Below, one piece after another: positions 1 to 64,000 of a stretch of DNA of 64,000 bases. Every line of letters starts with the position of its first letter. Within the stretch, counting starts at the first letter, position 1. The stretch covers positions 3,224,001-3,288,000 of the forward strand of contig NZ_JAFBBV010000001.1 of the NCBI RefSeq assembly GCF_016907365.1, written 5' to 3'. A model generated the notes under the pieces. The model was not told the origin of the DNA and did no database searches. It saw nothing but the letters and a program-made list of their open reading frames with translations. Source of the DNA: Oerskovia paurometabola. Its GTDB lineage: Bacteria; Actinomycetota; Actinomycetes; Actinomycetales; Cellulomonadaceae. Made by a program: the position numbers and the translations under genes.

Positions 1-1
1 G

Positions 2-283
2 CTGCGCACCGGGCCGAGTGCGGGCGACCGCGACGTGCTCCTGGTGCTCAACGGAGCGCTCGACACGGTCGAGGTGACGCTCGCGGACGTGCCGGGGCGC
101 TCCGCCCCCGGGGCGGCCGAGGGGGACGGTGCCACCGCGTGGGTGCTTGCGTGGGACTCCGACTGGGAGCACCCGACCGAGGGCGGCGACGCCGCGCCCC
201 CCGGCCCGCACGAGGCCGGAGGAGCGCCCGGGACGGCCCTCCTGGAGCCGCTCAGCCTGCAGGTCTATCTCTCGCCGAGGTAG
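2..283 (+). CDS. glgX: Glycogen debranching protein GlgX, C-terminal end (partial)
   Basis: This is the 3' end of a gene that starts before the window. The 93 visible residues look like the small C-terminal beta-sandwich of GH13_11 debranching enzymes: a DVLLVLNGALDTVEVTL strand near the start, an Ala/Gly/Pro-rich insertion, and an ending in SLQVYLSPR. GlgX hydrolyses alpha-1,6 branches left after phosphorylase action on glycogen. The neighbouring alpha-glucan genes (phosphorylase, glgE, treS, glgB) fit this. The catalytic domain is outside the window, so a treY-like or other GH13 protein cannot be excluded. The stop codon lies inside a long hairpin. Confidence 0.6.
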   Translation: MRTGPSAGDRDVLLVLNGALDTVEVTLADVPGRSAPGAAEGDGATAWVLAWDSDWEHPTEGGDAAPPGPHEAGGAPGTALLEPLSLQVYLSPR

Positions 284-340
284 AGGGTTCGCGTCGGGGG
301 TAGGGCTGGGCCTCTCTCCCGACGACTGCCCCCTACCTCG
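276..340. terminator. Long imperfect hairpin at the end of glgX
   Basis: Arms 276-287 and 329-340 (CGAGGTAG with CTACCTCG at their ends) pair with one mismatch. A second pair, 292-298 with 318-324 (CGTCGGG with CCCGACG), shares exactly the same axis. The stop codon of the upstream gene (281-283) is inside the left arm. No T-run follows, as is usual in high-GC actinobacteria. It probably works as a terminator. It resembles two other hairpins at 5743-5811 and 6803-6861. Confidence 0.6.
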
Positions 341-369
341 CGGCGGGGCGCGGGGTCTAGTCTCTGCGC

Positions 370-2142
370 ATGAGTGACAACGACGTCAGCATCCCTTCCG
401 CGAGCAACGCCGTCCCGTCGGGCACGCCCGCCCACGGGAGCGCTCCCAGCCGGTCCGGCCCTGATCGTGCCGAGGTGATCGTGGTCGGCGCGGGACTCTC
501 GGGCCTCGTCGCCGCGACCGAGCTCACGGCCGCGGGGCGCCACGTGATCCTGCTCGACCAGGAACCTGCCGCGAGCCTGGGCGGCCAGGCCTACTGGTCC
601 TTCGGCGGCCTCTTCCTGGTCGACTCCCCCGAGCAGCGCCGCATGGGCGTCAAGGACACGCCCGAGCTCGCGCTCGACGACTGGCTCGGGTCGGCGGACT
701 TCGCCCCCGGCGCCGCCGACGGCGAGGGTCCCGACCGCTGGGGCTACGCCTGGGCGCGCGGCTTCGTCGACTTCGCGGCGGGCGACATGCGCTCGTGGCT
801 GCACGCCAAGGGGGTGCGCTGGTTCCCGCTCGTCCAGTGGGCAGAGCGCGGCGGCTACCCCGCGGGCGGCCACGGCAACAGCGTGCCCCGTTTTCACGTG
901 ACCTGGGGCACCGGCCCCGGCGTCCTCGAACCCTTCGTCCGCGCGGCCCTCGACGCCCGGGCAGCCGGTCTGCTCGACATCCGGTTCCGTCACCGCGTGA
1001 CCGACCTCGTCGTGACCGACGGCGCCGTCACCGGCGTGCGGGCCGAGATCCTGGCCGACGACCCGGCCGAGCGCGGCGCCCCCTCGGTGCGCGACGTCGT
1101 GGGCGAGGTCGAGCTCTCGGCGAGCGCCGTCGTCGTCTCCTCCGGGGGGATCGGCGCGAACCACGACCTGGTCCGTGCGCACTGGCCCGCGTCTGCGGGC
1201 GTGCTGCCCGCGCGCATGCTCTCAGGAGTGCCGGACTCGACCGACGGGCTGCTGCTCGGCATCACGCGCGACGCGGGTGCGGCCCTGGTGCACGAGGACC
1301 GCATGTGGCACTACCCCGAGGGCATCGCGAACCACTCCCCCGTGTGGACCGACCACGGCATCCGCATCCTGCCCGGCCCGTCGTCGCTGTGGGTCGACGC
1401 GCACGGGCACCGACTGCCCTCGCCCCTGTTCCCCGGCTTCGACGCCCTGGGATCGCTCCAGCACGTCACGGCGCGCGGCGACGACCACTCCTGGTTCGTG
1501 CTCAACAAGGCGATCATGGAGAGCGAGTTCGCGCTGTCGGGCTCGGAACAGAACCCTGACCTGACCGGCCGGAGCGTGCGCCTGCTGGCGCAGCGCGTGC
1601 TGCCGGGGGCGGTCGGGCCCGTGGCGCGGTTCGCCGCCGAGTCCCCCGAGTTCGTGTGGGGTGCGAACCCGACCGAGCTCGCGGCCGGCATGAACGCCCT
1701 GACCGACGCGACCCCCGGGGCCCGCGGCCACATCGACGCGGGAGAGCTCGAACGGCTCGTGCGGCTGCGCGACGACCAGGTGCGCTCGGGGCTCGGCAAG
1801 GACCACCAGGTCGTCGCGACGGCCATGGCCCGCAAGTTCTTCGTGGACCGCGTCATCCGGGTGTCCCCGCCGCGCCCGCTCACGACACCCAAGGACGGCC
1901 CGATGCTCGCCGTGCGGCTCTCGGTCCTGACCCGCAAGACGCTCGGCGGCCTGCACACCGACACCGACGGTCGCGTGCTGCGCCCCGACGGCTCGGTGTT
2001 CGAGGGCCTGTACGCGGCGGGCGAGGCCGCCGGGTTCGGGGGCGGCGGCGTGCACGGCCACCGGGCGCTCGAGGGGACGTTCCTCGGCGGGTGCCTGTTC
2101 TCGGGTCGGACCGTGGGGCGCGCGCTCGCTCGGAGCCTCTAG
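370..2142 (+). CDS. FAD-binding dehydrogenase (fumarate reductase/KstD-like flavoprotein)
   Basis: A 590-residue soluble flavoprotein. After about 30 low-complexity residues comes the Rossmann dinucleotide-binding motif VVGAGLSGLVAATEL (about residues 38-52) and an acidic residue ending strand 2 (LLDQE). Near the C-terminus, GGLHTDTDGRVLRPDGS and GLYAAGEAAGFGGGG are the typical FAD-contacting segments of the FAD_binding_2 family (succinate dehydrogenase/fumarate reductase flavoprotein, 3-ketosteroid dehydrogenase). It matches in length and layout the actinobacterial 'putative FAD-binding dehydrogenase' group, whose substrate is unknown. No partner subunit or electron carrier lies beside it. 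The ATG at 370 has no clear ribosome-binding site, so the transcript may be leaderless or nearly so. Family is well supported; substrate is not. Confidence 0.85.
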   Translation: MSDNDVSIPSASNAVPSGTPAHGSAPSRSGPDRAEVIVVGAGLSGLVAATELTAAGRHVILLDQEPAASLGGQAYWSFGGLFLVDSPEQRRMGVKDTPELALDDWLGSADFAPGAADGEGPDRWGYAWARGFVDFAAGDMRSWLHAKGVRWFPLVQWAERGGYPAGGHGNSVPRFHVTWGTGPGVLEPFVRAALDARAAGLLDIRFRHRVTDLVVTDGAVTGVRAEILADDPAERGAPSVRDVVGEVELSASAVVVSSGGIGANHDLVRAHWPASAGVLPARMLSGVPDSTDGLLLGITRDAGAALVHEDRMWHYPEGIANHSPVWTDHGIRILPGPSSLWVDAHGHRLPSPLFPGFDALGSLQHVTARGDDHSWFVLNKAIMESEFALSGSEQNPDLTGRSVRLLAQRVLPGAVGPVARFAAESPEFVWGANPTELAAGMNALTDATPGARGHIDAGELERLVRLRDDQVRSGLGKDHQVVATAMARKFFVDRVIRVSPPRPLTTPKDGPMLAVRLSVLTRKTLGGLHTDTDGRVLRPDGSVFEGLYAAGEAAGFGGGGVHGHRALEGTFLGGCLFSGRTVGRALARSL

Positions 2143-2184
2143 CCGGCGGGACGGCCCGGTTCCGGGGCAGGAGGACCGCGCCCG

Positions 2185-2475
2185 TCACCAGTCCGCGGGC
2201 ATCTGCACCGGGTCGTCCGGGCTCACGCGCGACGCGCGCAGCCCGGGCACCCCGAGCAGGGCGGCGACGATCTCCTCGCTGGCCCCGAGATCGGTGGCCA
2301 CGGTGTCGAGCTCGGTGCACACGAACCACGACCGGTCGTCCGGCCACCACAGCGTGGGCGACTGGTCGAGCGACGCGAACGCCGCCGCAGCCGCGAGCGG
2401 GCCGTGCCACAGGTGGTAGTCGCGGTGCGGCAGCGCGAGCGTCGGTGCCGCCGGCCGCTCGACCTGGTGCGCTGC
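2185..2475 (-). pseudogene. 5'-truncated remnant of a conserved actinobacterial hypothetical gene
   Basis: The leftward frame carries a recognisable block of about 95 residues, including RDYHLWHGPL, QSPTLWWPDDRSWFVCTELD and a C-terminal VSPDDPVQM. This resembles the C-terminal half of a conserved actinobacterial protein of unknown function that I recall with the pattern LWWPEDRAWCVATEID. There is no ATG or GTG at the head of the conserved block; reading further upstream runs into the operator and start of the Rrf2-type gene on the other strand. I infer that the 5' half was lost when the regulator-exporter pair arrived. It could also be a short intact gene with a non-canonical start. Confidence 0.45.
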
Positions 2476-2496
2476 CCGCCTGCTGCGCCAGGCAAT

Positions 2497-2515
2497 CTGG
2501 ATGTGTAGTGTCCAG
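2497..2515. promoter_or_regulatory. Inverted-repeat operator in front of the Rrf2-type regulator
   Basis: CTGGATGTGTAGTGTCCAG has perfect 5-bp arms (CTGGA and TCCAG) around a 9-nt spacer and ends 3 nt before the regulator start at 2519. The flanking sequence AATCTGGATGT with TAG and GTC spaced after it recurs at 3046-3063 at the start of the exporter gene. The simplest reading is an autoregulatory site shared by both genes. Confidence 0.55.
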
Positions 2516-2518
2516 GTT

Positions 2519-2998
2519 ATGAGAATGACCGAGGGGGTCGAGTGGGGCCTGCACTGCTGCCTCACGCTGGCCTGGATCGGGCCCGAGCAGCCCGTGTCGA
2601 CGGCCCGGCTGGCGTCGTGGTTCGACCTGCCGCCCGCCTATCTGAACAAGCGCCTGCAGGCACTCGTCCGGGCAGGGATCCTCAGCTCGACGCCGGGGGT
2701 TCGCGGCGGCTTCCGGCTCGCCCTGGCGCCGGAGCAGGTCACCCTGATGGACGTGGTCGCCGCCATCGAGGGCAGGGACGACGTCTTCCGCTGCACCGAG
2801 ATCCGCCAGCAGGGCCAGGGCTCCCTCGGTGAGAACCGGGAGTTCGCCACCCCCTGCGGCGTCGCCGCTGCCATGCGCAAGGCCGAGCTGGCCTGGCGCG
2901 GGGCGCTCGCGGCGCAGACCCTGTCGGACCTGATGGCGGCCGCGCCTCCGGACGCCAGGGAACGCACCCGGCACCAGTACGCACGGCTGCACGACTGA
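2519..2998 (+). CDS. Rrf2 family transcriptional regulator
   Basis: A 159-residue protein with an N-terminal winged helix-turn-helix: VEWGLHCCLTLAWI, then VSTARLASWFDLPPAYLNKRLQALVRAGIL (about residues 29-58) and the wing STPGVRGGFRLA. This is the classic Rrf2 pattern. The downstream dimerisation helix includes VTLMDVVAAIEGRDDVFRCTEI. The three-cysteine cluster of IscR/NsrR-type Fe-S sensors is not present; only scattered cysteines are seen (for example at FRCTEI and TPCGV), so ligation of a cluster is unlikely. ATG 2519 is preferred to the upstream in-frame ATG at 2501 because the latter lies in the operator. The gene precedes the MFS exporter by 54 nt on the same strand and probably represses it. 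Confidence 0.85.
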   Translation: MRMTEGVEWGLHCCLTLAWIGPEQPVSTARLASWFDLPPAYLNKRLQALVRAGILSSTPGVRGGFRLALAPEQVTLMDVVAAIEGRDDVFRCTEIRQQGQGSLGENREFATPCGVAAAMRKAELAWRGALAAQTLSDLMAAAPPDARERTRHQYARLHD

Positions 2999-3045
2999 GC
3001 GAGCCGGACCGGCGGTACCTGCCGGTCCTGACGAAACACAGGGGG

Positions 3046-3063
3046 AATCTGGATGTCTAGCGT
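3046..3063 (+). promoter_or_regulatory. Second copy of the regulator's site over the exporter start
   Basis: The 18 bases here repeat the left 18 bases around the site at 2494-2511 with two differences (AATCTGGATGT, then TAG, then GTC). The right arm of the inverted repeat is only partly kept. It overlaps the ATG at 3053 and lies just after the GGGGG ribosome-binding site (3041-3045), a position where bound repressor would block expression of the exporter. Confidence 0.4.
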
Positions 3064-4273
3064 CTCGGTGTCACCGGGTCGATCACAGGGCGCGGGTCCC
3101 GCACTGCCTGGGCAGCGCGGACTGTCGTCGACCTTCGTCCTGGCCATGGGGACGTTCGCCGTCGGGACGGACGCCTTCGTGGTCGCGGGGTTCCTGCCGT
3201 CAATGGCGAGCACGCTGCGCGTCTCGGAGGCGACCGCCGGGCTGTCGGTCACGGTCTTCGCGGCGGCCTACGCCCTGCTGTCGCCGGTGCTCGCCACCGT
3301 GACCGCCCGCGTGCCGCGTCGCGCCCTGCTGGTCGCCGCGCTGCTCACGCTCGCACTGGCCAACCTCGGCTCCGCGCTGGCCCCGAACATGGCGCTGCTG
3401 CTCGTCACCCGCGTCGTCGCGGCCCTCGGCGCCGCGGCCTACACGCCCAGCGCGGGGGCGGTGAGCGCGTCGCTGGTCCGCCCCGAGCTACGTGCCAGGG
3501 CACTGGCTGTCGTGATCGGCGGCCTGACCGTCGCGACCGCCCTGGGAGTACCCCTCGGCAACCTGGCCAGCCAGCATCTCGGCTGGCGGACCGCACTGGG
3601 TCTGGTCGCCGCCCTCTGCCTCCTCGTCGCCGTCGGAGTGCGGCTGACCATGCCGCCTTTGCCCGGCAACGTCCGGGTGCCACTGCGTCAGCGGCTCTCC
3701 GTGCTTCGCCGCCCGGCCGTGCTCGCGGTCCTGCCGCTGACCGTGCTCGGCATGGGGGCCTGCTACACCGCGTACGCCTACAGCGTCCCCGCGCTGACCG
3801 CGGCGCACGTCCCGGAGAGCGCCGTCCTGCTGATGCTCTTCCTGTACGGGGTGGGCGCCGTCCTGGGCAACGTGGCAGCGGGCTACGCGACCGACCGGTG
3901 GGGTTCCGCACCGGTGCTGATCATCGGGTACCTCGGCATGGCGCTCTCACTCGGCCTGCTGGCCTGGGTCGCCGCCGGCCACGTCTCGAAGGTGGCTCTG
4001 GTCGGGCTGCTGGTCGTCCTCTGGGGAGCGACCAGCTGGTGCCAGACGCCGCCGCAGCAGCACCGGCTGATAACGGTCGCGCCGCAGGAGGCCCCGCTGG
4101 TGGTCTCGCTGAACTCCTCGTCGATCTATCTGGGCATCGGCCTCGGTACGGTGCTCGGAGGCATCGCCCTCCCGTCCGGGATGGCGAGCGTGTACGTCCT
4201 CGGGGCGGGCCTCGCGATCGCAGCGCTCCTGTTCCTCCTGATCACCCTGCGCACGGCCAGGGGCACGAGCTAG
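3053..4273 (+). CDS. MFS transporter, DHA1 (12-helix) family
   Basis: A 406-residue integral membrane protein. After a 25-residue polar start come about 12 hydrophobic helices; the first carries FAVGTDAFVVAGFLPSMA, and RVPRRALLVAALLTLALANLG marks the loop 2-3 region with helix 3. RVVAALGAAAYTPSAGAVSASLV is the motif C-like region of drug/H+ antiporters. Family members export drugs or sugars (AraJ/Cml-like) using the proton gradient. The ATG at 3053 has a strong GGGGG box 8 nt upstream. It follows the Rrf2-type regulator and shares its candidate operator, so its substrate probably induces its own efflux. Substrate unknown. Confidence 0.85.
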   Translation: MSSVSVSPGRSQGAGPALPGQRGLSSTFVLAMGTFAVGTDAFVVAGFLPSMASTLRVSEATAGLSVTVFAAAYALLSPVLATVTARVPRRALLVAALLTLALANLGSALAPNMALLLVTRVVAALGAAAYTPSAGAVSASLVRPELRARALAVVIGGLTVATALGVPLGNLASQHLGWRTALGLVAALCLLVAVGVRLTMPPLPGNVRVPLRQRLSVLRRPAVLAVLPLTVLGMGACYTAYAYSVPALTAAHVPESAVLLMLFLYGVGAVLGNVAAGYATDRWGSAPVLIIGYLGMALSLGLLAWVAAGHVSKVALVGLLVVLWGATSWCQTPPQQHRLITVAPQEAPLVVSLNSSSIYLGIGLGTVLGGIALPSGMASVYVLGAGLAIAALLFLLITLRTARGTS

Positions 4274-4584
4274 GGCGCGTCACCCCACCCCTCGCAGGTC
4301 GGTTCGATCTGGCTCAAGTGGTTCGACCAGCCACTCGACGAGGTGATCGGCATGGAAGACCACCGAGCGGTTCGTCGGCAACCTCCATGGCCTACCCCAC
4401 TCGAAGACCCATGTGGAGACATGCCCTCGTCCCGGCGGCAGGCTCTGGCCTGGATGCGGCCCATCACCGGCCGGCTGGCATCCGCACGGGGCCGGGAAGG
4501 TGAGCGGCGTCGTCGGGCATGAGGCGAACGTAGCCCCGGCGAGGCCGCCCGGCCAGCGCACGCCCACGTCGGTACGCTCCCCGC
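4274..4584. other. Intergenic stretch with no assignable gene
   Basis: About 310 bases between the exporter and the next membrane-protein gene. Rightward, an open frame continues directly after the exporter's stop codon for about 80 codons (including WLKWFDQPLDEVIGMEDH), and leftward a 95-codon frame covers 4280-4567. Neither has a convincing start or ribosome-binding site, and I recognise neither. G/C content drops here. It may hold degraded coding sequence left by the arrival of the regulator-exporter pair. No RNA gene or clear terminator was seen. Confidence 0.3.
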
Positions 4585-5751
4585 ATGACCCCGCCCGACG
4601 ACGCCCCTCCCCCCGGTCCTCCGGCCGCCGGGCCGGACGTGGCCCACCTCGACGTCGCCGGGTGCGAACGCGTGCTGCGACGCAACGGCCTGCCCCTGCT
4701 GATCGAGGACCACTCGGCGCGGCGCGACGTGTTCGGGCGGTCGGCGCCGTTCCTCGTGGTCGTGCTGTTGCTCGAGCTGACCGGGGCTCTCGACGAGGGG
4801 TGGCCCTGGTGGGGCAACCTGCTCGCGGTCGCGGGCGGGGCGGTCCTCCTCGCCGCGGCGTACGCGGGGCTCAACGCGGTGCGCGGGCGGAACTGGTCGA
4901 CGCTGCCGCAGGACGTCGGCGGGCCCGAGCTCGCGTTCTTCGTGCTCGTGCCCGCGGTGCTGCCCGTCGTGTTCGGGGGCGAGTGGCGGGCCGCGCTCGT
5001 CACCGCCGGTGGCAACCTGCTGCTCCTGGGGCTCGTGTGGGTCGTGGTCGCGTACGGCCTGGGATCGTCGCTGTGGTGGGGGCTCGCACGCATCGCCGAC
5101 GAGCTCGGGGCCTCGCTGATGCGGCTCGTGCGGCTCCTGCCGCTGCTCATGGTGTTCTCGCTCGTGCTGTTCTACAACGCCGAGGTGTGGCAGGTCTTCA
5201 GCCGGACCGGCGGGGCCGCGGGCGTGATCCTCGGGACGTTCTTCGCCCTGCTCATCGTGCTGTTCGTGGGGCTCCGCCTGCCGACCGAGGCGCGCAACGC
5301 GCTGCGCACGGCGGCCGAGGGCGTGCCGGGGGCCTCGGACCTGCCGCCCCTGACCCGCAGCCAACGGTTCAACGTGGCCGCGATGATCGGTGTCTCCCAG
5401 CTCCTGCAGGTGCTCGTCGTCAGCGCCGGGATGGGGATCTTCTTCGTCGCGCTCGGGACCCTGACCGTGACACCCGAGGTCATGGACCTGTGGGGCATCG
5501 ACGGGCAGCGCGTGCTCCTGACGTTCGACCTCTCCGGGACGACGCTCGTGGTCACGCAGACGCTGGTGCGGGTTTCGGTCGCGATCGCGACGTTCACCGG
5601 TCTGTACTACGCGATCTCGGTCCAGGTCGACGCGGTGTACCGCGAGGAGTTCGTCGAGGGGATCGGGGAGCAGCTGCGTGAGGTGCTCGCGACGAGGGTG
5701 CGGTACGTGGGGCTGCTTGCGGCCGCACCCAGTGGGACCCCCGCGAGGTAG
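4585..5751 (+). CDS. Uncharacterised integral membrane protein
   Basis: A 388-residue protein that I do not recognise beyond being a conserved type in Micrococcales. A Pro-rich N-terminus (MTPPDDAPPPGPPAAG) is followed by a cytosolic stretch, then hydrophobic segments at roughly residues 53-65, 75-95, 115-160 and 190-230. A soluble linker (LPTEARNALRTAAEGVPGASDLPPLTRSQRFN) precedes two or three further helices (for example QVLVVSAGMGIFFVALGTLTV). About seven or eight membrane spans are likely. No catalytic motif is visible. Neighbours give no functional hint. Its stop codon sits inside a hairpin related to the one at 6803-6861. Confidence 0.6.
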   Translation: MTPPDDAPPPGPPAAGPDVAHLDVAGCERVLRRNGLPLLIEDHSARRDVFGRSAPFLVVVLLLELTGALDEGWPWWGNLLAVAGGAVLLAAAYAGLNAVRGRNWSTLPQDVGGPELAFFVLVPAVLPVVFGGEWRAALVTAGGNLLLLGLVWVVVAYGLGSSLWWGLARIADELGASLMRLVRLLPLLMVFSLVLFYNAEVWQVFSRTGGAAGVILGTFFALLIVLFVGLRLPTEARNALRTAAEGVPGASDLPPLTRSQRFNVAAMIGVSQLLQVLVVSAGMGIFFVALGTLTVTPEVMDLWGIDGQRVLLTFDLSGTTLVVTQTLVRVSVAIATFTGLYYAISVQVDAVYREEFVEGIGEQLREVLATRVRYVGLLAAAPSGTPAR

Positions 5752-5811
5752 AACCTACTGCGTGAGATAGGACGCGCTGCGTACTACCTCGACCGGGACG
5801 TTCTACCTCGC
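5743..5811. terminator. Intergenic hairpin of the GAGGTAGAAC family
   Basis: GCGAGGTAGAAC (5743-5754) and GTTCTACCTCGC (5800-5811) are perfect 12-bp arms. The internal part holds smaller inverted segments (GCGT and ACGC) and a GCGTACTACCTC block similar to one in the hairpin at 6803-6861. The stop codon of the upstream gene lies in the left arm. Probably a terminator; see the separate finding on the family. Confidence 0.55.
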
Positions 5812-5818
5812 CCGCGGG

Positions 5819-5827
5819 TTGTCCACA
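5819..5827 (+). promoter_or_regulatory. Perfect actinobacterial DnaA-box sequence
   Basis: TTGTCCACA, the preferred DnaA-box form in high-GC actinobacteria, lies 53 nt before the AbiEi-like gene. A single box can arise by chance or serve as a titration site; no replication gene is near. Confidence 0.3.
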
Positions 5828-5879
5828 GATACCCAGTCGCCCCACCCTGTTCCCGTCGATCACCGGCACGCTGAGCGGC

Positions 5880-6806
5880 ATGGGAAGAACAGAGGCTGCT
5901 CGTCGGGTCCCACCCGCATTGCGGTACGAACCAGCGACCCGGGCCCGGCTCGAGAAGAGCCGACGCGACGGACACGTGGTCCGTGTCCGACCGGGGGTCT
6001 ACCTGCCGCTCCCCACCGGAGAGGGGCACGCGCTCCGACGCGAGGCCGAGGTGCTCGCGAGCGTCCGAGGGGTCGTGGAGAGGCTCACCACCTCCTACTG
6101 GCTGAGCCACGAGACCGCAGCGCTCCTGTGGGGGTGCTGGACCTGGAGGCTCGGGCGGCTGGTCCATGTGACGCAGCTCGCGAATCCCAGCGTGCGCCGC
6201 GACGCCGACCCGACCATCCGACGACACTGGACTGCCTTGCCGGAACGGGACCGGAGCGACCTGGACGGTGTCCCGGTCACCTCCCTGGAGCGGACCGTCG
6301 TCGACTGCGCTCGTTCGCTGCCGGCCCCCAGCGCCCTGGTCGTCGCCGACTCTGCCCTGCGTCTCGGTGCCGAGGTCCGGCTGCTCGACCAGATCCTCGA
6401 CGAGTCGGCGGGAAAGCGCGGAGTGGTCCAGGCGAGGCAGATCCTCCAGCTCGCCGACGCTCGGTCCGAGTCCCCCGGCGAGACCCTGGTGCGTTGGGCC
6501 GCCCTCGACGTCGGCCTGCCGCCCCTCGTCCCTCAGTTCCCCGTCATCACCTGGCGCGGCGAGTTCCGGCTCGACCTCGCCTGGCCTGAGCTTCGCATCG
6601 GGCTCGAGTTCGACGGCGCGGTCAAGTACGCCGGAGGCATGGGCGATCCCCGAGAACGGCTGCTTACCGAGAAGAGACGCGAGGACGCCCTCCGGGAGTC
6701 GGGGTGGACCATCCTTCGCGTGACCTGGGAGGACCTGAAGGATCCCGAGCGCCTCGCGGGTCGCCTCCGCGCGGCCAGACGGCTGGCTCGCGAACGCTCG
6801 ACGTAG
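5880..6806 (+). CDS. AbiEi-like winged-helix protein with a C-terminal DUF559/Vsr-like nuclease domain
   Basis: A 308-residue protein. The N-terminal third (RVRPGVYLPL, then TTSYWLSHETAALLWG and VPVTSLERTVVDCAR) matches the AbiEi-type winged-helix region found in type IV antitoxins and many actinobacterial proteins. The C-terminal region looks like a PD-(D/E)XK fold of the DUF559/very-short-patch-repair type: FRLDLAWPELRIGLEFDG provides the D and E pair, and RREDALRESGWTILRVTWED the closing helix and strand. No AbiEii nucleotidyltransferase toxin is adjacent, so it is not a complete AbiE system. Such solitary fusions are frequent and unexplained in actinobacteria. The ATG at 5880 fits the family start. 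Function unknown; nuclease activity is inference. Confidence 0.7.
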   Translation: MGRTEAARRVPPALRYEPATRARLEKSRRDGHVVRVRPGVYLPLPTGEGHALRREAEVLASVRGVVERLTTSYWLSHETAALLWGCWTWRLGRLVHVTQLANPSVRRDADPTIRRHWTALPERDRSDLDGVPVTSLERTVVDCARSLPAPSALVVADSALRLGAEVRLLDQILDESAGKRGVVQARQILQLADARSESPGETLVRWAALDVGLPPLVPQFPVITWRGEFRLDLAWPELRIGLEFDGAVKYAGGMGDPRERLLTEKRREDALRESGWTILRVTWEDLKDPERLAGRLRAARRLARERST

Positions 6807-6861
6807 TACGCGCCGCGTGAAGTAGAACGTAGGGGGTTCTACCTCACGCGGCGCGTACTAC
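6803..6861. terminator. Bidirectional terminator hairpin between convergent genes
   Basis: Arms 6803-6828 and 6836-6861 form 26 pairs with one mismatch (6821/6843) and a 7-nt loop. It sits between the rightward AbiEi-like gene, whose stop is in the left arm, and the leftward phosphorylase gene. This is the strongest hairpin in the window and belongs to the same sequence family as 5743-5811. Confidence 0.85.
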
Positions 6862-6877
6862 TTCGGCGCCGAGGCGG

Positions 6878-9463
6878 TCAGGCGTTCGCCACCAGCCCCA
6901 GCTCCGCGACGCTCGCCAGCCCCTCGTGCTTGGGCACGATCCGGATGGTGTACCCGAACGGTCCCGACGCCTCGAGGCGCACCGACCCGGCGAACGCCGC
7001 CCGGCCCGCCTCGTACGTCTCGGCGAGTGCGAGCGGCTCGGCCGTGAACGACTCGATCACGTCGGCCTCGGTCACGCGGCCGTGGACCACCTGCACCTCG
7101 ACGTCGCCGGGTGCCAGGTCTCCGAGCGACACGTAGGCCTTGACGGTCAGGAGGTCCCCGACCTGCGGCACCTCGCGGATCCCGCTCGACTCGACGTGGT
7201 CGACGCGCACGTGCGACCAGTCCCCGCGCACGTGCGCCTTCCATGCCGCGAGCTCGCGTGCGGGCTCGAAGCCCGGGGCGTTGAGCGTGCGACCAGCGAC
7301 CGCGGCGGGCCCGTAGAGGCGGTGCACGTAGTCGGCGACCATGCGCGTGGCCTGGACCTTGGGGCCGAGGGTCGCAAGCGTGTGCCGCACCATCTGGAGC
7401 CACCGGACGGGCACACCCCGCTCGTCCCGGTCGTAGAACCGTGCCGCGACCTGGGTCTCGATGAGGTCGTACAGTGCCGCTGCCTCGAGGTCGTCGCGGC
7501 GGTCGGTGTCCTCGACGCCGTCGGCCGTGGGGATGGCCCAGCCGTTCTCGCCGTCGTACCACTCGTCCCACCACCCGTCGAGGATCGACAGGTTGAGGCC
7601 GCCGTTGAGCGCGGACTTCATGCCCGACGTGCCGCTGGCCTCGAGCGGGCGCAACGGGTTGTTGAGCCACACGTCGCAGCCCGGGTAGAGCGACTGCGCC
7701 ATGCCGATGTCGTAGTTCGGCAGGAACACGATGCGCCCGCGCACGTCGTGCTCGTCGGTGAACCGGACGAGCTGCTGGATGAGCCGCTTGCCCTGGTCGT
7801 CGGCGGGGTGCGACTTGCCGGCGACGATGAGCTGGACGGGCCGCTCGGGGTCGAGCAGCAGCGAACGCAGCCGGTCGGGGTCGCGCAGCATGAGCGTCAG
7901 GCGCTTGTACGTGGGCACGCGGCGCGCGAACCCGATGGTCAGGACGTCGGGCGAGAGCGCGTCGTCGACCCAGCCGAGCTCGGCGGGGCTGGCCCCGCGC
8001 TCGCGCCAGGACCTGCGCAGCCGGTTGCGGGCCTCGTCGACGAGCTGTCCGCGCAGCTCGCGGCGCATGCCCCACAGCTCCTCGTCGCTCACCCCGGCGG
8101 GGTCGAGCCAGCCCGACGACGCAGCGTCGGCCGTGAGCTCGTCGAGCCCGAGGCGCTCGGCCTCGAGGGTCGCCAGGCGCGGGTCGACCCACGTGGGCGA
8201 GTGCACGCCGTTGGTCACGGACGTGATGGGGACCTCGCGCGAGTCGAAGCCCGGCCACAGGCCGTTGAACATGCCGCGCGAGACCTCGCCGTGCAGGAGG
8301 GACACGCCGTTGGCGCGGCCGCCCAGGCGCAGTCCCATGACGGCCATGTTGAAGACGGTGGGGTCGCCGCCGTCGTAGTCCTCGGCGCCCAGCGCGAGGA
8401 CCTGGTCGACGTCGATCCCGGGGATCTGGTTGTCGCCGCCGAAGTACTGGCCGATGAGGTCGCGGCCGAAGCGGTCGATGCCCGCGGGGACGGGCGTGTG
8501 GGTCGTGAACACGGTCGCGGCGCGCACGGCCTCGAGGGCTGCGTCGAACGTCAGCCCCGCGCCGGTCACGAGCTCACGGATGCGCTCGACGCCGAGGAAC
8601 CCGGCGTGCCCCTCGTTGGTGTGGTAGACCTCGGGCTCGGGGGCGCCGGTCAGGTGCGACCACAGGCGCAGCGCGCGCACGCCGCCGACGCCGAGCAGCA
8701 GCTCCTGCTGGAGCCGGTGCTCGCCGCCGCCGCCGTAGAGGCGGTCGGTGACCTTGCGCGCGGCCTCGTCGTTGCCGGGGACGTTGGAGTCGAGCAGCAG
8801 CAGCGGGACGCGCCCGACGGCCGCGACCCACACGTGCGCGTGCAGGACGCGCCCCCCGGGCAGGTCGATCGAGACGCGCGCGGGCGTGCCGTCGTCCTCG
8901 CGCAGGATCGTCAGGGGCAGTCCGTCGGGGTCGAGCAGCGGGTAGGTCTCGACCTGCCAGCCGTCACGCGTGAGGGACTGGCGGAAGTAGCCCGCGCCGT
9001 AGAGCAGCCCGACGCCGACGATGGGCACGCCCAGGTCGGACGCGCTCTTGAGGTGGTCGCCCGCGAGGATGCCGAGGCCGCCCGAGTACTGCGGCAGGAC
9101 CGAGGTGATGCCGTACTCCGGGGAGAAGTAGGCGATCGCCTGCGGGAGCTCCTCGCCGCCCGCGGCCTGCTCCTGGTACCAGAGCGGGTCCTGGAGGTAG
9201 CGGTGCAGGTCGGCTGCGGCCGCGCGGACGCGGCCCACGAACTCCTGGTCGGCCGCGAGCGCCGCGAGGCGGTCGGGCCCCAGAGCGCCGAGGAGCGCCA
9301 CGGGGTCGCGCTTCACGGACTCCCACAGCTGCGGGTCGATCCCGGAGAAGAGCTCGCGCGTGGCGGTGTGCCAGGACCAACGCAGGTTGAGGGACAGCTC
9401 GTCGAGGTCGTGCAGCTCGGCGGGCAGGACGGTGCGGACGGTGAAACGTCTGATCGCTCTCAC
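6878..9463 (-). CDS. glgP: Alpha-glucan phosphorylase (glycogen phosphorylase, GT35)
   Basis: An 861-residue enzyme that phosphorolyses alpha-1,4-glucan to glucose-1-phosphate. The N-terminal DUF3417-type region (RRFTVRTVLPAELHDLDELSLNLRWSWH) and the AYFSPEYGI and YSGGLGILAGDHLKSASDLG segments mark the TIGR02094 group, the shorter class of bacterial alpha-glucan phosphorylases. YHTNEGHAGF, and EASGTSGMKSALNGGLNL with the pyridoxal-phosphate lysine, are intact. GTG 9463 gives the usual family start (MRAIRRFTV); an upstream in-frame GTG at 9499 adds 12 unlikely residues. It is divergent from glgE with about 210 bp between, so the two arms of alpha-glucan metabolism, breakdown and synthesis, can be controlled from one region. 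It ends at the 26-bp hairpin. Confidence 0.95.
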   Translation of the reverse strand: MRAIRRFTVRTVLPAELHDLDELSLNLRWSWHTATRELFSGIDPQLWESVKRDPVALLGALGPDRLAALAADQEFVGRVRAAAADLHRYLQDPLWYQEQAAGGEELPQAIAYFSPEYGITSVLPQYSGGLGILAGDHLKSASDLGVPIVGVGLLYGAGYFRQSLTRDGWQVETYPLLDPDGLPLTILREDDGTPARVSIDLPGGRVLHAHVWVAAVGRVPLLLLDSNVPGNDEAARKVTDRLYGGGGEHRLQQELLLGVGGVRALRLWSHLTGAPEPEVYHTNEGHAGFLGVERIRELVTGAGLTFDAALEAVRAATVFTTHTPVPAGIDRFGRDLIGQYFGGDNQIPGIDVDQVLALGAEDYDGGDPTVFNMAVMGLRLGGRANGVSLLHGEVSRGMFNGLWPGFDSREVPITSVTNGVHSPTWVDPRLATLEAERLGLDELTADAASSGWLDPAGVSDEELWGMRRELRGQLVDEARNRLRRSWRERGASPAELGWVDDALSPDVLTIGFARRVPTYKRLTLMLRDPDRLRSLLLDPERPVQLIVAGKSHPADDQGKRLIQQLVRFTDEHDVRGRIVFLPNYDIGMAQSLYPGCDVWLNNPLRPLEASGTSGMKSALNGGLNLSILDGWWDEWYDGENGWAIPTADGVEDTDRRDDLEAAALYDLIETQVAARFYDRDERGVPVRWLQMVRHTLATLGPKVQATRMVADYVHRLYGPAAVAGRTLNAPGFEPARELAAWKAHVRGDWSHVRVDHVESSGIREVPQVGDLLTVKAYVSLGDLAPGDVEVQVVHGRVTEADVIESFTAEPLALAETYEAGRAAFAGSVRLEASGPFGYTIRIVPKHEGLASVAELGLVANA

Positions 9464-9675
9464 GGGTCCGACAGTACGCAACTGTGGGCCGCTGTACACC
9501 CTCTACCTGCCGTGTGCTCGCGACGGGCTCAGGCCGTTTCACCCGCCGGCAACCCGTCGGCAACCTGTCGGCTTCCCGTCCGCGAGCGGTCGGCCGGGCA
9601 GCCGCGCGCCACGGGTTGCGCGCCACGCCCGCCCAGCGGGTGCCGCACCTCGCCCGCGCTCGATACCTTGTGCTC

Positions 9676-11783
9676 GTGCCTGAGAACTCCACGAGCCCCG
9701 TGACCCCCGCGCCGGCGCCCCGACCGACCGCCCCCTCGATCGTGTCCTCCGTCGCCCCGGCGACGGTCCCGCTCGCTCCTCCGATCGCCCCCGCCGCCCC
9801 GATCGGGCGCATCCCCGTCGTCGAGGTGTCGCCCGTGGTCGAGGGGGGCCGTTGGCCCGCGAAGGCCGTGGTGGGCGAGGTCGTCCCGGTCGAGGCCACG
9901 GTCTTCCGCGAGGGGCACGACGCCGTCGCGGCGACCGCGGTGCTCGTCGCCCCGGACGGTTCGGACCACTCGTGGGCGCGCATGGTCGACGTCGCTCCGG
10001 GCCTCGACCGGTTCCGGGCGACGGTCTCCCCCGACGCCCCGGGTGAGTGGTCGTTCCGCGTCGAGGCGTGGTCCGACCCGTACGGCACGTGGGCGCACGA
10101 CGCGGCGATCAAGGTCGCGGCGGGCATCGACGTCGAGCTGATGCTCGCCGAGGGCGTCGCGCTCTTCGAGCGCATCACCGCCCTGGAGGGCCTGAGCCCG
10201 CGGGACGCGAAGACCCTGCACGACGGCGCCGCTGCCCTCGCGGACCCGTCGCGCCCTTCCCCGGCGCGGCTCGCGGCAGCCCTGTCGCCCGAGGTGCGCG
10301 ACGCCCTGGGCCGCACTCCCCTGCGGGACCACGTGACGCCGTCGGGCACGTATCCCCTGCGGGTGGACCGGCCGCTCGCGCTCGCCGGTGCCTGGTACGA
10401 GATGTTCCCCCGCTCCGAGGGCGCGCGGCGCCTCAAGGACGGGACGTGGCGTTCCGGGACGTTCACGACCGCGGCCAGGCGACTGCCCGCGATCGCCGCG
10501 ATGGGCTTCGACATGGTCTACCTGACGCCCGTGCACCCCATCGGGACCACGCACCGCAAGGGCCGCAACAACTCGCTCACCGCACTGCCAGGAGACCCGG
10601 GCTCGCCGTACGCGATCGGCTCGAAGGACGGCGGGCACGACGCGATCCATCCCGAGCTGGGCACCGAGCGCTCGTTCAAGGCGTTCGTGAAGGAGGCCCG
10701 GCGCCTGGGCATGGAGGTCGCTCTCGACCTCGCGCTCCAGTGCTCGCCCGACCACCCGTGGGTCACCGAGCACCCCGAGTGGTTCACGACGCGCGTCGAC
10801 GGCTCGATCGCGTACGCCGAGAACCCGCCCAAGAAGTACCAGGACATCTACCCGCTCAACTTCGACAACGACCCGGCGGGCATCTACGCCGAGGTGCTGC
10901 GCGTCGTGCGGGTGTGGATCGGGCGCGGCGTCACGGCGTTCCGCGTCGACAACCCGCACACCAAGCCCTTGCCGTTCTGGGAGTGGCTGCTCGCGGAGGT
11001 CCGCGCGACGAACCCCGAGGTGATCTTCCTGTCGGAGGCGTTCACCAAGCCCGCGATGATGCACACGCTCGCACGCATCGGGTTCCACCAGTCGTACACG
11101 TACTTCACGTGGCGCAACGAGAAGACAGAGCTCGCGGAGTACCTGACCGAGGTCTCGGGGCCCGCGGGGTCCTACATGCGCCCGAGCTTCTGGCCCACGA
11201 CGCACGACATCCTGCCGCCCTACCTCCAGCACGGCGGTGTCGCCGGGTTCGCGGTGCGGGCCGTGCTCGCGGCGCTCGGGTCCCCGACGTGGGGCGTCTA
11301 CTCGGGCTACGAGCTCGTCGAGAACGTGCCCCGCCCCGGGGTCGAGGAGCAGATCGACAACGAGAAGTACGAGTACAAGCCGCGCGACTGGGCGCTCGCC
11401 GAGGAGATCGGCATCTCGACGCTCCTGACGACCCTCAACGACGTGCGCCGCGAGCACCCTGCGCTGCGCCAGCTGCGCAACCTCACGGTCCACCCCACGA
11501 CCAACGACCACGTCCTCGCGTTCTCGCGGCACCTGCCCGAGCGCGTGTCGCCGGACGGGACGGTCGTGCCGGCCGACACCGTGATCGTGGTCGTGAACCT
11601 CGACCCGTGGGGCACGCAGGAGTCGATGGTCCACCTCGACCTCTCCGCGCTGGGCCTGGCGCCCGACCAGCAGTTCGTCGCGCACGACCTGCTCTCCGGC
11701 GCCTCGTACGGGTGGGGCCAGGACGTCTACGTCAGGCTGGTCCCCCAGGAGCAGGTGGCGCACGTCATCCACGTGAGGACGCC

Positions 11784-11787
<4 letters not shown>
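9676..11787 (+). CDS. glgE: Alpha-1,4-glucan:maltose-1-phosphate maltosyltransferase GlgE
   Basis: A 703-residue GH13_3 enzyme that adds maltosyl units from maltose-1-phosphate to growing alpha-1,4-glucan in the cytosol. Domains: an N-terminal beta-sandwich (about residues 35-140, [20 protein letters not shown] onward), the catalytic barrel, and a C-terminal beta domain. The nucleophile is D425 in [10 protein letters not shown] and the acid/base is E454 in FLSEAFTKP, 29 residues apart as in the Streptomyces coelicolor enzyme (394 and 423). GTG 9676 is chosen because it starts shortly before the first conserved strand; a longer upstream frame is only an open-frame extension. The stop overlaps the treS start (ATGA), so translation is coupled. 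Confidence 0.95.
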
Positions 11788-13583
<1,796 letters not shown>

Positions 13584-13616
13584 GACGCCCTGACCTGCCC
13601 GGCAGAAGGAGCTGAC

Positions 13617-15161
13617 GTGGTGCCGAAGACCGTCTCGTCCTCGCCCGTCGTGTCGCGCCCCGGGCCGCTCGGGTCGGCGCAGCGCGTCCCCGTCCCGGAC
13701 GCCCGCCTGCTCGGGCTCCTCGACGCGTGGCTGCCCGCGCAGCGCTGGTACCCCGTCAAGGGCCTCGCGGTGCGACACGTGCCGTGGATGAGCTTCGCGC
13801 TCACCGAGCGCTGCACGCTGCACCTCCTGCGGATCGTGGGCGACGGGGTGGACCTGGTGATCCAGGTCCCGTTGGTCCTGACGCCCGCGGGCGGGCTCGC
13901 CCCGGACCCGCGGCCTGCTGACGCCCGCGGGTCAGGTGCTGCGGGCACGGCCGGCGCGCCTCTCCCGGGTCTGGTGGGCTTCGTCCCGGAGCCGGACCGG
14001 CGACCGGACGGGGTACGGGGTGGGAGCGGGGCGAGCGACCCCGAGGGTTCCGCGGCACCGCTCGCGGTGCACGACGGCGCCACGCACCCCGACCTGTGGG
14101 TGGCCCTCCTGGGCGCGCTCGAGCAAGCGGGCGACGCGCGCCAGGACGGTCGCGACCGTCCGGTCGACCTGACGGGTGCCCGGATGGTCGGCGGCGAGCA
14201 GTCGAACTCCTCGGTGATCCTGCCGGGGGTCGCGGGCGGTTCGATCCTCAAGATCCTGCGGACGATCGCGATCGGCCCCAACCCGGACGTCGTGGTCCCC
14301 GACGCGCTCGCCCGCGTGGGGTGGACCGGTGTGCCGCGCCCGCTCGGCTGGGTCGAGGCGACGTGGGAGCCGCTCGACGTGCCGGCGGGCGCTCTGGCCC
14401 TGGGCCCGGCGAGGACCGCGCACCTCGCGGTGCTGAGCGAGCTCGTCACGGACGCGCGCGACGGGTTCGAGCTCGCGTGCGCCTACGCGGCCCAGGACAC
14501 CTCGTTCGCCGACCTCGCGGCCGACCTCGGCCGGACGCTCGCGACCATGCACCGGGCGCTGCGCGAGGCGCTGCCGACCGGGCCACCGCTCGAGGCGGGC
14601 TGGCTGCTGGGCGACCTGCGCCGTCGGGCACGCGAGGCCTGTGCCTCGTCCGCCCCTCTCGGGCGACGCGCCGCGCAAGTCGAGGTGTTCCTCGACGGCG
14701 TGGCCGAGCGACTCGCCCGCGAGGAGGCGCCGCCTCCCGTGCTCCAGGCGATCCACGGCGACATGCACCTGGGGCAGGCCCTGCACGCGCTCGGCGACGG
14801 CTGGAAGATCCTCGACTTCGAGGGCGAGCCGCTGCGGCCCGTGGCCGAGCGCACGCGCCCGGACCTGCCGCTGCGCGACGTCGCGGGGATCGTGCGCTCG
14901 CTCGACTACGCGGCGGCGGTCGGCGGGGCGCGCTCACCCCGGTGGACGACGACGGCGCGCACCGCGTTCGTCGAGGCGTACCGGCGCGCGATCGGCGACG
15001 ACGACGGGACCGCCGGGCTCTCGGACGCGACGACCGAGGCGCTGCTGCGCGCCCTGGTCCTCGACAAGGCGCTGTACGAGGTCGTGTACGAGTCGCGCAA
15101 CCGCCCGGCGTGGGAGCCGATCCCGCTCACCGCGGTGGACCGGCTGCTGGGCGGACGGTAG
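13617..15161 (+). CDS. mak: Maltokinase
   Basis: A 514-residue kinase, longer than the usual 450 or so because of a Gly/Ala/Pro-rich insertion near residues 85-150. It phosphorylates maltose to maltose-1-phosphate, the donor used by GlgE. LPAQRWYPVKG is the family N-terminal signature; IHGDMHLGQ holds the catalytic aspartate of the aminoglycoside-phosphotransferase-like fold, and KILDFEGEP the metal-binding aspartate. GTG 13617 follows an AAGGAG box at 13606-13611 with good spacing. It is the third gene of the glgE-treS-mak operon. In relatives glgB usually follows directly; here a beta-mannosidase gene intervenes. Confidence 0.93.
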   Translation: MVPKTVSSSPVVSRPGPLGSAQRVPVPDARLLGLLDAWLPAQRWYPVKGLAVRHVPWMSFALTERCTLHLLRIVGDGVDLVIQVPLVLTPAGGLAPDPRPADARGSGAAGTAGAPLPGLVGFVPEPDRRPDGVRGGSGASDPEGSAAPLAVHDGATHPDLWVALLGALEQAGDARQDGRDRPVDLTGARMVGGEQSNSSVILPGVAGGSILKILRTIAIGPNPDVVVPDALARVGWTGVPRPLGWVEATWEPLDVPAGALALGPARTAHLAVLSELVTDARDGFELACAYAAQDTSFADLAADLGRTLATMHRALREALPTGPPLEAGWLLGDLRRRAREACASSAPLGRRAAQVEVFLDGVAERLAREEAPPPVLQAIHGDMHLGQALHALGDGWKILDFEGEPLRPVAERTRPDLPLRDVAGIVRSLDYAAAVGGARSPRWTTTARTAFVEAYRRAIGDDDGTAGLSDATTEALLRALVLDKALYEVVYESRNRPAWEPIPLTAVDRLLGGR

Positions 15162-15217
15162 CCCCGCGGCCGGCCGTGGGCGACGTGCCGTCGCCGACCG
15201 CTGCGCAGGAAACCCAC

Positions 15218-15240
15218 CGTCACCAGGCATGATGGTGACG
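15218..15240. promoter_or_regulatory. Inverted repeat upstream of the beta-mannosidase gene
   Basis: CGTCACCA (15218-15225) and TGGTGACG (15233-15240) are perfect 8-bp arms with a 7-nt spacer. The position, 40 nt before the chosen start, suits a repressor site or a short stem in the leader. It suggests that the GH2 gene is not simply read from the glgE promoter. Confidence 0.4.
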
Positions 15241-15279
15241 CGGTTCGACGACGACCCCTCACCTCTCTGGAGCTTCCCC

Positions 15280-18072
15280 GTGACCTCGGCCCCGGCCTCT
15301 GCAGACCTCGCGCCCTCGACGATGACAGCGCTGACATCCCCGCCCGCCCAGACCCCTGGCACCGAGACCGGCGCGCCGAGCACGACCCGCCGTGAGCTGC
15401 ACACGGGCTGGACCGTGCGCGCCGTCGGCGGCCCCGTCCCCGCGCACCTCGCCGAGCAGGTGCACGCGCCCGTGCCCGCGTCCGTGCCGGGGACGGTCCA
15501 CACCGACCTCCTCGCGGCCGGGATCGTCCCCGACCCCTACCTCGACGACAACGAGCACGTCCTCGCGTGGATCGGCCGCTGCGACTGGGAGTACCGCACC
15601 ACGTTCGAGTGGGCCGCCGACGGGCACGAGCGCCACGACCTCGTCGCCGACGGACTCGACACGGTCGCGGCCGTGACCCTCAACGGGCACCTGCTCGCCG
15701 AGACCGCGAACCAGCACCGCACCTACCGCCTGCCCGTCGACGAACACCTGCGACCCGGTACCAACGAGCTCGTCGTGCGCTTCTCCTCGCCGCTCGCGTA
15801 CGCCGCCGCGCAGAACGTGGCCATGGGCTATCGCCCGCACACCAACCCCCACCCGTTCAACGCGATCCGCAAGATGGCGTGCAGCTTCGGCTGGGACTGG
15901 GGACTGGAGACCGCGACGTCGGGCATCTGGCGCCCGCTCGCGCTCGAGGGGTGGACGGGCGCGCGGCTCGCGGCCGTGCGGCCCGTGGCGTCGGTCACCG
16001 GCGACGGGCACGCCCTGGACTCGCCCGACGCCGGCGTCCCCGGCCGCCTCACGGTCCACGTCGAGCTCGAGCGCTCCCCCGACGTCGACGGCCCGCTGGA
16101 CGTCGCGGTCCACGTCGACGGGCTCGTCACGAGCGCCCGGGTCCCGGCAGGACAGGCCTCCGCGGTCGTCGACGTCGACCTCCCTGCCGTCCGGCGCTGG
16201 TGGCCCCGCGGGTTCGGCGAGCAGCCGCTCTACGAGGTCGCGGTCGAGCTCCTCGCCGCGCCGTCGGCCGAGGAGCGCGACGACCGCCAGGAGCACGAGC
16301 CGCGCGCCGCCGTCGGGCCGCTCGACGTGCGGCGCCACCGCGTGGGCTTCCGCACCGTGCGTCTCGACATGCTCCCCGACGAGCACGACGGCGAGCCCGG
16401 CACGTCGTTCGTGATCGTCGTCAACGACCAGCCCGTGTTCGTGCGCGGCGCCAACTGGATCCCCGACGACGCCTTCCCGCACCGCGTGACGCGCGAGCGG
16501 TACGCCGCGCGCATCGCCCAGGCCGAGCAGGCGAACGTCAACCTGCTGCGCGTGTGGGGCGGCGGGATCTTCGAGGCCGACGACTTCTACGACCTGTGCG
16601 ACGAGCGCGGCATCCTCACGTGGCAGGACTTCCTCTTCGCGTGCTCGACGTACGCCGAGGAGGAGCCGCTGCGCAGCGAGGTCGAGGCCGAGGTGCGCGA
16701 CAACGTGACCCGCCTGGCCCCGCACCCGAGCCTCGTGCTGTGGAACGGCAACAACGAGAACCTGTGGGGCTTCCACGACTGGGACTGGCAGCCGCGCCTC
16801 CAGGGCCGCACGTGGGGCCTGGGGTACTACACCGAGCTGCTGCCCGCGCTGCTCGCCGAGCTCGACCCGGGCCGCCCGTACACGCCGGGCAGCCCGTGGT
16901 CGGGCACGCTCGACCTGCACCCCAACCTCGACGCGCACGGCTCGGTGCACGTCTGGGACGCGTGGAACCGCCAGGGGTACGAGGTGTACCGCGACCACGT
17001 CGCGCGCTTCGTCGCCGAGTTCGGCTGGCAGGGCCCGCCCACGTGGTCGACCCTGCGCGACGCCCTGTCCGACGAACCGCTCACGCCCGAGTCCCCCGGG
17101 ATGCTCGTGCACCAGAAGGCCGCGCAGGGCAACGACAAGCTGACCGACGGCCTCCTCCCCCACTTCCCGCTGCCCGACGACATGGACGACTGGCACTGGG
17201 CCATGTCCCTCAACCAGGCGAACGCCATGACGGTCGGGATCGAGCACATGCGCTCGTGGAGCCCGCGCTGCGCGGGCGCGATCGTGTGGCAGCTCAACGA
17301 CTGCTGGCCCGTCACGTCGTGGGCCGCTGTCGACGGCGCCGGTCGCGCCAAGCCCACGCTCTTCGCCCTCGCCCACGCGTACCGCGACCGCCTGGTCACG
17401 GTCCAGCCCCGCAGGCCCGACGGCGGCGCGCCCGTCTCCGGCGGCCCCTCGGCCCTCGCGGTGGTCGTCGTCAACGACTCGCCCGACCCGTGGAGCGGGA
17501 CGCTCGTCCAGCGGCGTGTGCGCTACGACGGGACGGTCCTCGCCGAGGTGAGCACCGCCGTCGGGCTGGCGCCGCGCGAGACGCGCACGCTCCTGCTGCC
17601 GGACGCCGTCGCGACGGCCGCGAGCGCCCGCGACGAGCTGGTCGTCGTGAGCCTGGGCGACGAGCGCGGGCTGTGGTTCTTCGCGGAACCGCGAGACAGC
17701 GCCCTGGTCGACGACGGGCTGGACGCCTCCGTGCGGGAGGTCGCCCCCGACGCCCCGGTGCCGACGCCCGTGCCGGGCTCGATCCGCACGCCCGCTGCGG
17801 TCGGCGGGCCCGGAGGAGGTCGCCGGTACGAGGTCGTCGTCACGGCCCGGGAGCTCGTGCGCGACGTGGCCCTCCTGGTCGACAAGGTGCACCCGGAGGC
17901 GAGCGTCGACGACCAGCTCGTGACGCTCCTGCCCGGCGAGTCTGTGACGTTCACGGTGTCGGTTCCCGAACCGCTCGGGCGGACCGGGGAGTCCGCGCTG
18001 ACCGCCCGCCGGGTCCTGCGCACGGCGAACCAGCTCGTCGCGGGACCGTCGACACCGGGCGCGGACCGGTGA
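15280..18072 (+). CDS. Beta-mannosidase (GH2)
   Basis: A 930-residue cytosolic glycoside hydrolase that removes terminal beta-linked mannose from manno-oligosaccharides. After about 45 variable residues come the sugar-binding domain (ASVPGTVHTDLLAAGIVPDPYLDDNEH and WIGRCDWEYRTTFE), immunoglobulin-like domains and the barrel. FVRGANWIPDDAFPHRVT is a hallmark of family members. E493 in LVLWNGNNEN is the acid/base and E580 in VAEFGWQG the nucleophile. The NGNNE form favours mannosidase over galactosidase or glucuronidase. GTG 15280 is preferred because GGAG at 15269-15272 precedes it; ATG 15229 is possible but lacks a box. No signal peptide is seen. Its place between mak and glgB is unusual. Confidence 0.88.
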   Translation: MTSAPASADLAPSTMTALTSPPAQTPGTETGAPSTTRRELHTGWTVRAVGGPVPAHLAEQVHAPVPASVPGTVHTDLLAAGIVPDPYLDDNEHVLAWIGRCDWEYRTTFEWAADGHERHDLVADGLDTVAAVTLNGHLLAETANQHRTYRLPVDEHLRPGTNELVVRFSSPLAYAAAQNVAMGYRPHTNPHPFNAIRKMACSFGWDWGLETATSGIWRPLALEGWTGARLAAVRPVASVTGDGHALDSPDAGVPGRLTVHVELERSPDVDGPLDVAVHVDGLVTSARVPAGQASAVVDVDLPAVRRWWPRGFGEQPLYEVAVELLAAPSAEERDDRQEHEPRAAVGPLDVRRHRVGFRTVRLDMLPDEHDGEPGTSFVIVVNDQPVFVRGANWIPDDAFPHRVTRERYAARIAQAEQANVNLLRVWGGGIFEADDFYDLCDERGILTWQDFLFACSTYAEEEPLRSEVEAEVRDNVTRLAPHPSLVLWNGNNENLWGFHDWDWQPRLQGRTWGLGYYTELLPALLAELDPGRPYTPGSPWSGTLDLHPNLDAHGSVHVWDAWNRQGYEVYRDHVARFVAEFGWQGPPTWSTLRDALSDEPLTPESPGMLVHQKAAQGNDKLTDGLLPHFPLPDDMDDWHWAMSLNQANAMTVGIEHMRSWSPRCAGAIVWQLNDCWPVTSWAAVDGAGRAKPTLFALAHAYRDRLVTVQPRRPDGGAPVSGGPSALAVVVVNDSPDPWSGTLVQRRVRYDGTVLAEVSTAVGLAPRETRTLLLPDAVATAASARDELVVVSLGDERGLWFFAEPRDSALVDDGLDASVREVAPDAPVPTPVPGSIRTPAAVGGPGGGRRYEVVVTARELVRDVALLVDKVHPEASVDDQLVTLLPGESVTFTVSVPEPLGRTGESALTARRVLRTANQLVAGPSTPGADR

Positions 18073-18144
18073 GGGCGGGGTGAGCGCGTGCCCGTGCGGC
18101 GCGGGGAGTACGCACGCACCCCGGCGACGTGGAAAGGTTGGGCC

Positions 18145-20439
18145 ATGACCGGGTCATCGACACCTCCGAGCAGCTCCCTCCCACCGCTCCCCGTGGTGCC
18201 GGCCGATCCGGTCGCGCTCGCGGCCGTCGCCCAGGGCCGGGCAGTCGACCCCCACGCGGTGCTGGGTCCGCACCTGACCGCGGTGCCCCTCCCGGGCGGC
18301 CGGACCGGGGGCGCCGCCACGGTGCGCGTCCTGCGTCCGCTCGCGGACGAGGTCGCGATCATCACCCTCGACGGCGAGTTCGCCGCGACGCACGAGCAGG
18401 ACGGGATCTGGGTCGCGGTCGTGCCCGCGGCGGTCGACGAGCCCGCGCACGGCGCCCCGACCCCGCCCGTGCTGCACGCCCCCGACTACCGCGTCCGCGC
18501 ACGCTACGGCGAGACCACGACCCTCCTGGACGACCCGTACCGCTTCCTGCCGACGCTCGGCGAGATGGACCAGCACCTGGTCCGCGAGGGGCGCCACGAG
18601 GAGCTGTGGACCGTCCTGGGCGCCAACCCGAAGGTCTACCCGAGCGTGCTCGGCGAGCCCGGGGCGGCCGGGACCACGAGCGGCACGGCGTTCGCGGTCT
18701 GGGCGCCCAACGCCCGCGCGGTGCGGGTCATCGGCGACTTCAACCACTGGCAGGGCAGCACGCACGCCATGCGCTCGCTGGGCGACACGGGGGTGTGGGA
18801 GCTGTTCGTGCCCGGCGTCGGGCCCGGCACGCTCTACAAGTACGAGATCCTGACGGCGGGCGGGGCCTGGCTCCAGAAGGCCGACCCCCTGGCCAAGGGC
18901 ACGCAGGTGCCGCCCGCCAACGCGAGCGTCGTCGTCGCGTCCGGGCACGAGTGGACCGACGACGCCTGGCTCGCCGAGCGCGCGGCCCGCGACCCGCACA
19001 CGGGCCCCGTGAGCGTCTACGAGGTGCACCTGGGCTCGTGGCGCCAGGGCCTGAGCTACCGCGAGCTCGCCGACCAGCTCACGTCCTACGTCCTGGAGAC
19101 CGGCTTCACGCACGTCGAGCTCATGCCCGTGGCCGAGCACCCCTACGGCGGCTCGTGGGGCTACCAGGTCACGAGCTACTACGCCCCGACCGCGCGCTTC
19201 GGCCACCCCGACGACTTCCGGTACCTCGTCGACACCCTGCACCGGGCCGGGATCGGCGTGATCCTCGACTGGGTCCCTGCGCACTTCCCCAAGGACGAGT
19301 GGGCGCTCGCGCGCTTCGACGGGACCCCGCTCTACGAGCACCCCGACCCGCTGCGGGGCGAGCAGCCCGACTGGGGCACCTACGTGTTCGACTTCGGGCG
19401 CAACGAGGTGCGCAACTTCCTCGTCGCCAACGCGACGTACTGGTTCGAGGAGTTCCACGTCGACGCCCTGCGCGTCGACGCCGTGGCCTCGATGCTCTAC
19501 CTCGACTACTCGCGGGGCCCTGGCCAGTGGCACCCCAACGTCCACGGCGGGCGCGAGAACCTCGAGGCCATCGCGTTCCTCCAGGAGACCAACGCGACCG
19601 CCTACCGGCGCACGCCCGGCGTCATGATGATCGCCGAGGAGTCCACGGCCTGGCCCGGCGTCACACGCCCCACCGACGCGGGCGGCCTCGGGTTCGGCCT
19701 CAAGTGGAACATGGGCTGGATGAACGACTCGCTGCGCTACATCGCCGAGGAGCCCATCAACCGGCGCTACCACCACCACGAGATCACGTTCTCGATGGTC
19801 TACGCGTACTCCGAGCAGTTCGTCCTGCCCATCAGCCACGACGAGGTCGTGCACGGCAAGGGGTCGCTCTACGGCAAGATGCCCGGCGACGACTGGCAGA
19901 AGCGCGCGGGGGTCCGCTCGTTCCTGGCCTACCAGTGGTCGCACCCCGGCAAGCAGCTGCTGTTCATGGGCTGCGAGATCGCCCAGCACGCCGAGTGGAA
20001 CGAGGCCGCGAGCCTCGACTGGGCCGGGCTGGGCGACCCCGGCAAGGCGGGCGTCCAGCGCCAGGTGCGCGACCTCAACGAGCTCTACCGGCGCACCCCC
20101 GCCCTGTGGGCGCTCGACCACGACCCTGCGGGCTTCGAGTGGCTCGACGCCGAGGACGCCGACCACAACGTCGTCGCATACCTGCGGCGCGACGCGGGCG
20201 GGAACCAGGTCGCCGTCGTCGTGAACTTCGCGGGCACCCCGCACGAGGGCTACCGCCTCGCCCTGCCCCAGGGCGGCGCGTGGCGCGAGATCCTCAACAC
20301 CGATGCCGAGGTCTACGGCGGGTCCGGGGTCGGGAACCTCGGTGAGGTGCTGGCCGAGGCACGGCCCTGGAAGGGGCGGGCGCACTCCGTGACGCTGCGC
20401 GTCCCGCCGCTCGGGGTGCTCTACCTGGCGCCTGCCTGA
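18145..20439 (+). CDS. glgB: 1,4-alpha-glucan branching enzyme GlgB
   Basis: A 764-residue GH13_9 enzyme that makes alpha-1,6 branches in glycogen-like glucan. Order: N1 and CBM48 domains ([18 protein letters not shown]), the barrel and a C-terminal beta domain. Catalytic residues are D445 in [13 protein letters not shown] and E498 in [30 protein letters not shown] gives the third carboxylate region and is typical of GlgB. ATG 18145 follows GGAAAGG at 18131-18137; the GTG at 18088 would add 19 unusual residues. It is the last gene of the rightward alpha-glucan set and ends at a 16-bp-stem terminator. It acts with GlgE to give branched storage glucan. Confidence 0.95.
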
Positions 20440-20462
20440 CCGCGCCGGGCTCCGCGCCCACG

Positions 20463-20508
20463 ACGACGACGGCCGGTCACCTCGCGGGAGGAGACCGGCC
20501 GTCGTCGT
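20463..20508. terminator. Bidirectional terminator after glgB
   Basis: Perfect 16-bp arms (20463-20478 and 20493-20508) with a 14-nt loop, between the convergent glgB and the thioredoxin-like gene. Confidence 0.85.
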
Positions 20509-20523
20509 GCGCGGGCGCTGGCG

Positions 20524-21474
20524 TCAGTACAGGTTGATCGCCAGGAGCTGGCGGGCCTTGCCGACCCGGGGGTCGGCCGGGCCGAGGATCTCGAAGTAGT
20601 CGACGAGCCGACGGCGCAGCGTCTCCTTGTCCTCGGCGCTCGACCCGACGAGCAGGTCGAGCAGACGCCCGAAGGCGTCCTCGACCTTGCCGCCGAGGAT
20701 GTCGAGGTCCGCGACGTCGAGCTGCGCCTGGAGGTCGGCGGGCCGAGCCGCGGCGGCCTCGCGCGCGGCCTGCAGGTCGAGGTCGCGCGTGCGCCGCAGC
20801 AGCCCCACCTGTGCGAGCCCCGCCGTGGCGAGGTGGTCGCGGGGGTCCTGCTTGATGGCCTTCTCGTACGCGGCGACGGCCGCGTCGAAGTCGTCACGCT
20901 CGATCGCGTCGTACGCCTCCTGGTGCAGGGGCGGCAGCTCGGGCTCGGGAGCCGCCTGCTCGGTCGGCGCGTCGTCACCCGCCGGGGCTCCCTGCGCGGG
21001 CGCCCGGCCCGTGACCCCGTTGCCCTCGGCGATCTGGAGCACCTGCTGCAGGACGGCGCGGATCTGGTCCCCGGCGGCGGCGCCCTGGAACAGCGGGACC
21101 GGCTGGCCGCCGACGATCGCCACGACCGTCGGGACGCTCTCGACCTGGAAGGCGGCGGCGATCTGCGGATAGGTCTGCGCGTCGACCCGGCCCAGGAGGA
21201 ATCGCCCGGCGAACTCCTCCGCGATCGCGCCGAGCTCGGTGCCGAGCTGCGCGTTCGCCTGGTCGGTCGGGATCCAGAGCAGGACCACGACCGGGTACTG
21301 CGTCGAGTCCTGCACGAGCTGCGGGAACGACTCCTCGGTCACGTCGACGACGTACCCGCCGGCCTCGGGCGCTCCACCGGGCGCGCCGGGCGGCGGGGCC
21401 GACGGACGGTTCAAGGACGACAGGTCGACGGCACCGCGCACGTCGAAGTTCGGCTGCTGGCTCGGTTGGCTCAT
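20524..21474 (-). CDS. CnoX/YbbN-like thioredoxin-fold protein with TPR repeats
   Basis: A 316-residue cytosolic protein. A disordered start (MSQPSQQPNFDVRGAVDLSSL) leads to a thioredoxin domain of about 110 residues (YPVVVLLWIPTDQANAQL to SVPTVVAIVGGQPVPLFQG, with the cis-proline in SVPT). The active-site CxxC is replaced by PTDQ, so it cannot carry out classical disulfide exchange. An acidic linker follows, then TPR-like helices (AYDAIERDDFDAAVAAYEKAI, and later ALKE-type repeats). This is the layout of CnoX (YbbN), a co-chaperone that hands stressed proteins to GroEL and DnaK. Actinobacterial members commonly lack both cysteines. Gene alone in its unit. Confidence 0.8.
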   Translation of the reverse strand: MSQPSQQPNFDVRGAVDLSSLNRPSAPPPGAPGGAPEAGGYVVDVTEESFPQLVQDSTQYPVVVLLWIPTDQANAQLGTELGAIAEEFAGRFLLGRVDAQTYPQIAAAFQVESVPTVVAIVGGQPVPLFQGAAAGDQIRAVLQQVLQIAEGNGVTGRAPAQGAPAGDDAPTEQAAPEPELPPLHQEAYDAIERDDFDAAVAAYEKAIKQDPRDHLATAGLAQVGLLRRTRDLDLQAAREAAAARPADLQAQLDVADLDILGGKVEDAFGRLLDLLVGSSAEDKETLRRRLVDYFEILGPADPRVGKARQLLAINLY

Positions 21475-21494
21475 GGCTACATCCTATGAAGAAT

Positions 21495-21538
21495 CCGGCC
21501 GTGCGCCGCTCGTCTCGCGACGGGCGGCGCACGGCCGG
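21495..21538 (-). terminator. Terminator after the lipoprotein gene
   Basis: Perfect 15-bp arms (21495-21509 and 21524-21538) with a 14-nt loop, between the leftward lipoprotein gene and the next leftward gene. Confidence 0.8.
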
Positions 21539-21591
21539 GACGACGGGCGGGGCGGGGACCGCGGGCGCGGCCGGCCCCGGGGGCGGGATCG

Positions 21592-22611
21592 CTAGGAGGT
21601 CGCGACGGACGTGGCGACGTTCTCCATGCCGAGCACCTGGACGCCGGTGGTCGCCCCGGCGGGCGGGATGTACATCGCGACCATGGTCGTGTACCCGACG
21701 TTGAGCTTGTTCGTCGTCTCGTTCGCGCCGAAGAGCGCCTTCTCGGTCTCCGAACCGGGAGCGATCTTGCCACCCTCCTCGATGGTCCGTGTCTCGAGAG
21801 CGCTCAGCCCGGCCATGACCATCGCACCGCCGTCGGCCGTGCGTACCGCGCGGACCTCGTCGGGCGTCGGGGTGAACGTCATGGTCATCGTCCCTGCGGC
21901 CTTGCTCAGCTCTGCCATCTGCACGGTCGCGTTGTTCGCGACCCATGCGCGCAGCGGGTCGTCGGCGAACGACCCGGCGTAGGCGGAGCCGGCACCCAGG
22001 TTCAGGACGTCCGCGTACTGGGCCACCGCGTCCGCCGGGGTCACGAGGAGCGACGCGTCGTCCAGGGGGACGGACTCGCTGCCGACCGCGGGTCCCGCGA
22101 ACGTGGGCAGGGTCGCGCTCGGGAACAGCCGGACCCAGGCCCACAGCTTGTACGGGTCGCGGGCCGTCGCCTGATCGTACGCGAGCAGCCGCGGCGACTG
22201 GAGGTCCTCGGGCTGGACCGTCACGGCGTAGGCCTGGCGGGGCCAGGAGTCCGTCGTGGTGATGATGTCCTGCTGGACGTCGGTCGGCAGGACCGTGATC
22301 AGGTCCTGGTTCCCGCGCACCGCGGCGACGGCGAGCTGGCTCGTGCGCAACGAGAGCGCCGGACCGGCGAGCCGGTTCGCGAGGGGGGCCACGTCGTTGG
22401 CCGCGCCGGCCTCGTCGAGCGTGGCCCCGACGGCGGTGCGCACCTCGGCCATCTGGTCGGCCGTCAGTGCGGGGACCGCCTCGGTGGGTGTCGGGTCGGG
22501 GCTGGCGGTGGGCAGGGGCGAGGCGCAGCCGGCGAGCAGGATCGCTCCGGCGAGGGCACCTGCCACGGCGGCCGTACGGGTCGCTGAGCGGCGAGTCGTG
22601 CGCTTGCTCAT
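21592..22611 (-). CDS. Uncharacterised lipoprotein
   Basis: A 339-residue protein with a basic start (MSKRTTRRSATRTAA), a hydrophobic stretch and the lipobox LLAGC, so it should be lipid-anchored on the outer face of the membrane. A Pro/Thr-rich linker (SPDPTPTEAVPA) precedes the folded region. The mature part has no motif that I recognise; it ends in a beta-rich segment (VGYTTMVAMYIPPAGATTGVQVLGMENV). Its start overlaps the stop of the upstream membrane protein gene (ATGA), so the two are translationally coupled and probably function together at the envelope. Confidence 0.75.
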   Translation of the reverse strand: MSKRTTRRSATRTAAVAGALAGAILLAGCASPLPTASPDPTPTEAVPALTADQMAEVRTAVGATLDEAGAANDVAPLANRLAGPALSLRTSQLAVAAVRGNQDLITVLPTDVQQDIITTTDSWPRQAYAVTVQPEDLQSPRLLAYDQATARDPYKLWAWVRLFPSATLPTFAGPAVGSESVPLDDASLLVTPADAVAQYADVLNLGAGSAYAGSFADDPLRAWVANNATVQMAELSKAAGTMTMTFTPTPDEVRAVRTADGGAMVMAGLSALETRTIEEGGKIAPGSETEKALFGANETTNKLNVGYTTMVAMYIPPAGATTGVQVLGMENVATSVATS

Positions 22612-23822
22612 CGGTCTCCTCCGGTCGAGTCGGGGGTCTGGGTCTGGTCGTCCTCGCCCGAGGTGGGCGGGGCGGCCTTCGTCTGGTTGAAGCCCCAGGC
22701 CTGGCGCCAGGCGTCGGCCCGGGCGGCCGAGCCGCCGTCTGCACCGGCCTGCGGCTCGGTCGTCGGGGCGGGCACGACGGGCTGGGCTGCGGTGGCGTTC
22801 TTCTGTCGGCCGGGCACGATCGGGATCTGCCCGGTCAGCCAACGGTTGCGGGGGCGCGTACGGGCCTCCTCCTGGGCGGCGTTCTCGGCCTCGAGGCGTT
22901 CCCGCTCGGCCCTCTCCCTCAGCTCGCGGCGCGTGAGCGAGGCGGTTGCGCCGGTCTGTGCCAGGGGTTCGCGCCGAGCGGTGCTCGTGCCGTCTCCCGG
23001 CGCGGGGTCGTTCGCGGCAGGGCTCGTCGGCGTCGCCGCCGGAGCGGCGCGACCGTCCGTCCTCGTGCCGTTCTTGCCGTTCTCGTCCTTCGCGGTGCGC
23101 CCGGACGGCTTGCCGCCCTTCCTGCCGCTCAGGAACGAGATGACGCCGATCGCGAGCCCGGCCAGCAGCAGCAGCGTGCCGCCGGCGATCCCCGGCCACT
23201 GCCACGGGGTCGAGACCTCACGGGTCCAGGTCAGGGTCACGACGGGAGCGGCAGGGTCCTCACCCGTGCCGGCGGCGAGCAGGCTCCAGCGGCCCGGACG
23301 GTCGGACCAGCGCAGGCTGACCTCGCCCGCGCCCGCCGACTCGGCGAACCACATGTCAGAACCGGCCGGGTCCGCACCGACCACGGGGGTGGCGGCGGCC
23401 GCCTCGTCCGTCGCGGTCTCACCCTCCGCCGGGACCTCACCCTCCGCGGGGACCTCACCTTCCGCGGGGGTCTCCTCGGCGGGGGGCGGCGCGGCGACCG
23501 ACCGGGTCGAGAGCGTGTCCCAGTCGGCAAGGCCCGTGACGACCGTGTGCGCGTCCGTGCCGACCCATCCCTCGACGTCGACCTCACGGCCGATCACGAG
23601 GGTGACAGGCTTGTCGGCCGAGGTCTTCGCGGTGACGGTCACGTCGCCGGCGACCATGTCGAGGACGCCGGGCTCGGACACGACGAGCGGCGACGAGCCG
23701 TCGGCGGGGGTCGAGGCGACCACCGTCTCGCTCTCACGCCAGACCGTCGCCGAGGCGACCCCCGTGCCGATCCCCACCAGGCCGAGCACGATCAGGCCGG
23801 CGGCCAGGATTCGTTGAAGCAC
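22608..23822 (-). CDS. Uncharacterised membrane protein with a large extracytoplasmic domain
   Basis: A 404-residue protein with an N-terminal membrane segment (RILAAGLIVLGLVGIGTGVA), an extracellular region up to about residue 200 and a second span (WPGIAGGTLLLLAGLAIGVISFL). A charged cytosolic tail follows with GRKGGKPSGR and later PRNRWLTGQIPIVPGR. Within the outer region lies an EVPAEG repeat coded by an 18-bp tandem repeat. The GTG start at 23822 follows a GAAGGGA box. It is divergent from the DivIVA-like gene and coupled to the lipoprotein gene. The family is conserved in related actinobacteria as far as I can recall, but no function is known. Confidence 0.7.
   Translation of the reverse strand: MLQRILAAGLIVLGLVGIGTGVASATVWRESETVVASTPADGSSPLVVSEPGVLDMVAGDVTVTAKTSADKPVTLVIGREVDVEGWVGTDAHTVVTGLADWDTLSTRSVAAPPPAEETPAEGEVPAEGEVPAEGETATDEAAAATPVVGADPAGSDMWFAESAGAGEVSLRWSDRPGRWSLLAAGTGEDPAAPVVTLTWTREVSTPWQWPGIAGGTLLLLAGLAIGVISFLSGRKGGKPSGRTAKDENGKNGTRTDGRAAPAATPTSPAANDPAPGDGTSTARREPLAQTGATASLTRRELRERAERERLEAENAAQEEARTRPRNRWLTGQIPIVPGRQKNATAAQPVVPAPTTEPQAGADGGSAARADAWRQAWGFNQTKAAPPTSGEDDQTQTPDSTGGDR
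23418..23471. repeat. Three-copy 18-bp tandem repeat inside the membrane protein gene
   Basis: Three consecutive 18-bp units begin CTCACC; copies 1 and 2 differ at one base and copy 3 at a few. On the coding (minus) strand they encode EVPAEG three times in the extracytoplasmic linker. The unit keeps frame, so copy changes would lengthen or shorten the linker without breaking the gene. Confidence 0.85.
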
Positions 23823-24083
23823 CGAGTTTTCCCTTCGTCATGGACAATCCACAATAGAGGCGAACGTGGGCCGGATTCGAAAGTTCGCCGGATGGCGACG
23901 ATCGCCGCAGACTCTTCACGAACTCCTCGCGACACCCTGACGGTACCCATTCCGGGTATTCAGGACACAGCCGGGCCACGTATCCTGGTGGACGATCCAC
24001 AGGTCGGGCTGCCGGTGACGCGCCGGCACTCATCCCCCGACACCCATGCTGGCGTGGACCAGCCCAAGGCGGAAGGTCGACCC
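23823..24083. promoter_or_regulatory. Divergent promoter region with two short inverted repeats
   Basis: It separates the leftward membrane-protein gene from the rightward DivIVA-like gene. GGCGAAC (23859-23865) pairs with GTTCGCC (23883-23889) across 17 nt, and TACCC (23944-23948) pairs with GGGTA (23954-23958) across ATTCC. A TATCCT at 23981-23986 could be a -10 element for the rightward gene. No gene was seen. Confidence 0.35.
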
Positions 24084-25481
24084 GTGTCCGACGAACGCAC
24101 ACTGTTCCCCATCACCATGCGCGGCTACGACCGCATCATGGTGGAAGGCCAGCTGGCCAAGCTCGAGAAGGACCTCGAGGAATCCCGACACCGAGCGGAG
24201 GCCGCTGACGCACGGGCCGTGCAGCTCACGTCGGACCTCCAGGACGCCCAGCGCCAGCTCCGCGAGACCGACCGCCCGTCGTACGCCGGCCTGGGGTCCC
24301 GCATCGAGCAGCTCCTCCGCTCGGCCGAGGAGCAGTCCGCGGACATCCTGGCCCAGGCGAACGCACAGGCGGTCGACATCATGTCCCGCGCCAAGGTCGC
24401 AGGCGGCCAGATCCGCTCGCGCGCCGAGAACGAGGTCGCCGAGCTCCTGTCGAACGCGCGCCGCGAGGCCGAGGAGATCCGGTCGACGGCCGCCGCGGAG
24501 ACCGAGAGCACGCTGGTGGGCGCCCAGCGCCGTGCCGAGGAGTTCGTGGGCTCGGCCGAGCGCGAGGCCGCCCGCATCCAGAGCGCGCTGAACACCGAGG
24601 AGAGCGAGCGTCGCTCGAGCCTCGAGCGCGAGCTGGGCACGTTGCGCGCCCAGACGGAGCGCGAGACGACCGAGCTGCGTGTGGCGACCGAGCGCGAGAC
24701 CGCGGAGCTGCGTGCCCGGGTGTCGGCCGAGACCGCCGCGATGCGCGAGGCCGCCGAGCGTGAGACGACCGAGCTGCGCGAGACGACGCGCCGCGAGGCC
24801 GAGCGTCAGGTCGCCGAGGCCAAGCGCGCGGCGTCCGAGGCCGCGAACGCCGTGACGTCGGAGATGGAGGAGCTGCGCGAGAAGGCGCGGACCACCCTCG
24901 CCGAGGCCGAGCTCGACATCGCCCGCCGGCGCGAGGAGGCCGAGCTGGAGAGCGCACAGCGCCACCAGGTCGCCAAGGAGGAGACCGAGAAGCTCGTCGC
25001 GACCGCCGAGGCGCACGCCTCGGACGCCGAGGCCCGCGTGGTCGCCGCGCTCGAGCAGGCCGAGAAGGTCCGCACCGAGTCCGACGAGTACGTCAAGGAG
25101 GTCATCGCGACCGCGCGCCACAACGCCGACCGCGTGGTCGCCGAGGCCCGCGAGTTCGCCGAGCAGACCGTCGGGGACGCCAAGGCGGAGGCTGAGCAGC
25201 AGCGCGCCGCCGCTCAGCGACAGCTCGAGGACCTCACGCGTCAGCACGAGTCGATCAACACGTACCTCGACGAGCTGCGCGGTCTCCTGGGCGACAGCGA
25301 CGCCGGGGCGGCCAAGGCGAAGGCCGCCCCTCCCGCCGCGATCGCGGGCACGCCCGCCCAGCGGGCTCGTGCCGCGAACCTCATGACCGCGGAGTTCCCG
25401 CAGGTCGAGGCCGCGGAGCCCGAGGCCGAGTCGGCTCGCACGGCCGACGAGCCCGAGGCTCCCGCGCGGACCAAGGGCTGA
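24084..25481 (+). CDS. DivIVA-domain coiled-coil protein
   Basis: A 465-residue protein. The start, LFPITMRGYDRIMVEGQLAKLE, resembles the DivIVA N-terminus, in which an RGYDR motif precedes the first coiled coil and helps bind curved membrane. The rest to about residue 400 is almost pure coiled coil, rich in Glu, Arg and Ala, with an internal heptad-like repetition around residues 190-240 (ERETTELR, ERETAELR, ERETTELR). The C-terminus is an Ala/Pro/Glu-rich tail. GTG 24084 follows GGAAGG at 24071-24076. Such proteins organise polar growth, septum position or cytoskeletal filaments (Wag31, FilP and Scy are relatives by type). It is distinct from the true wag31 gene, which normally lies in the division cluster. 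Confidence 0.8.
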   Translation: MSDERTLFPITMRGYDRIMVEGQLAKLEKDLEESRHRAEAADARAVQLTSDLQDAQRQLRETDRPSYAGLGSRIEQLLRSAEEQSADILAQANAQAVDIMSRAKVAGGQIRSRAENEVAELLSNARREAEEIRSTAAAETESTLVGAQRRAEEFVGSAEREAARIQSALNTEESERRSSLERELGTLRAQTERETTELRVATERETAELRARVSAETAAMREAAERETTELRETTRREAERQVAEAKRAASEAANAVTSEMEELREKARTTLAEAELDIARRREEAELESAQRHQVAKEETEKLVATAEAHASDAEARVVAALEQAEKVRTESDEYVKEVIATARHNADRVVAEAREFAEQTVGDAKAEAEQQRAAAQRQLEDLTRQHESINTYLDELRGLLGDSDAGAAKAKAAPPAAIAGTPAQRARAANLMTAEFPQVEAAEPEAESARTADEPEAPARTKG

Positions 25482-25485
25482 CGAG

Positions 25486-26022
25486 ATGACGACCGACGGC
25501 GACGGCACGGGACGCACGGCTCCCGGGTCGTCGCCGTCGTCGCACCCGGAGGGGGTCGCGGGCACGGGCAGCGGTTCCGGCGCGCCGCCCGCCGGTACCG
25601 GCCGGCCCGACGACGTCGCCGCCTGGCGTGCCCAGCGCACCGAGGCCGCGGCACACCAGGCGGCCGAGCTCGAACGGCGCCGCGCGCAGGAGTCCGTCGA
25701 GGCGGCGGTCCTCCTGCGCGAGTTCGTCGCCGAGGCCGGGCGTCGCGGCATCGCGCCCGTGCCGCTCCAGGCCCGGTCGTACGCGGGCGACGCGACGTAC
25801 CGGACCCGCACCCTCGGCTGGTACCTGCGCAAGAACCGGACGCTCGCGGTCGGCACCGACGGCGCGTTCTACGTCCTCAGCGTTCCCGGCGGTCTCTCGG
25901 CCCGGCTGCGCGGCGCGGTCCTCACGCCCTCGGACCCCCCGCTCGTGCTCGGCAAGGGCGGCCGCGACGGCGAGTCGATCTCGCTCGCCGACGCCGTCGC
26001 GCTGGTCCTCGAGCGCGGCTGA
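25486..26022 (+). CDS. Conserved hypothetical protein
   Basis: A 178-residue soluble protein starting 4 nt after the DivIVA-like gene, so almost certainly in one operon with it. About 45 low-complexity residues (Gly, Ser, Pro) are followed by a helical stretch (VAAWRAQRTEAAAHQAAELERRRAQES) and a compact domain with YRTRTLGWYLRKNRTLAVGTDGAFYVLSVPG. The last part suggests a small beta-rich fold similar to actinobacterial proteins of unknown function. No catalytic residues can be named. Coupling with the coiled-coil protein is the only clue to its role. Confidence 0.65.
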   Translation: MTTDGDGTGRTAPGSSPSSHPEGVAGTGSGSGAPPAGTGRPDDVAAWRAQRTEAAAHQAAELERRRAQESVEAAVLLREFVAEAGRRGIAPVPLQARSYAGDATYRTRTLGWYLRKNRTLAVGTDGAFYVLSVPGGLSARLRGAVLTPSDPPLVLGKGGRDGESISLADAVALVLERG

Positions 26023-26064
26023 CCGGCGGCCGCGGCCGACCGACGCCGCCCGGCTCCCCCGACG

Positions 26065-26859
26065 TCACCCCTTGGCAGTCGCCCAGAGGTCCCCGAGCGC
26101 GTTCGCGACCGCTGCCGGTTCCTCGACCGCGCTCATGTGACCGGCGGACTGCACCAGGACGAGCGAGGTGCCGCGCGCGGCGTCGACCATGTGCTCGGCC
26201 GCCTCGACGGGCGTCAGGGTGTCCTCCTCGCCCACGACCACCGTGATCGGGCCCGCGAAGCGGGCCAGGACCTCGGTGCGGTCCGGGCGGGCGGCCATGG
26301 CGCGCTGGGCCCACGCGACGCCGTCGGGCCGCTGGGAACGGATCCACTCCTCGAGGCGAGCCGTCAGCGCGGGGCGCGCGACCTTGCTCGTCGCCCCGAG
26401 GAGCGCGCCCGGCATGCCGAGCACGGCGTCGACGGTGGCGCTGCTCGTGACGGCCTCGGCGATGCGCAGGCGGTTGGCGCGCGCCTCGTCGGTGTCCGCG
26501 GTGGACTTGGTGTCCACGAGGCCCAGCGCGACCGTGAAGTCCGGGTGCCTCTCGGCGGCCGCGAGCGCGACGTACCCGCCCATCGACATGCCGACGACGA
26601 CCGCGCGCTCGACGCCCGCGGCTCGCGCCGCAGCGACCACGCCGTCCGCGGCGGTCTCGATCGAGGCGGGCTCGGCGCCGAGCGGGCTCTGGCCCGCGCC
26701 CGGGAGGTCGACCGCGAGGACGGTGGCACCGTCCGGCAGGGCGGCGGCGACGTCGAGCCACATGCGGTGGTCGAACGGGAAGCCGTGCACGAGGAGCAGA
26801 GGCAGGCCGTGCCCGTGGCGCAGGGTGTGGAGAGCGAGGCGTCGGTCGGTCGTGGTCAT
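26065..26859 (-). CDS. Alpha/beta hydrolase
   Basis: A 264-residue soluble enzyme of the alpha/beta hydrolase fold. LLLVHGFPFDHRMW carries the oxyanion-hole HG motif, VVGMSMGGYVA the nucleophile elbow with Ser as nucleophile, VVVGEEDTLTP the acid region, and VQSAGHMSAVEEP the catalytic His. The length and the pattern are those of esterase or lactonase members such as 3-oxoadipate enol-lactonase relatives; the substrate is unknown. Its ATG overlaps the stop of the upstream hydrolase gene (ATGA), so the two are coupled. Confidence 0.85.
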   Translation of the reverse strand: MTTTDRRLALHTLRHGHGLPLLLVHGFPFDHRMWLDVAAALPDGATVLAVDLPGAGQSPLGAEPASIETAADGVVAAARAAGVERAVVVGMSMGGYVALAAAERHPDFTVALGLVDTKSTADTDEARANRLRIAEAVTSSATVDAVLGMPGALLGATSKVARPALTARLEEWIRSQRPDGVAWAQRAMAARPDRTEVLARFAGPITVVVGEEDTLTPVEAAEHMVDAARGTSLVLVQSAGHMSAVEEPAAVANALGDLWATAKG

Positions 26860-27824
26860 GGTTCCTGTCCCGTCGTCGGTGGCTGGACGTGCGTACGGCT
26901 GGCGTCGTAGGAGGCCTGGTCGGTGGTCTCGGTGTCCGTCCCGGTCTCGGTCGCCGCGTCCCACGTCGTGGGCAGCGGCACGGGGAACCCGGGCAGCACG
27001 TGCGCGACGATCTCGTCGAGCACGCGACGGACCGACGGCTCCCCGACCCACAGGTGCTTGGCTCCCTCGACGGCGATGACCTCGGCCTGGGGCACGCGTG
27101 CGAACCGCCGGCGGGCCTCGTCGGGACGCAGGTAGTCGTCGAGCTCGGGGACCAGGACCACGAGCGGCTTGCCGAACGCGGCCCACCGGTCCAGGTCCTC
27201 GTCGGTCGCACGGTGCAGGGGCGGGGAGAGCAGGATCGCGCCCTCGATGCCCGGGTCGGTGCCGTGCTTGAGCGCGATCTCGGTCCCGAACGACCACCCC
27301 ACGAGCCACCGGTTCGGCAGGTCGTGGAACTCGGCGAGCTCGATCGCGGCGGCGACGTCGAAGCGCTCGGCCTCGCCGCCGTCGAACGTGCCCTCGCTCG
27401 TCCCTCGCGGCGACGACGTGCCGCGCGTGTTGAACCGCAGCACCGCGAGGTCCGCGAGCGCCGGCAGGCGCCACGCCGCCTTGCGGTAGACGTGGGAGTC
27501 CATGTAGCCGCCGTGCGTGGGCAGCGGGTGCAGCGTGATCAGCGTGCCCGACGGCGCCGCGTGCGCCGGGAGCGCGAGCTCGCCCACGAGGGTCAGGCCG
27601 TCCGCGGTGTGCAGCTCGACGTCCTCACGGCGGGCCGGCAGGACCGTGAGCGAACGGATCGGGGCGCCGTGCTCGGCCGGCTTTCCCTCGGGGGCCGTGG
27701 GCACCGCGGGGGGCGCCTGCTGCTCGGGCTGCACGGCGGCGACCGGAGCCGCGGACCGGTCTGCGGCCTGTGCGGCGGGCTCGTCGGGGCGGTCGGACGC
27801 GGGGTCGGGACGGTGCGCGTTCAT
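26856..27824 (-). CDS. Alpha/beta hydrolase, YsgA-like (dienelactone hydrolase-type)
   Basis: A 322-residue protein with a disordered N-terminus of about 55 residues and a C-terminal tail. The core has LITLHPLPTHGGYMDSHVYRKAAW, LRFNTRGTSSPRGTSEG, and LVGWSFGTEIALKHG, in which GWSFG is the nucleophile elbow; the His is probably in AKHLWVGEP. The THGG...NTRG pattern is that of the short-chain acyl/serine hydrolases related to the YPR147C/YsgA type (COG2945). The ATG at 27824 gives the longest plausible protein. It forms a two-gene unit with the next hydrolase. Substrate unknown. Confidence 0.8.
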   Translation of the reverse strand: MNAHRPDPASDRPDEPAAQAADRSAAPVAAVQPEQQAPPAVPTAPEGKPAEHGAPIRSLTVLPARREDVELHTADGLTLVGELALPAHAAPSGTLITLHPLPTHGGYMDSHVYRKAAWRLPALADLAVLRFNTRGTSSPRGTSEGTFDGGEAERFDVAAAIELAEFHDLPNRWLVGWSFGTEIALKHGTDPGIEGAILLSPPLHRATDEDLDRWAAFGKPLVVLVPELDDYLRPDEARRRFARVPQAEVIAVEGAKHLWVGEPSVRRVLDEIVAHVLPGFPVPLPTTWDAATETGTDTETTDQASYDASRTHVQPPTTGQEP

Positions 27825-27861
27825 CACGACCGAGCCTAGCCCGCGGTTCCGCGAGCGCAGG

Positions 27862-28161
27862 TCAGCGCCGTCGTTCGCGCGCCGCCCAGCATCCCGAGTG
27901 CCAGTGCCGGCGGTCCTCGAGGGCCGAGGCCGCGCCGAACATCGAGTCGTTGGCCCACGCGACCACGTGGCTCGTGCCCGCCGGGATGGTCTGACGGCAG
28001 CCGGGGCACACGTAGGACTTGTCCCCCGAGCGCACGGTGCGGACCGACCACTCGCCGTCGGACCCCGACTCGGAACGCAGCCCGCCGAGGGCACGCCCCA
28101 GGTCGAGGGGCGCGGGCTCTGCTCCCCAGGGGCGACGACGGGAGGGACGCTTCGACGGCAT
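27862..28161 (-). CDS. Small zinc-ribbon-like protein
   Basis: A 99-residue basic protein. YVCPGCRQTIPAGTSHVVAW, followed by DRRHWHSGCW, gives two CxxC-type cysteines plus a C-terminal His/Cys pair, most likely one zinc site. A widely conserved actinobacterial family with the same CPGC...HWH..CW layout exists and has no assigned biochemical function, although some members are annotated as ATP/GTP-binding. The basic start (MPSKRPSRRRPWG) suggests binding to nucleic acid. It is separate from the hydrolases by 37 nt and divergent from the FKBP gene. Confidence 0.75.
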   Translation of the reverse strand: MPSKRPSRRRPWGAEPAPLDLGRALGGLRSESGSDGEWSVRTVRSGDKSYVCPGCRQTIPAGTSHVVAWANDSMFGAASALEDRRHWHSGCWAARERRR

Positions 28162-28297
28162 CCGTCCATTGTCCCTGCTGCGGCCCTCTCCCAGCGGCCT
28201 CCCAGAGAGTGCGGCTAGAGTGACCTGGCCTGCAACCCGTGCCCGGCACCGTGTTCACTCCCGGTCGTGCGCGGAGACCCCCGACCGAAGGATCCTT

Positions 28298-29248
28298 GTG
28301 AAGCTCCGTACCTCTCGCGGCCTCGTCGCGATCGCCCTGGGGACCGCCCTGGTCCTCTCCGGCTGCGCCAGCGGCAACGACGGTGGCGCCAGCCCCTCGC
28401 CCAGCGAGTCGGCCGCCAGCGACGTCCCGACGCCCTCCGCGGAGGACGTCGCGGCGCTCGAGGCCGTGACGGTCACGGGCGAGGCCGGCGCCGAGCCCAC
28501 CGTGGAGTTCGAGAAGCCGTTCACGGTCTCGGCCGCGGTCGCCCGCTCCCTGAGCGACGGAGACGGTGACACGATCACCAAGGGCCAGCAGATCTCCATG
28601 CAGTCGGTCGCCTTCCTGGGTACCGACGGCAGCAAGGCGGGGTCCACGTGGGAGAAGGGCAGCCCTGAGCCGCTCCTGCTGTCGGACGACATCTACCCGC
28701 AGCTCCTCGACGTCGTCGTGGGCAAGAAGGTCGGCACCCGCTTCCTCTTCGCCGGCCCGACCGGCGACGGTTCGCAGACGCTCCTGACCGTCGGTGAGAT
28801 CGTCGACACGAAGGACGTGCCGACCCGGGCCGAGGGCGAGGCCGTGACCCCGGCCGAGGGCCTGCCCGTCGTCACGCTCGACGACTCGGGCAAGCCGAGC
28901 ATCGACATCCCCGAGGGTTACGCGGCCCCGACCGAGCTGGTCACCCAGACCCTGATCAAGGGCGACGGCCCCGAGGTCACGGCCGACAGCACGATCACGG
29001 CGCACTACACGGGCTGGACGCTCGACGGCAAGGTCTTCGACTCCTCGTGGGAGAACGGCACACCCATGACGATCCCGCTCTCGAACCTCATCGAGGGCTG
29101 GAAGCAGGGGCTCACCGGACAGACCGTCGGCAGCCAGGTGCTCCTGGTCGTCCCCGCGTCGCTCGCCTACGGCGAGGCGGCGAGCGACAGCAACCCGCTG
29201 GGTGGCCAGACGCTGGTCTTCGTGCTCGACGTCCTCGACGCCTCCTGA
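28298..29248 (+). CDS. FKBP-type peptidyl-prolyl cis-trans isomerase, lipoprotein
   Basis: A 316-residue lipoprotein: basic start, hydrophobic core and lipobox LVLSGC, then a Ser/Pro-rich linker. The C-terminal FKBP domain (about residues 225-316) is complete: ITAHYTGWTLDGKVFDSSWENG, SNLIEGWKQGLTGQTVGSQVLLVVPASLAYGE and GGQTLVFVLDVLDA keep the aromatic and Asp residues of the active pocket. The middle region (FEKPFTVSAAVARSLSDGDGDTITKGQ) looks like a second, degenerate FKBP-like domain. It should help fold exported proteins at the membrane surface. GTG 28298 follows AAGGA. It is alone in its unit and ends at a 15-bp hairpin. Confidence 0.92.
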   Translation: MKLRTSRGLVAIALGTALVLSGCASGNDGGASPSPSESAASDVPTPSAEDVAALEAVTVTGEAGAEPTVEFEKPFTVSAAVARSLSDGDGDTITKGQQISMQSVAFLGTDGSKAGSTWEKGSPEPLLLSDDIYPQLLDVVVGKKVGTRFLFAGPTGDGSQTLLTVGEIVDTKDVPTRAEGEAVTPAEGLPVVTLDDSGKPSIDIPEGYAAPTELVTQTLIKGDGPEVTADSTITAHYTGWTLDGKVFDSSWENGTPMTIPLSNLIEGWKQGLTGQTVGSQVLLVVPASLAYGEAASDSNPLGGQTLVFVLDVLDAS

Positions 29249-29286
29249 CCAGGACGCCCTCCTGACGGCCCAGCCGTCGGAGCACC

Positions 29287-29322
29287 GAAGGGCCGCCTCC
29301 CGTCCGCGGGAGGCGGCCCTTC
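29287..29322 (+). terminator. Rho-independent-type terminator after the FKBP gene
   Basis: Perfect 15-bp arms (29287-29301 and 29308-29322) with a 6-nt loop, followed by a TCTCGT stretch. Confidence 0.88.
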
Positions 29323-29398
29323 TCGTGTGCTGGACCGCGCCGTCCTGCGCGCGGCCCTCGGCAGGCCGCCCCCCAGGAACAGCACCTAGGCTCTGCCC

Positions 29399-29893
29399 AT
29401 GAGCACAGAGCGCGAAGTCATGACGTGGGAGCTGTTCGGCACCGCGTCCAGGCAGCTGGCCGAGCAGGTGGTGGCCGGCGGCTTCCTGCCCGACGTCGTC
29501 GTCGCGATCGCCCGCGGCGGGCTCCTGCCCGGTGGGGCCGTGGCCTACGCGCTGGGGACCAAGGGTGTGGGGACGCTCAACGTCGAGTTCTACACGGACA
29601 TCGGCCAGACGCTCGCCGACCCGCGCGTCCTGCCCCCGCTCATGGACACGTCCGAGCTCCCGGGGTCCAAGGTCCTCGTGGTCGACGACGTCGCGGACTC
29701 GGGCCGCACGCTCGCCCTGGTCATGGACATGCTCGCCGAGCACGGCACCGAGGCCCGCTCCGCGGTGCTCTACACCAAGCCGCGCACGATCATCCAGCCG
29801 GACTTCGCCTGGAAGGAGACCGACCTGTGGATCACGTTCCCGTGGTCGGCCGAGCCTCCTGTGGAGGGTGCGATGTCGAGGCCGAACGACTGA
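29399..29893 (+). CDS. Phosphoribosyltransferase family protein
   Basis: A 164-residue type I phosphoribosyltransferase. VLVVDDVADSGRTLALV is the PRPP-binding motif, and VAIARGGLLPGGAVAYAL carries the N-terminal PPi loop. The TWELFGTASRQLAEQV start and the DLWITFPW ending are those of the XGPRT-like/hypoxanthine phosphoribosyltransferase group in actinobacteria. It probably salvages a purine base with PRPP to the nucleotide; which base cannot be told. The ATG at 29399 fits. It converges on the carboxylic acid reductase gene and marks the left border of the specialised-metabolism island. Confidence 0.82.
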   Translation: MSTEREVMTWELFGTASRQLAEQVVAGGFLPDVVVAIARGGLLPGGAVAYALGTKGVGTLNVEFYTDIGQTLADPRVLPPLMDTSELPGSKVLVVDDVADSGRTLALVMDMLAEHGTEARSAVLYTKPRTIIQPDFAWKETDLWITFPWSAEPPVEGAMSRPND

Positions 29894-29998
29894 CCCGTAC
29901 CGGGGCCGGCGACCGCGGTCCCGGCCGGCTCCCAGTCCTCGGCCACGCGCCGTCACAGGAGACGACCCCGCGTTGACGTGGCAGCGCGCACCGAGGCG

Positions 29999-32900
29999 CT
30001 ACGACGCCGCGAGCGTCGTCGGGAGCGTCGTCGGGAGGATCGACTGTTCGAGGACCTGCTCGACGTCTCGAAGACACTTCATGAGGAACTCGAACGTCAA
30101 GGGCGCCACGAGCTCTCCTGCGCCAGCCTCACGGAGGGCCCTGGAGAGTCGAGGCGACGCGATGAGCGATCCGAAGGCGGGCTCGTCCGGCTCCCGTAGC
30201 CCCTCCAGGAGGGGCACCAACGACGCGCGTCTGTCGTCCTCGTCGAGCGCGCTCAACGCCGACCGGAACCGCTGCATCCAGTCGTCGTAGGAGTCGACCC
30301 GGGTCAACGGCACGCCGGCATCCATCAGCCAGTCGACCATCCTGTCGAGCGAGATACCGTCGTCGAACGGATTCACCAGATGGTAGGTCGTGTAGCCCCG
30401 CGAGGCGCGACGCTGGACCAGCGTCGTCACAGCGCTCGCGACGGAGTCGACGGGCAGGCCGTCGTAGTGCGCGCGCCCGCCGTCGTGGCGGTAGAACGAG
30501 GCCGGGACCAGACCTGTGCGAGTCACGCTGAAGAGGAGCCGCGTGAACGTGTCGGTGACGTTGATCTGTCCGCCGTGCTGGGAGTGCGCCAAGATCATGC
30601 TGGATCGGAACACGGTCACCGGTAGCCCGTAGCGCTCGTGAGCGTCACGAAGAAGCACCTCGCCGGCCCACTTCGACGTCGCATAACCGTCGACGATCCC
30701 CTCGGTCGATCGGACCTCGGGGAGCTCCTCGCGGATGTCTACGAACTCGTCCAGCGGCGACGAGCGTCCGCGCAGGAGCGCGGTGGCGATGCTCGACATG
30801 AACGTGACGGGCTTGAGCGCGCCCGTGGTGGCCAAACGGATGATCTCCGCCGTGCCGTTGACGTTGGCGGCGAAGAGCTCACGGTAGGGCAGCGCATGGT
30901 TGACCATCGCCCCGGCGTGCACGATATCGCCGACCTCACGCACGAGCCGGCCCCAGACGGCCTCGTCGAGGCCCAGTCGCGGCTCCGCGAGGTCCCCCGC
31001 GATCACGTCGAGATGCGTCGCGACACTGTCGAACTCCGCCAACAGGTCGGTCGACGTGGAGAATGCGCCCCGTAGTCGCTCACGGGCGGACGCGTCGTCA
31101 CGTGCGCGCACGAGGCACACGACACGACTGCCCGTGTCTGCGAACCGGTGCAGCAGGTCGAGGCAGAGGAAGCGTCCGAGGTAGCCGCTCGCGCCGGTGA
31201 CAAGGATCGATCGGGGCTGGGGGTTCACCGAAACCGCGAGAGAGCTCTCCGAGCTCGACGCGAACCGGGGAGCCGTGAGATCCGTGGCTCGCAGACGTCC
31301 GGCTTCCGCGCCATGGATCTCGTCGAACGACACCGAACGTTGGTCCGACGCCCGCTTGACGTCGATGTGGTCGGCTAGCTCACGCAGCGAGTAGGAGTCG
31401 CTGACCACCATGTCGACAGAGACGCGGACACCGAAGACCTGCTCCAGGACCCGGGCCAGATGGACAGCTGTGAGCGAGTCGCCACCGAGGCTCCGGAACC
31501 TCGACGTCTCGTCGATGTCATCGGGATCGGCCTGCAGCGACACGGCGACGGCACGGCGTACGGTCGTGACGGTGTCCCCCTCGGCCCCGTGGGCGTACAG
31601 CCACTCAAGAAGCTCGTCCCGGCCGGATCGCAACTCCTCGTACAGCCCTGACAGCCGGGCTTCGTACTTCTCGGTCAGCCGCGGTCGGATCGGCTTGCGA
31701 TGGTCCGAGAGGAGTCCGTTGCTCTCGGAGAACGGCTCGTGCTCGATCAGGACCGCAGAGGGGATCTCGTAGGAGTTCAGGCGAGCCTCGGCGGCGACCC
31801 TCCTCAGCTCCTGGAGCATTCGCGCGCGGATCGTCGGGCCGCCCTCAGCCCCGGCTTCGGCCCTGGTGGCCTCCGACGGCACGATGACCGCGAGGGTCGA
31901 CGACTGATCGCTTCGGCCGTAGAGGAACGCCTGGTGGATGGCGGGGCTCCCGGCGACATACGTGGCCTCCAGCGACGGCAGCGCCACGAACTCCCCTTGA
32001 GCGAGCTTGATGATGGCGTTCTTGCGGTCGATGATGCGGATGTTGCCGTCGGCGTCGACGGCGGCGATGTCACCGGTCCGGTAGTAGCCGTCGACCGTGA
32101 AGATCTCCCGGTCGAGATCAGGGCGGTTGAAGTACCCGGGCACCGTCGAGGTGCTCTTGATCAGCAGCTCACCACGGGCATCCGGGCGATCCGACGTGAA
32201 GTACCCGAGCTCCGGGACGTCGTCGAGGCGATAGTCGATCACCGGCGGACGGAGGAAGCGCGCGTCTGCCAGGACCCCGCCGATCTCCGTCGTGCCGTAG
32301 AGCTCGTGCAGCTCGATCCGGAGCAGCGACTCCATGAAGCTCTTGAGCTCAGCAGAGACCGGCGCAGACGTGCAGCTTGCCCAGCGCACACGACCTCCGA
32401 GGAGCCGCTCGCGCATCTCCCCGAGGACGCCGACCTCGTCCAGATCGTCAGAAGGGCTCGAGCCGTGGAGACGACGCTGATACTCCTGATGAAGCAGCTC
32501 ACAGACGCGTGGCACCAGAGACAGCTCTGTGGGCCGGGCAAGGCTGAGGTCGTCGAAGAAGCTCGACAGGTTGGTCGTCGACGCGAAGTACGTCACGCCG
32601 CCACGCGCCAAGGTGCTGCGGACGGAGGAGTGGCCGGCGACATGACTCATCGGCATGTAGTGGAAGCTCGCGATGTCGACCTCTCCGGCGAAGAACGCCG
32701 ACCACCCTTCTCCGCCCCACATCTCCGCGACGAGCCGGTCCGTGTACATGGCCCCCTTGGGGGCCCCGGTGCTTCCGGACGTGTAGAGGAGCATCGCGAG
32801 GTGGTCCTCGGAGCGCTGCGCCGACGCGGCATCGTCCGCTCCGATGGCGTCGAGGTCGAGGGTCTCCGGGACGATGCGCCCGGTCCGGGTCAGGTCGTCG

Positions 32901-33406
32901 ACGGCTTGGCGGTGCTCCGCCTGGCCGCCACGGTAGTCGAGGACGATCACCCGCTCCAGGCTGGGATGATCGGCGATCAGATCGGCGGCCCGATCAAGGA
33001 GCGAGACGGAGACCGCCAGCAGTCGAGGCGTCGACTCCTCGAGGATGGCGGAGTGCTGCGCCAGCGAACCACTGGTCTGGAGCGGCACCGTGGTGATGCC
33101 CGCGAGGTTGCAGGCGAAGTCGACGGTGGTGAGGTCGATGCCCGCGTGTCCGAGCAGCGCGACACGGTCGCCCTCGCGAACGCCGACGACCGCCGCGGTG
33201 GTCGCGACCGGAGTGCGGAGCTGCACGACGACCGACCGGACTCGCCGTTCGAGCTCACCGTAGGTCAGTGTCTCGTACGAGTCGAGCAGCCGGTGATCCA
33301 GATGGTCGATCTGCTTGTTCGTCATGGGTATCTGCCGGCGGTCCGCCAACGCTGGACGCTGGGCGAAACGCTCGAACGCGGAAGTCATCAAGGCTGCGAG
33401 TCGCAT
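29999..33406 (-). CDS. car: Carboxylic acid reductase (adenylation-carrier-reductase)
   Basis: A 1135-residue multidomain enzyme that activates a carboxylic acid with ATP, loads it on a phosphopantetheine arm and reduces it with NADPH to the free aldehyde. Adenylation domain: LLYTSGSTGAPKGAMYT (about residues 201-217), YGTTEIGG and YYRTGDIAA. Carrier domain: LGGDSLTAVHL with S644 as the arm site. Reductase domain: VTGASGYLGRF near 735, then SSIATALL and YATSKWAGE near 905 with the catalytic Tyr and Lys. Length and order match bacterial CARs (Nocardia CAR, mycobacterial FadD9), which are near 1170 residues. It starts 3 nt after the regulator's stop. No phosphopantetheinyl transferase is in the window. 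The acid substrate is inferred from the neighbours (DHHA). Confidence 0.88.
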   Translation of the reverse strand: MRLAALMTSAFERFAQRPALADRRQIPMTNKQIDHLDHRLLDSYETLTYGELERRVRSVVVQLRTPVATTAAVVGVREGDRVALLGHAGIDLTTVDFACNLAGITTVPLQTSGSLAQHSAILEESTPRLLAVSVSLLDRAADLIADHPSLERVIVLDYRGGQAEHRQAVDDLTRTGRIVPETLDLDAIGADDAASAQRSEDHLAMLLYTSGSTGAPKGAMYTDRLVAEMWGGEGWSAFFAGEVDIASFHYMPMSHVAGHSSVRSTLARGGVTYFASTTNLSSFFDDLSLARPTELSLVPRVCELLHQEYQRRLHGSSPSDDLDEVGVLGEMRERLLGGRVRWASCTSAPVSAELKSFMESLLRIELHELYGTTEIGGVLADARFLRPPVIDYRLDDVPELGYFTSDRPDARGELLIKSTSTVPGYFNRPDLDREIFTVDGYYRTGDIAAVDADGNIRIIDRKNAIIKLAQGEFVALPSLEATYVAGSPAIHQAFLYGRSDQSSTLAVIVPSEATRAEAGAEGGPTIRARMLQELRRVAAEARLNSYEIPSAVLIEHEPFSESNGLLSDHRKPIRPRLTEKYEARLSGLYEELRSGRDELLEWLYAHGAEGDTVTTVRRAVAVSLQADPDDIDETSRFRSLGGDSLTAVHLARVLEQVFGVRVSVDMVVSDSYSLRELADHIDVKRASDQRSVSFDEIHGAEAGRLRATDLTAPRFASSSESSLAVSVNPQPRSILVTGASGYLGRFLCLDLLHRFADTGSRVVCLVRARDDASARERLRGAFSTSTDLLAEFDSVATHLDVIAGDLAEPRLGLDEAVWGRLVREVGDIVHAGAMVNHALPYRELFAANVNGTAEIIRLATTGALKPVTFMSSIATALLRGRSSPLDEFVDIREELPEVRSTEGIVDGYATSKWAGEVLLRDAHERYGLPVTVFRSSMILAHSQHGGQINVTDTFTRLLFSVTRTGLVPASFYRHDGGRAHYDGLPVDSVASAVTTLVQRRASRGYTTYHLVNPFDDGISLDRMVDWLMDAGVPLTRVDSYDDWMQRFRSALSALDEDDRRASLVPLLEGLREPDEPAFGSLIASPRLSRALREAGAGELVAPLTFEFLMKCLRDVEQVLEQSILPTTLPTTLAAS

Positions 33407-33409
33407 AGA

Positions 33410-34354
33410 TCATTGCTCCACGGGTGTCTGAGGCGATGCACGCCTGTCGTCCGACGCGTCGCTCTCGTCGTGGCCGCGCACCGGCTGTCCTGAGTCCTGC
33501 GCGCCTGTGACCTGCAGACGACTGGGCAGGAGGCTCAGGGCGTCTTTGGTTGCGGGGTCGTTCGGTGTATAGACCTCGAGGCGGTGGTCCGGAGACTCCG
33601 GTTGCAGCCACACCTGGTACTCGACATCCATCGCCCCCAGCGTCGGGTGAGAGAGGACCATGGTGCCGACGGTGCAGTCAGCGACGTCGCCTTCGGCCCA
33701 GAGGCTGGCGAAATGATCGCTCTTCATCGACAGCTCACCGATCAGCTCCGCCAGTCGGGCGTCACTGGGATATCTGCCGGAGGTGAGACGCAGGTACGCC
33801 ACATGGATGCGGGCGAGGTCATTCCAATTGCTGTAGAGATCGCGCGTCAACGAGTCCAAGAAGAAGGACCAGGGGACGGACGGTCTGCGGTGGATATCAA
33901 GCGGCGCCTCGAAAGGAAGGTGCTCGAAAAGCAGCTCATGACCGGAGTGGTTCCAGGCGAGAACGTCGCCACGGCGCCCCAGCACCACTGCGGGCATCGT
34001 CTCGTCGAGTGACTCGAACAACGAGAGCACCCGTTGATGGGGCTTCTCCGGAGCGTCACGTACCATTCGCGAACGGACGGGCGAGTGTGCGAGGTTGTGC
34101 AGGTGCGTGCGCTCCGCGTGATCGAGCCGCATCACAGATGCGAGCGCGTCCAGGACCTGCCACGACGCGGTGCCCGTCTGATCCTGCTCGATCCGTGTGT
34201 AGTAGCCGACGCTGACGCCCGCGAGGCGAGCGAGCTCCTCCCGCCGAAGCCCCGGCACGCGGCGGGGCGCGGCCCCTGGCTCCAAGCCGATGGAACCAGG
34301 GTCGGTCTTGTCGCGTCGCGTCTTCAGAAAGCTACCGAGCGTCTCGCCTTTCAT
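33410..34354 (-). CDS. XRE-type regulator with MmyB-like ligand-binding domain
   Basis: A 314-residue regulator. The N-terminal helix-turn-helix (RRVPGLRREELARLAGVSVGYYTRIEQDQ, about residues 30-58) is followed by an MmyB-like sensor domain: VLAWNHSGHELLFEHLPFEA, WSFFLDSLTRDLYSNWNDLARIHVAYLRLTSGRYPSD, and HPTLGAMDVEYQVWLQPESPDHRLEVYTP. This is the standard actinobacterial architecture of the PF17765 group, whose members bind small ligands. ATG 34354 starts the protein at the first conserved part. It forms an operon with the reductase and is divergent from the exporter-phz genes; the region between holds candidate operators. It probably controls the whole island. Confidence 0.9.
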   Translation of the reverse strand: MKGETLGSFLKTRRDKTDPGSIGLEPGAAPRRVPGLRREELARLAGVSVGYYTRIEQDQTGTASWQVLDALASVMRLDHAERTHLHNLAHSPVRSRMVRDAPEKPHQRVLSLFESLDETMPAVVLGRRGDVLAWNHSGHELLFEHLPFEAPLDIHRRPSVPWSFFLDSLTRDLYSNWNDLARIHVAYLRLTSGRYPSDARLAELIGELSMKSDHFASLWAEGDVADCTVGTMVLSHPTLGAMDVEYQVWLQPESPDHRLEVYTPNDPATKDALSLLPSRLQVTGAQDSGQPVRGHDESDASDDRRASPQTPVEQ

Positions 34355-34395
34355 GTTTCTCAGGCTAGCTCGCCGCGGGGTCGTCACACAGGCTG

Positions 34396-34480
34396 GAAGG
34401 TACCCCTCTCTGGTGCACCCAGGCGCGCCGGGGGCGTCCGCTCGAAAGGCCTGGTGGGTGCACGTGCGAGGGATACCTTC
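34396..34480. promoter_or_regulatory. Large inverted repeat in the divergent promoter of the island
   Basis: Outer arms 34396-34408 and 34468-34480 (GAAGGTACCCCTC with GAGGGATACCTTC) pair in 12 of 13 positions. Inner arms 34413-34420 and 34456-34463 (GTGCACCC with GGGTGCAC) pair perfectly. Both share one axis, giving 21 of 25 pairs with a 35-nt centre. It begins 41 nt before the regulator start and lies 68 nt before the exporter start, so one bound protein could act on both promoters. It could also be a cruciform. Confidence 0.6.
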
Positions 34481-34507
34481 GTGAGGAGTACCACGGTGGC
34501 GAGTACC
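34471..34507. promoter_or_regulatory. Three phased direct repeats of a GAGTACC motif
   Basis: GGATACC (34471-34477), GAGTACC (34486-34492) and GAGTACC (34501-34507) begin exactly 15 bases apart. The first overlaps the right outer arm of the large inverted repeat. Even spacing near the promoter of the exporter suggests cooperative binding of the regulator. The last one ends 40 nt before the chosen exporter start. Confidence 0.5.
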
Positions 34508-34547
34508 CACGACCGTGACATTGTCGCCCCACCAATTCCCCCCAAGC

Positions 34548-36059
34548 ATGGGGACCATGGACGTCAATCAGCAGACAGCGAAGAGACACGTGACGACCGC
34601 GCCGGCCAGTTCGTGGTGGGGACTCATCGCGACGCTGGGCCCGGTCCTCGTGGTGGCCATGGACGGCTCGATCCTGTTCCTCGCGATGCCCAGCATCAAC
34701 GAGGCGATCCAGCCGACGTCTGACCAGAGCTTGTGGATTCTCGACATCTACGGATTCGCCGTCGGCTCGTTGCTCATCACCTTCGGAAATCTCGGCGACA
34801 GGTTCGGCCGAAAGAAGCTGCTCGTCCTCGGAGCGGTCGTGTTCGGGGTCGGCTCCCTGTGCGGCGCGTTCTCCCCCACCCCCGAGGCCCTCATCGCCTC
34901 GCGGGCGCTGATGGGCCTGGGCGGAGCGACTCTTCTGCCCTCCTGTCTCGCCGTGATCAGTGAGCTGTTCAGCAACCCGACGCAACGCGCACGAGCCATC
35001 GGCATCTTCGCGGCGACCTTCGCCGCAGGGTTCGTCATCGGCCCCATCATCGGCGGCATCTTGCTCAACCACTTCTGGTGGGGCTCGGTCTTCCTGGTCA
35101 ACATCCCCGTCATCGTCGTGTTCCTCCTCGCCGCCCCGGTCCTCCTGCGCGAGGTCCACGGAGCACGTCCGGGGAAGATCGATCTCCCGAGCGTCGTCAT
35201 GTCGGCGTCCGGACTGCTCCTGGCGATCTACGGGGTGAAGCATGCCGCCACCTACGGCATCGACTGGCCCGCCGCCGGTCTGGTCGTCCTCGGCACGGCC
35301 GTCCTGATCGTCTTCGTCCGACGCCAGAAGCGGTTGGAGATGCCGTTGCTCGACGTCAGCCTGTTCAAGGAGCATGTCTTCGCGGTCGCGATCCTCACAG
35401 GGCTCCTCTCACTGTTCGTGTGGTCAGCCGCTGCGTTCTCGAGCATGACCTATCTGCAGTCCGTGCTCGGACTCTCAGTTCTGCAGGCGGCAGTCCTCGC
35501 GGTCCCCGGCGCGGTCATCCTCACGCTGTCGAGCGTGCTGACCCCGCGTCTGGTCGAGCGCATCGGCGCCCGGAACGCCCTGACCGTCTGCCACTTCTCC
35601 ATGGCGGCGGGCATGTTCCTCCTCCTCTTCACCAGCCCTGGGACGGGCTCGACCTTCTACATCGCCTCGACGATCGTGGCAGGGGTCGGCTTCGGCATCT
35701 CGTTCAGCCTGGTCGCCGACACCGCGGTGGGCGCCGTTCCCGAGTCACGAGCGGGAGCAGCTGGCGCGATCGCCGAGACGAGCAACGAGATCGGCAACGC
35801 TCTGGGCATCGCCCTCCTGGGCTCGCTGCTGACCGTGGTCTTCCGCGCCACGTACCCGGGCGACGAGACCGGCATCGCCGAAGTCGCGGACGGTCCCGGC
35901 ATCGCGTCGCCCGCCTACGAGCAGGCGCAAGCCGCCTTCCTGACCGGCTATCACACGGTCGCCGTCGTCGCCGCCGTGATCTGTTGCGGACTTGGACTGC
36001 TCGCCCTCCGCTGGATTCCCCAGGAGAGCGTCGACGCCTCCGTCTGTCAGACCCCGTAG
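34548..36059 (+). CDS. MFS transporter, DHA2 (14-helix) drug:H+ antiporter
   Basis: A 503-residue membrane protein with about 14 hydrophobic helices. PVLVVAMDGSILFLAMPSI is the first helix of the QacA/SmvA/EmrB type, GNLGDRFGRKKLLVLG the motif A loop, RALMGLGGATLLPSCLAVISELF the motif B region and GFVIGPIIGGILL the motif C helix. DHA2 exporters remove cationic or amphipathic small molecules. ATG 34548, ATG 34557 and GTG 34515 are all in frame; none has a strong box, and I chose the middle option. It is the first gene of the rightward unit that continues to the phz genes after 184 nt without a visible terminator. It is probably the exporter or self-resistance gene for the product. Confidence 0.85.
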   Translation: MGTMDVNQQTAKRHVTTAPASSWWGLIATLGPVLVVAMDGSILFLAMPSINEAIQPTSDQSLWILDIYGFAVGSLLITFGNLGDRFGRKKLLVLGAVVFGVGSLCGAFSPTPEALIASRALMGLGGATLLPSCLAVISELFSNPTQRARAIGIFAATFAAGFVIGPIIGGILLNHFWWGSVFLVNIPVIVVFLLAAPVLLREVHGARPGKIDLPSVVMSASGLLLAIYGVKHAATYGIDWPAAGLVVLGTAVLIVFVRRQKRLEMPLLDVSLFKEHVFAVAILTGLLSLFVWSAAAFSSMTYLQSVLGLSVLQAAVLAVPGAVILTLSSVLTPRLVERIGARNALTVCHFSMAAGMFLLLFTSPGTGSTFYIASTIVAGVGFGISFSLVADTAVGAVPESRAGAAGAIAETSNEIGNALGIALLGSLLTVVFRATYPGDETGIAEVADGPGIASPAYEQAQAAFLTGYHTVAVVAAVICCGLGLLALRWIPQESVDASVCQTP

Positions 36060-36243
36060 CGCGGTCGGCCCGGAGATCCCTCGACACCACCGCGCGAGCA
36101 CCTCGGGCGCGTCGAGATACTGCCCCGCCCCGCTCTGCTCCCTCTGCCCTGCGTTGCTGGGGCCGGCCTTGCTGTTCTCCGCCGCGCCCGACTCCGCCCC
36201 ACCCGACCCTGCCCTGCCCGGCCCTCAGAAGAAGGACACGCGA

Positions 36244-37434
36244 ATGACCACTGTCACAACCGCCGTCCACGACGCCGCGACCGAAGCACGACGCACCGTC
36301 GCCGCGCTCCCTGCGGCGCAGCAGCCGACCTGGCGCGACGAGCCCGCGCGCGCGCAAGCGCTCGTCGCGCTCGGGGCCGGCCACCAGATCGTGTCCGAGT
36401 CGGAGGTCACGGACCTTCGCGCGAGACTCCGAGCGGTCGCCGACGGCAGGGCGGTCGTGCTCCAGGCCGGCGACTGCGCCGAGCCGATGACGGACACCTC
36501 CACCGTCGTGGTGGAAGCGAAGGCGCGAGCGATCGACGACATGAGCGCAGCCCTGGCCGCGGCGGGCTCACGGCCCGTCATTCGCATCGGGCGCATCGGC
36601 GGCCAATTCGGCAAACCGCGATCACAGACGCACGAGATGATCGGTGGGGCCTTGGTCCCGACCTATCGCGGCCCCCTGGTCAACGATCCCTTTCCCTCTG
36701 CGCGGGCGCGCGAGCACGAGCCGCAGCGGCTGCTACGCGCGCGCGAATCCGCTCATACTGTCACAATGGCGCTTCGTCGCCGCGCCGGAAACACCGTCTG
36801 GACGAGCCACGAGGCTCTCGTGCTGGACTACGAGCTGCCGCAATTGAGACTGACTTCTCATGACGAGGTGATGTTGACGTCCGCCCACACGATCTGGATC
36901 GGCGCGCGGACGAATCAGCTCGACCACGCACACGTCGCGCTCGCCTCGCGAATCATCAACCCTGTCGGATGCAAGGTTTCCGCCGGTATCTCCCCTAGCG
37001 AGCTGCTGAGTCTCGTGGAGAAGCTCAATCCCCACCGCGAGAGCGGAAAGCTGATGCTGATCGCGCGAATGGGTTCAGGAATCGACCGGCTCCCGGCGCT
37101 GATGGAAGCGGTCCGTCGCGAAGGGCACCAGCCGATCTGGATGAGCGATCCGATGCACGGAAACACGACGACGGCTGCCGACGGCCGCAAGACGCGGTAC
37201 ATCGAGTCGATCACCGAGGAGCTCAGGCGGTTTCAGGACGTCGCCCGAGCGAGCGACTCGAGGGCGGGCGGCGTGCACCTGGAGACGACCATCGACGACG
37301 TCCGGGAATGCCTTGCCAACAAGCACGATCTTCGTGACGGCCATGCCCCGTACACCACGTTGTGCGACCCGCGACTGACCGTGGCGCAAGCCATCGAGGT
37401 CTTGGGCCACTGGCAGATCGGAGATCGGTCATGA
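36244..37434 (+). CDS. phzC: Class II 3-deoxy-7-phosphoheptulonate (DAHP) synthase, PhzC-type
   Basis: A 396-residue type II DAHP synthase that joins phosphoenolpyruvate and erythrose-4-phosphate, feeding the shikimate pathway. VVLQAGDCAEPM, PVIRIGRIGGQFGKPRS, NPVGCKVSAGISPSEL and WMSDPMHGNTTTA (metal and substrate residues) are intact. It lacks the long N-terminal extension of the mycobacterial AroG type, which agrees with the shorter PhzC form. ATG 36244 follows AGAAGGA with 8-nt spacing. Its stop overlaps the phzD start (ATGA). In phenazine and related clusters this enzyme, often less feedback-inhibited, raises chorismate supply. Confidence 0.92.
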   Translation: MTTVTTAVHDAATEARRTVAALPAAQQPTWRDEPARAQALVALGAGHQIVSESEVTDLRARLRAVADGRAVVLQAGDCAEPMTDTSTVVVEAKARAIDDMSAALAAAGSRPVIRIGRIGGQFGKPRSQTHEMIGGALVPTYRGPLVNDPFPSARAREHEPQRLLRARESAHTVTMALRRRAGNTVWTSHEALVLDYELPQLRLTSHDEVMLTSAHTIWIGARTNQLDHAHVALASRIINPVGCKVSAGISPSELLSLVEKLNPHRESGKLMLIARMGSGIDRLPALMEAVRREGHQPIWMSDPMHGNTTTAADGRKTRYIESITEELRRFQDVARASDSRAGGVHLETTIDDVRECLANKHDLRDGHAPYTTLCDPRLTVAQAIEVLGHWQIGDRS

Positions 37435-38099
37435 CGACGAACACCCACTGGGACGCGGCTCAGGCGATCCGCTACGCGACACCGCGGCCCGAGGAGTACC
37501 CCGAGCCCATCGTCCGATGGCGGGCCTCGGCGGCGCGGTCGGTGCTCCTCGTGCACGACATGCAGCGCTACTTCCTGGACCGGTTCGACGTCACCCAGCA
37601 ACCGGCCAAGGGGCTCGTCGAGAACATCGAACGCGCGCTCGCCACGGCCCGGCGGGTGGGTGTCCCGGTCGTCTACACCGCACAGCCGGGGAGCATGACG
37701 ACGGAAGAGCGTGGACTGTTGAGGGACTTCTGGGGTCCAGGCATGACGGTGTCGCCCGAGCACCGTCGTGTGATCGACCGCCTCGCCCCGCTACCCGAGG
37801 ATCTCGTCCTGGACAAGTGGCGCTACTCGGCGTTCGCGCGGTCGTCCCTCGACGAGCACATCCGTGGGATGCGACGCGATCAGCTGGTGATCTGCGGCAT
37901 CTACGCGCATGTCGGCGTCCTCGCTACGGCGCTGGACGCGTACACCAGGGACATCGAGACGTTCGTGCTCGCCGATGCCGTAGCGGATTTCGACCGGACA
38001 CAACATCTGAACGCGTTGGACTACACCGCACGCACCTCCGCTCGGGTGATCCCCACCGCCACGGCCCTCGACGAATGGGAACGAACCGATGAGAACTAG
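37431..38099 (+). CDS. phzD: Isochorismatase family hydrolase, PhzD-type
   Basis: A 222-residue enzyme that in the phenazine pathway splits 2-amino-2-desoxyisochorismate (ADIC) into pyruvate and DHHA. Visible: D43 in VLLVHDMQRYFLDRF, K129 in LVLDKWRYSAFARS, and the LVICGIYAHVGVLATALDAY active-site strand and helix typical of PhzD/EntB. QPGSMTTEERGLLRDFWGPGM is the substrate loop common to PhzD and isochorismatases. Length (about 207-225) is normal. Starts within the last bases of phzC and is overlapped by phzE by 11 nt, so all three are coupled. The adjacent PhzE makes the ADIC substrate more likely than isochorismate. Confidence 0.9.
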   Translation: MTTNTHWDAAQAIRYATPRPEEYPEPIVRWRASAARSVLLVHDMQRYFLDRFDVTQQPAKGLVENIERALATARRVGVPVVYTAQPGSMTTEERGLLRDFWGPGMTVSPEHRRVIDRLAPLPEDLVLDKWRYSAFARSSLDEHIRGMRRDQLVICGIYAHVGVLATALDAYTRDIETFVLADAVADFDRTQHLNALDYTARTSARVIPTATALDEWERTDEN

Positions 38100-39954
38100 C
38101 ACCAGCGATTCGTTCGCATTGATCATGAAGGACGGCGTGGTGCATCACTACACCGGCGATTCCGTGCTGTTCGACGACATCGAGCAGGCCCAGTCCGAGA
38201 CCGGCGAGCTGCTCCTGGCCATCCCGTTCCGTCAGGCGCTCCGAGGCGGTCGGCCAACATCTCCCGTGGAACGTTCCGCACGCGAGCATGTGTCCGCCAT
38301 TCGCGTGCGGGGCCACGAGGAGATGTCGGTCGAGAACTTCCTGCAGGCGGGCACGTCGTCGGCGATCGAGCTTCTCGATGGCCATTTCGAGGTGGACGAC
38401 GTGGAATTCGCTCAGCGGGTGCGGTCCGTGGTGGAGAACGAGATCCGCGCCGGACACGGCTCGAACTTTGTGCTGCACCGGACCTATCGGGGACGGGTCG
38501 CGCTCCGCAGCGTGGAGACGGAGATGTCGATCTACCGCTCGCTCCTTCAGGCCGAGTCCGGCGCCTACTGGACTTTCCTGGTGCACTTTCCCGATCACAG
38601 CCTGATCGGCGCGAGTCCGGAGATGCACCTTCGCCGGGACCCTGACCGGCTCACCACCATGAACCCGATCTCGGGCACCTATCGATATCCACGAGGAGGC
38701 CCGGACGAGCGATCTCTGCGAGCGTTCCTCCAGGACCCGAAGGAGCGCAACGAGCTCTACATGGTCGTCGACGAGGAGCTCAAGATCATGTCGGACCTCT
38801 GCGACGAGCGACCGTGGATCTCCGGCCCCCGGCTGCGCTTCATGTCGAGCCTCGCTCACACCGAGTACTTCGTCCACGGCCACAGCTCGCTGCCCTGGTC
38901 CTCAGCGATTCGCCGGTCGCTCGTCGCTCCGACCATCCTGGGGAGCCCGCTGGAGTCCGCGTTTCGTATGGCCGCACGCAACGACCTCAGCGCCCGGAAC
39001 TACCTGGGCGGCGTCCTCGCCCACGTCTCCGGACAGGGGGACGAGAGCTTCGATTCCGCGATCCTGATCCGCACCGCCTGCCTCGAGGAGTCCGGGGAGG
39101 TCTCGATCCCCATCGGATCCACCATCGTCCGAGACTCCGATCCGACCCTTGAGGCGGCCGAGACCACAGCGAAAGCCTCAGGAGTGCTTGCCGCCTTCTC
39201 TCGCCTGGACGGAACGGCACTCGAAGCCCTGGCGCAGGAGTTCCTGGAGCAGAGGACCGACGAGGTGGCGGACTTCTGGAATCACACCGCAGGAGCGTCG
39301 TCGAGTCTGCGGATGACCAAGGCTGTCGTCATCGACCACGAGGACCGCTTCACGGGCATGCTCGCCGCCCACCTTCGATCCATGGGGCTCCAGGTGTCGG
39401 TGATCGCCGGCCCCCCGACCGAGGCCCAGCTGGACGATGCTGATCTGCTCGTGCTCGGACCTGGGCCGGGCGATCCGAACGACGAAGCCGATGCCCGGAT
39501 CGCAGCGGCACGCGAGCTTGCCCGATGGGCCGTCGTCACACGCCGGATCCCGACCCTCGCCGTCTGCCTCTCTCACCAGCTCGTCTGCCGGGAGCTCGGC
39601 CTCGCCGTCAGAAGACTGCCGCAGCCGAATCAGGGGAGCCAACGGGAGATCAACTTCTTCGGCGAGCGTGTGCGCCTCGGCTTCTACAACTCCTTCAGTG
39701 CCTACGCAGAACCGGGCTCCGCTCACGATCTCGAGGTCGCCGCGGACGCGACGACCGGCGAGGTCCACGCGATCAGAGCCGACGGCCTCATCGGACTGCA
39801 GTTTCACCCGGAGTCCATCCTGAGCGTCGACGGAGCCAAGGTGCTACGACGGTCCGTCGCATCCCTCCTGGCTCCGACGTCGTCCCCGCTCTGGCAGACA
39901 GCTGCTGGGCTCGACCTGGATCTTCAGACGCCCATGAGGCCTGCCGTCATCTGA
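38089..39954 (+). CDS. phzE: 2-amino-2-desoxyisochorismate synthase, PhzE-type
   Basis: A 621-residue fusion. The N-terminal chorismate-binding domain (to about 400) has GASPEMHLRR, PISGTYRYPRGG, ELYMVVDEELKIMSDLC and RNYLGGVLAHVSGQ. The C-terminal glutamine amidotransferase class I domain has VLGPGPGDPND, LAVCLSHQLV with nucleophile C493, and LQFHPESI with the catalytic His and Glu. The order (synthase then amidotransferase) is that of PhzE rather than split TrpE/TrpG. No lyase step is expected, so ADIC is released. The stop is 10 nt before an octanucleotide repeat, and no phzF, phzA/B or phzG follows before the nrd operon. Confidence 0.92.
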   Translation: MRTSTSDSFALIMKDGVVHHYTGDSVLFDDIEQAQSETGELLLAIPFRQALRGGRPTSPVERSAREHVSAIRVRGHEEMSVENFLQAGTSSAIELLDGHFEVDDVEFAQRVRSVVENEIRAGHGSNFVLHRTYRGRVALRSVETEMSIYRSLLQAESGAYWTFLVHFPDHSLIGASPEMHLRRDPDRLTTMNPISGTYRYPRGGPDERSLRAFLQDPKERNELYMVVDEELKIMSDLCDERPWISGPRLRFMSSLAHTEYFVHGHSSLPWSSAIRRSLVAPTILGSPLESAFRMAARNDLSARNYLGGVLAHVSGQGDESFDSAILIRTACLEESGEVSIPIGSTIVRDSDPTLEAAETTAKASGVLAAFSRLDGTALEALAQEFLEQRTDEVADFWNHTAGASSSLRMTKAVVIDHEDRFTGMLAAHLRSMGLQVSVIAGPPTEAQLDDADLLVLGPGPGDPNDEADARIAAARELARWAVVTRRIPTLAVCLSHQLVCRELGLAVRRLPQPNQGSQREINFFGERVRLGFYNSFSAYAEPGSAHDLEVAADATTGEVHAIRADGLIGLQFHPESILSVDGAKVLRRSVASLLAPTSSPLWQTAAGLDLDLQTPMRPAVI

Positions 39955-39964
39955 CCGGTGTGAC

Positions 39965-40026
<62 letters not shown>

Positions 40027-40156
40027 ACGGTGATCCGAGCGGGCATACGCCTCCCCGAAGGCGGGCCCTGGTGTCGCCGTGGTGCGGGATCGCGTCGTTC
40101 CCTCCGCGATCCGGACGGGCTGGCTCGACGGTCCCACGGTCGGTCAGGCCGACGAA

Positions 40157-40196
40157 CGACGAGAGGTCCGGGCCCAAGGGCCCGGACCTCTCGTCG
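40157..40196. terminator. Very strong bidirectional terminator after phzE and nrdF
   Basis: Perfect 19-bp arms (40157-40175 and 40178-40196) separated by only two bases (AA). It lies between convergent phzE and nrdF. In practice the loop would be four or more bases with a somewhat shorter stem. Confidence 0.9.
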
Positions 40197-40222
40197 ACGC
40201 TTCACGCTTCGAGACGTGGGAC

Positions 40223-41359
<1,137 letters not shown>

Positions 41360-41376
41360 TCAGGCGACGAGGACGA

Positions 41377-43509
41377 TCACAGCATGCAGGAGACGCAACC
41401 CTCGACCTCGGTGCCCTCGAGCGCGAGCTGACGCAGGCGGATGTAGTACAGGGTCTTGATGCCCTTGCGCCAGGCGTAGATCTGCGCACGGTTGACGTCG
41501 CGCGTGGTCGCGGTGTCCTTGAAGAACAGCGTGAGGCTCAGGCCCTGGTCCACGTGCTGCGTCGCCGCGGCATACGTGTCGATGATCTTCTCGTAGCCGA
41601 TCTCGTACGCGTCCTGGTAGTACTCCAGGTTGTCGTTCGTGAGGTAGGGCGCCGGGTAGTAGACGCGCCCGATCTTGCCCTCCTTGCGGATCTCGATCTT
41701 CGAGGCGACCGGGTGGATCGACGACGTCGAGTTGTTGATGTAGGAGATCGAACCGGTCGGCGGGACGGCCTGGAGGTTCTGGTTGTAGATGCCGTGCTCC
41801 TTGACGGACGCGGCGAGCGCCTTCCAGTCCTCCTGCGTGGGGATGTGCACGCCGGCGTTCTCGAAGAGCTCCTTGACGCGCGGCGTCGCGGGCTCCCACA
41901 CCTGGGTCGTGTACTTCTCGAAGTACTCGCCCGAGGCGTACGTCGAGTCCTCGAACCCGCCGAACGCGCGACCCCGCTCGATCGCGAGACGGTTGCTCGC
42001 GGCGATCGCGTGGTAGGCCACGGTGTAGAAGTAGATGTTCGTGAAGTCGATGCCCTCTTCGGAGCCGTAGAACACGCGCTCACGAGCGAGGTAGCCGTGC
42101 AGGTTCATCTGCCCGAGGCCGATCGCGTGGCCCGACTCGTTGGCGCGCTTGATCGACGGGACGGACTCGATGCTCGTCTGGTCGGACACGGCCGTCAGGG
42201 CACGGATCGCGGTGTCGATGGTCTTGGCGAAGTCCGGCGAGTCCATCGTCTTGGCGATGTTGAGCGAGCCCAGGTTGCAGGAGATGTCGCGGCCGACGTG
42301 GTCGTACGACAGGTCCTCGTTGTACGTCGAGGGCGTCGAGACCTGGAGGATCTCCGAGCACAGGTTCGAGTGGGTGATGCGGCCCTTGATCGGGTTCGCC
42401 TTGTTCACCGTGTCCTCGAACATGACGTACGGGTAGCCGGACTCGAACTGGAGTTCGGCGAGGGTCTGGAAGAACTCGCGCGCCTTGATCTTGGTCTTGC
42501 GGATGCGTGCGTCGTCGACCATCTCGTCGTACTTCTCGGTGACCGAGATGTCCGCGAAGGGCTTGCCGTAGACGCGCTCGACGTCGTACGGCGAGAAGAG
42601 GTACATGTCCTCGTTCTTCTTCGCCAGGTCGAACGTGATGTCGGGGATGACCACACCGAGCGAGAGCGTCTTGATGCGGATCTTCTCGTCGGCGTTCTCA
42701 CGCTTGGTGTCGAGGAAGCGCATGATGTCGGGGTGGTGCGCGTGCAGGTAGACGGCACCGGCACCCTGGCGGGCCCCGAGCTGGTTCGCGTAGGAGAAGG
42801 AGTCCTCGAGGAGCTTCATCACGGGGATGACGCCCGAGGACTGGTTCTCGATGTGCTTGATCGGGGCGCCGTGCTCACGGATGTTGCTCAGGAGCAGGGC
42901 GACGCCGCCGCCACGCTTGGAGAGCTGGAGCGCGGAGTTGATGCCGCGCGCGATGGACTCCATGTTGTCCTCGATGCGCAGCAGGAAGCAGGAGACGGGC
43001 TCGCCGCGCTGCGCCTTGCCGATGTTGAGGAACGTCGGGGTCGCGGGCTGGAAGCGGCCGGCGACGATCTCCTCGACGATGTCGAGCGCCGTCTGCTCGT
43101 TGCCGTCCGCGAGGCCGAGCGCGACCATGGACACGCGGTCCTCGAAGCGCTCGAGGTACCGCTTCCCGTCGAACGTCTTGAGCGTGTACGAGGTGTAGTA
43201 CTTGAACGCACCGAGGAACGTGTCGAAGCGGAACTTCTTGGAGTACGCGAACTCGAAGAGCGACTTGACGAAGGCGCGGTCGTACTTCGCGAGGACAGCG
43301 GGGTCGTAGTACTTGTTCTCGACCAGGTAGTCGAGCTTCTCCTCGAGGCTGTGGAAGAAGACCGTGTTCTGGTTCACGTGCTGCAGGAAGTACTGGCGCG
43401 CAGCCTGGCGGTCCTTGTCGAACTGGATCTCGCCGTCGGGGCCGTACAGGTTGAGCATCGCGTTGAGTGCGTGGTAGTCGAGCTCGACTCCCGCAGCCAC
43501 CGTGCTCAC
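41377..43509 (-). CDS. nrdE: Class Ib ribonucleotide reductase, alpha subunit NrdE
   Basis: A 710-residue catalytic subunit that reduces ribonucleoside diphosphates. The start [23 protein letters not shown] is from the GTG at 43509, which overlaps the nrdI stop (GTGA). [18 protein letters not shown] and [17 protein letters not shown] carry the active-site cysteines; [13 protein letters not shown] and [20 protein letters not shown] are standard. The C-terminus [13 protein letters not shown] carries the redox pair that NrdH re-reduces. The longer open frame to 43620 runs back through nrdI and is unlikely. Length agrees with other NrdE proteins. Confidence 0.96.
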
Positions 43510-43937
43510 GCTGGAATCCGTGACTGTCGTTGCCAAAATCGTCCCAATCCGTCGCGGACGCGCTCGACGTCCTCGGCTGTTCCAAGAAGCTCGAAGGCGT
43601 ACAGGTAGGGCACCTGGCACTTCGAGGAGATGATGTCGCCGGCGATGCAGTAGGCAGCGCCGAAGTTGGTGTTGCCCGCAGCGATCACGCCGCGGATCAA
43701 CGACCGGTTGTGTGCGTCGTTCAAGAACTTGATGACCTGGCGGGGCACTGCCCCGCCCTCGTTGCCGCCGCCGTACGTCGGGATCATCAGGACGTACGGC
43801 TCGTCGACCCGCAGGAACTCGTCCTTGGGTCGCAGCGGGATGCGGTGGACCGACTGGCCGCGGTCCTCGAGGCCCAGCCTCTGGACGAACCGGTGCGTGG
43901 TGTCCGAGACGCTGGAGAAGTAGACGAGCGATCCCAT
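43506..43937 (-). CDS. nrdI: Flavodoxin-like activator NrdI
   Basis: A 143-residue flavodoxin-like protein that supplies oxidant to assemble the dimanganese-tyrosyl radical of Nrd[19 protein letters not shown] is the FMN phosphate loop, [27 protein letters not shown] the second FMN loop, and [19 protein letters not shown] the third. ATG 43937 follows GAGGTG. It is 37 nt downstream of nrdH and overlaps nrdE, as is standard in actinobacteria. Confidence 0.95.
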
Positions 43938-43974
43938 GTCACACCTCGCAGCGGGGACCGGAGGGACGAGCTGC

Positions 43975-44217
43975 TCAGGCGACGGGAGCGACCTTCGCCG
44001 CAAGAGCGTTGATCTGGTCGGGGCGGAAGCCCGACCAGTGGTCGTCGCCCGCGATGACGACGGGTGCCTGCAGGTAGCCGAGGCCGCGAACCAGCTCGAG
44101 CGCCTCGGCGTCCTGGCTGATATCCACGACCGAGTACTCGATGCCCTTCTTGTCGAGGGCGCGGTAGGTCGCGTCGCACTGAACGCAAGCCGGCTTGCTG
44201 TAGACCGTGATGCTCAT
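43975..44217 (-). CDS. nrdH: NrdH redoxin
   Basis: An 80-residue glutaredoxin-like protein that donates electrons to NrdE and is reduced by thioredoxin reductase. C11 and C14 (CVQC) form the redox pair, and GYLQAPVVI and [10 protein letters not shown] are typical of NrdH. It is the first gene of the nrd operon; the leader region and a candidate NrdR box lie upstream. Confidence 0.96.
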
Positions 44218-44356
44218 CTGGTCAGTCTCCTCGTGTAGGGGATCGGTCTTCCACGGGTCTCGGGCCGACTCCGCGAAGGGTCCTGACCTCGAAGAACACT
44301 GGTGGAACTACGATCGTGTGATGTGCCCGAGGAGATGGTGCGCTCCCTGGTGCTGA

Positions 44357-44372
44357 CCACTATACCTAGTGG
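44357..44372. promoter_or_regulatory. Candidate NrdR box
   Basis: CCACTATACCTAGTGG has perfect 6-bp arms (CCACTA and TAGTGG) around TACC, close to the ACACTATAT-type consensus of NrdR boxes, 140 nt before nrdH. NrdR normally binds two boxes; a weaker possible partner is at 44305-44320 (GAACTACGATCGTGTG), 52 bases, or about five helical turns, away. Confidence 0.5.
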
Positions 44373-44557
44373 GCGGGCTCCGCGCTCGGCACTAGATGTC
44401 GTGGTCGGGTGATCCTGGTCGCCTCATCCTCGGGGCCTCTTGGAGTGTGCTACAAGCACGGATCCATCCTCCCAGGAGGCACTGACAAGACCTGCCGGGC
44501 GCCGTCGTCCACCGCTCGTCCGCACGTCGATCCGCAGCCTCTTGCGGCCCCGGTGAC

Positions 44558-44602
44558 TTCTCCACAGGCTGTGGAGGATCGTCGTCCACACGCTGTGGGG
44601 AG
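44558..44602. promoter_or_regulatory. Cluster of DnaA-box-like inverted repeats
   Basis: TTCTCCACA (44558-44566) and TCGTCCACA (44582-44590) each differ by one base from TTATCCACA or TTGTCCACA. On the other strand are further near-matches (the TGTGGA of 44570-44575 and TGTGGGGAG at 44594-44602). The first pair forms the perfect palindrome TCCACAGGCTGTGGA (44561-44575). In Escherichia coli DnaA regulates nrdAB; whether this holds here is unknown. Confidence 0.35.
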
Positions 44603-44860
44603 TCGACCCGCCCTCGTCGACGGGTCACGAGACCCGACGAAGGACAGCGTCGAGCGCGGACGAGGACGTCGCGAAGCGGACAAGCCGGGCAGAAATTTCT
44701 CAGGCGTGTCGTGTCGGCTCGGCGTGTCGCGCGGTTCCGGTCGGGCTGCGACAAAGATCACCGCTACCCCACCGGCGCCGCCTCCGGGGCACCGCGCACG
44801 ACGTCCGGGCCTCCTCTTCCCAGGAAGGCCCGGACGTCGCGGTCAGCACGTGCCGCCGAG

Positions 44861-46348
<1,488 letters not shown>

Positions 46349-46392
46349 GGTGTTCCTTCGGTCGGTCGTCGGTGGATGGTCTGACTCAGGCG

Positions 46393-46406
46393 TGGAAGCG
46401 CTCTCA
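46393..46406. promoter_or_regulatory. LacI-family operator (CebR-like) before the beta-glucosidase gene
   Basis: TGGAAGCGCTCTCA is close to the TGGGAGCGCTCCCA operator of cellobiose regulators (CebR/CelR) in actinobacteria and differs from the perfectly symmetric pair before the local lacI gene. Confidence 0.75.
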
Positions 46407-46461
46407 CGTATCGATTCGATCAGCGTACCCACGCGGCCGGGCGACGTCGAGGGCGGGCCGC

Positions 46462-46509
46462 GAGCGGCGCCGTCGGGCAGGAGGACTCCCCCGCCCGACG
46501 ACGCCGCTC
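46462..46509 (-). terminator. Terminator after the GH31 gene
   Basis: Arms 46462-46478 and 46493-46509 pair over 17 positions with one mismatch and a 14-nt loop, downstream of the leftward GH31 gene and just before the GH1 promoter. Confidence 0.8.
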
Positions 46510-46551
46510 ACCCCCCCTTGCGTTCCCCCGCCGCGTGGCGTGGGGCGAGCG

Positions 46552-48831
46552 TCAGACGGACAGTTCGACGCTGCCCACGCCCTGCGCCCGGACCACCCGG
46601 TCGCCGAGCTGCACGGCCCACGGCGCGCGGGCGTCGTCGGAGGTGACCGTGATCCGCGACCCCTCGCGCACGGTGCGGAAGGTCGTGGCCGTGCCCGTCT
46701 CGGACGGGACCGTGGTCGTCGAGTCATGACCGTCGGGCAGCTCGAACAGGCGCAGGGTCACGCCGTCGGCCCACTCGTAGTCGGGCCGGTCGGTGCGCGC
46801 GCCGACCGGCAGCACCGTGCCCGGGCGGACCAGGAGCGGCAGCGAGTCGAAGCCGTGCCGCTCCGACACCCACCGCGGTCCCGAGACCGTGGTCCCGTCG
46901 AGCAGGTTCGTCCAGCGACCCTCCGGGACGTAGTACTCGACGTCGCCCTCGGCCGTGAAGACCGGCGCCACGAGCAGCGAGCCGCCCAGCATGTACTGGG
47001 TGTCGACCCCGAAGCCCCCGCGGTCACCCGGGAACTCGAGCACCATGGGCCGCATCATCGAGATCCCGTCCCGGTGCGCCTCCTCCGCGACCCCCGCCAG
47101 GTACGGCATGAGCGAGAGCTTGAGCCGCGTGAACCGCCGGGTGACGTCGACCGCCTCCTCGTCGAACGCCCACGGCACGCGGACCGAGTCCGAGCCGTGC
47201 AGCCGGCTGTGCGAGGACAGGAGCCCGAACGCGAGCCACCGCTTGAAGACCCCCGGGTCCGGGACCCCTTCGAAGCCCCCGATGTCGTGGCTCCAGTACC
47301 CGAAGCCGGACATCGCGAGCGACAGCCCGCCGCGCAGCGACTCGGCCATCGACGCGTACGTCGAGTCGCAGTCACCGCCCCAGTGCACCGGGAGCTGCTG
47401 ACCGCCCGCGGTCGCCGACCGCGCGAACAGGACCGCGTCCCCCTCGCCGCGCTCGCGCTCGAGGAGCCGGAAGACCGCCTCGTTGTAGAGCTGCGCGTAG
47501 TAGTTGTGCATCTTGGCCGGGTCCGACCCGTCCGACCACACCACGTCGTCGACCGGGATGCGCTCCCCGAAGTCGGTCTTGAAGCAGTCGACCCCCTGGT
47601 CCAGCAGGCCCTTGAGCTTGCCCAGGTACCACTCGGTCGCCTCGGGGTTCGTGAAGTCGACCAGACCCATGCCCGCCTGCCACTTGTCCCACTGCCACAC
47701 GCCGCCGTCGGTCGTGCGCAGCAGGAACCCGGCCTCGCGCGCCTCCTCGAAAAGCGGCGAGCGCTGCGCGACGTACGGGTTGATCCACACGCAGATCTTG
47801 AGGCCCTTGTCCTTGAGCCGGCTCAGCATGCCCTCGGGGTCGGGGAACGTGCGGGGGTCCCACTCGAAGTCGACCCACTGGTACTCGCGCATCCAGAAGC
47901 AGTCGAAGTGGAAGACGGACAGCGGCAGGTCCCGCTCGGCCATCCCGTCGATGAACCCGCTCACGGTCTGCTCGTCGTAGCTCGTCGTGAAGGACGTCGT
48001 AAGCCACAGCCCGAACGACCAGCCCGGGACCCGCGCGGGGCGCCCCGTCAGCGCGGTGTACCGCGTCAGGACCTCCTTGGGCGTGGGCCCCGCGACCAGG
48101 TAGTACTGGAGCGCCTGCCCCTCGACCGAGAACTGGGCACGCGTGTTGATCTCCGAGGCCACCTCGAACGACACGAGCTCCGGGTGGTCGACGAACACGC
48201 CGTACCCGCGGCTGCTCACGTAGAACGGCACGTTCTTGTACGCCTGCTCGCTCGACGTCCCGCCGTCGGCGTTCCAGACGTCGACCGCCTGCCCGTTCTT
48301 GACGAACGGCCCGAACCGCTCCCCCAGCCCGTACAGCTGCTCGCCCGGCGCGAGGCTCAGCTGCTCGTGCACGAAGTGCGAACCCCCGTGCACGGCATCG
48401 GCCTGGACCGCGCCCACGGCCTTGTGCAGGCTCGACGTCACGACCTGCCCGTCCTGCTCGACGTCGACGCGCCAGCCACCGTCGCGGTGCACCCGCACCG
48501 CGAGCGGCCCCGAGCGCAGCACGCCCGCGGCGGCGTCGACCGAGATCTCGGGCCGGAAGCCCTCCTCGCGGCGGAGCTCGAAGTGCGGACCGCGCCGCGC
48601 CCCGCCGCTCAGGTGCTCGATCCGCACGCCGATCACCCCCGGCGCAGGCGACGAGTAGGTGACCGTCAGGAGCGGCCGGTTGAGCGTGTCGCCGCGCCGC
48701 CGGATCACGGCCGTCGGGGCGTATACCGTCATGGTGCCCGCCGCAGGGTCGGCGCGGACGTCGTCGACCTGGGCCGGGTGGAGCGGCGAGAAGCCGTCAC
48801 GGACCTGCCAGTAGCCGTCGGTGAACTTCAT
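46552..48831 (-). CDS. Alpha-xylosidase, YicI-type (GH31)
   Basis: A 759-residue cytosolic enzyme that removes alpha-1,6-linked xylose, as in xyloglucan oligosaccharides and isoprimeverose. MKFTDGYWQVRDGFSPLHPAQV is the YicI-like start. D420 in FKTDFGERIP is the nucleophile and D487 in HWGGDCDST the acid/base, near the positions in E. coli YicI (416 and 482). FHFDCFWMREYQWVDFEWDP contains the Phe-Trp pair typical of the xylosidase subgroup rather than alpha-glucosidases. The ATG at 48831 is clear. It lies 30 nt after the second permease gene and is the last member of the transport operon. Confidence 0.92.
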   Translation of the reverse strand: MKFTDGYWQVRDGFSPLHPAQVDDVRADPAAGTMTVYAPTAVIRRRGDTLNRPLLTVTYSSPAPGVIGVRIEHLSGGARRGPHFELRREEGFRPEISVDAAAGVLRSGPLAVRVHRDGGWRVDVEQDGQVVTSSLHKAVGAVQADAVHGGSHFVHEQLSLAPGEQLYGLGERFGPFVKNGQAVDVWNADGGTSSEQAYKNVPFYVSSRGYGVFVDHPELVSFEVASEINTRAQFSVEGQALQYYLVAGPTPKEVLTRYTALTGRPARVPGWSFGLWLTTSFTTSYDEQTVSGFIDGMAERDLPLSVFHFDCFWMREYQWVDFEWDPRTFPDPEGMLSRLKDKGLKICVWINPYVAQRSPLFEEAREAGFLLRTTDGGVWQWDKWQAGMGLVDFTNPEATEWYLGKLKGLLDQGVDCFKTDFGERIPVDDVVWSDGSDPAKMHNYYAQLYNEAVFRLLERERGEGDAVLFARSATAGGQQLPVHWGGDCDSTYASMAESLRGGLSLAMSGFGYWSHDIGGFEGVPDPGVFKRWLAFGLLSSHSRLHGSDSVRVPWAFDEEAVDVTRRFTRLKLSLMPYLAGVAEEAHRDGISMMRPMVLEFPGDRGGFGVDTQYMLGGSLLVAPVFTAEGDVEYYVPEGRWTNLLDGTTVSGPRWVSERHGFDSLPLLVRPGTVLPVGARTDRPDYEWADGVTLRLFELPDGHDSTTTVPSETGTATTFRTVREGSRITVTSDDARAPWAVQLGDRVVRAQGVGSVELSV

Positions 48832-48861
48832 GGGTGCTCGGTTCCTTCGGGGTAGGTGCGG

Positions 48862-49767
48862 TCACTTCACGGCGCCGGCCGTGACGCCTCGCGTCAGGGT
48901 GCGCTGGAAGATCAGGAAGAAGATGACGGCGGGGACGAGCGAGACCAGCGCGCCCGCGTTGGTCGTCGTGGCGTCCATCATCCGGTCGCCCTGGAGCGAG
49001 GCCAGCGCGATCGGGATCGTCTGCGTCGCGTTGGTCGTCAGCATGACCAGCGGGATGAAGAACTCGTTCCAGGTCCAGATGAAGAAGAAGATCATCAGGA
49101 CCGAGAGCGTCGGGCGCACGACCGGGAAGACGATCTTCCACAGGATCTGCCAGCGCGTGGCGCCGTCGAGCGCCGCGGCCTCGAGCAGCGCGGGCGGGAA
49201 CGTGCCCAGCACCGACGACAGGAGGTACGTGCCGAACGCCGACTGGATGACCGTGAAGATGATGATCACGGACCACTGGGAGTTCGACAGGCCGACCTGC
49301 TGCGCCATGGTGAACAGCGGGTAGACCAGGGCCTCTTGCGGCAGCATGTTCGCGAGCAGGAACAGCATGATGATCCACAGGCGACCCTTGACCCTCCCGA
49401 CGCCGATCGCGTAGGCGTTGAGCAGCGAGAGCAGCGTGCCCCCGATCGCCACGGCGGCCGAGATCCAGATCGAGTTGAGCAGCTTCTGCGGGAAGTCGAC
49501 CCGCTCCCAGAACGCCACCACGCCGTCGAAGTACAGGTGCGTCGGCCAGCTCAGCGGCCCGTCCTGCGAGTACTCCGCGGGCGACTTGAACGCGTTGAGG
49601 AGCATGATGACGAACGGGGCGAGCATCAGGAGCGCGAACAGGGCGGCCGCGGCGAGCACGAACCATCGCCCGATCCCCCGCCGGTGCCGCTGGTCGGGCC
49701 GGGTGGCCCGCAGGACCTGGTCCCCGGTGGACTTCTCGACGGACGGGGACAACGTGTCGGTGGCCAT
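48862..49767 (-). CDS. Sugar ABC transporter permease (CUT1, MalG-like)
   Basis: A 301-residue membrane protein with six predicted helices (first at WFVLAAAALFALLMLAPFVIML). EAAALDGATRWQILWKIVFPVVRP is the EAA loop that contacts the ATPase. The periplasmic-facing PAEYSQDGPLSWPTHL after helix 1 is typical of MalG-type subunits. Its ATG overlaps the stop of the preceding permease gene (TGATG). It pairs with that protein to import oligosaccharides. Confidence 0.93.
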   Translation of the reverse strand: MATDTLSPSVEKSTGDQVLRATRPDQRHRRGIGRWFVLAAAALFALLMLAPFVIMLLNAFKSPAEYSQDGPLSWPTHLYFDGVVAFWERVDFPQKLLNSIWISAAVAIGGTLLSLLNAYAIGVGRVKGRLWIIMLFLLANMLPQEALVYPLFTMAQQVGLSNSQWSVIIIFTVIQSAFGTYLLSSVLGTFPPALLEAAALDGATRWQILWKIVFPVVRPTLSVLMIFFFIWTWNEFFIPLVMLTTNATQTIPIALASLQGDRMMDATTTNAGALVSLVPAVIFFLIFQRTLTRGVTAGAVK

Positions 49768-50732
49768 CAGCGGCCTCCTTCTTCACGGCGCTCGGCGCGG
49801 GACTGCAGGGCGAGGATGACGAGGGCGACCACGACGATCACCAGGGTCAGGACGGTGGCCACGGCAGCGCCGTAGCCGACCTTCGACTTGTCGAAGAAGT
49901 TGAGGTACGAGTAGTAGCTGGGCACGAGCGTCGAGCTCTCGGGGCCGCCACGGGTCAGCACGTAGATCGGGCCGAAGACCTTGAGCGCCGCGACCGTGCA
50001 GGTCAGGACCACCACGAACGTCTCGGGGCGGATCTGCGGCATCGTGATCGCGCCGAACCGGCGCCACCACCCTGCGCCGTCGAGCTCGGCCGCCTCGTAC
50101 AGCTCGGGGTCGACCCGCTGGAGCGCCGACATGAAGATCACGACCGGGTAGCCGATCTGGACCCAGACCAGGACGGCCATGACCGTGGGCAGCGCCGTGG
50201 TCGTGGACCCGAGCCAGTTGGGCGGGTTCTCGAACCCGATCGAGCGCAGGACCACGTTGAGCGCGCCGGTCTGGGAGTTGAGGATCCAGTTCCACAGCAC
50301 GCCCGCGACCGCGACCGGCAGGATCTGCGGCAGGTAGTAGGTGGCGCGCAGGAAGGCCGCGACGCCGCCGCCGAACCGGCGGCCGAGGTAGTCGAACAGG
50401 ACGGCCGCCAGCACGAGCCCGATGATCGTCGGGACCACGACCATCGCGAGGATCATCGCGACCGAGTTCCGGAACGAGGTCCAGAACTGCTCGTCGGCCA
50501 TCAGGGCGGCGTAGTTGTCGAGCCCCACGAACTTCTTCGGGGCCATGCCGCCCTTCCACTTGAAGAGGCTGTAGTACACGTTCGTGGCGAACGGGATCAG
50601 GATGACCACCGTGAAGGCGACCGCTCCCGGGATCAGGTAGGGCAGGTAACCCACCCAGCGGGGTCTGCTGCGCCGCGAGCGCGCGGCCCGTGCTCGCTCG
50701 ACCGTCGGGGTCGGCGTCTTGACAGTGCTCAT
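49767..50732 (-). CDS. Sugar ABC transporter permease (CUT1, MalF-like)
   Basis: A 321-residue membrane protein with a basic N-terminus and six predicted helices (YLIPGAVAFTVVILIPFATNVYYSLF first). YEAAELDGAGWWRRFGAITMPQIRPE is the EAA loop. YVLTRGGPESSTLVPSYYSYLNFF is a common MalF/UgpA-type signature. ATG 50732 follows a GAGGAAAG box, against the longer frame to 50789. It forms the channel with the next gene product. Confidence 0.93.
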   Translation of the reverse strand: MSTVKTPTPTVERARAARSRRSRPRWVGYLPYLIPGAVAFTVVILIPFATNVYYSLFKWKGGMAPKKFVGLDNYAALMADEQFWTSFRNSVAMILAMVVVPTIIGLVLAAVLFDYLGRRFGGGVAAFLRATYYLPQILPVAVAGVLWNWILNSQTGALNVVLRSIGFENPPNWLGSTTTALPTVMAVLVWVQIGYPVVIFMSALQRVDPELYEAAELDGAGWWRRFGAITMPQIRPETFVVVLTCTVAALKVFGPIYVLTRGGPESSTLVPSYYSYLNFFDKSKVGYGAAVATVLTLVIVVVALVILALQSRAERREEGGR

Positions 50733-50761
50733 GGTCTTTCCTCGTCGTCGGAGTCCTCGGC

Positions 50762-50793
50762 CCCGGTGGGCGGACGGTCGCCCGCCCACCGGG
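50762..50793 (-). ncRNA. Intercistronic stem-loop between the binding-protein and permease genes
   Basis: Arms 50762-50773 and 50782-50793 pair perfectly (12 bp, CCCGGTGGGCGG) with an 8-nt loop. Stem-loops at this place in sugar-transport operons often stop decay from the 3' end and let the binding protein be made in excess. It could also act as a partial terminator. Confidence 0.65.
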
Positions 50794-50809
50794 TTCCCTG
50801 CGCTGCGGA

Positions 50810-52111
50810 TCAGCCCTCGAGCAGGTCCGCCTTGCCCTCCTCGTACGGGCCGGACAGGCCGTCGAGGACCTCGGCAGGAGTCTTGGACTTGTTGACGAGC
50901 GACTGGAGCTGGCTCACGAGCACGTCGTAGTAGCCCGCGACGGGCCAGTCGGGGTAGAACGCGAGGCCGTCGGCGGCCAGGATGTCGTTGAAGTTCTGGG
51001 TGAGGGCCTGGGTGCGCTCGTCCGTGATGGCCGAGACGTCACCCGCGACGGGGAGCCCGCCCGCCTCGCCCAGGATGTTCTGCACCTCGGGACGCAGCGT
51101 GATGTCGATGAACTCCTCGGCGAGGGACTTCGAGTCGGCGTTGGTCGGGACGACCCACAGGTTGCCCGACGAGCCCACCTGCAGCGTGTTGCCCGGGAAG
51201 TTGAACTGGCCCCAGTCGGCGTCCATCTCGTCGACGATGCGCCCGAACCACCACGAGCCGGAGACCATCATCGGGTAGGTGCCGTTGATGAACGAGACGC
51301 CCATGTCCTCGGCCGTGAGAGCGGCGGAGTCGGAGGCGATGTAGCCCTTGTCGATCCAGTCGGCGAGGGTCTCGGTGGCCTTGGTCATCTCCGGGCCCTG
51401 GAAGTCGACGTCACCGTCGAACAGCTGGTAGGCGTCGACGAAGTCCTGGTCGGCGTTCGCGAGGACGAGCTCGTACCAGAGCTGGCCGAGCGGGTACTCG
51501 GCGCCGGCCTCGGCGAGCGGCGTGACCCCGGCGGCCTGGAAGGTCGCCATCGCGGTCTCGAGCTCGGCGAGCGTGGTCGGGACCTGGACGCCGTACTGCG
51601 CGAACATGTCCTTGTTGTAGTAGACGCCCACGAACTCGCCGTAGTTCGGCACCCCGTACCAGTCGCCCGACCCCATGAGGCCGTTCTCGTCGTAGGTCGC
51701 GGTGGTCTGGAGCGACCCGCTGAGGGTGGTGTCCCAGCCACGCTCCTCGGCCGCGTCGGTCAGGGGCGTCAGCAGGCCCTGCGACGCGAGCTGGCCTGCG
51801 GTCGCGTTCCCCTTGTTGTACTCCATGACGTCGGGAACGTCGTCGCCGGTCAGCACGATCTTCGCGTTCTTCTGGATCTGCTCGAACGTCTGCTTCTGGA
51901 CGTCGACCGTGACGTCGGGGTTCTCGTCCTCGAAGATCTCGATCGCCTTGGCCCATGCCTGGCCCATGGCCGACGTCTCCGACTCGTAGTGCCAGATCGT
52001 GAGGGTCTTGTCGTCGGAGTCCCCTCCGCCGCTCCCTCCTCCCGCGCAGCCCGCCAGGGCGAGTGGGAGCGCTACCAGGGCAGCGACAAGAGGCTTCCGT
52101 GTACGCAACAT
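50810..52111 (-). CDS. Sugar ABC transporter substrate-binding lipoprotein (CUT1)
   Basis: A 433-residue lipoprotein: basic start (MLRTRK), hydrophobic core and lipobox LALAGC, then a Gly/Ser linker. TLTIWHYESETSAMGQAWAKAIEIFEDENPDVTV and VPNYGEFVGVYYNKDMFAQYG are the typical first lobe and hinge regions of extracellular solute-binding family 1 proteins. The ATG at 52111 follows GAGGAGAG. It captures an oligosaccharide, most likely a xyloglucan or cello-type fragment given the neighbours. The operon has no ATPase gene; a shared MsiK-type ATPase elsewhere is expected. Confidence 0.93.
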   Translation of the reverse strand: MLRTRKPLVAALVALPLALAGCAGGGSGGGDSDDKTLTIWHYESETSAMGQAWAKAIEIFEDENPDVTVDVQKQTFEQIQKNAKIVLTGDDVPDVMEYNKGNATAGQLASQGLLTPLTDAAEERGWDTTLSGSLQTTATYDENGLMGSGDWYGVPNYGEFVGVYYNKDMFAQYGVQVPTTLAELETAMATFQAAGVTPLAEAGAEYPLGQLWYELVLANADQDFVDAYQLFDGDVDFQGPEMTKATETLADWIDKGYIASDSAALTAEDMGVSFINGTYPMMVSGSWWFGRIVDEMDADWGQFNFPGNTLQVGSSGNLWVVPTNADSKSLAEEFIDITLRPEVQNILGEAGGLPVAGDVSAITDERTQALTQNFNDILAADGLAFYPDWPVAGYYDVLVSQLQSLVNKSKTPAEVLDGLSGPYEEGKADLLEG

Positions 52112-52207
52112 GACTCTCTCCTCATCATTGAGCGTCGGCGTCAGCGCCGATCGTCTGGTCCTGCACCGGCCAGGCCGGCGGACGTGCACCGGCGGACCGC
52201 CGGTCGT

Positions 52208-52239
52208 GACCCCGGCACCTCGGGATCGAAGCCGGGGTC
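52208..52239 (-). terminator. Short hairpin between the lacI and binding-protein genes
   Basis: Nine-bp perfect arms (52208-52216 and 52231-52239) with a 14-nt loop, soon after the lacI stop. It may end the lacI transcript in part and separate it from the transport operon. Confidence 0.45.
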
Positions 52240-52258
52240 GGGGGTCGAGCACCCGGGG

Positions 52259-53284
52259 TCAGGTCCCCCGGACAGGGGCGGGGCCGACGCTCGCGCCGGC
52301 CTCGAGGTCGCACGTGACGAGGACGGGCGCGTGCGACCTGCCCGCGTCGTCGATCCGTGCGACCAGGGACTGCACACCGAGCCGCCCGAGCGCTGCGCCC
52401 GGTGCGTGCATGGTGGTCAAGGGGGGCGTGCTCATCGCGCCGACACCGGGCGAGCTGACGATGCCGAGCACCGAGACGTCGGCGGGGACCGCGAGCCCAC
52501 GCGCCTGCAGGCCCGACATGACCCCGAACGTCGCGATCTCGTTCATCGTGACGAGCGCGGTGAGCGACGGGTCCTGCTCGAGCAGCTCGCCGACCGCGGC
52601 GCGTCCGGCCTCGGCCGTCTCGTCGCACAGGAGGCTGCGCCCCGCGAGCCCGCGGCGCGCCATGGCCGCGGCGAACCCCTCGTCCGCACGCAGGGTCGGG
52701 CCGTAGCCCGCCGCGGCGCTCTCGGCCGAGTGGTTGATGAAAGCGATCCGGCGGTGGCCCAGCGCGAACAGGTGGTCGACGGCCGCCTCGGTCGTCGCGG
52801 CGAAGTCGATGTCGACGTACGGACGCCCCTCGAGCTCCCGGGTGCGACCGATCATCGTGTAGGGCACGCCTGCCTCGTGGAGCACCTCGACGCGGGGGTC
52901 GTCGAGCCGGACCTCCATGAGCAGGACGCCGTCGGCCATGCCCTGCTGGGTCAGGTCGCGGATCTCGGTGGCCTCGTGCGCCGCGAACGGCCAGAGCACC
53001 AGGTGGTACCCCGCCTCGCGGGCGGCGGCCGCCGCGCTCGTGACGAACTCCGAGACGGTCCCGCCGATGCCGGTCTCGGTCGCGGGGAAGATCAGGGCGA
53101 GGACGTGGCTCCGACGTGAGGCGAGCCCCCGAGCCATGGCGTTGCGGTGATACCCGAGGTCCGTCATGGCCGCCTCGATCCGGGCACGCGTCTCGTCGGA
53201 GATCTTGCGCGTCCCGTTGAGCGCGTACGACACCGTGCTGAGCGACACGTTCGCCCGTGCGGCCACGTCCTGCATGGTCACCAT
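52259..53284 (-). CDS. LacI family transcriptional regulator
   Basis: A 341-residue repressor. The N-terminal helix-turn-helix is VTMQDVAARANVSLSTVSYALNGTRKIS, followed by the hinge helix (HRNAMARGLASRRS) and a periplasmic-binding-protein-like sensor core (RSHVLALIFPATETG onward, with IAFINHSAESAAAGYGPTLRADEGF). ATG 53284 follows GAGGAGG with 7-nt spacing. It is placed directly ahead of the CUT1 operon on the same strand and has two palindromic operators in its own promoter, so it represses itself and probably the transport genes. The inducer is likely the imported sugar or a product of GH31/GH1. Confidence 0.93.
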   Translation of the reverse strand: MVTMQDVAARANVSLSTVSYALNGTRKISDETRARIEAAMTDLGYHRNAMARGLASRRSHVLALIFPATETGIGGTVSEFVTSAAAAAREAGYHLVLWPFAAHEATEIRDLTQQGMADGVLLMEVRLDDPRVEVLHEAGVPYTMIGRTRELEGRPYVDIDFAATTEAAVDHLFALGHRRIAFINHSAESAAAGYGPTLRADEGFAAAMARRGLAGRSLLCDETAEAGRAAVGELLEQDPSLTALVTMNEIATFGVMSGLQARGLAVPADVSVLGIVSSPGVGAMSTPPLTTMHAPGAALGRLGVQSLVARIDDAGRSHAPVLVTCDLEAGASVGPAPVRGT

Positions 53285-53330
53285 CTCGCCACCTCCTCGT
53301 GGTCGGCCCCAGCCTCGGGGACCGAATCGT

Positions 53331-53356
53331 CGAAGCGCTTCGTCGAAGCGCTTCGA
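53331..53356. promoter_or_regulatory. Two adjacent LacI operators
   Basis: CGAAGCGCTTCG (53331-53342) and TCGAAGCGCTTCGA (53343-53356) are perfect palindromes lying end to end, centred 13 bases apart, 47-72 nt before the lacI start. The core GAAGCGCTTC is the classical LacI-family operator. Tandem sites suggest tight autorepression. Confidence 0.88.
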
Positions 53357-53417
53357 ATGAATACGAGTATTGACTGAACTATTGCGATCCGTCAACCCCT
53401 CTCGCCCGGACGACGAC

Positions 53418-53451
53418 GGCCCGGCGCCGAGCTCTCGCTCGGGGCCGGGCC
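53418..53451 (-). terminator. Terminator after nagA
   Basis: Arms 53418-53431 and 53438-53451 pair in 13 of 14 positions with a 6-nt loop, after the leftward nagA gene and before the lacI promoter. Confidence 0.8.
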
Positions 53452-53503
53452 GCTGTTCGGGTGTCGTCGCAGGTCAGGCGACGTGCGCCATGGTCGCTCG
53501 GGG

Positions 53504-54826
53504 TCAGTCGGTGACCAGCGCTCCCCCGCGCCACACGACGACCGGGTGCAGGCCCGCGTCCGCCACGAGGACGTCGGCACGTCGCCCCGCCTCCAGCGCG
53601 CCGATGTCCGCTCGCCCGAGCACACCGGCCGGCGTCAGCGACGCCGCCTTGATCGCGTCGACCAGCGGGATGCCGAAGCCGACCGTGGTGCGCACCACGT
53701 CGAGCAGGTGGAACGTCCCCCCGGCGATCGACCCCTCGGGCGTCCCGTCGTCGAGGCGCGCGACGCCGTCGGCGACCGTGACCGCCATGGGACCGAGCTG
53801 ATACGTGCCGTCGGCCATGCCCGCCGCTGCCATCGCGTCCGTGACGAGCACGATCGCGTCCGGCCCGACGAGCTCGAACACGCTGCGGACCGTCCCGGCC
53901 GCGAGGTGGGTGCCGTCCGCGACGAGCTCGACCACGAGGTCGCCCCGCGCCGCGGCCGCGAGGCACGAGGCGATGGGTCCGGGGGCGCGGTGGTGCAGCG
54001 GGCGCATGCCGTTGAAGAGATGCGTCGCGGTCACGCGGGGCGCAGGACCCACCGGCTCCCCCGCCGCGACGAGGGCGGCCCGACGCGCAGCGAGCGCCGT
54101 GACCCCCTCGGCGATCGCGGCGTCGGTCTGCTCCGACGACGCGTCGGTGTGCCCGACCGAGGGAACCGCCCCGACCTCGACCAGGGCCTCCACGACGCCG
54201 CCGGGCCCCGTGTTGCCCGGCACCTCGGGAGCGAAGGTCATGGTGCGGACGTGCCCGCGCCCGGCCTCGGCGATCGCCCGGACCAGCTCGGGGTCTCCCG
54301 CGAGCATGTCGTGGGGGTTCTGCGCGCCGCAGCGCACCTCGGACAGGAACGGTCCCTCCAGGTGGATGCCCGCGATCTCGCCCGCGTCCCCGAGGTCCGC
54401 GAGCGTCGCGACCCGGCGCAGCAGGGTCTCGCGCTCGGCGGTCACGAGCGACGCGACCAGGCTCGTGGTCCCGTGGCGGCGGTGCTCGCGGACCGCGACG
54501 AGGGCCTCCTGCGCGTCCTGCGCGTCGGGGAAGCTCGCGCCGCCACCGCCGTGGTTGTGCAGCTCGACGAGGCCCGGCAGGACGACCTGCCCCTCGGCGG
54601 GCTCGGCCGCCGCCTCGACCTCGGCCGCGTACCCGGCCGCTGCGGCGTCCCTGCGCTCACCGACCCACGCGATCACCGGACCGTCGAGGACCACCACGCC
54701 GTCCTCGAGGACCTCCTGCGGGGTCACGACCCGGCCCCTCAGGGCGGTCCGTCCGGCGGGCGGCGCCTCCCCCGACGAGGACGCAGGCGTGGAGGCGGAC
54801 GACAGCGGGGCGGGGTTCGACGTCAT
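53504..54826 (-). CDS. nagA: N-acetylglucosamine-6-phosphate deacetylase
   Basis: A 440-residue metal-dependent amidohydrolase that deacetylates GlcNAc-6-phosphate to glucosamine-6-phosphate and acetate. After an Ala/Ser/Pro-rich start of about 40 residues, LPGLVELHNHGGGGASF carries the metal-binding His pair, IAGIHLEGPFLS the Glu, SVGHTDASSEQ the second His, TATHLFNGMRPLHHR the substrate loop and LVTDAMAAAGMADG the catalytic Asp. ATG 54826 is the only sensible start for this core. It lies alone between terminators; no nagB, PTS or kinase gene is adjacent. Confidence 0.93.
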   Translation of the reverse strand: MTSNPAPLSSASTPASSSGEAPPAGRTALRGRVVTPQEVLEDGVVVLDGPVIAWVGERRDAAAAGYAAEVEAAAEPAEGQVVLPGLVELHNHGGGGASFPDAQDAQEALVAVREHRRHGTTSLVASLVTAERETLLRRVATLADLGDAGEIAGIHLEGPFLSEVRCGAQNPHDMLAGDPELVRAIAEAGRGHVRTMTFAPEVPGNTGPGGVVEALVEVGAVPSVGHTDASSEQTDAAIAEGVTALAARRAALVAAGEPVGPAPRVTATHLFNGMRPLHHRAPGPIASCLAAAARGDLVVELVADGTHLAAGTVRSVFELVGPDAIVLVTDAMAAAGMADGTYQLGPMAVTVADGVARLDDGTPEGSIAGGTFHLLDVVRTTVGFGIPLVDAIKAASLTPAGVLGRADIGALEAGRRADVLVADAGLHPVVVWRGGALVTD

Positions 54827-54911
54827 GGCCACATTCTTGCGCACTTCGTTCGGACGACGCACGAATGGTCGTGAGGGCAGCGGCGACGGGTCGAGTGCTG
54901 AGACGGGCTCG

Positions 54912-55436
54912 TCAGAGGTCTCGCGCCAGCCGACGCGCAGCCCGTGCGAGATGCGCGATGTACAGGCGTTGGAAGATCGGGACGAGCGGGCGCAACGCCC
55001 GGACCCACCGGGCCGCCGGATTGCTGAAGACGTCGACGACGAACCAGACGTCTCCCGCCGCGTCACGTTCGAGCACGAACGACTCCTCCCCCACGAACAC
55101 GTGCCCCGGCAGGGTCCCGTACCCGAAGCCGATCCGCTGCTCCTCCCGCTCGACCCACACGATCTCGCACGGTTCGCTCAGCCGGACGGGCCCCAGGCCC
55201 AGCCGCGTCGTCACGAGCCCGCCGACCTCGGCGACGGGCGCCGAGGTCACGATCTGCACGCGCGCCCGAGCGTGCACCTGCCAGGTCAGGAGCAGCTCGC
55301 CGAGGCGACCGAGCTCGGCGACCGAGTAGGGCCTCTCCGAGATCCGGTGTCGCAGGCGCAGGTGGGCGTACCCCGCCGGCAGCTCGGCGGAGCGGGTGGC
55401 TCCCACCTCGGGGTAGGTCGTGCGGGACTGCGTCAT
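54912..55436 (-). CDS. DUF1990 family protein
   Basis: A 174-residue protein of the DUF1990 family, recognised by RIGFGYGTLPGHVFVGEESFVLERDAAGDVWFVVDVFSNPAARWVR and the closing RLYIAHLARAAR. The fold is START/SRPBCC-like and may bind a hydrophobic ligand. Its start overlaps the stop of the membrane protein gene (ATGA). It is the last gene of a TetR-YndJ-DUF1990 unit. YndJ and DUF1990 proteins are sometimes one polypeptide in bacilli, which supports a joint role. Function unknown. Confidence 0.88.
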   Translation of the reverse strand: MTQSRTTYPEVGATRSAELPAGYAHLRLRHRISERPYSVAELGRLGELLLTWQVHARARVQIVTSAPVAEVGGLVTTRLGLGPVRLSEPCEIVWVEREEQRIGFGYGTLPGHVFVGEESFVLERDAAGDVWFVVDVFSNPAARWVRALRPLVPIFQRLYIAHLARAARRLARDL

Positions 55437-56365
55437 GCCTGTCTCCGTCCTGGGCTCCTGCTAGGTCTGTGTGTCGTGCGGTCGTCTTCTTGCATCGCCG
55501 GAGCGCGACGCCCCGGATCCGCCCCCGCCCGGGCGAGCCGCAGTCCGAGCATGGTGCACAGCGAGAACCCGAGCGCGTTCGCGACACCGTGCGTCGCGGC
55601 CATCTGCCCGATGCTCGGGTGCGGCACGCCCGTGAGCTCACCGACCGCCCACCAGACCGCGAGCAGCATCGAGGCTCCGACGGCGAGCGACCCTGCGGTG
55701 AGAAGCATCCTTGCGCCTCGCCCGGCCGGGACGCCCACCACGGCCCACGCGGTGCTCCAGAGCGCAGCGGTGAGCACGAGCGCGCCGAGCAGCTCGACCG
55801 TGTTGCCGACGAAGTACCCGACGAGGACCGCCGCGGTACCCGTCGGCACCCCGACCGCCCCGAGGCGCGCGGCGGCCGGCCTGCCACGTGGTCCGTCGAC
55901 GGGGTCGTCGAGCGTGACCGTCAGGCCCGCGACGAGCGCCGCCGCGAAACCCGCGAAGAGCATGTGCGGCACGGTCAGCGTCAGGTAGGTCCCCGAGAAC
56001 CCGAGGAGCCCCCATCCCCCGCGGTCGGCCAGCATCGCGGCGGCACCGACCCCCGGCATGACGAGAGCGACGCCGACGGCGAGCCGCACCTCGGGCCGTC
56101 GAGGCGCCGTCGGGCCGAGGAGGACGCGCACCGCAGCGACGAGCAGGACCGCCGATCCGCCGAGGAACGGGACGGTCGACGCCTGCGCGAGCGGACCCCC
56201 CGGGAGCCAGGCTCCCGCGGCCGTGACCGCACCCGCAGCGGGCCACCACGCGCTGCCCGCCCCCGGCACCGTGCGCGACCCGAGCAGGGACAGCCCCAGC
56301 GGGAGGATCACCACGAGCCCGAAGGCCACCACGAGGTCCACGAGGACCGCGGTCGCGGGGCTCAC
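55433..56365 (-). CDS. YndJ-like membrane protein
   Basis: A 310-residue membrane protein with about eight hydrophobic helices (for example LVVAFGLVVILPLGLSLLG and GALVLTAALWSTAWAVVGV). LTVPHMLFAGFAAALVAGLTVTL and GQMAATHGVANALGFSLCTMLGL, with conserved His residues, are typical of the YndJ family. A polar C-terminal tail follows. The GTG start at 56365 is one base after the TetR stop codon, so translation is coupled. The conserved His residues facing the membrane interior are notable, but no activity is known. Confidence 0.85.
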   Translation of the reverse strand: MSPATAVLVDLVVAFGLVVILPLGLSLLGSRTVPGAGSAWWPAAGAVTAAGAWLPGGPLAQASTVPFLGGSAVLLVAAVRVLLGPTAPRRPEVRLAVGVALVMPGVGAAAMLADRGGWGLLGFSGTYLTLTVPHMLFAGFAAALVAGLTVTLDDPVDGPRGRPAAARLGAVGVPTGTAAVLVGYFVGNTVELLGALVLTAALWSTAWAVVGVPAGRGARMLLTAGSLAVGASMLLAVWWAVGELTGVPHPSIGQMAATHGVANALGFSLCTMLGLRLARAGADPGRRAPAMQEDDRTTHRPSRSPGRRQA

Positions 56366-56366
56366 G

Positions 56367-57059
56367 TCAGGCCTTCAGCGAGGCGGTCAGGCGCAGGACG
56401 TCGTCGACGACGGTGCGCGCCACCGGGAGGCGAGAGAGCCGGACGAGCGTCCCGACGATCGGGCTCGCCCCCGCGACGAGGCGTCGCGTCCGCGCCGTGC
56501 CCGACGACGAGTCCTGGACCCAGAAGAGGGTCACCCCGAGGTGCGCGAGCCACAGCAGCTCGGGGAGCCGGGCACGCAGCGCGGCGGGCACCGCGGGCGA
56601 GGCGCCGGCGACGACGTCCTCGAAGATCGCGAGCGAGAGCTCCCGGGACTCGCGCGAGGCCTCGCTGAACGGGTTGGCCGCGGCACCCGGCCGGATCGCG
56701 ACCGAGACGAACTCGGCGCCGAACGAGTGGTACGGCGTGAAGACGTCGATCGCCGCGTCGAGCACTCGGCGCAACCGCTCGGCGAGCGTCCCGCCCTGCG
56801 CGAGGACCTCGTCCGCTGCGCGGCGGTGCGCCCGCTGCACCTCGACGTACAGCTCCTGGACCAGGTGGTCCTTGGACGGGAAGTAGTAGTAGGCGTTGCC
56901 CGTGCTCACGCCTGCCGCGGCGGCGATGGCCCGCATGGTCGTGGCCTCGTAGCCCTGCTCGCGCAGCAACGAGAGAGCAGCCTCCAGGACCTTCGCGCGG
57001 GTCTGCGCGGACTTGGCGGTGGCGGACTGCGGGCGCTCTGGCGTCGCCGGTACCGTCAC
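56367..57059 (-). CDS. TetR family transcriptional regulator
   Basis: A 230-residue regulator. The N-terminal helix-turn-helix is KVLEAALSLLREQGYEATTMRAIAAAAGVSTGNAYYYFPSKDHLVQELY (about residues 23-71), the standard TetR pattern; the ligand-binding domain has no recognisable subfamily. The GTG start at 57059 follows a GGGGG-like box and lies 27 bases from a perfect 20-bp palindrome that also spans its likely promoter. It leads an operon with yndJ and the DUF1990 gene, which it probably represses together with itself. Confidence 0.93.
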   Translation of the reverse strand: MTVPATPERPQSATAKSAQTRAKVLEAALSLLREQGYEATTMRAIAAAAGVSTGNAYYYFPSKDHLVQELYVEVQRAHRRAADEVLAQGGTLAERLRRVLDAAIDVFTPYHSFGAEFVSVAIRPGAAANPFSEASRESRELSLAIFEDVVAGASPAVPAALRARLPELLWLAHLGVTLFWVQDSSSGTARTRRLVAGASPIVGTLVRLSRLPVARTVVDDVLRLTASLKA

Positions 57060-57086
57060 GCCCCCTGCTCCGCGCCGGAGGGATCA

Positions 57087-57106
57087 TTTTTGAACATGTT
57101 CAAAAA
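57087..57106. promoter_or_regulatory. Perfect 20-bp palindrome, TetR operator
   Basis: TTTTTGAACATGTTCAAAAA is fully symmetric and A/T-rich in a very G/C-rich setting. It lies 28-47 nt before the tetR start, where it would cover the promoter. Confidence 0.88.
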
Positions 57107-57121
57107 CCTAGCACGAGGAGA

Positions 57122-57150
57122 GCCCGTCCGACCACCAGGGCCGGACGGGC
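57122..57150 (-). terminator. Hairpin after nucS
   Basis: Nine-bp perfect arms GCCCGTCCG and CGGACGGGC (57122-57130 and 57142-57150) with an 11-nt loop, between the nucS stop and the tetR promoter. Confidence 0.65.
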
Positions 57151-57239
57151 GCTCCTCACGACGAGGTACCGCTGCGTCACCGGCGGGCACGGCCCGAAGA
57201 TCACGTGCCGGGGTGCGAGCCAGAGTGCAGAGGCGCGAG

Positions 57240-57935
57240 CTAGAACAGGCGCGAGTCGACGTCGTCGACGCCACGCATCGCGTCGTAGTCCAGGACCAGG
57301 CACCCGATGCCCCGGTCGGTCGCCAGGACCCGTGCCTGCGGCTTGATCTCCTGCGCCGCGAACACCCCGCGCACCGGGGACAGGAGCGGGTCACGGTTCA
57401 GCAGGTCCAGGTAGCGAGTGAGCTGCTCGACCCCGTCGATGTCGCCCCGACGCTTGATCTCGACCGCGACCGTCGCCCCGTCCTTGTCCCGGGCCAGGAT
57501 GTCCACCGGGCCGATCGCCGTGGGGTACTCGCGGCGGATCAACGTGTGCCCCGTCCCCAGCAGCTGGATCTGGGCGGCGAGCATCTCCTGCAGGTGCGCC
57601 TCGACCCCGTCCTTGATCAGGCCCGGGTCGACGCCGAGGTCGTGCGCCGAGTCGTGCAGGACCTCGTACAGCTCGATCTCGAGGCGGTCGTCGCTCTTCG
57701 CGTGCTGGACCGCCCACACCTGGGTCACGCCACGCTCGCGGGCCGACTCGTCGGGCTCCGAGACCGCCATCGAGCAGGGCGGGCTCATCCAGTTGAGCGG
57801 CTTGTACGAACCGCCGTCCGAGTGGAGCAGCACGCTGCCGTCAGCCTTGACGAGCAGCACGCGGGTCGCGAGCGGGAGGTGGGCCGAGAGCCGGCCCGTG
57901 TAGTGAGCCGAGCACTGGGCAACCACGAGACGCAC
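57240..57935 (-). CDS. nucS: Mismatch-specific endonuclease NucS (EndoMS)
   Basis: A 231-residue nuclease that cuts both strands at certain mismatches; it replaces MutS/MutL repair in actinobacteria and is stimulated by the sliding clamp. The N-terminal dimerisation/DNA-binding domain has [40 protein letters not shown]. The C-terminal RecB-like domain has [23 protein letters not shown], with the catalytic Asp and the ExK pair, and [14 protein letters not shown]. The end SRLF fits the clamp-binding tail. ATG 57935 is typical. Its place after the ATP synthase operon and a DUF2550 gene is the common actinobacterial order. Confidence 0.95.
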
Positions 57936-58001
57936 GAAGAACTCCTCAGACGGGGACGAAGACGGCGGCGGGGACGCCGACGGCGAGCGCTCGACGAGCG
58001 C

Positions 58002-58415
58002 TCAGACCACCACGCCGCGGCGACCGGGCCGAGCCGCCTCGAGCCAGGACGCCAGACCGGCGTACGCGCCGCTCGACATCGTCAGCTCGAACCGGACGTC
58101 CTCGTACGAGCACTCCACGAGGAAGAGGTCACGGTCCTCGTCGAGGGGGCGTCGGGACAGGATCACCAGATCCTGCCGCCGCCACGTGCGCGCCGGGCGC
58201 AGCGAGAGCGACCAGCAGCGCCACCAGTCGATGCGACCCACACCGTAGTGCGCGATCCCCAGCGACCAGGACGCCTGAGCGTCCCCGGCGGGGCGGGCGC
58301 TGCACTCGAAGGACCCCACCCGGTGGGCGATGGCCCGAAGACGCAACGCTCCCAGCCCGACCACGAGCGCGACTGCGAGAAGCAGTCCGATCGCGATCCA
58401 GGCGGGGAGCGGCAC
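58002..58415 (-). CDS. DUF2550 family membrane protein
   Basis: A 137-residue protein with one N-terminal membrane helix (WIAIGLLLAVALVVGLGALRL) and a cytosolic domain containing FECSARPAGDAQASWSLGIAHYGVGRIDWWRCWSLSLRPARTWRRQDLVI. This pattern is the DUF2550 family, which sits after atpC in many actinobacteria. GTG 58415 is 18 nt after the atpC stop, so it belongs to the ATP synthase operon. Function unknown. Confidence 0.9.
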   Translation of the reverse strand: MPLPAWIAIGLLLAVALVVGLGALRLRAIAHRVGSFECSARPAGDAQASWSLGIAHYGVGRIDWWRCWSLSLRPARTWRRQDLVILSRRPLDEDRDLFLVECSYEDVRFELTMSSGAYAGLASWLEAARPGRRGVVV

Positions 58416-58433
58416 GTGTGCTACCTGAGCCCG

Positions 58434-58718
58434 TCAGTGGCCGGAGACGCCGGCGCCGTCGAGCACCTCTGCGTCGTCCACCACGAGCATGACCTGGTTG
58501 GAGTCCACCGAGAGGAACCCACCGGTGACCTTCACGGCGACCTTCTCGCCGTTCGAGCCGGTGATCCGGACGGTGCCCTCGCCGAGGACGGACAGGAGGG
58601 GCGAGTGGTTCACGAGGATACCGATCTCACCGTCGGCGGCCGGCGCGCTCACGGCGCGCGCGTCCCCGGACCAGATCTTGCGGTCCGCCGCCACGAGGTC
58701 GACGTTCAGCTGTGCCAC
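58434..58718 (-). CDS. atpC: F1 ATP synthase epsilon subunit
   Basis: A 94-residue subunit of the rotor stalk. LNVDLVAADRKIWSGDARAVSAPAADGEIGILVNHSPLLSVLGEGTVRI is the N-terminal beta-sandwich. The protein stops near DDAEVLDGAG, so the C-terminal helical hairpin found in longer epsilon subunits is missing, as in several actinobacteria; that hairpin can inhibit the enzyme, so control differs here. GTG 58718 follows AAGGAG. The ATG-like longer frame is not needed. Confidence 0.92.
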   Translation of the reverse strand: MAQLNVDLVAADRKIWSGDARAVSAPAADGEIGILVNHSPLLSVLGEGTVRITGSNGEKVAVKVTGGFLSVDSNQVMLVVDDAEVLDGAGVSGH

Positions 58719-58806
58719 TTCAACTCCTTCATGTCGGTGCACGGGTCTGACGAAGCGCGCCGCGTGCCCGACCCGAAGGCCCGGCGCGCGGCGCGCTCAC
58801 GTCGTG

Positions 58807-61270
<2,464 letters not shown>

Positions 61271-61271
61271 G

Positions 61272-62903
61272 TCAGGCCTTCTTCTGCCGGACGATCTGCT
61301 CCTGCTCGACCACGACAGCCTCTTCCTCGTCCGACTCGCCACCGACGAGGGGGGTGCCGTCGCCCGTGAGGAAGCCGTTGCGGAAGTCGTCGACGCCCTG
61401 AGCCAGCGCAGCCTCGGTCTCGTCCGAGAGCTTGCCGGTCGAGGCGATCGTGCTGAGCACCTCGGTGTTGCGGCGCAGGTGGTCGAGCAGCTCGCTCTCG
61501 AAGCGGCGCACGTCCTCGAGGGGCACGTCGTCGAGCTTGCCCTTGGTGCCGGCCCAGATCGAGGCGACCTGGTCCTCGACCGGGTACGGCGAGTACTGGC
61601 CCTGCTTGAGCAGCTCCATGAGGCGAGCGCCACGGGTCAGCTGGCCGCGCGAGGCCGCGTCGAGGTCCGACGCGAACATCGCGAAGGCCTCGAGCGAACG
61701 GTACTGCGCGAGCTCGAGCTTGAGCGTGCCCGAGACCTGCTTCATCGCCTTGACCTGCGCGGCGCCGCCGACACGGGACACGGAGATACCGACGTCCACC
61801 GCGGGGCGCTGGTCGGCGTTGAAGAGGTCCGACTGGAGGAAGATCTGACCGTCGGTGATCGAGATGACGTTGGTCGGGATGTACGCCGACACGTCGTTCG
61901 CCTTGGTCTCGATGACCGGCAGACCGGTCATCGAGCCCGCGCCCAGCTCGTCCGAGAGCTTCGCACAACGCTCGAGCAGACGGGAGTGCAGGTAGAAGAC
62001 GTCACCGGGGTACGCCTCGCGGCCCGGCGGGCGGCGGAGCAGCAGCGACACGGCACGGTAGGCCTCGGCCTGCTTCGACAGGTCGTCGAAGACGATCAGG
62101 ACGTGCTTGCCGCCGTACATCCAGTGCTGGCCGATGGCCGAACCGGTGTAGGGGGCGAGGTACTTGAAGCCTGCCGGGTCGGACGCGGGAGCCGCGACGA
62201 TCGTCGTGTACTCCAGGGCGCCGGCCTCTTCCAGCGCGCCGCGGACGGCGGCGATGGTCGAGCCCTTCTGGCCGATCGCGACGTAGATGCAGCGGACCTG
62301 CTTGGTCGGGTCGCCGGTCTCCCAGTTCGCCTTCTGGTTGATGATCGTGTCGGTCGCGATCGCCGTCTTGCCGGTCTGGCGGTCACCGATGATCAGCTGG
62401 CGCTGACCACGGCCCACGGGGATCATCGAGTCGATCGCCTTGAGGCCGGTCTGCAGCGGCTCGTGGACCGACTTGCGGTCCATGACGCCGGGGGCCTGCA
62501 GCTCGAGGGCACGACGGCCCTCGGTCTCGATCTCGCCGAGGCCGTCGATCGGCTGACCCAGCGGGTCGACGACGCGACCCAGGTAGCCGTCACCGACGGG
62601 GACCGAGAGGACCTCGCCCGTACGGCGGACCTCCTGGCCCTCCTCGATACCGGTGAACTCACCCAGGACGACGACACCGATCTGGCGAACGTCCAAGTTC
62701 AGGGCAAGGCCGAGGGTGCCGTCCTCGAAGCGCAGCAGCTCGTTGGCCATTGCGCCCGGAAGGCCTTCCACCTGGGCGATGCCGTCAGCGGCGAGGGTGA
62801 CGCGACCGACTTCCTCGGTCACCGCGCCCCCGGGCTCGTAGGACTTCACGAAGCTGTCCAGCGCGGCCCGAATCTCGTCGGGCCGGATCGTCAGCTCAGC
62901 CAT
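61272..62903 (-). CDS. atpA: F1 ATP synthase alpha subunit
   Basis: A 543-residue nucleotide-binding, non-catalytic subunit. [19 protein letters not shown] is Walker A, and [38 protein letters not shown] carries the arginine finger region. The C-terminal region extends some 30 residues past the usual end ([23 protein letters not shown]), an acidic tail seen in actinobacteria. ATG 62903 is standard. The gap to atpH is 134 nt. Confidence 0.97.
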
Positions 62904-63037
62904 TGCTCTTCTCCTGTCGTGGCCACCCCGCGGTGTGCGGGAGCGGTCGAACGTTCTTGTCAGTTCGCCGGCTCGGGAGCCGGCGGGGTGTCGACGACAC
63001 CGGGGACCGCGAGGACCTCAGTGTTCGGGCGAACAGG

Positions 63038-63852
63038 TCAGCTGACCAGTCGTCTGCGTGCGTCGACCAGGCGCGAGAGGACCGTCGAGTCGACGACGTC
63101 CGCTCCGACCTGGACGCGCAAGCCGCCGAGGACCTCGGGGTCCACGGTGACGTTGAGCTGGACTGCCCGGCCGTACGCGCGCTCGAGGAGCGCGGACAGA
63201 CGGTCCTGCTGTGCCTGGCTGAGCACCGTGCCCGACGTCACCGAGGCGACGAGGCGGCGGCGACGCCGTGCGGCGACGTCCCCGAGCCACACGAGGGTGG
63301 CGACGAAACGACGACCACGAGGTGCCACGGTCGCCCGCTCCGCGAGGAACTGGGTGACCGGGTCGACCTTGCCCGCGAGCAGCGCGTCGACGAACGCCTT
63401 GCGACGAGCGGGGTCGGTCGAGGTCTCCGTCAGCACGCGGCGAGCCTCACGCTCTCCGACGAGAGACCGCGTGATGCGGAACAGCTCGTCCTCGACGCGC
63501 ACGAGCGCGCCGCGGGCCTCGGCCGAGGCCAGGACCGCGTCGACGCCGAGGTGCTCGACGGCGTCGGCGATGTCGCCGTCGTGCGCCCAGCGGTCCCGGG
63601 CGAGCCCGGAGACCAGGTCGACGACACGACCGTCGAAGCCCTCGCGCAGCAGGTCGGCCGCGAGGGCCGCCTTGTCCTCGCCGGACCGCGACGGGTCCGC
63701 GAGAGCACGGCGCAGGGGCACGGAGCCGTCGAGCGCCGCTGCCACCGTGAGGAGCTGCTCGCCCAGGGCGAAAGCTCCTTCACCGGCCGCACGCAGCACC
63801 GGCTCGAAGCGCTCCTGTGCCTGCTCGAGAGAGGCTCCGCTCGTCCCGCGCA

Positions 63853-63853
<1 letters not shown>
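63038..63853 (-). CDS. atpH: F1 ATP synthase delta subunit
   Basis: A 271-residue peripheral-stalk subunit, longer than the 180 or so residues of most bacteria but usual for actinobacteria. The N-terminal half (ALGEQLLTVAAALDGSVPLRRALADPSRSGEDKAALAADLL) and the C-terminal VTSGTVLSQAQQDRLSALLERAYGRAVQLNVTVDPEVLGGLRVQVGADVVDSTV match the family. Its ATG overlaps the atpF stop (TGATG). It bridges F1 to the b subunit. Confidence 0.95.

Positions 63854-64000
<147 letters not shown>

Follow-up and report, generated by a model that had tools for sequence, protein, structure and literature searches.

Six genes in the 64-kb stretch of Oerskovia paurometabola DNA analysed here (the window) are predicted to form a mobile, self-contained pathway that would convert chorismate via ADIC and trans-2,3-dihydro-3-hydroxyanthranilate (DHHA) into DHHA reduced at C1, and export the product. 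The probability of this reading is put at about 0.6. The original prediction had described a carboxylic acid reductase (CAR), an XRE/MmyB regulator, a DHA2-type exporter and coupled phzC-phzD-phzE homologues, and all six genes are present and intact, motifs included, with a putative operator in two copies between the divergent transcripts:

29999..33406, minus strand: CAR, A-T-R enzyme of 1135 aa (Pfam, NCBIfam and PDB matches; clade and residue signature)
33410..34354, minus strand: XRE/MmyB-type regulator with HTH_31 and MLTR_LBD domains (domain matches, relatives)
34399..34421, plus strand: putative operator copy 1, exact match to GGTAYCCCTN5GTGYACCCA
34455..34477, minus strand: putative operator copy 2, exact match on the strand opposite to copy 1
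34548..36059, plus strand: DHA2-type MFS exporter (domain matches, relatives)
36244..37434, plus strand: phzC homologue, class II DAHP synthase, 396 aa
37431..38099, plus strand: phzD homologue, 222 aa, predicted to convert ADIC to DHHA; motifs HDMQ, KWRYSAF and GxYAH
38089..39954, plus strand: phzE homologue, 621 aa, predicted ADIC synthase fused with a glutaminase domain

The regulator gene lies upstream of the CAR gene on the same strand with 3 bp between them, while phzC and phzD overlap by 4 bp and phzD and phzE by 11 bp. The start codon of the MFS gene was picked by eye from its relatives. The G+C content of the island is 66.8%, as compared with 74.2% on its left (20001-29000) and 71.5% on its right (46000-58000); the adjoining nrdE/nrdF genes are likewise low in G+C (63-64%). 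Neither PhzE (E<=1e-60) nor the CAR (E<=1e-100) found a match in the other genomes of the genus (6/6).

The same six functions are grouped in Pseudarthrobacter plasmid pE5100, Microbacterium TNHR37B and genome G166, each with DAHP synthase, PhzD-type, PhzE-type and CAR genes and without phzF. Thus, the co-occurrence in relatives that was called for as a check on the original prediction holds. The total is only four clusters; an order-level genome sample gave two bearers among 396 genomes, both already found. phzC/D/E were absent from the 15-27 kb of sequence examined around each of 13 other CARs (13/13). Besides the cluster bearers, CARs at 44-46% identity were found in 5/398 genomes, in 2/295 genomes and, at a stricter limit, in 1/394, and no phz genes occur in the stretch examined around any of these eight. 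The CAR of Curtobacterium plasmid pTCL was considered as a further cluster and dropped, as its 27 kb included no phzC/D/E. Among 30 chosen ORFs scanned around the three related clusters, a selection of those present, the flanking genes differ from one cluster to another and no further precursor gene is common to the relatives. A PPTase gene adjoins the Microbacterium cluster only, among these chosen ORFs. The unit is best read as a mobile, self-contained biosynthetic set.

The best solved relative of the PhzE homologue is 3r74 (404 bits), followed by the aminodeoxychorismate synthase 8hx6 (98 bits), with TrpE chains at 36-51 bits. On these scores and the phzD overlap, an anthranilate or p-aminobenzoate synthase was rejected. 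PhzD scores best with 1nf9 (212 bits) and the DAHP synthase with 6bmc (322 bits), which we take to be a PhzC.

The CAR has AMP-binding (37-426), PP-binding (615-681) and NAD_binding_4 (736-992) domains, and the predicted carrier serine, Ser644, was confirmed. The A, T and R domains and the Ppant serine thus lie in one chain, as in a CAR, and the best solved relative is 5msc (918 bits); the window's CAR scores 1207 bits, below NCBI's curated CAR cut-off for NF041592 (1300). The CARs of the four clusters are 57-66% identical and form one clade with a support of 100/100, in a tree flagged because long branches meet, and the 13 other CARs (40-46% identity) fall outside it. Residues V256, H259, E368 and S936 are invariant in the cluster CARs (4/4), whereas position 259 is R in 13/13 of the others and position 936 is D in 11/13. 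A truncated copy (L008_CAR) of the G166 gene (L039_CAR) was kept in the tree and dropped from the residue counts.

The CAR, XRE and MFS proteins of G166 are orthologous to those of the window (57, 77 and 77% identity). Its PhzE groups with other lineages: the four cluster PhzE proteins were united in 0% of 200 bootstraps in a tree of 18 sequences (four from the CAR clusters, six from 33 matching plasmid records and eight from 30 other matching genomes) that was flagged for one long row, L081. The G166 PhzD also stands apart, more weakly: the four were united in 5% of bootstraps in a tree of 11 sequences, whose starred branches alone are compatible with a single origin. In place of the class II PhzC, G166 has a class I DAHP synthase. 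Since PhzE and, less surely, PhzD are of another lineage and the DAHP synthase is of another class, this CAR clade has apparently acquired a DHHA module on more than one occasion, and such repeated joining would tie the supply of DHHA to this reductase.

The regulator is 77-87% identical and the exporter 77-82% identical in the three related clusters; the MFS protein matches DHA2 family models, yet under their curated cut-offs. The operator-like element is common to all four clusters. No shuffle (0/100) contained two matches to its pattern, and with <=2 mismatches the genome-wide scan gave five sites in the four genomes, all at the cluster, as compared with two for the reversed control pattern. 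As the pattern was derived from these same sites, only its absence elsewhere is independent evidence; in the window's own genome it was found at this locus only. The XRE protein is the predicted binder of the element, the direction of regulation being a prediction of the same kind.

The original prediction that PhzF, PhzA/B and PhzG are absent from the island was borne out by tblastn with three PhzF, two PhzA/B, two PhzG and one DhbA references, none of which matched in the 64-kb window (E<=1e-6). None of these phenazine proteins, and no DHHA dehydrogenase, is encoded in any of the four six-gene units, and the two PhzG queries found no match in the related loci either (E<=1e-6). The PhzA/B model PF03284, which matches true PhzA/B at 240 bits, had no match in the four cluster genomes (0/4), nor in 14 control genomes (0/14). 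The PhzF family model PF02567 matched one protein per genome, far from the cluster in G000 and G166 and on other contigs in G582 and G583. As for phzF/A/B/G genes elsewhere under the same regulator, no operator-like site with <=2 mismatches was found outside the cluster. A phenazine cluster with some of its genes elsewhere was rejected on this ground, together with the lack of PF03284 matches (absent from the control genomes too) and the distant lone PF02567 proteins.

From the sequences, the following pathway is proposed. An additional DAHP synthase would feed the shikimate pathway, PhzE would form ADIC from chorismate and glutamine, and PhzD would take pyruvate off ADIC to give DHHA. As the unit includes neither PhzF nor a DHHA dehydrogenase, DHHA itself is the expected substrate of the A domain, with the activated acyl group carried on Ser644. 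The R domain with NADPH would then release the C1 aldehyde and quite possibly carry it onward to the primary alcohol, and the DHA2-type pump would export the product. The XRE/MmyB protein would act at the two intergenic operators to control the XRE-CAR and MFS-phzCDE transcripts, which diverge from there, and would control nothing beyond the cluster as far as the operator scan of the genome shows. The original prediction knew of no described pathway with just these parts; targeted open-access literature searches, in part judged at title level, gave no description of one either.

The original prediction had also allowed 3-hydroxyanthranilate as the CAR substrate. A host dehydrogenase encoded elsewhere would then oxidise DHHA to this acid, as in the limazepine type, and the CAR would give 2-amino-3-hydroxybenzaldehyde or the benzyl alcohol. 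Passages of PMC5958127 describe chorismate/DHHA pathways in which DHHA is taken to proceed to this acid. The window's genome includes a true DhbA that scores 303 bits with TIGR04316, above the cut-off; it belongs to a siderophore-type locus ~474 kb from the cluster and might conceivably serve to oxidise DHHA. A weak SDR lies ~8 kb upstream of phzD in G166 and aligns with DhbA along 198 aa at 37% (88 bits). However, no DHHA dehydrogenase of the Lim4/DhbX type was found in the window, L042 or L043 (E<=1e-6), and the best TIGR04316 scores were below the cut-off in G166 (158 bits), G582 (142) and G583 (129), the latter two of unstated completeness; by comparison, G063 has a DhbA-like enzyme next to phzD/E that scores 296 bits. 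Moreover, loci L071 and L076 keep a dehydrogenase beside phzD/E and none of the CAR clusters does (0/4). This variant is unlikely because the units lack a DHHA dehydrogenase and three of the four genomes lack one of DhbA grade. Still less probable is a CAR acting on an unrelated acid, with DHHA as a separate building block that joins the CAR product later; characterised CARs have a relaxed substrate scope (passages of PMC5826065), but the scanned ORFs hold no other common precursor gene and the clade apparently gained its DHHA module repeatedly. It is hardly credible that a phenazine remnant and a CAR are neighbours by chance. The deviating G+C content and the absence from all six congeners would fit, but four lineages keep the cluster, the operator-like element and the replaced modules. 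A generic CAR beside phz genes was rejected on the CAR clade, the module replacement and the 13 other CARs.

The level of reduction turns on the gate aspartate (D984 of NiCAR, D998 of SrCAR), which is Ser936 in the cluster CARs (4/4). Mutation of an Asp that reorients the nicotinamide was reported to yield the alcohol (a passage of PMC8124467, citing Gahloth 2017). Since the gate Asp is linked to two-electron reduction, an alcohol end product is possible, and the amino-alcohol may be no less likely than the aldehyde as the final product. Ser936 may be plain divergence, being one of 19 positions fixed in the clade and absent from other CARs; the gate residue is Gly in fungal CARs, so Asp is not universal (PMC5826065, in part). 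Nor is the residue alone decisive, as a passage of PMC10168641 reports that wild-type M. marinum CAR reduces aldehydes at 16-66% of the acid rate. A two-electron release ending in the free DHHA amino-aldehyde, which would condense with itself or another amine, is a sub-case of the C1-reduction pathway. The A-T-R architecture and catalytic motifs match aldehyde-forming CARs and no alcohol dehydrogenase is among the six genes, while the replaced gate and the reported mutant speak against it, and it is judged rather doubtful. Tentatively, and short of an even chance, the C1-reduction pathway is drawn in its fullest form as a dedicated, horizontally moving pathway in which non-aromatised DHHA takes up four electrons to become an amino-hydroxy-cyclohexadienyl methanol (or the aldehyde), with the gate rebuilt for the alcohol.

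DHHA is the branch point of phenazines and 3-hydroxyanthranilate-derived compounds. If the proposed pathway is true, its direct reduction would add a third route out of DHHA and yield a new class of C7N metabolite as well as a new entry to small amino-cyclohexadiene chemistry. It would also assign a physiological role to the CAR subfamily and offer a natural test of whether the gate residue decides between alcohol and aldehyde. With only three committed enzymes and a DAHP synthase, the pathway would be readily tested in a laboratory host.

The locus shares PhzC, PhzD and PhzE, as far as DHHA, with phenazine biosynthesis (phzA-G), and differs from it in having no PhzF, PhzA/B or PhzG. PBD systems of the limazepine/tilivalline type use reductive release from an NRPS. 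Their chorismate/DHHA pathway to 3-hydroxyanthranilate (Lim3-6 and AroX-DhbX-IcmX-AdsX, respectively; PMC5958127, in part) likewise includes a DAHP synthase and PhzD-type and PhzE-type enzymes yielding DHHA, whereas the present unit has a single-module CAR instead of a Lim4/DhbX-type dehydrogenase and an NRPS partner module. The CAR resembles NiCAR and SrCAR in its A-T-R order, catalytic motifs and Ppant serine, and is set apart by its own clade, the V256/H259/E368 marks, Ser936 in place of the gate Asp and a score under the NF041592 cut-off. The grixazone-type route reduces an aminohydroxybenzoate, an aromatic acid. On a plasmid of Streptomyces sp. Mut1, a CAR outside the clade lies beside genes for 2-amino-3,7-dideoxyheptulosonate and 3-dehydroquinate synthase II. 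Both share with the pathway proposed here the plausible reduction of a ring acid bearing amino and hydroxy groups at its carboxyl group, but the precursor route differs.

The six genes of the island form two divergent units, flanked by a phosphoribosyltransferase gene (29399-29893) and nrdF (40223-41227). As in the original prediction, a reductase, an XRE/MmyB regulator, a DHA2-type pump and a phzC-phzD-phzE set are found here with their motifs intact, and PhzF, PhzA/B and PhzG are missing from the locus; eight reference proteins (three PhzF, two PhzA/B, two PhzG and one DhbA) gave no match in the 64-kb window at E<=1e-6.

Genes of the island
33410-34354, leftward unit, XRE/MmyB regulator
29999-33406, leftward unit, A-T-R carboxylic acid reductase (CAR), 1135 aa, 3 bp beyond the regulator gene
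34548-36059, rightward unit, first gene, DHA2-type MFS pump
36244-37434, rightward unit, phzC
37431-38099, rightward unit, phzD
38089-39954, rightward unit, phzE

The phzC, phzD and phzE genes form an overlapping run. Structure comparison gave 3r74, 1nf9 and 6bmc (presumably a PhzC) as the closest solved structures for PhzE, PhzD and the DAHP synthase, respectively, and the CAR matched 5msc, 5msp and 5mso. Intact features include the CAR carrier Ser644, the PhzD motifs HDMQ, KWRYSAF and GxYAH, and the PhzE glutaminase motifs CLSHQ and QFHPES. The G+C content is 66.8%, versus 74.2% in the left flank and 71.5% further right, with the adjacent nrdE/F likewise low, and PhzE and the CAR are absent from all six other genomes of the genus. 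The island is taken as acquired DNA. Directly 3' of phzE, possibly near the right end of the island, the 8-base unit CGGGAGCA is repeated seven times head to tail (39967-40022).

A scan of genome contigs revealed two related loci, on plasmid pE5100 of Pseudarthrobacter sp. NamE5 and in Microbacterium sp. TNHR37B, with CARs 66% and 61% identical to that of the window. A scan of the window's family revealed a third, in a genome of another genus (G166); at E<=1e-100 a CAR was found in 2 of 221 family genomes, G166 and the window's own. The predicted co-occurrence holds, as all three relatives combine CAR, XRE, MFS, PhzD and PhzE with a DAHP synthase. Identity to the window across the three is 77–87% for XRE, 77–82% for MFS and 57–66% for CAR. 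A TrwC-type relaxase gene (L043:17203-20757), about 4 kb from the Microbacterium CAR, points to a mobile element; given this gene and the plasmid location in Pseudarthrobacter, the six-gene set seems to travel.

The CAR was compared with 13 others, from a Curtobacterium plasmid, five Microbacterium-family genomes, two Pseudarthrobacter-family genomes, four further plasmids and genome G1502, none of which has PhzC, PhzD or PhzE within the 15–27 kb around it. In the CAR tree the phz-linked enzymes of the four clusters fall into a single clade (100/100) on a long stem. The tree carries a long-branch warning at this clade, whose fifth row is a second, truncated version of the G166 gene. The identity gap (57–66% versus 40–46% between the window CAR and the comparison CARs) independently supports the grouping. 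As one clade reflects one ancestry, the linkage of CAR and phz genes within it counts as a single piece of evidence.

Stronger evidence than the clade comes from the DHHA-making genes. PhzE and PhzD are 73% and 77% identical to those of the window in the Pseudarthrobacter cluster, 68% and 75% in Microbacterium, and only 42% and 49% in G166, where the DAHP synthase is of class I (Pfam DAHP_synth_1) and not of class II (DAHP_synth_2) as in the window. In a PhzE tree of 18 rows, the window, Pseudarthrobacter and Microbacterium enzymes form a 100/100 clade, and that of G166 sits among PhzE enzymes encoded on two Streptomyces plasmids and one from Rhodococcus (84/86, branch not starred); the four were united in 0% of 200 bootstrap trees. 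The PhzD signal is weaker, with the four united in 5% of bootstraps and one origin compatible with the starred branches alone. Together with the change of DAHP synthase class, these trees of few sequences suggest that the DHHA-making part was exchanged or joined on anew, with CAR, regulator and pump retained. From this, selection seems to have maintained the combination of DHHA supply plus this CAR.

A Streptomyces anthocyanicus plasmid (L069:5067-11701) carries genes for a DAHP synthase, PhzD and PhzE, and neither PhzF nor DhbA is annotated in their vicinity. Adjacent genes encode a PGM1-type peptide ligase and a protein resembling malic enzyme; here DHHA is perhaps joined to a peptide without aromatisation. 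In Burkholderia ubonensis plasmid pMSMB2035 (L070:9168-21095), phzD-phzE is followed by genes for a short AMP-binding protein, an aldehyde dehydrogenase family protein, a carrier protein, a ketosynthase, an annotated pyridoxal 5'-phosphate synthase (which we take to be PhzG-like) and PhzF, which suggests another odd use of DHHA. Five loci from the window's family (L075, L077, L078, L081 and L082) have PhzE homologues and no PhzD, CAR, PhzF or DhbA match within 13–18 kb, L081 being a whole short contig and L082 stopping at a contig end.

The XRE-MFS intergenic regions of the window, Pseudarthrobacter and Microbacterium clusters share a 23-bp element, GGTAYCCCTN5GTGYACCCA, a putative operator which the XRE protein is inferred to bind. 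The window has two exact copies in opposite orientations (0.08 matches expected; two matches in 0 of 100 shuffles).

Putative operator copies in the window
34399-34421, exact match, orientation opposite to the next
34455-34477, exact match

In G166 the element precedes the MFS gene and a weaker copy, with 3 mismatches, the XRE gene. Because the pattern was derived from these very sites, its presence at the clusters proves little. Allowing 2 mismatches at most, a search across the four cluster-bearing genomes gave five sites, every one at the cluster; the reversed pattern gave two. The regulator thus seems dedicated to this locus, and no distant phzF or dehydrogenase gene appears to be under its control; a phzF elsewhere under this regulator would have spoken against the prediction.

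The same genomes each encode one protein matching the PhzF model PF02567, distant from the cluster in the window's genome and in G166; in the other two (G582 and G583) it lies on other contigs. The PhzA/B model PF03284, which does match a true PhzA/B, found nothing in the four or in control genomes. The DhbA model TIGR04316 gave 303 bits in the window's genome, about 474 kb from the cluster, for a protein whose siderophore-type locus also encodes isochorismate synthase and isochorismatase; nothing exceeded 158 bits in G166 or in the possibly incomplete G582 and G583. A DhbA-like enzyme adjoining phzD/E in genome G063 scores 296 bits. G166 also encodes a weakly matching SDR (37% over 198 aa), some 8 kb upstream of its phzD, which is probably a generic enzyme.

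Most likely, extra DAHP would be channelled through chorismate and ADIC to DHHA, whose carboxyl group would be activated and reduced by the CAR, and the product exported. That DHHA itself is the CAR substrate is given a probability of about 0.6. The A-domain marks V256 and H259 directly follow the A4 motif (Arg at 259 in all 13 comparison CARs) and E368 precedes YGTTE; by analogy with the enzyme superfamily, these positions presumably belong to the pocket. All three recur in G166 despite its different DHHA module, which fits a common substrate, and common ancestry as well.

As for the product, predicted as an amino-aldehyde, the alcohol is slightly favoured over the free aldehyde as end point. 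The position of D998 in SrCAR and D984 in NiCAR (numbering confirmed) is Ser in all four cluster CARs (Ser936 in the window) and Asp in 11, Gly in one and Asn in one of the 13 others. The Gly enzyme is from a Streptomyces sp. Mut1 plasmid (L065:2482-11345), beside aminoheptulosonate and 3-dehydroquinate synthase II genes, presumably grixazone-like precursor genes. Gly also occupies this position in the R domains of MtNRP (4dqv) and MxaA (4u7w). According to PMC5826065, this Asp of SrCAR and NiCAR is an 'on/off' residue with two positions in the reductase site, replaced by Gly in fungal CARs. A review (PMC8124467, citing Gahloth 2017) describes mutation of the single nicotinamide-reorienting Asp, presumably the same residue, as giving four-electron reduction to the alcohol. 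A fungal R domain converts aldehydes to alcohols (PMC10168641). Against the gate reading, wild-type M. marinum CAR already reduces aldehydes, at 16% and 66% of acid rates, according to the same source. Ser936 may also be plain divergence, as 19 positions are fixed in the phz-linked clade and absent from the comparison CARs.

Among known systems, formation of ADIC and DHHA has been demonstrated for Lim6 and Lim5 of limazepine biosynthesis, and the pathways of this kind covered in PMC5958127 have lim3-6 homologues in common, Lim4/DhbX being a putative dehydrogenase. A CAR together with PhzD/PhzE or DHHA has no apparent description in the open-access literature, covered partly by titles and the beginnings of abstracts, with subscription papers and patents outside its scope. 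Compared with the chorismate/DHHA pathways, the cluster is classed as one with known parts and a new end.
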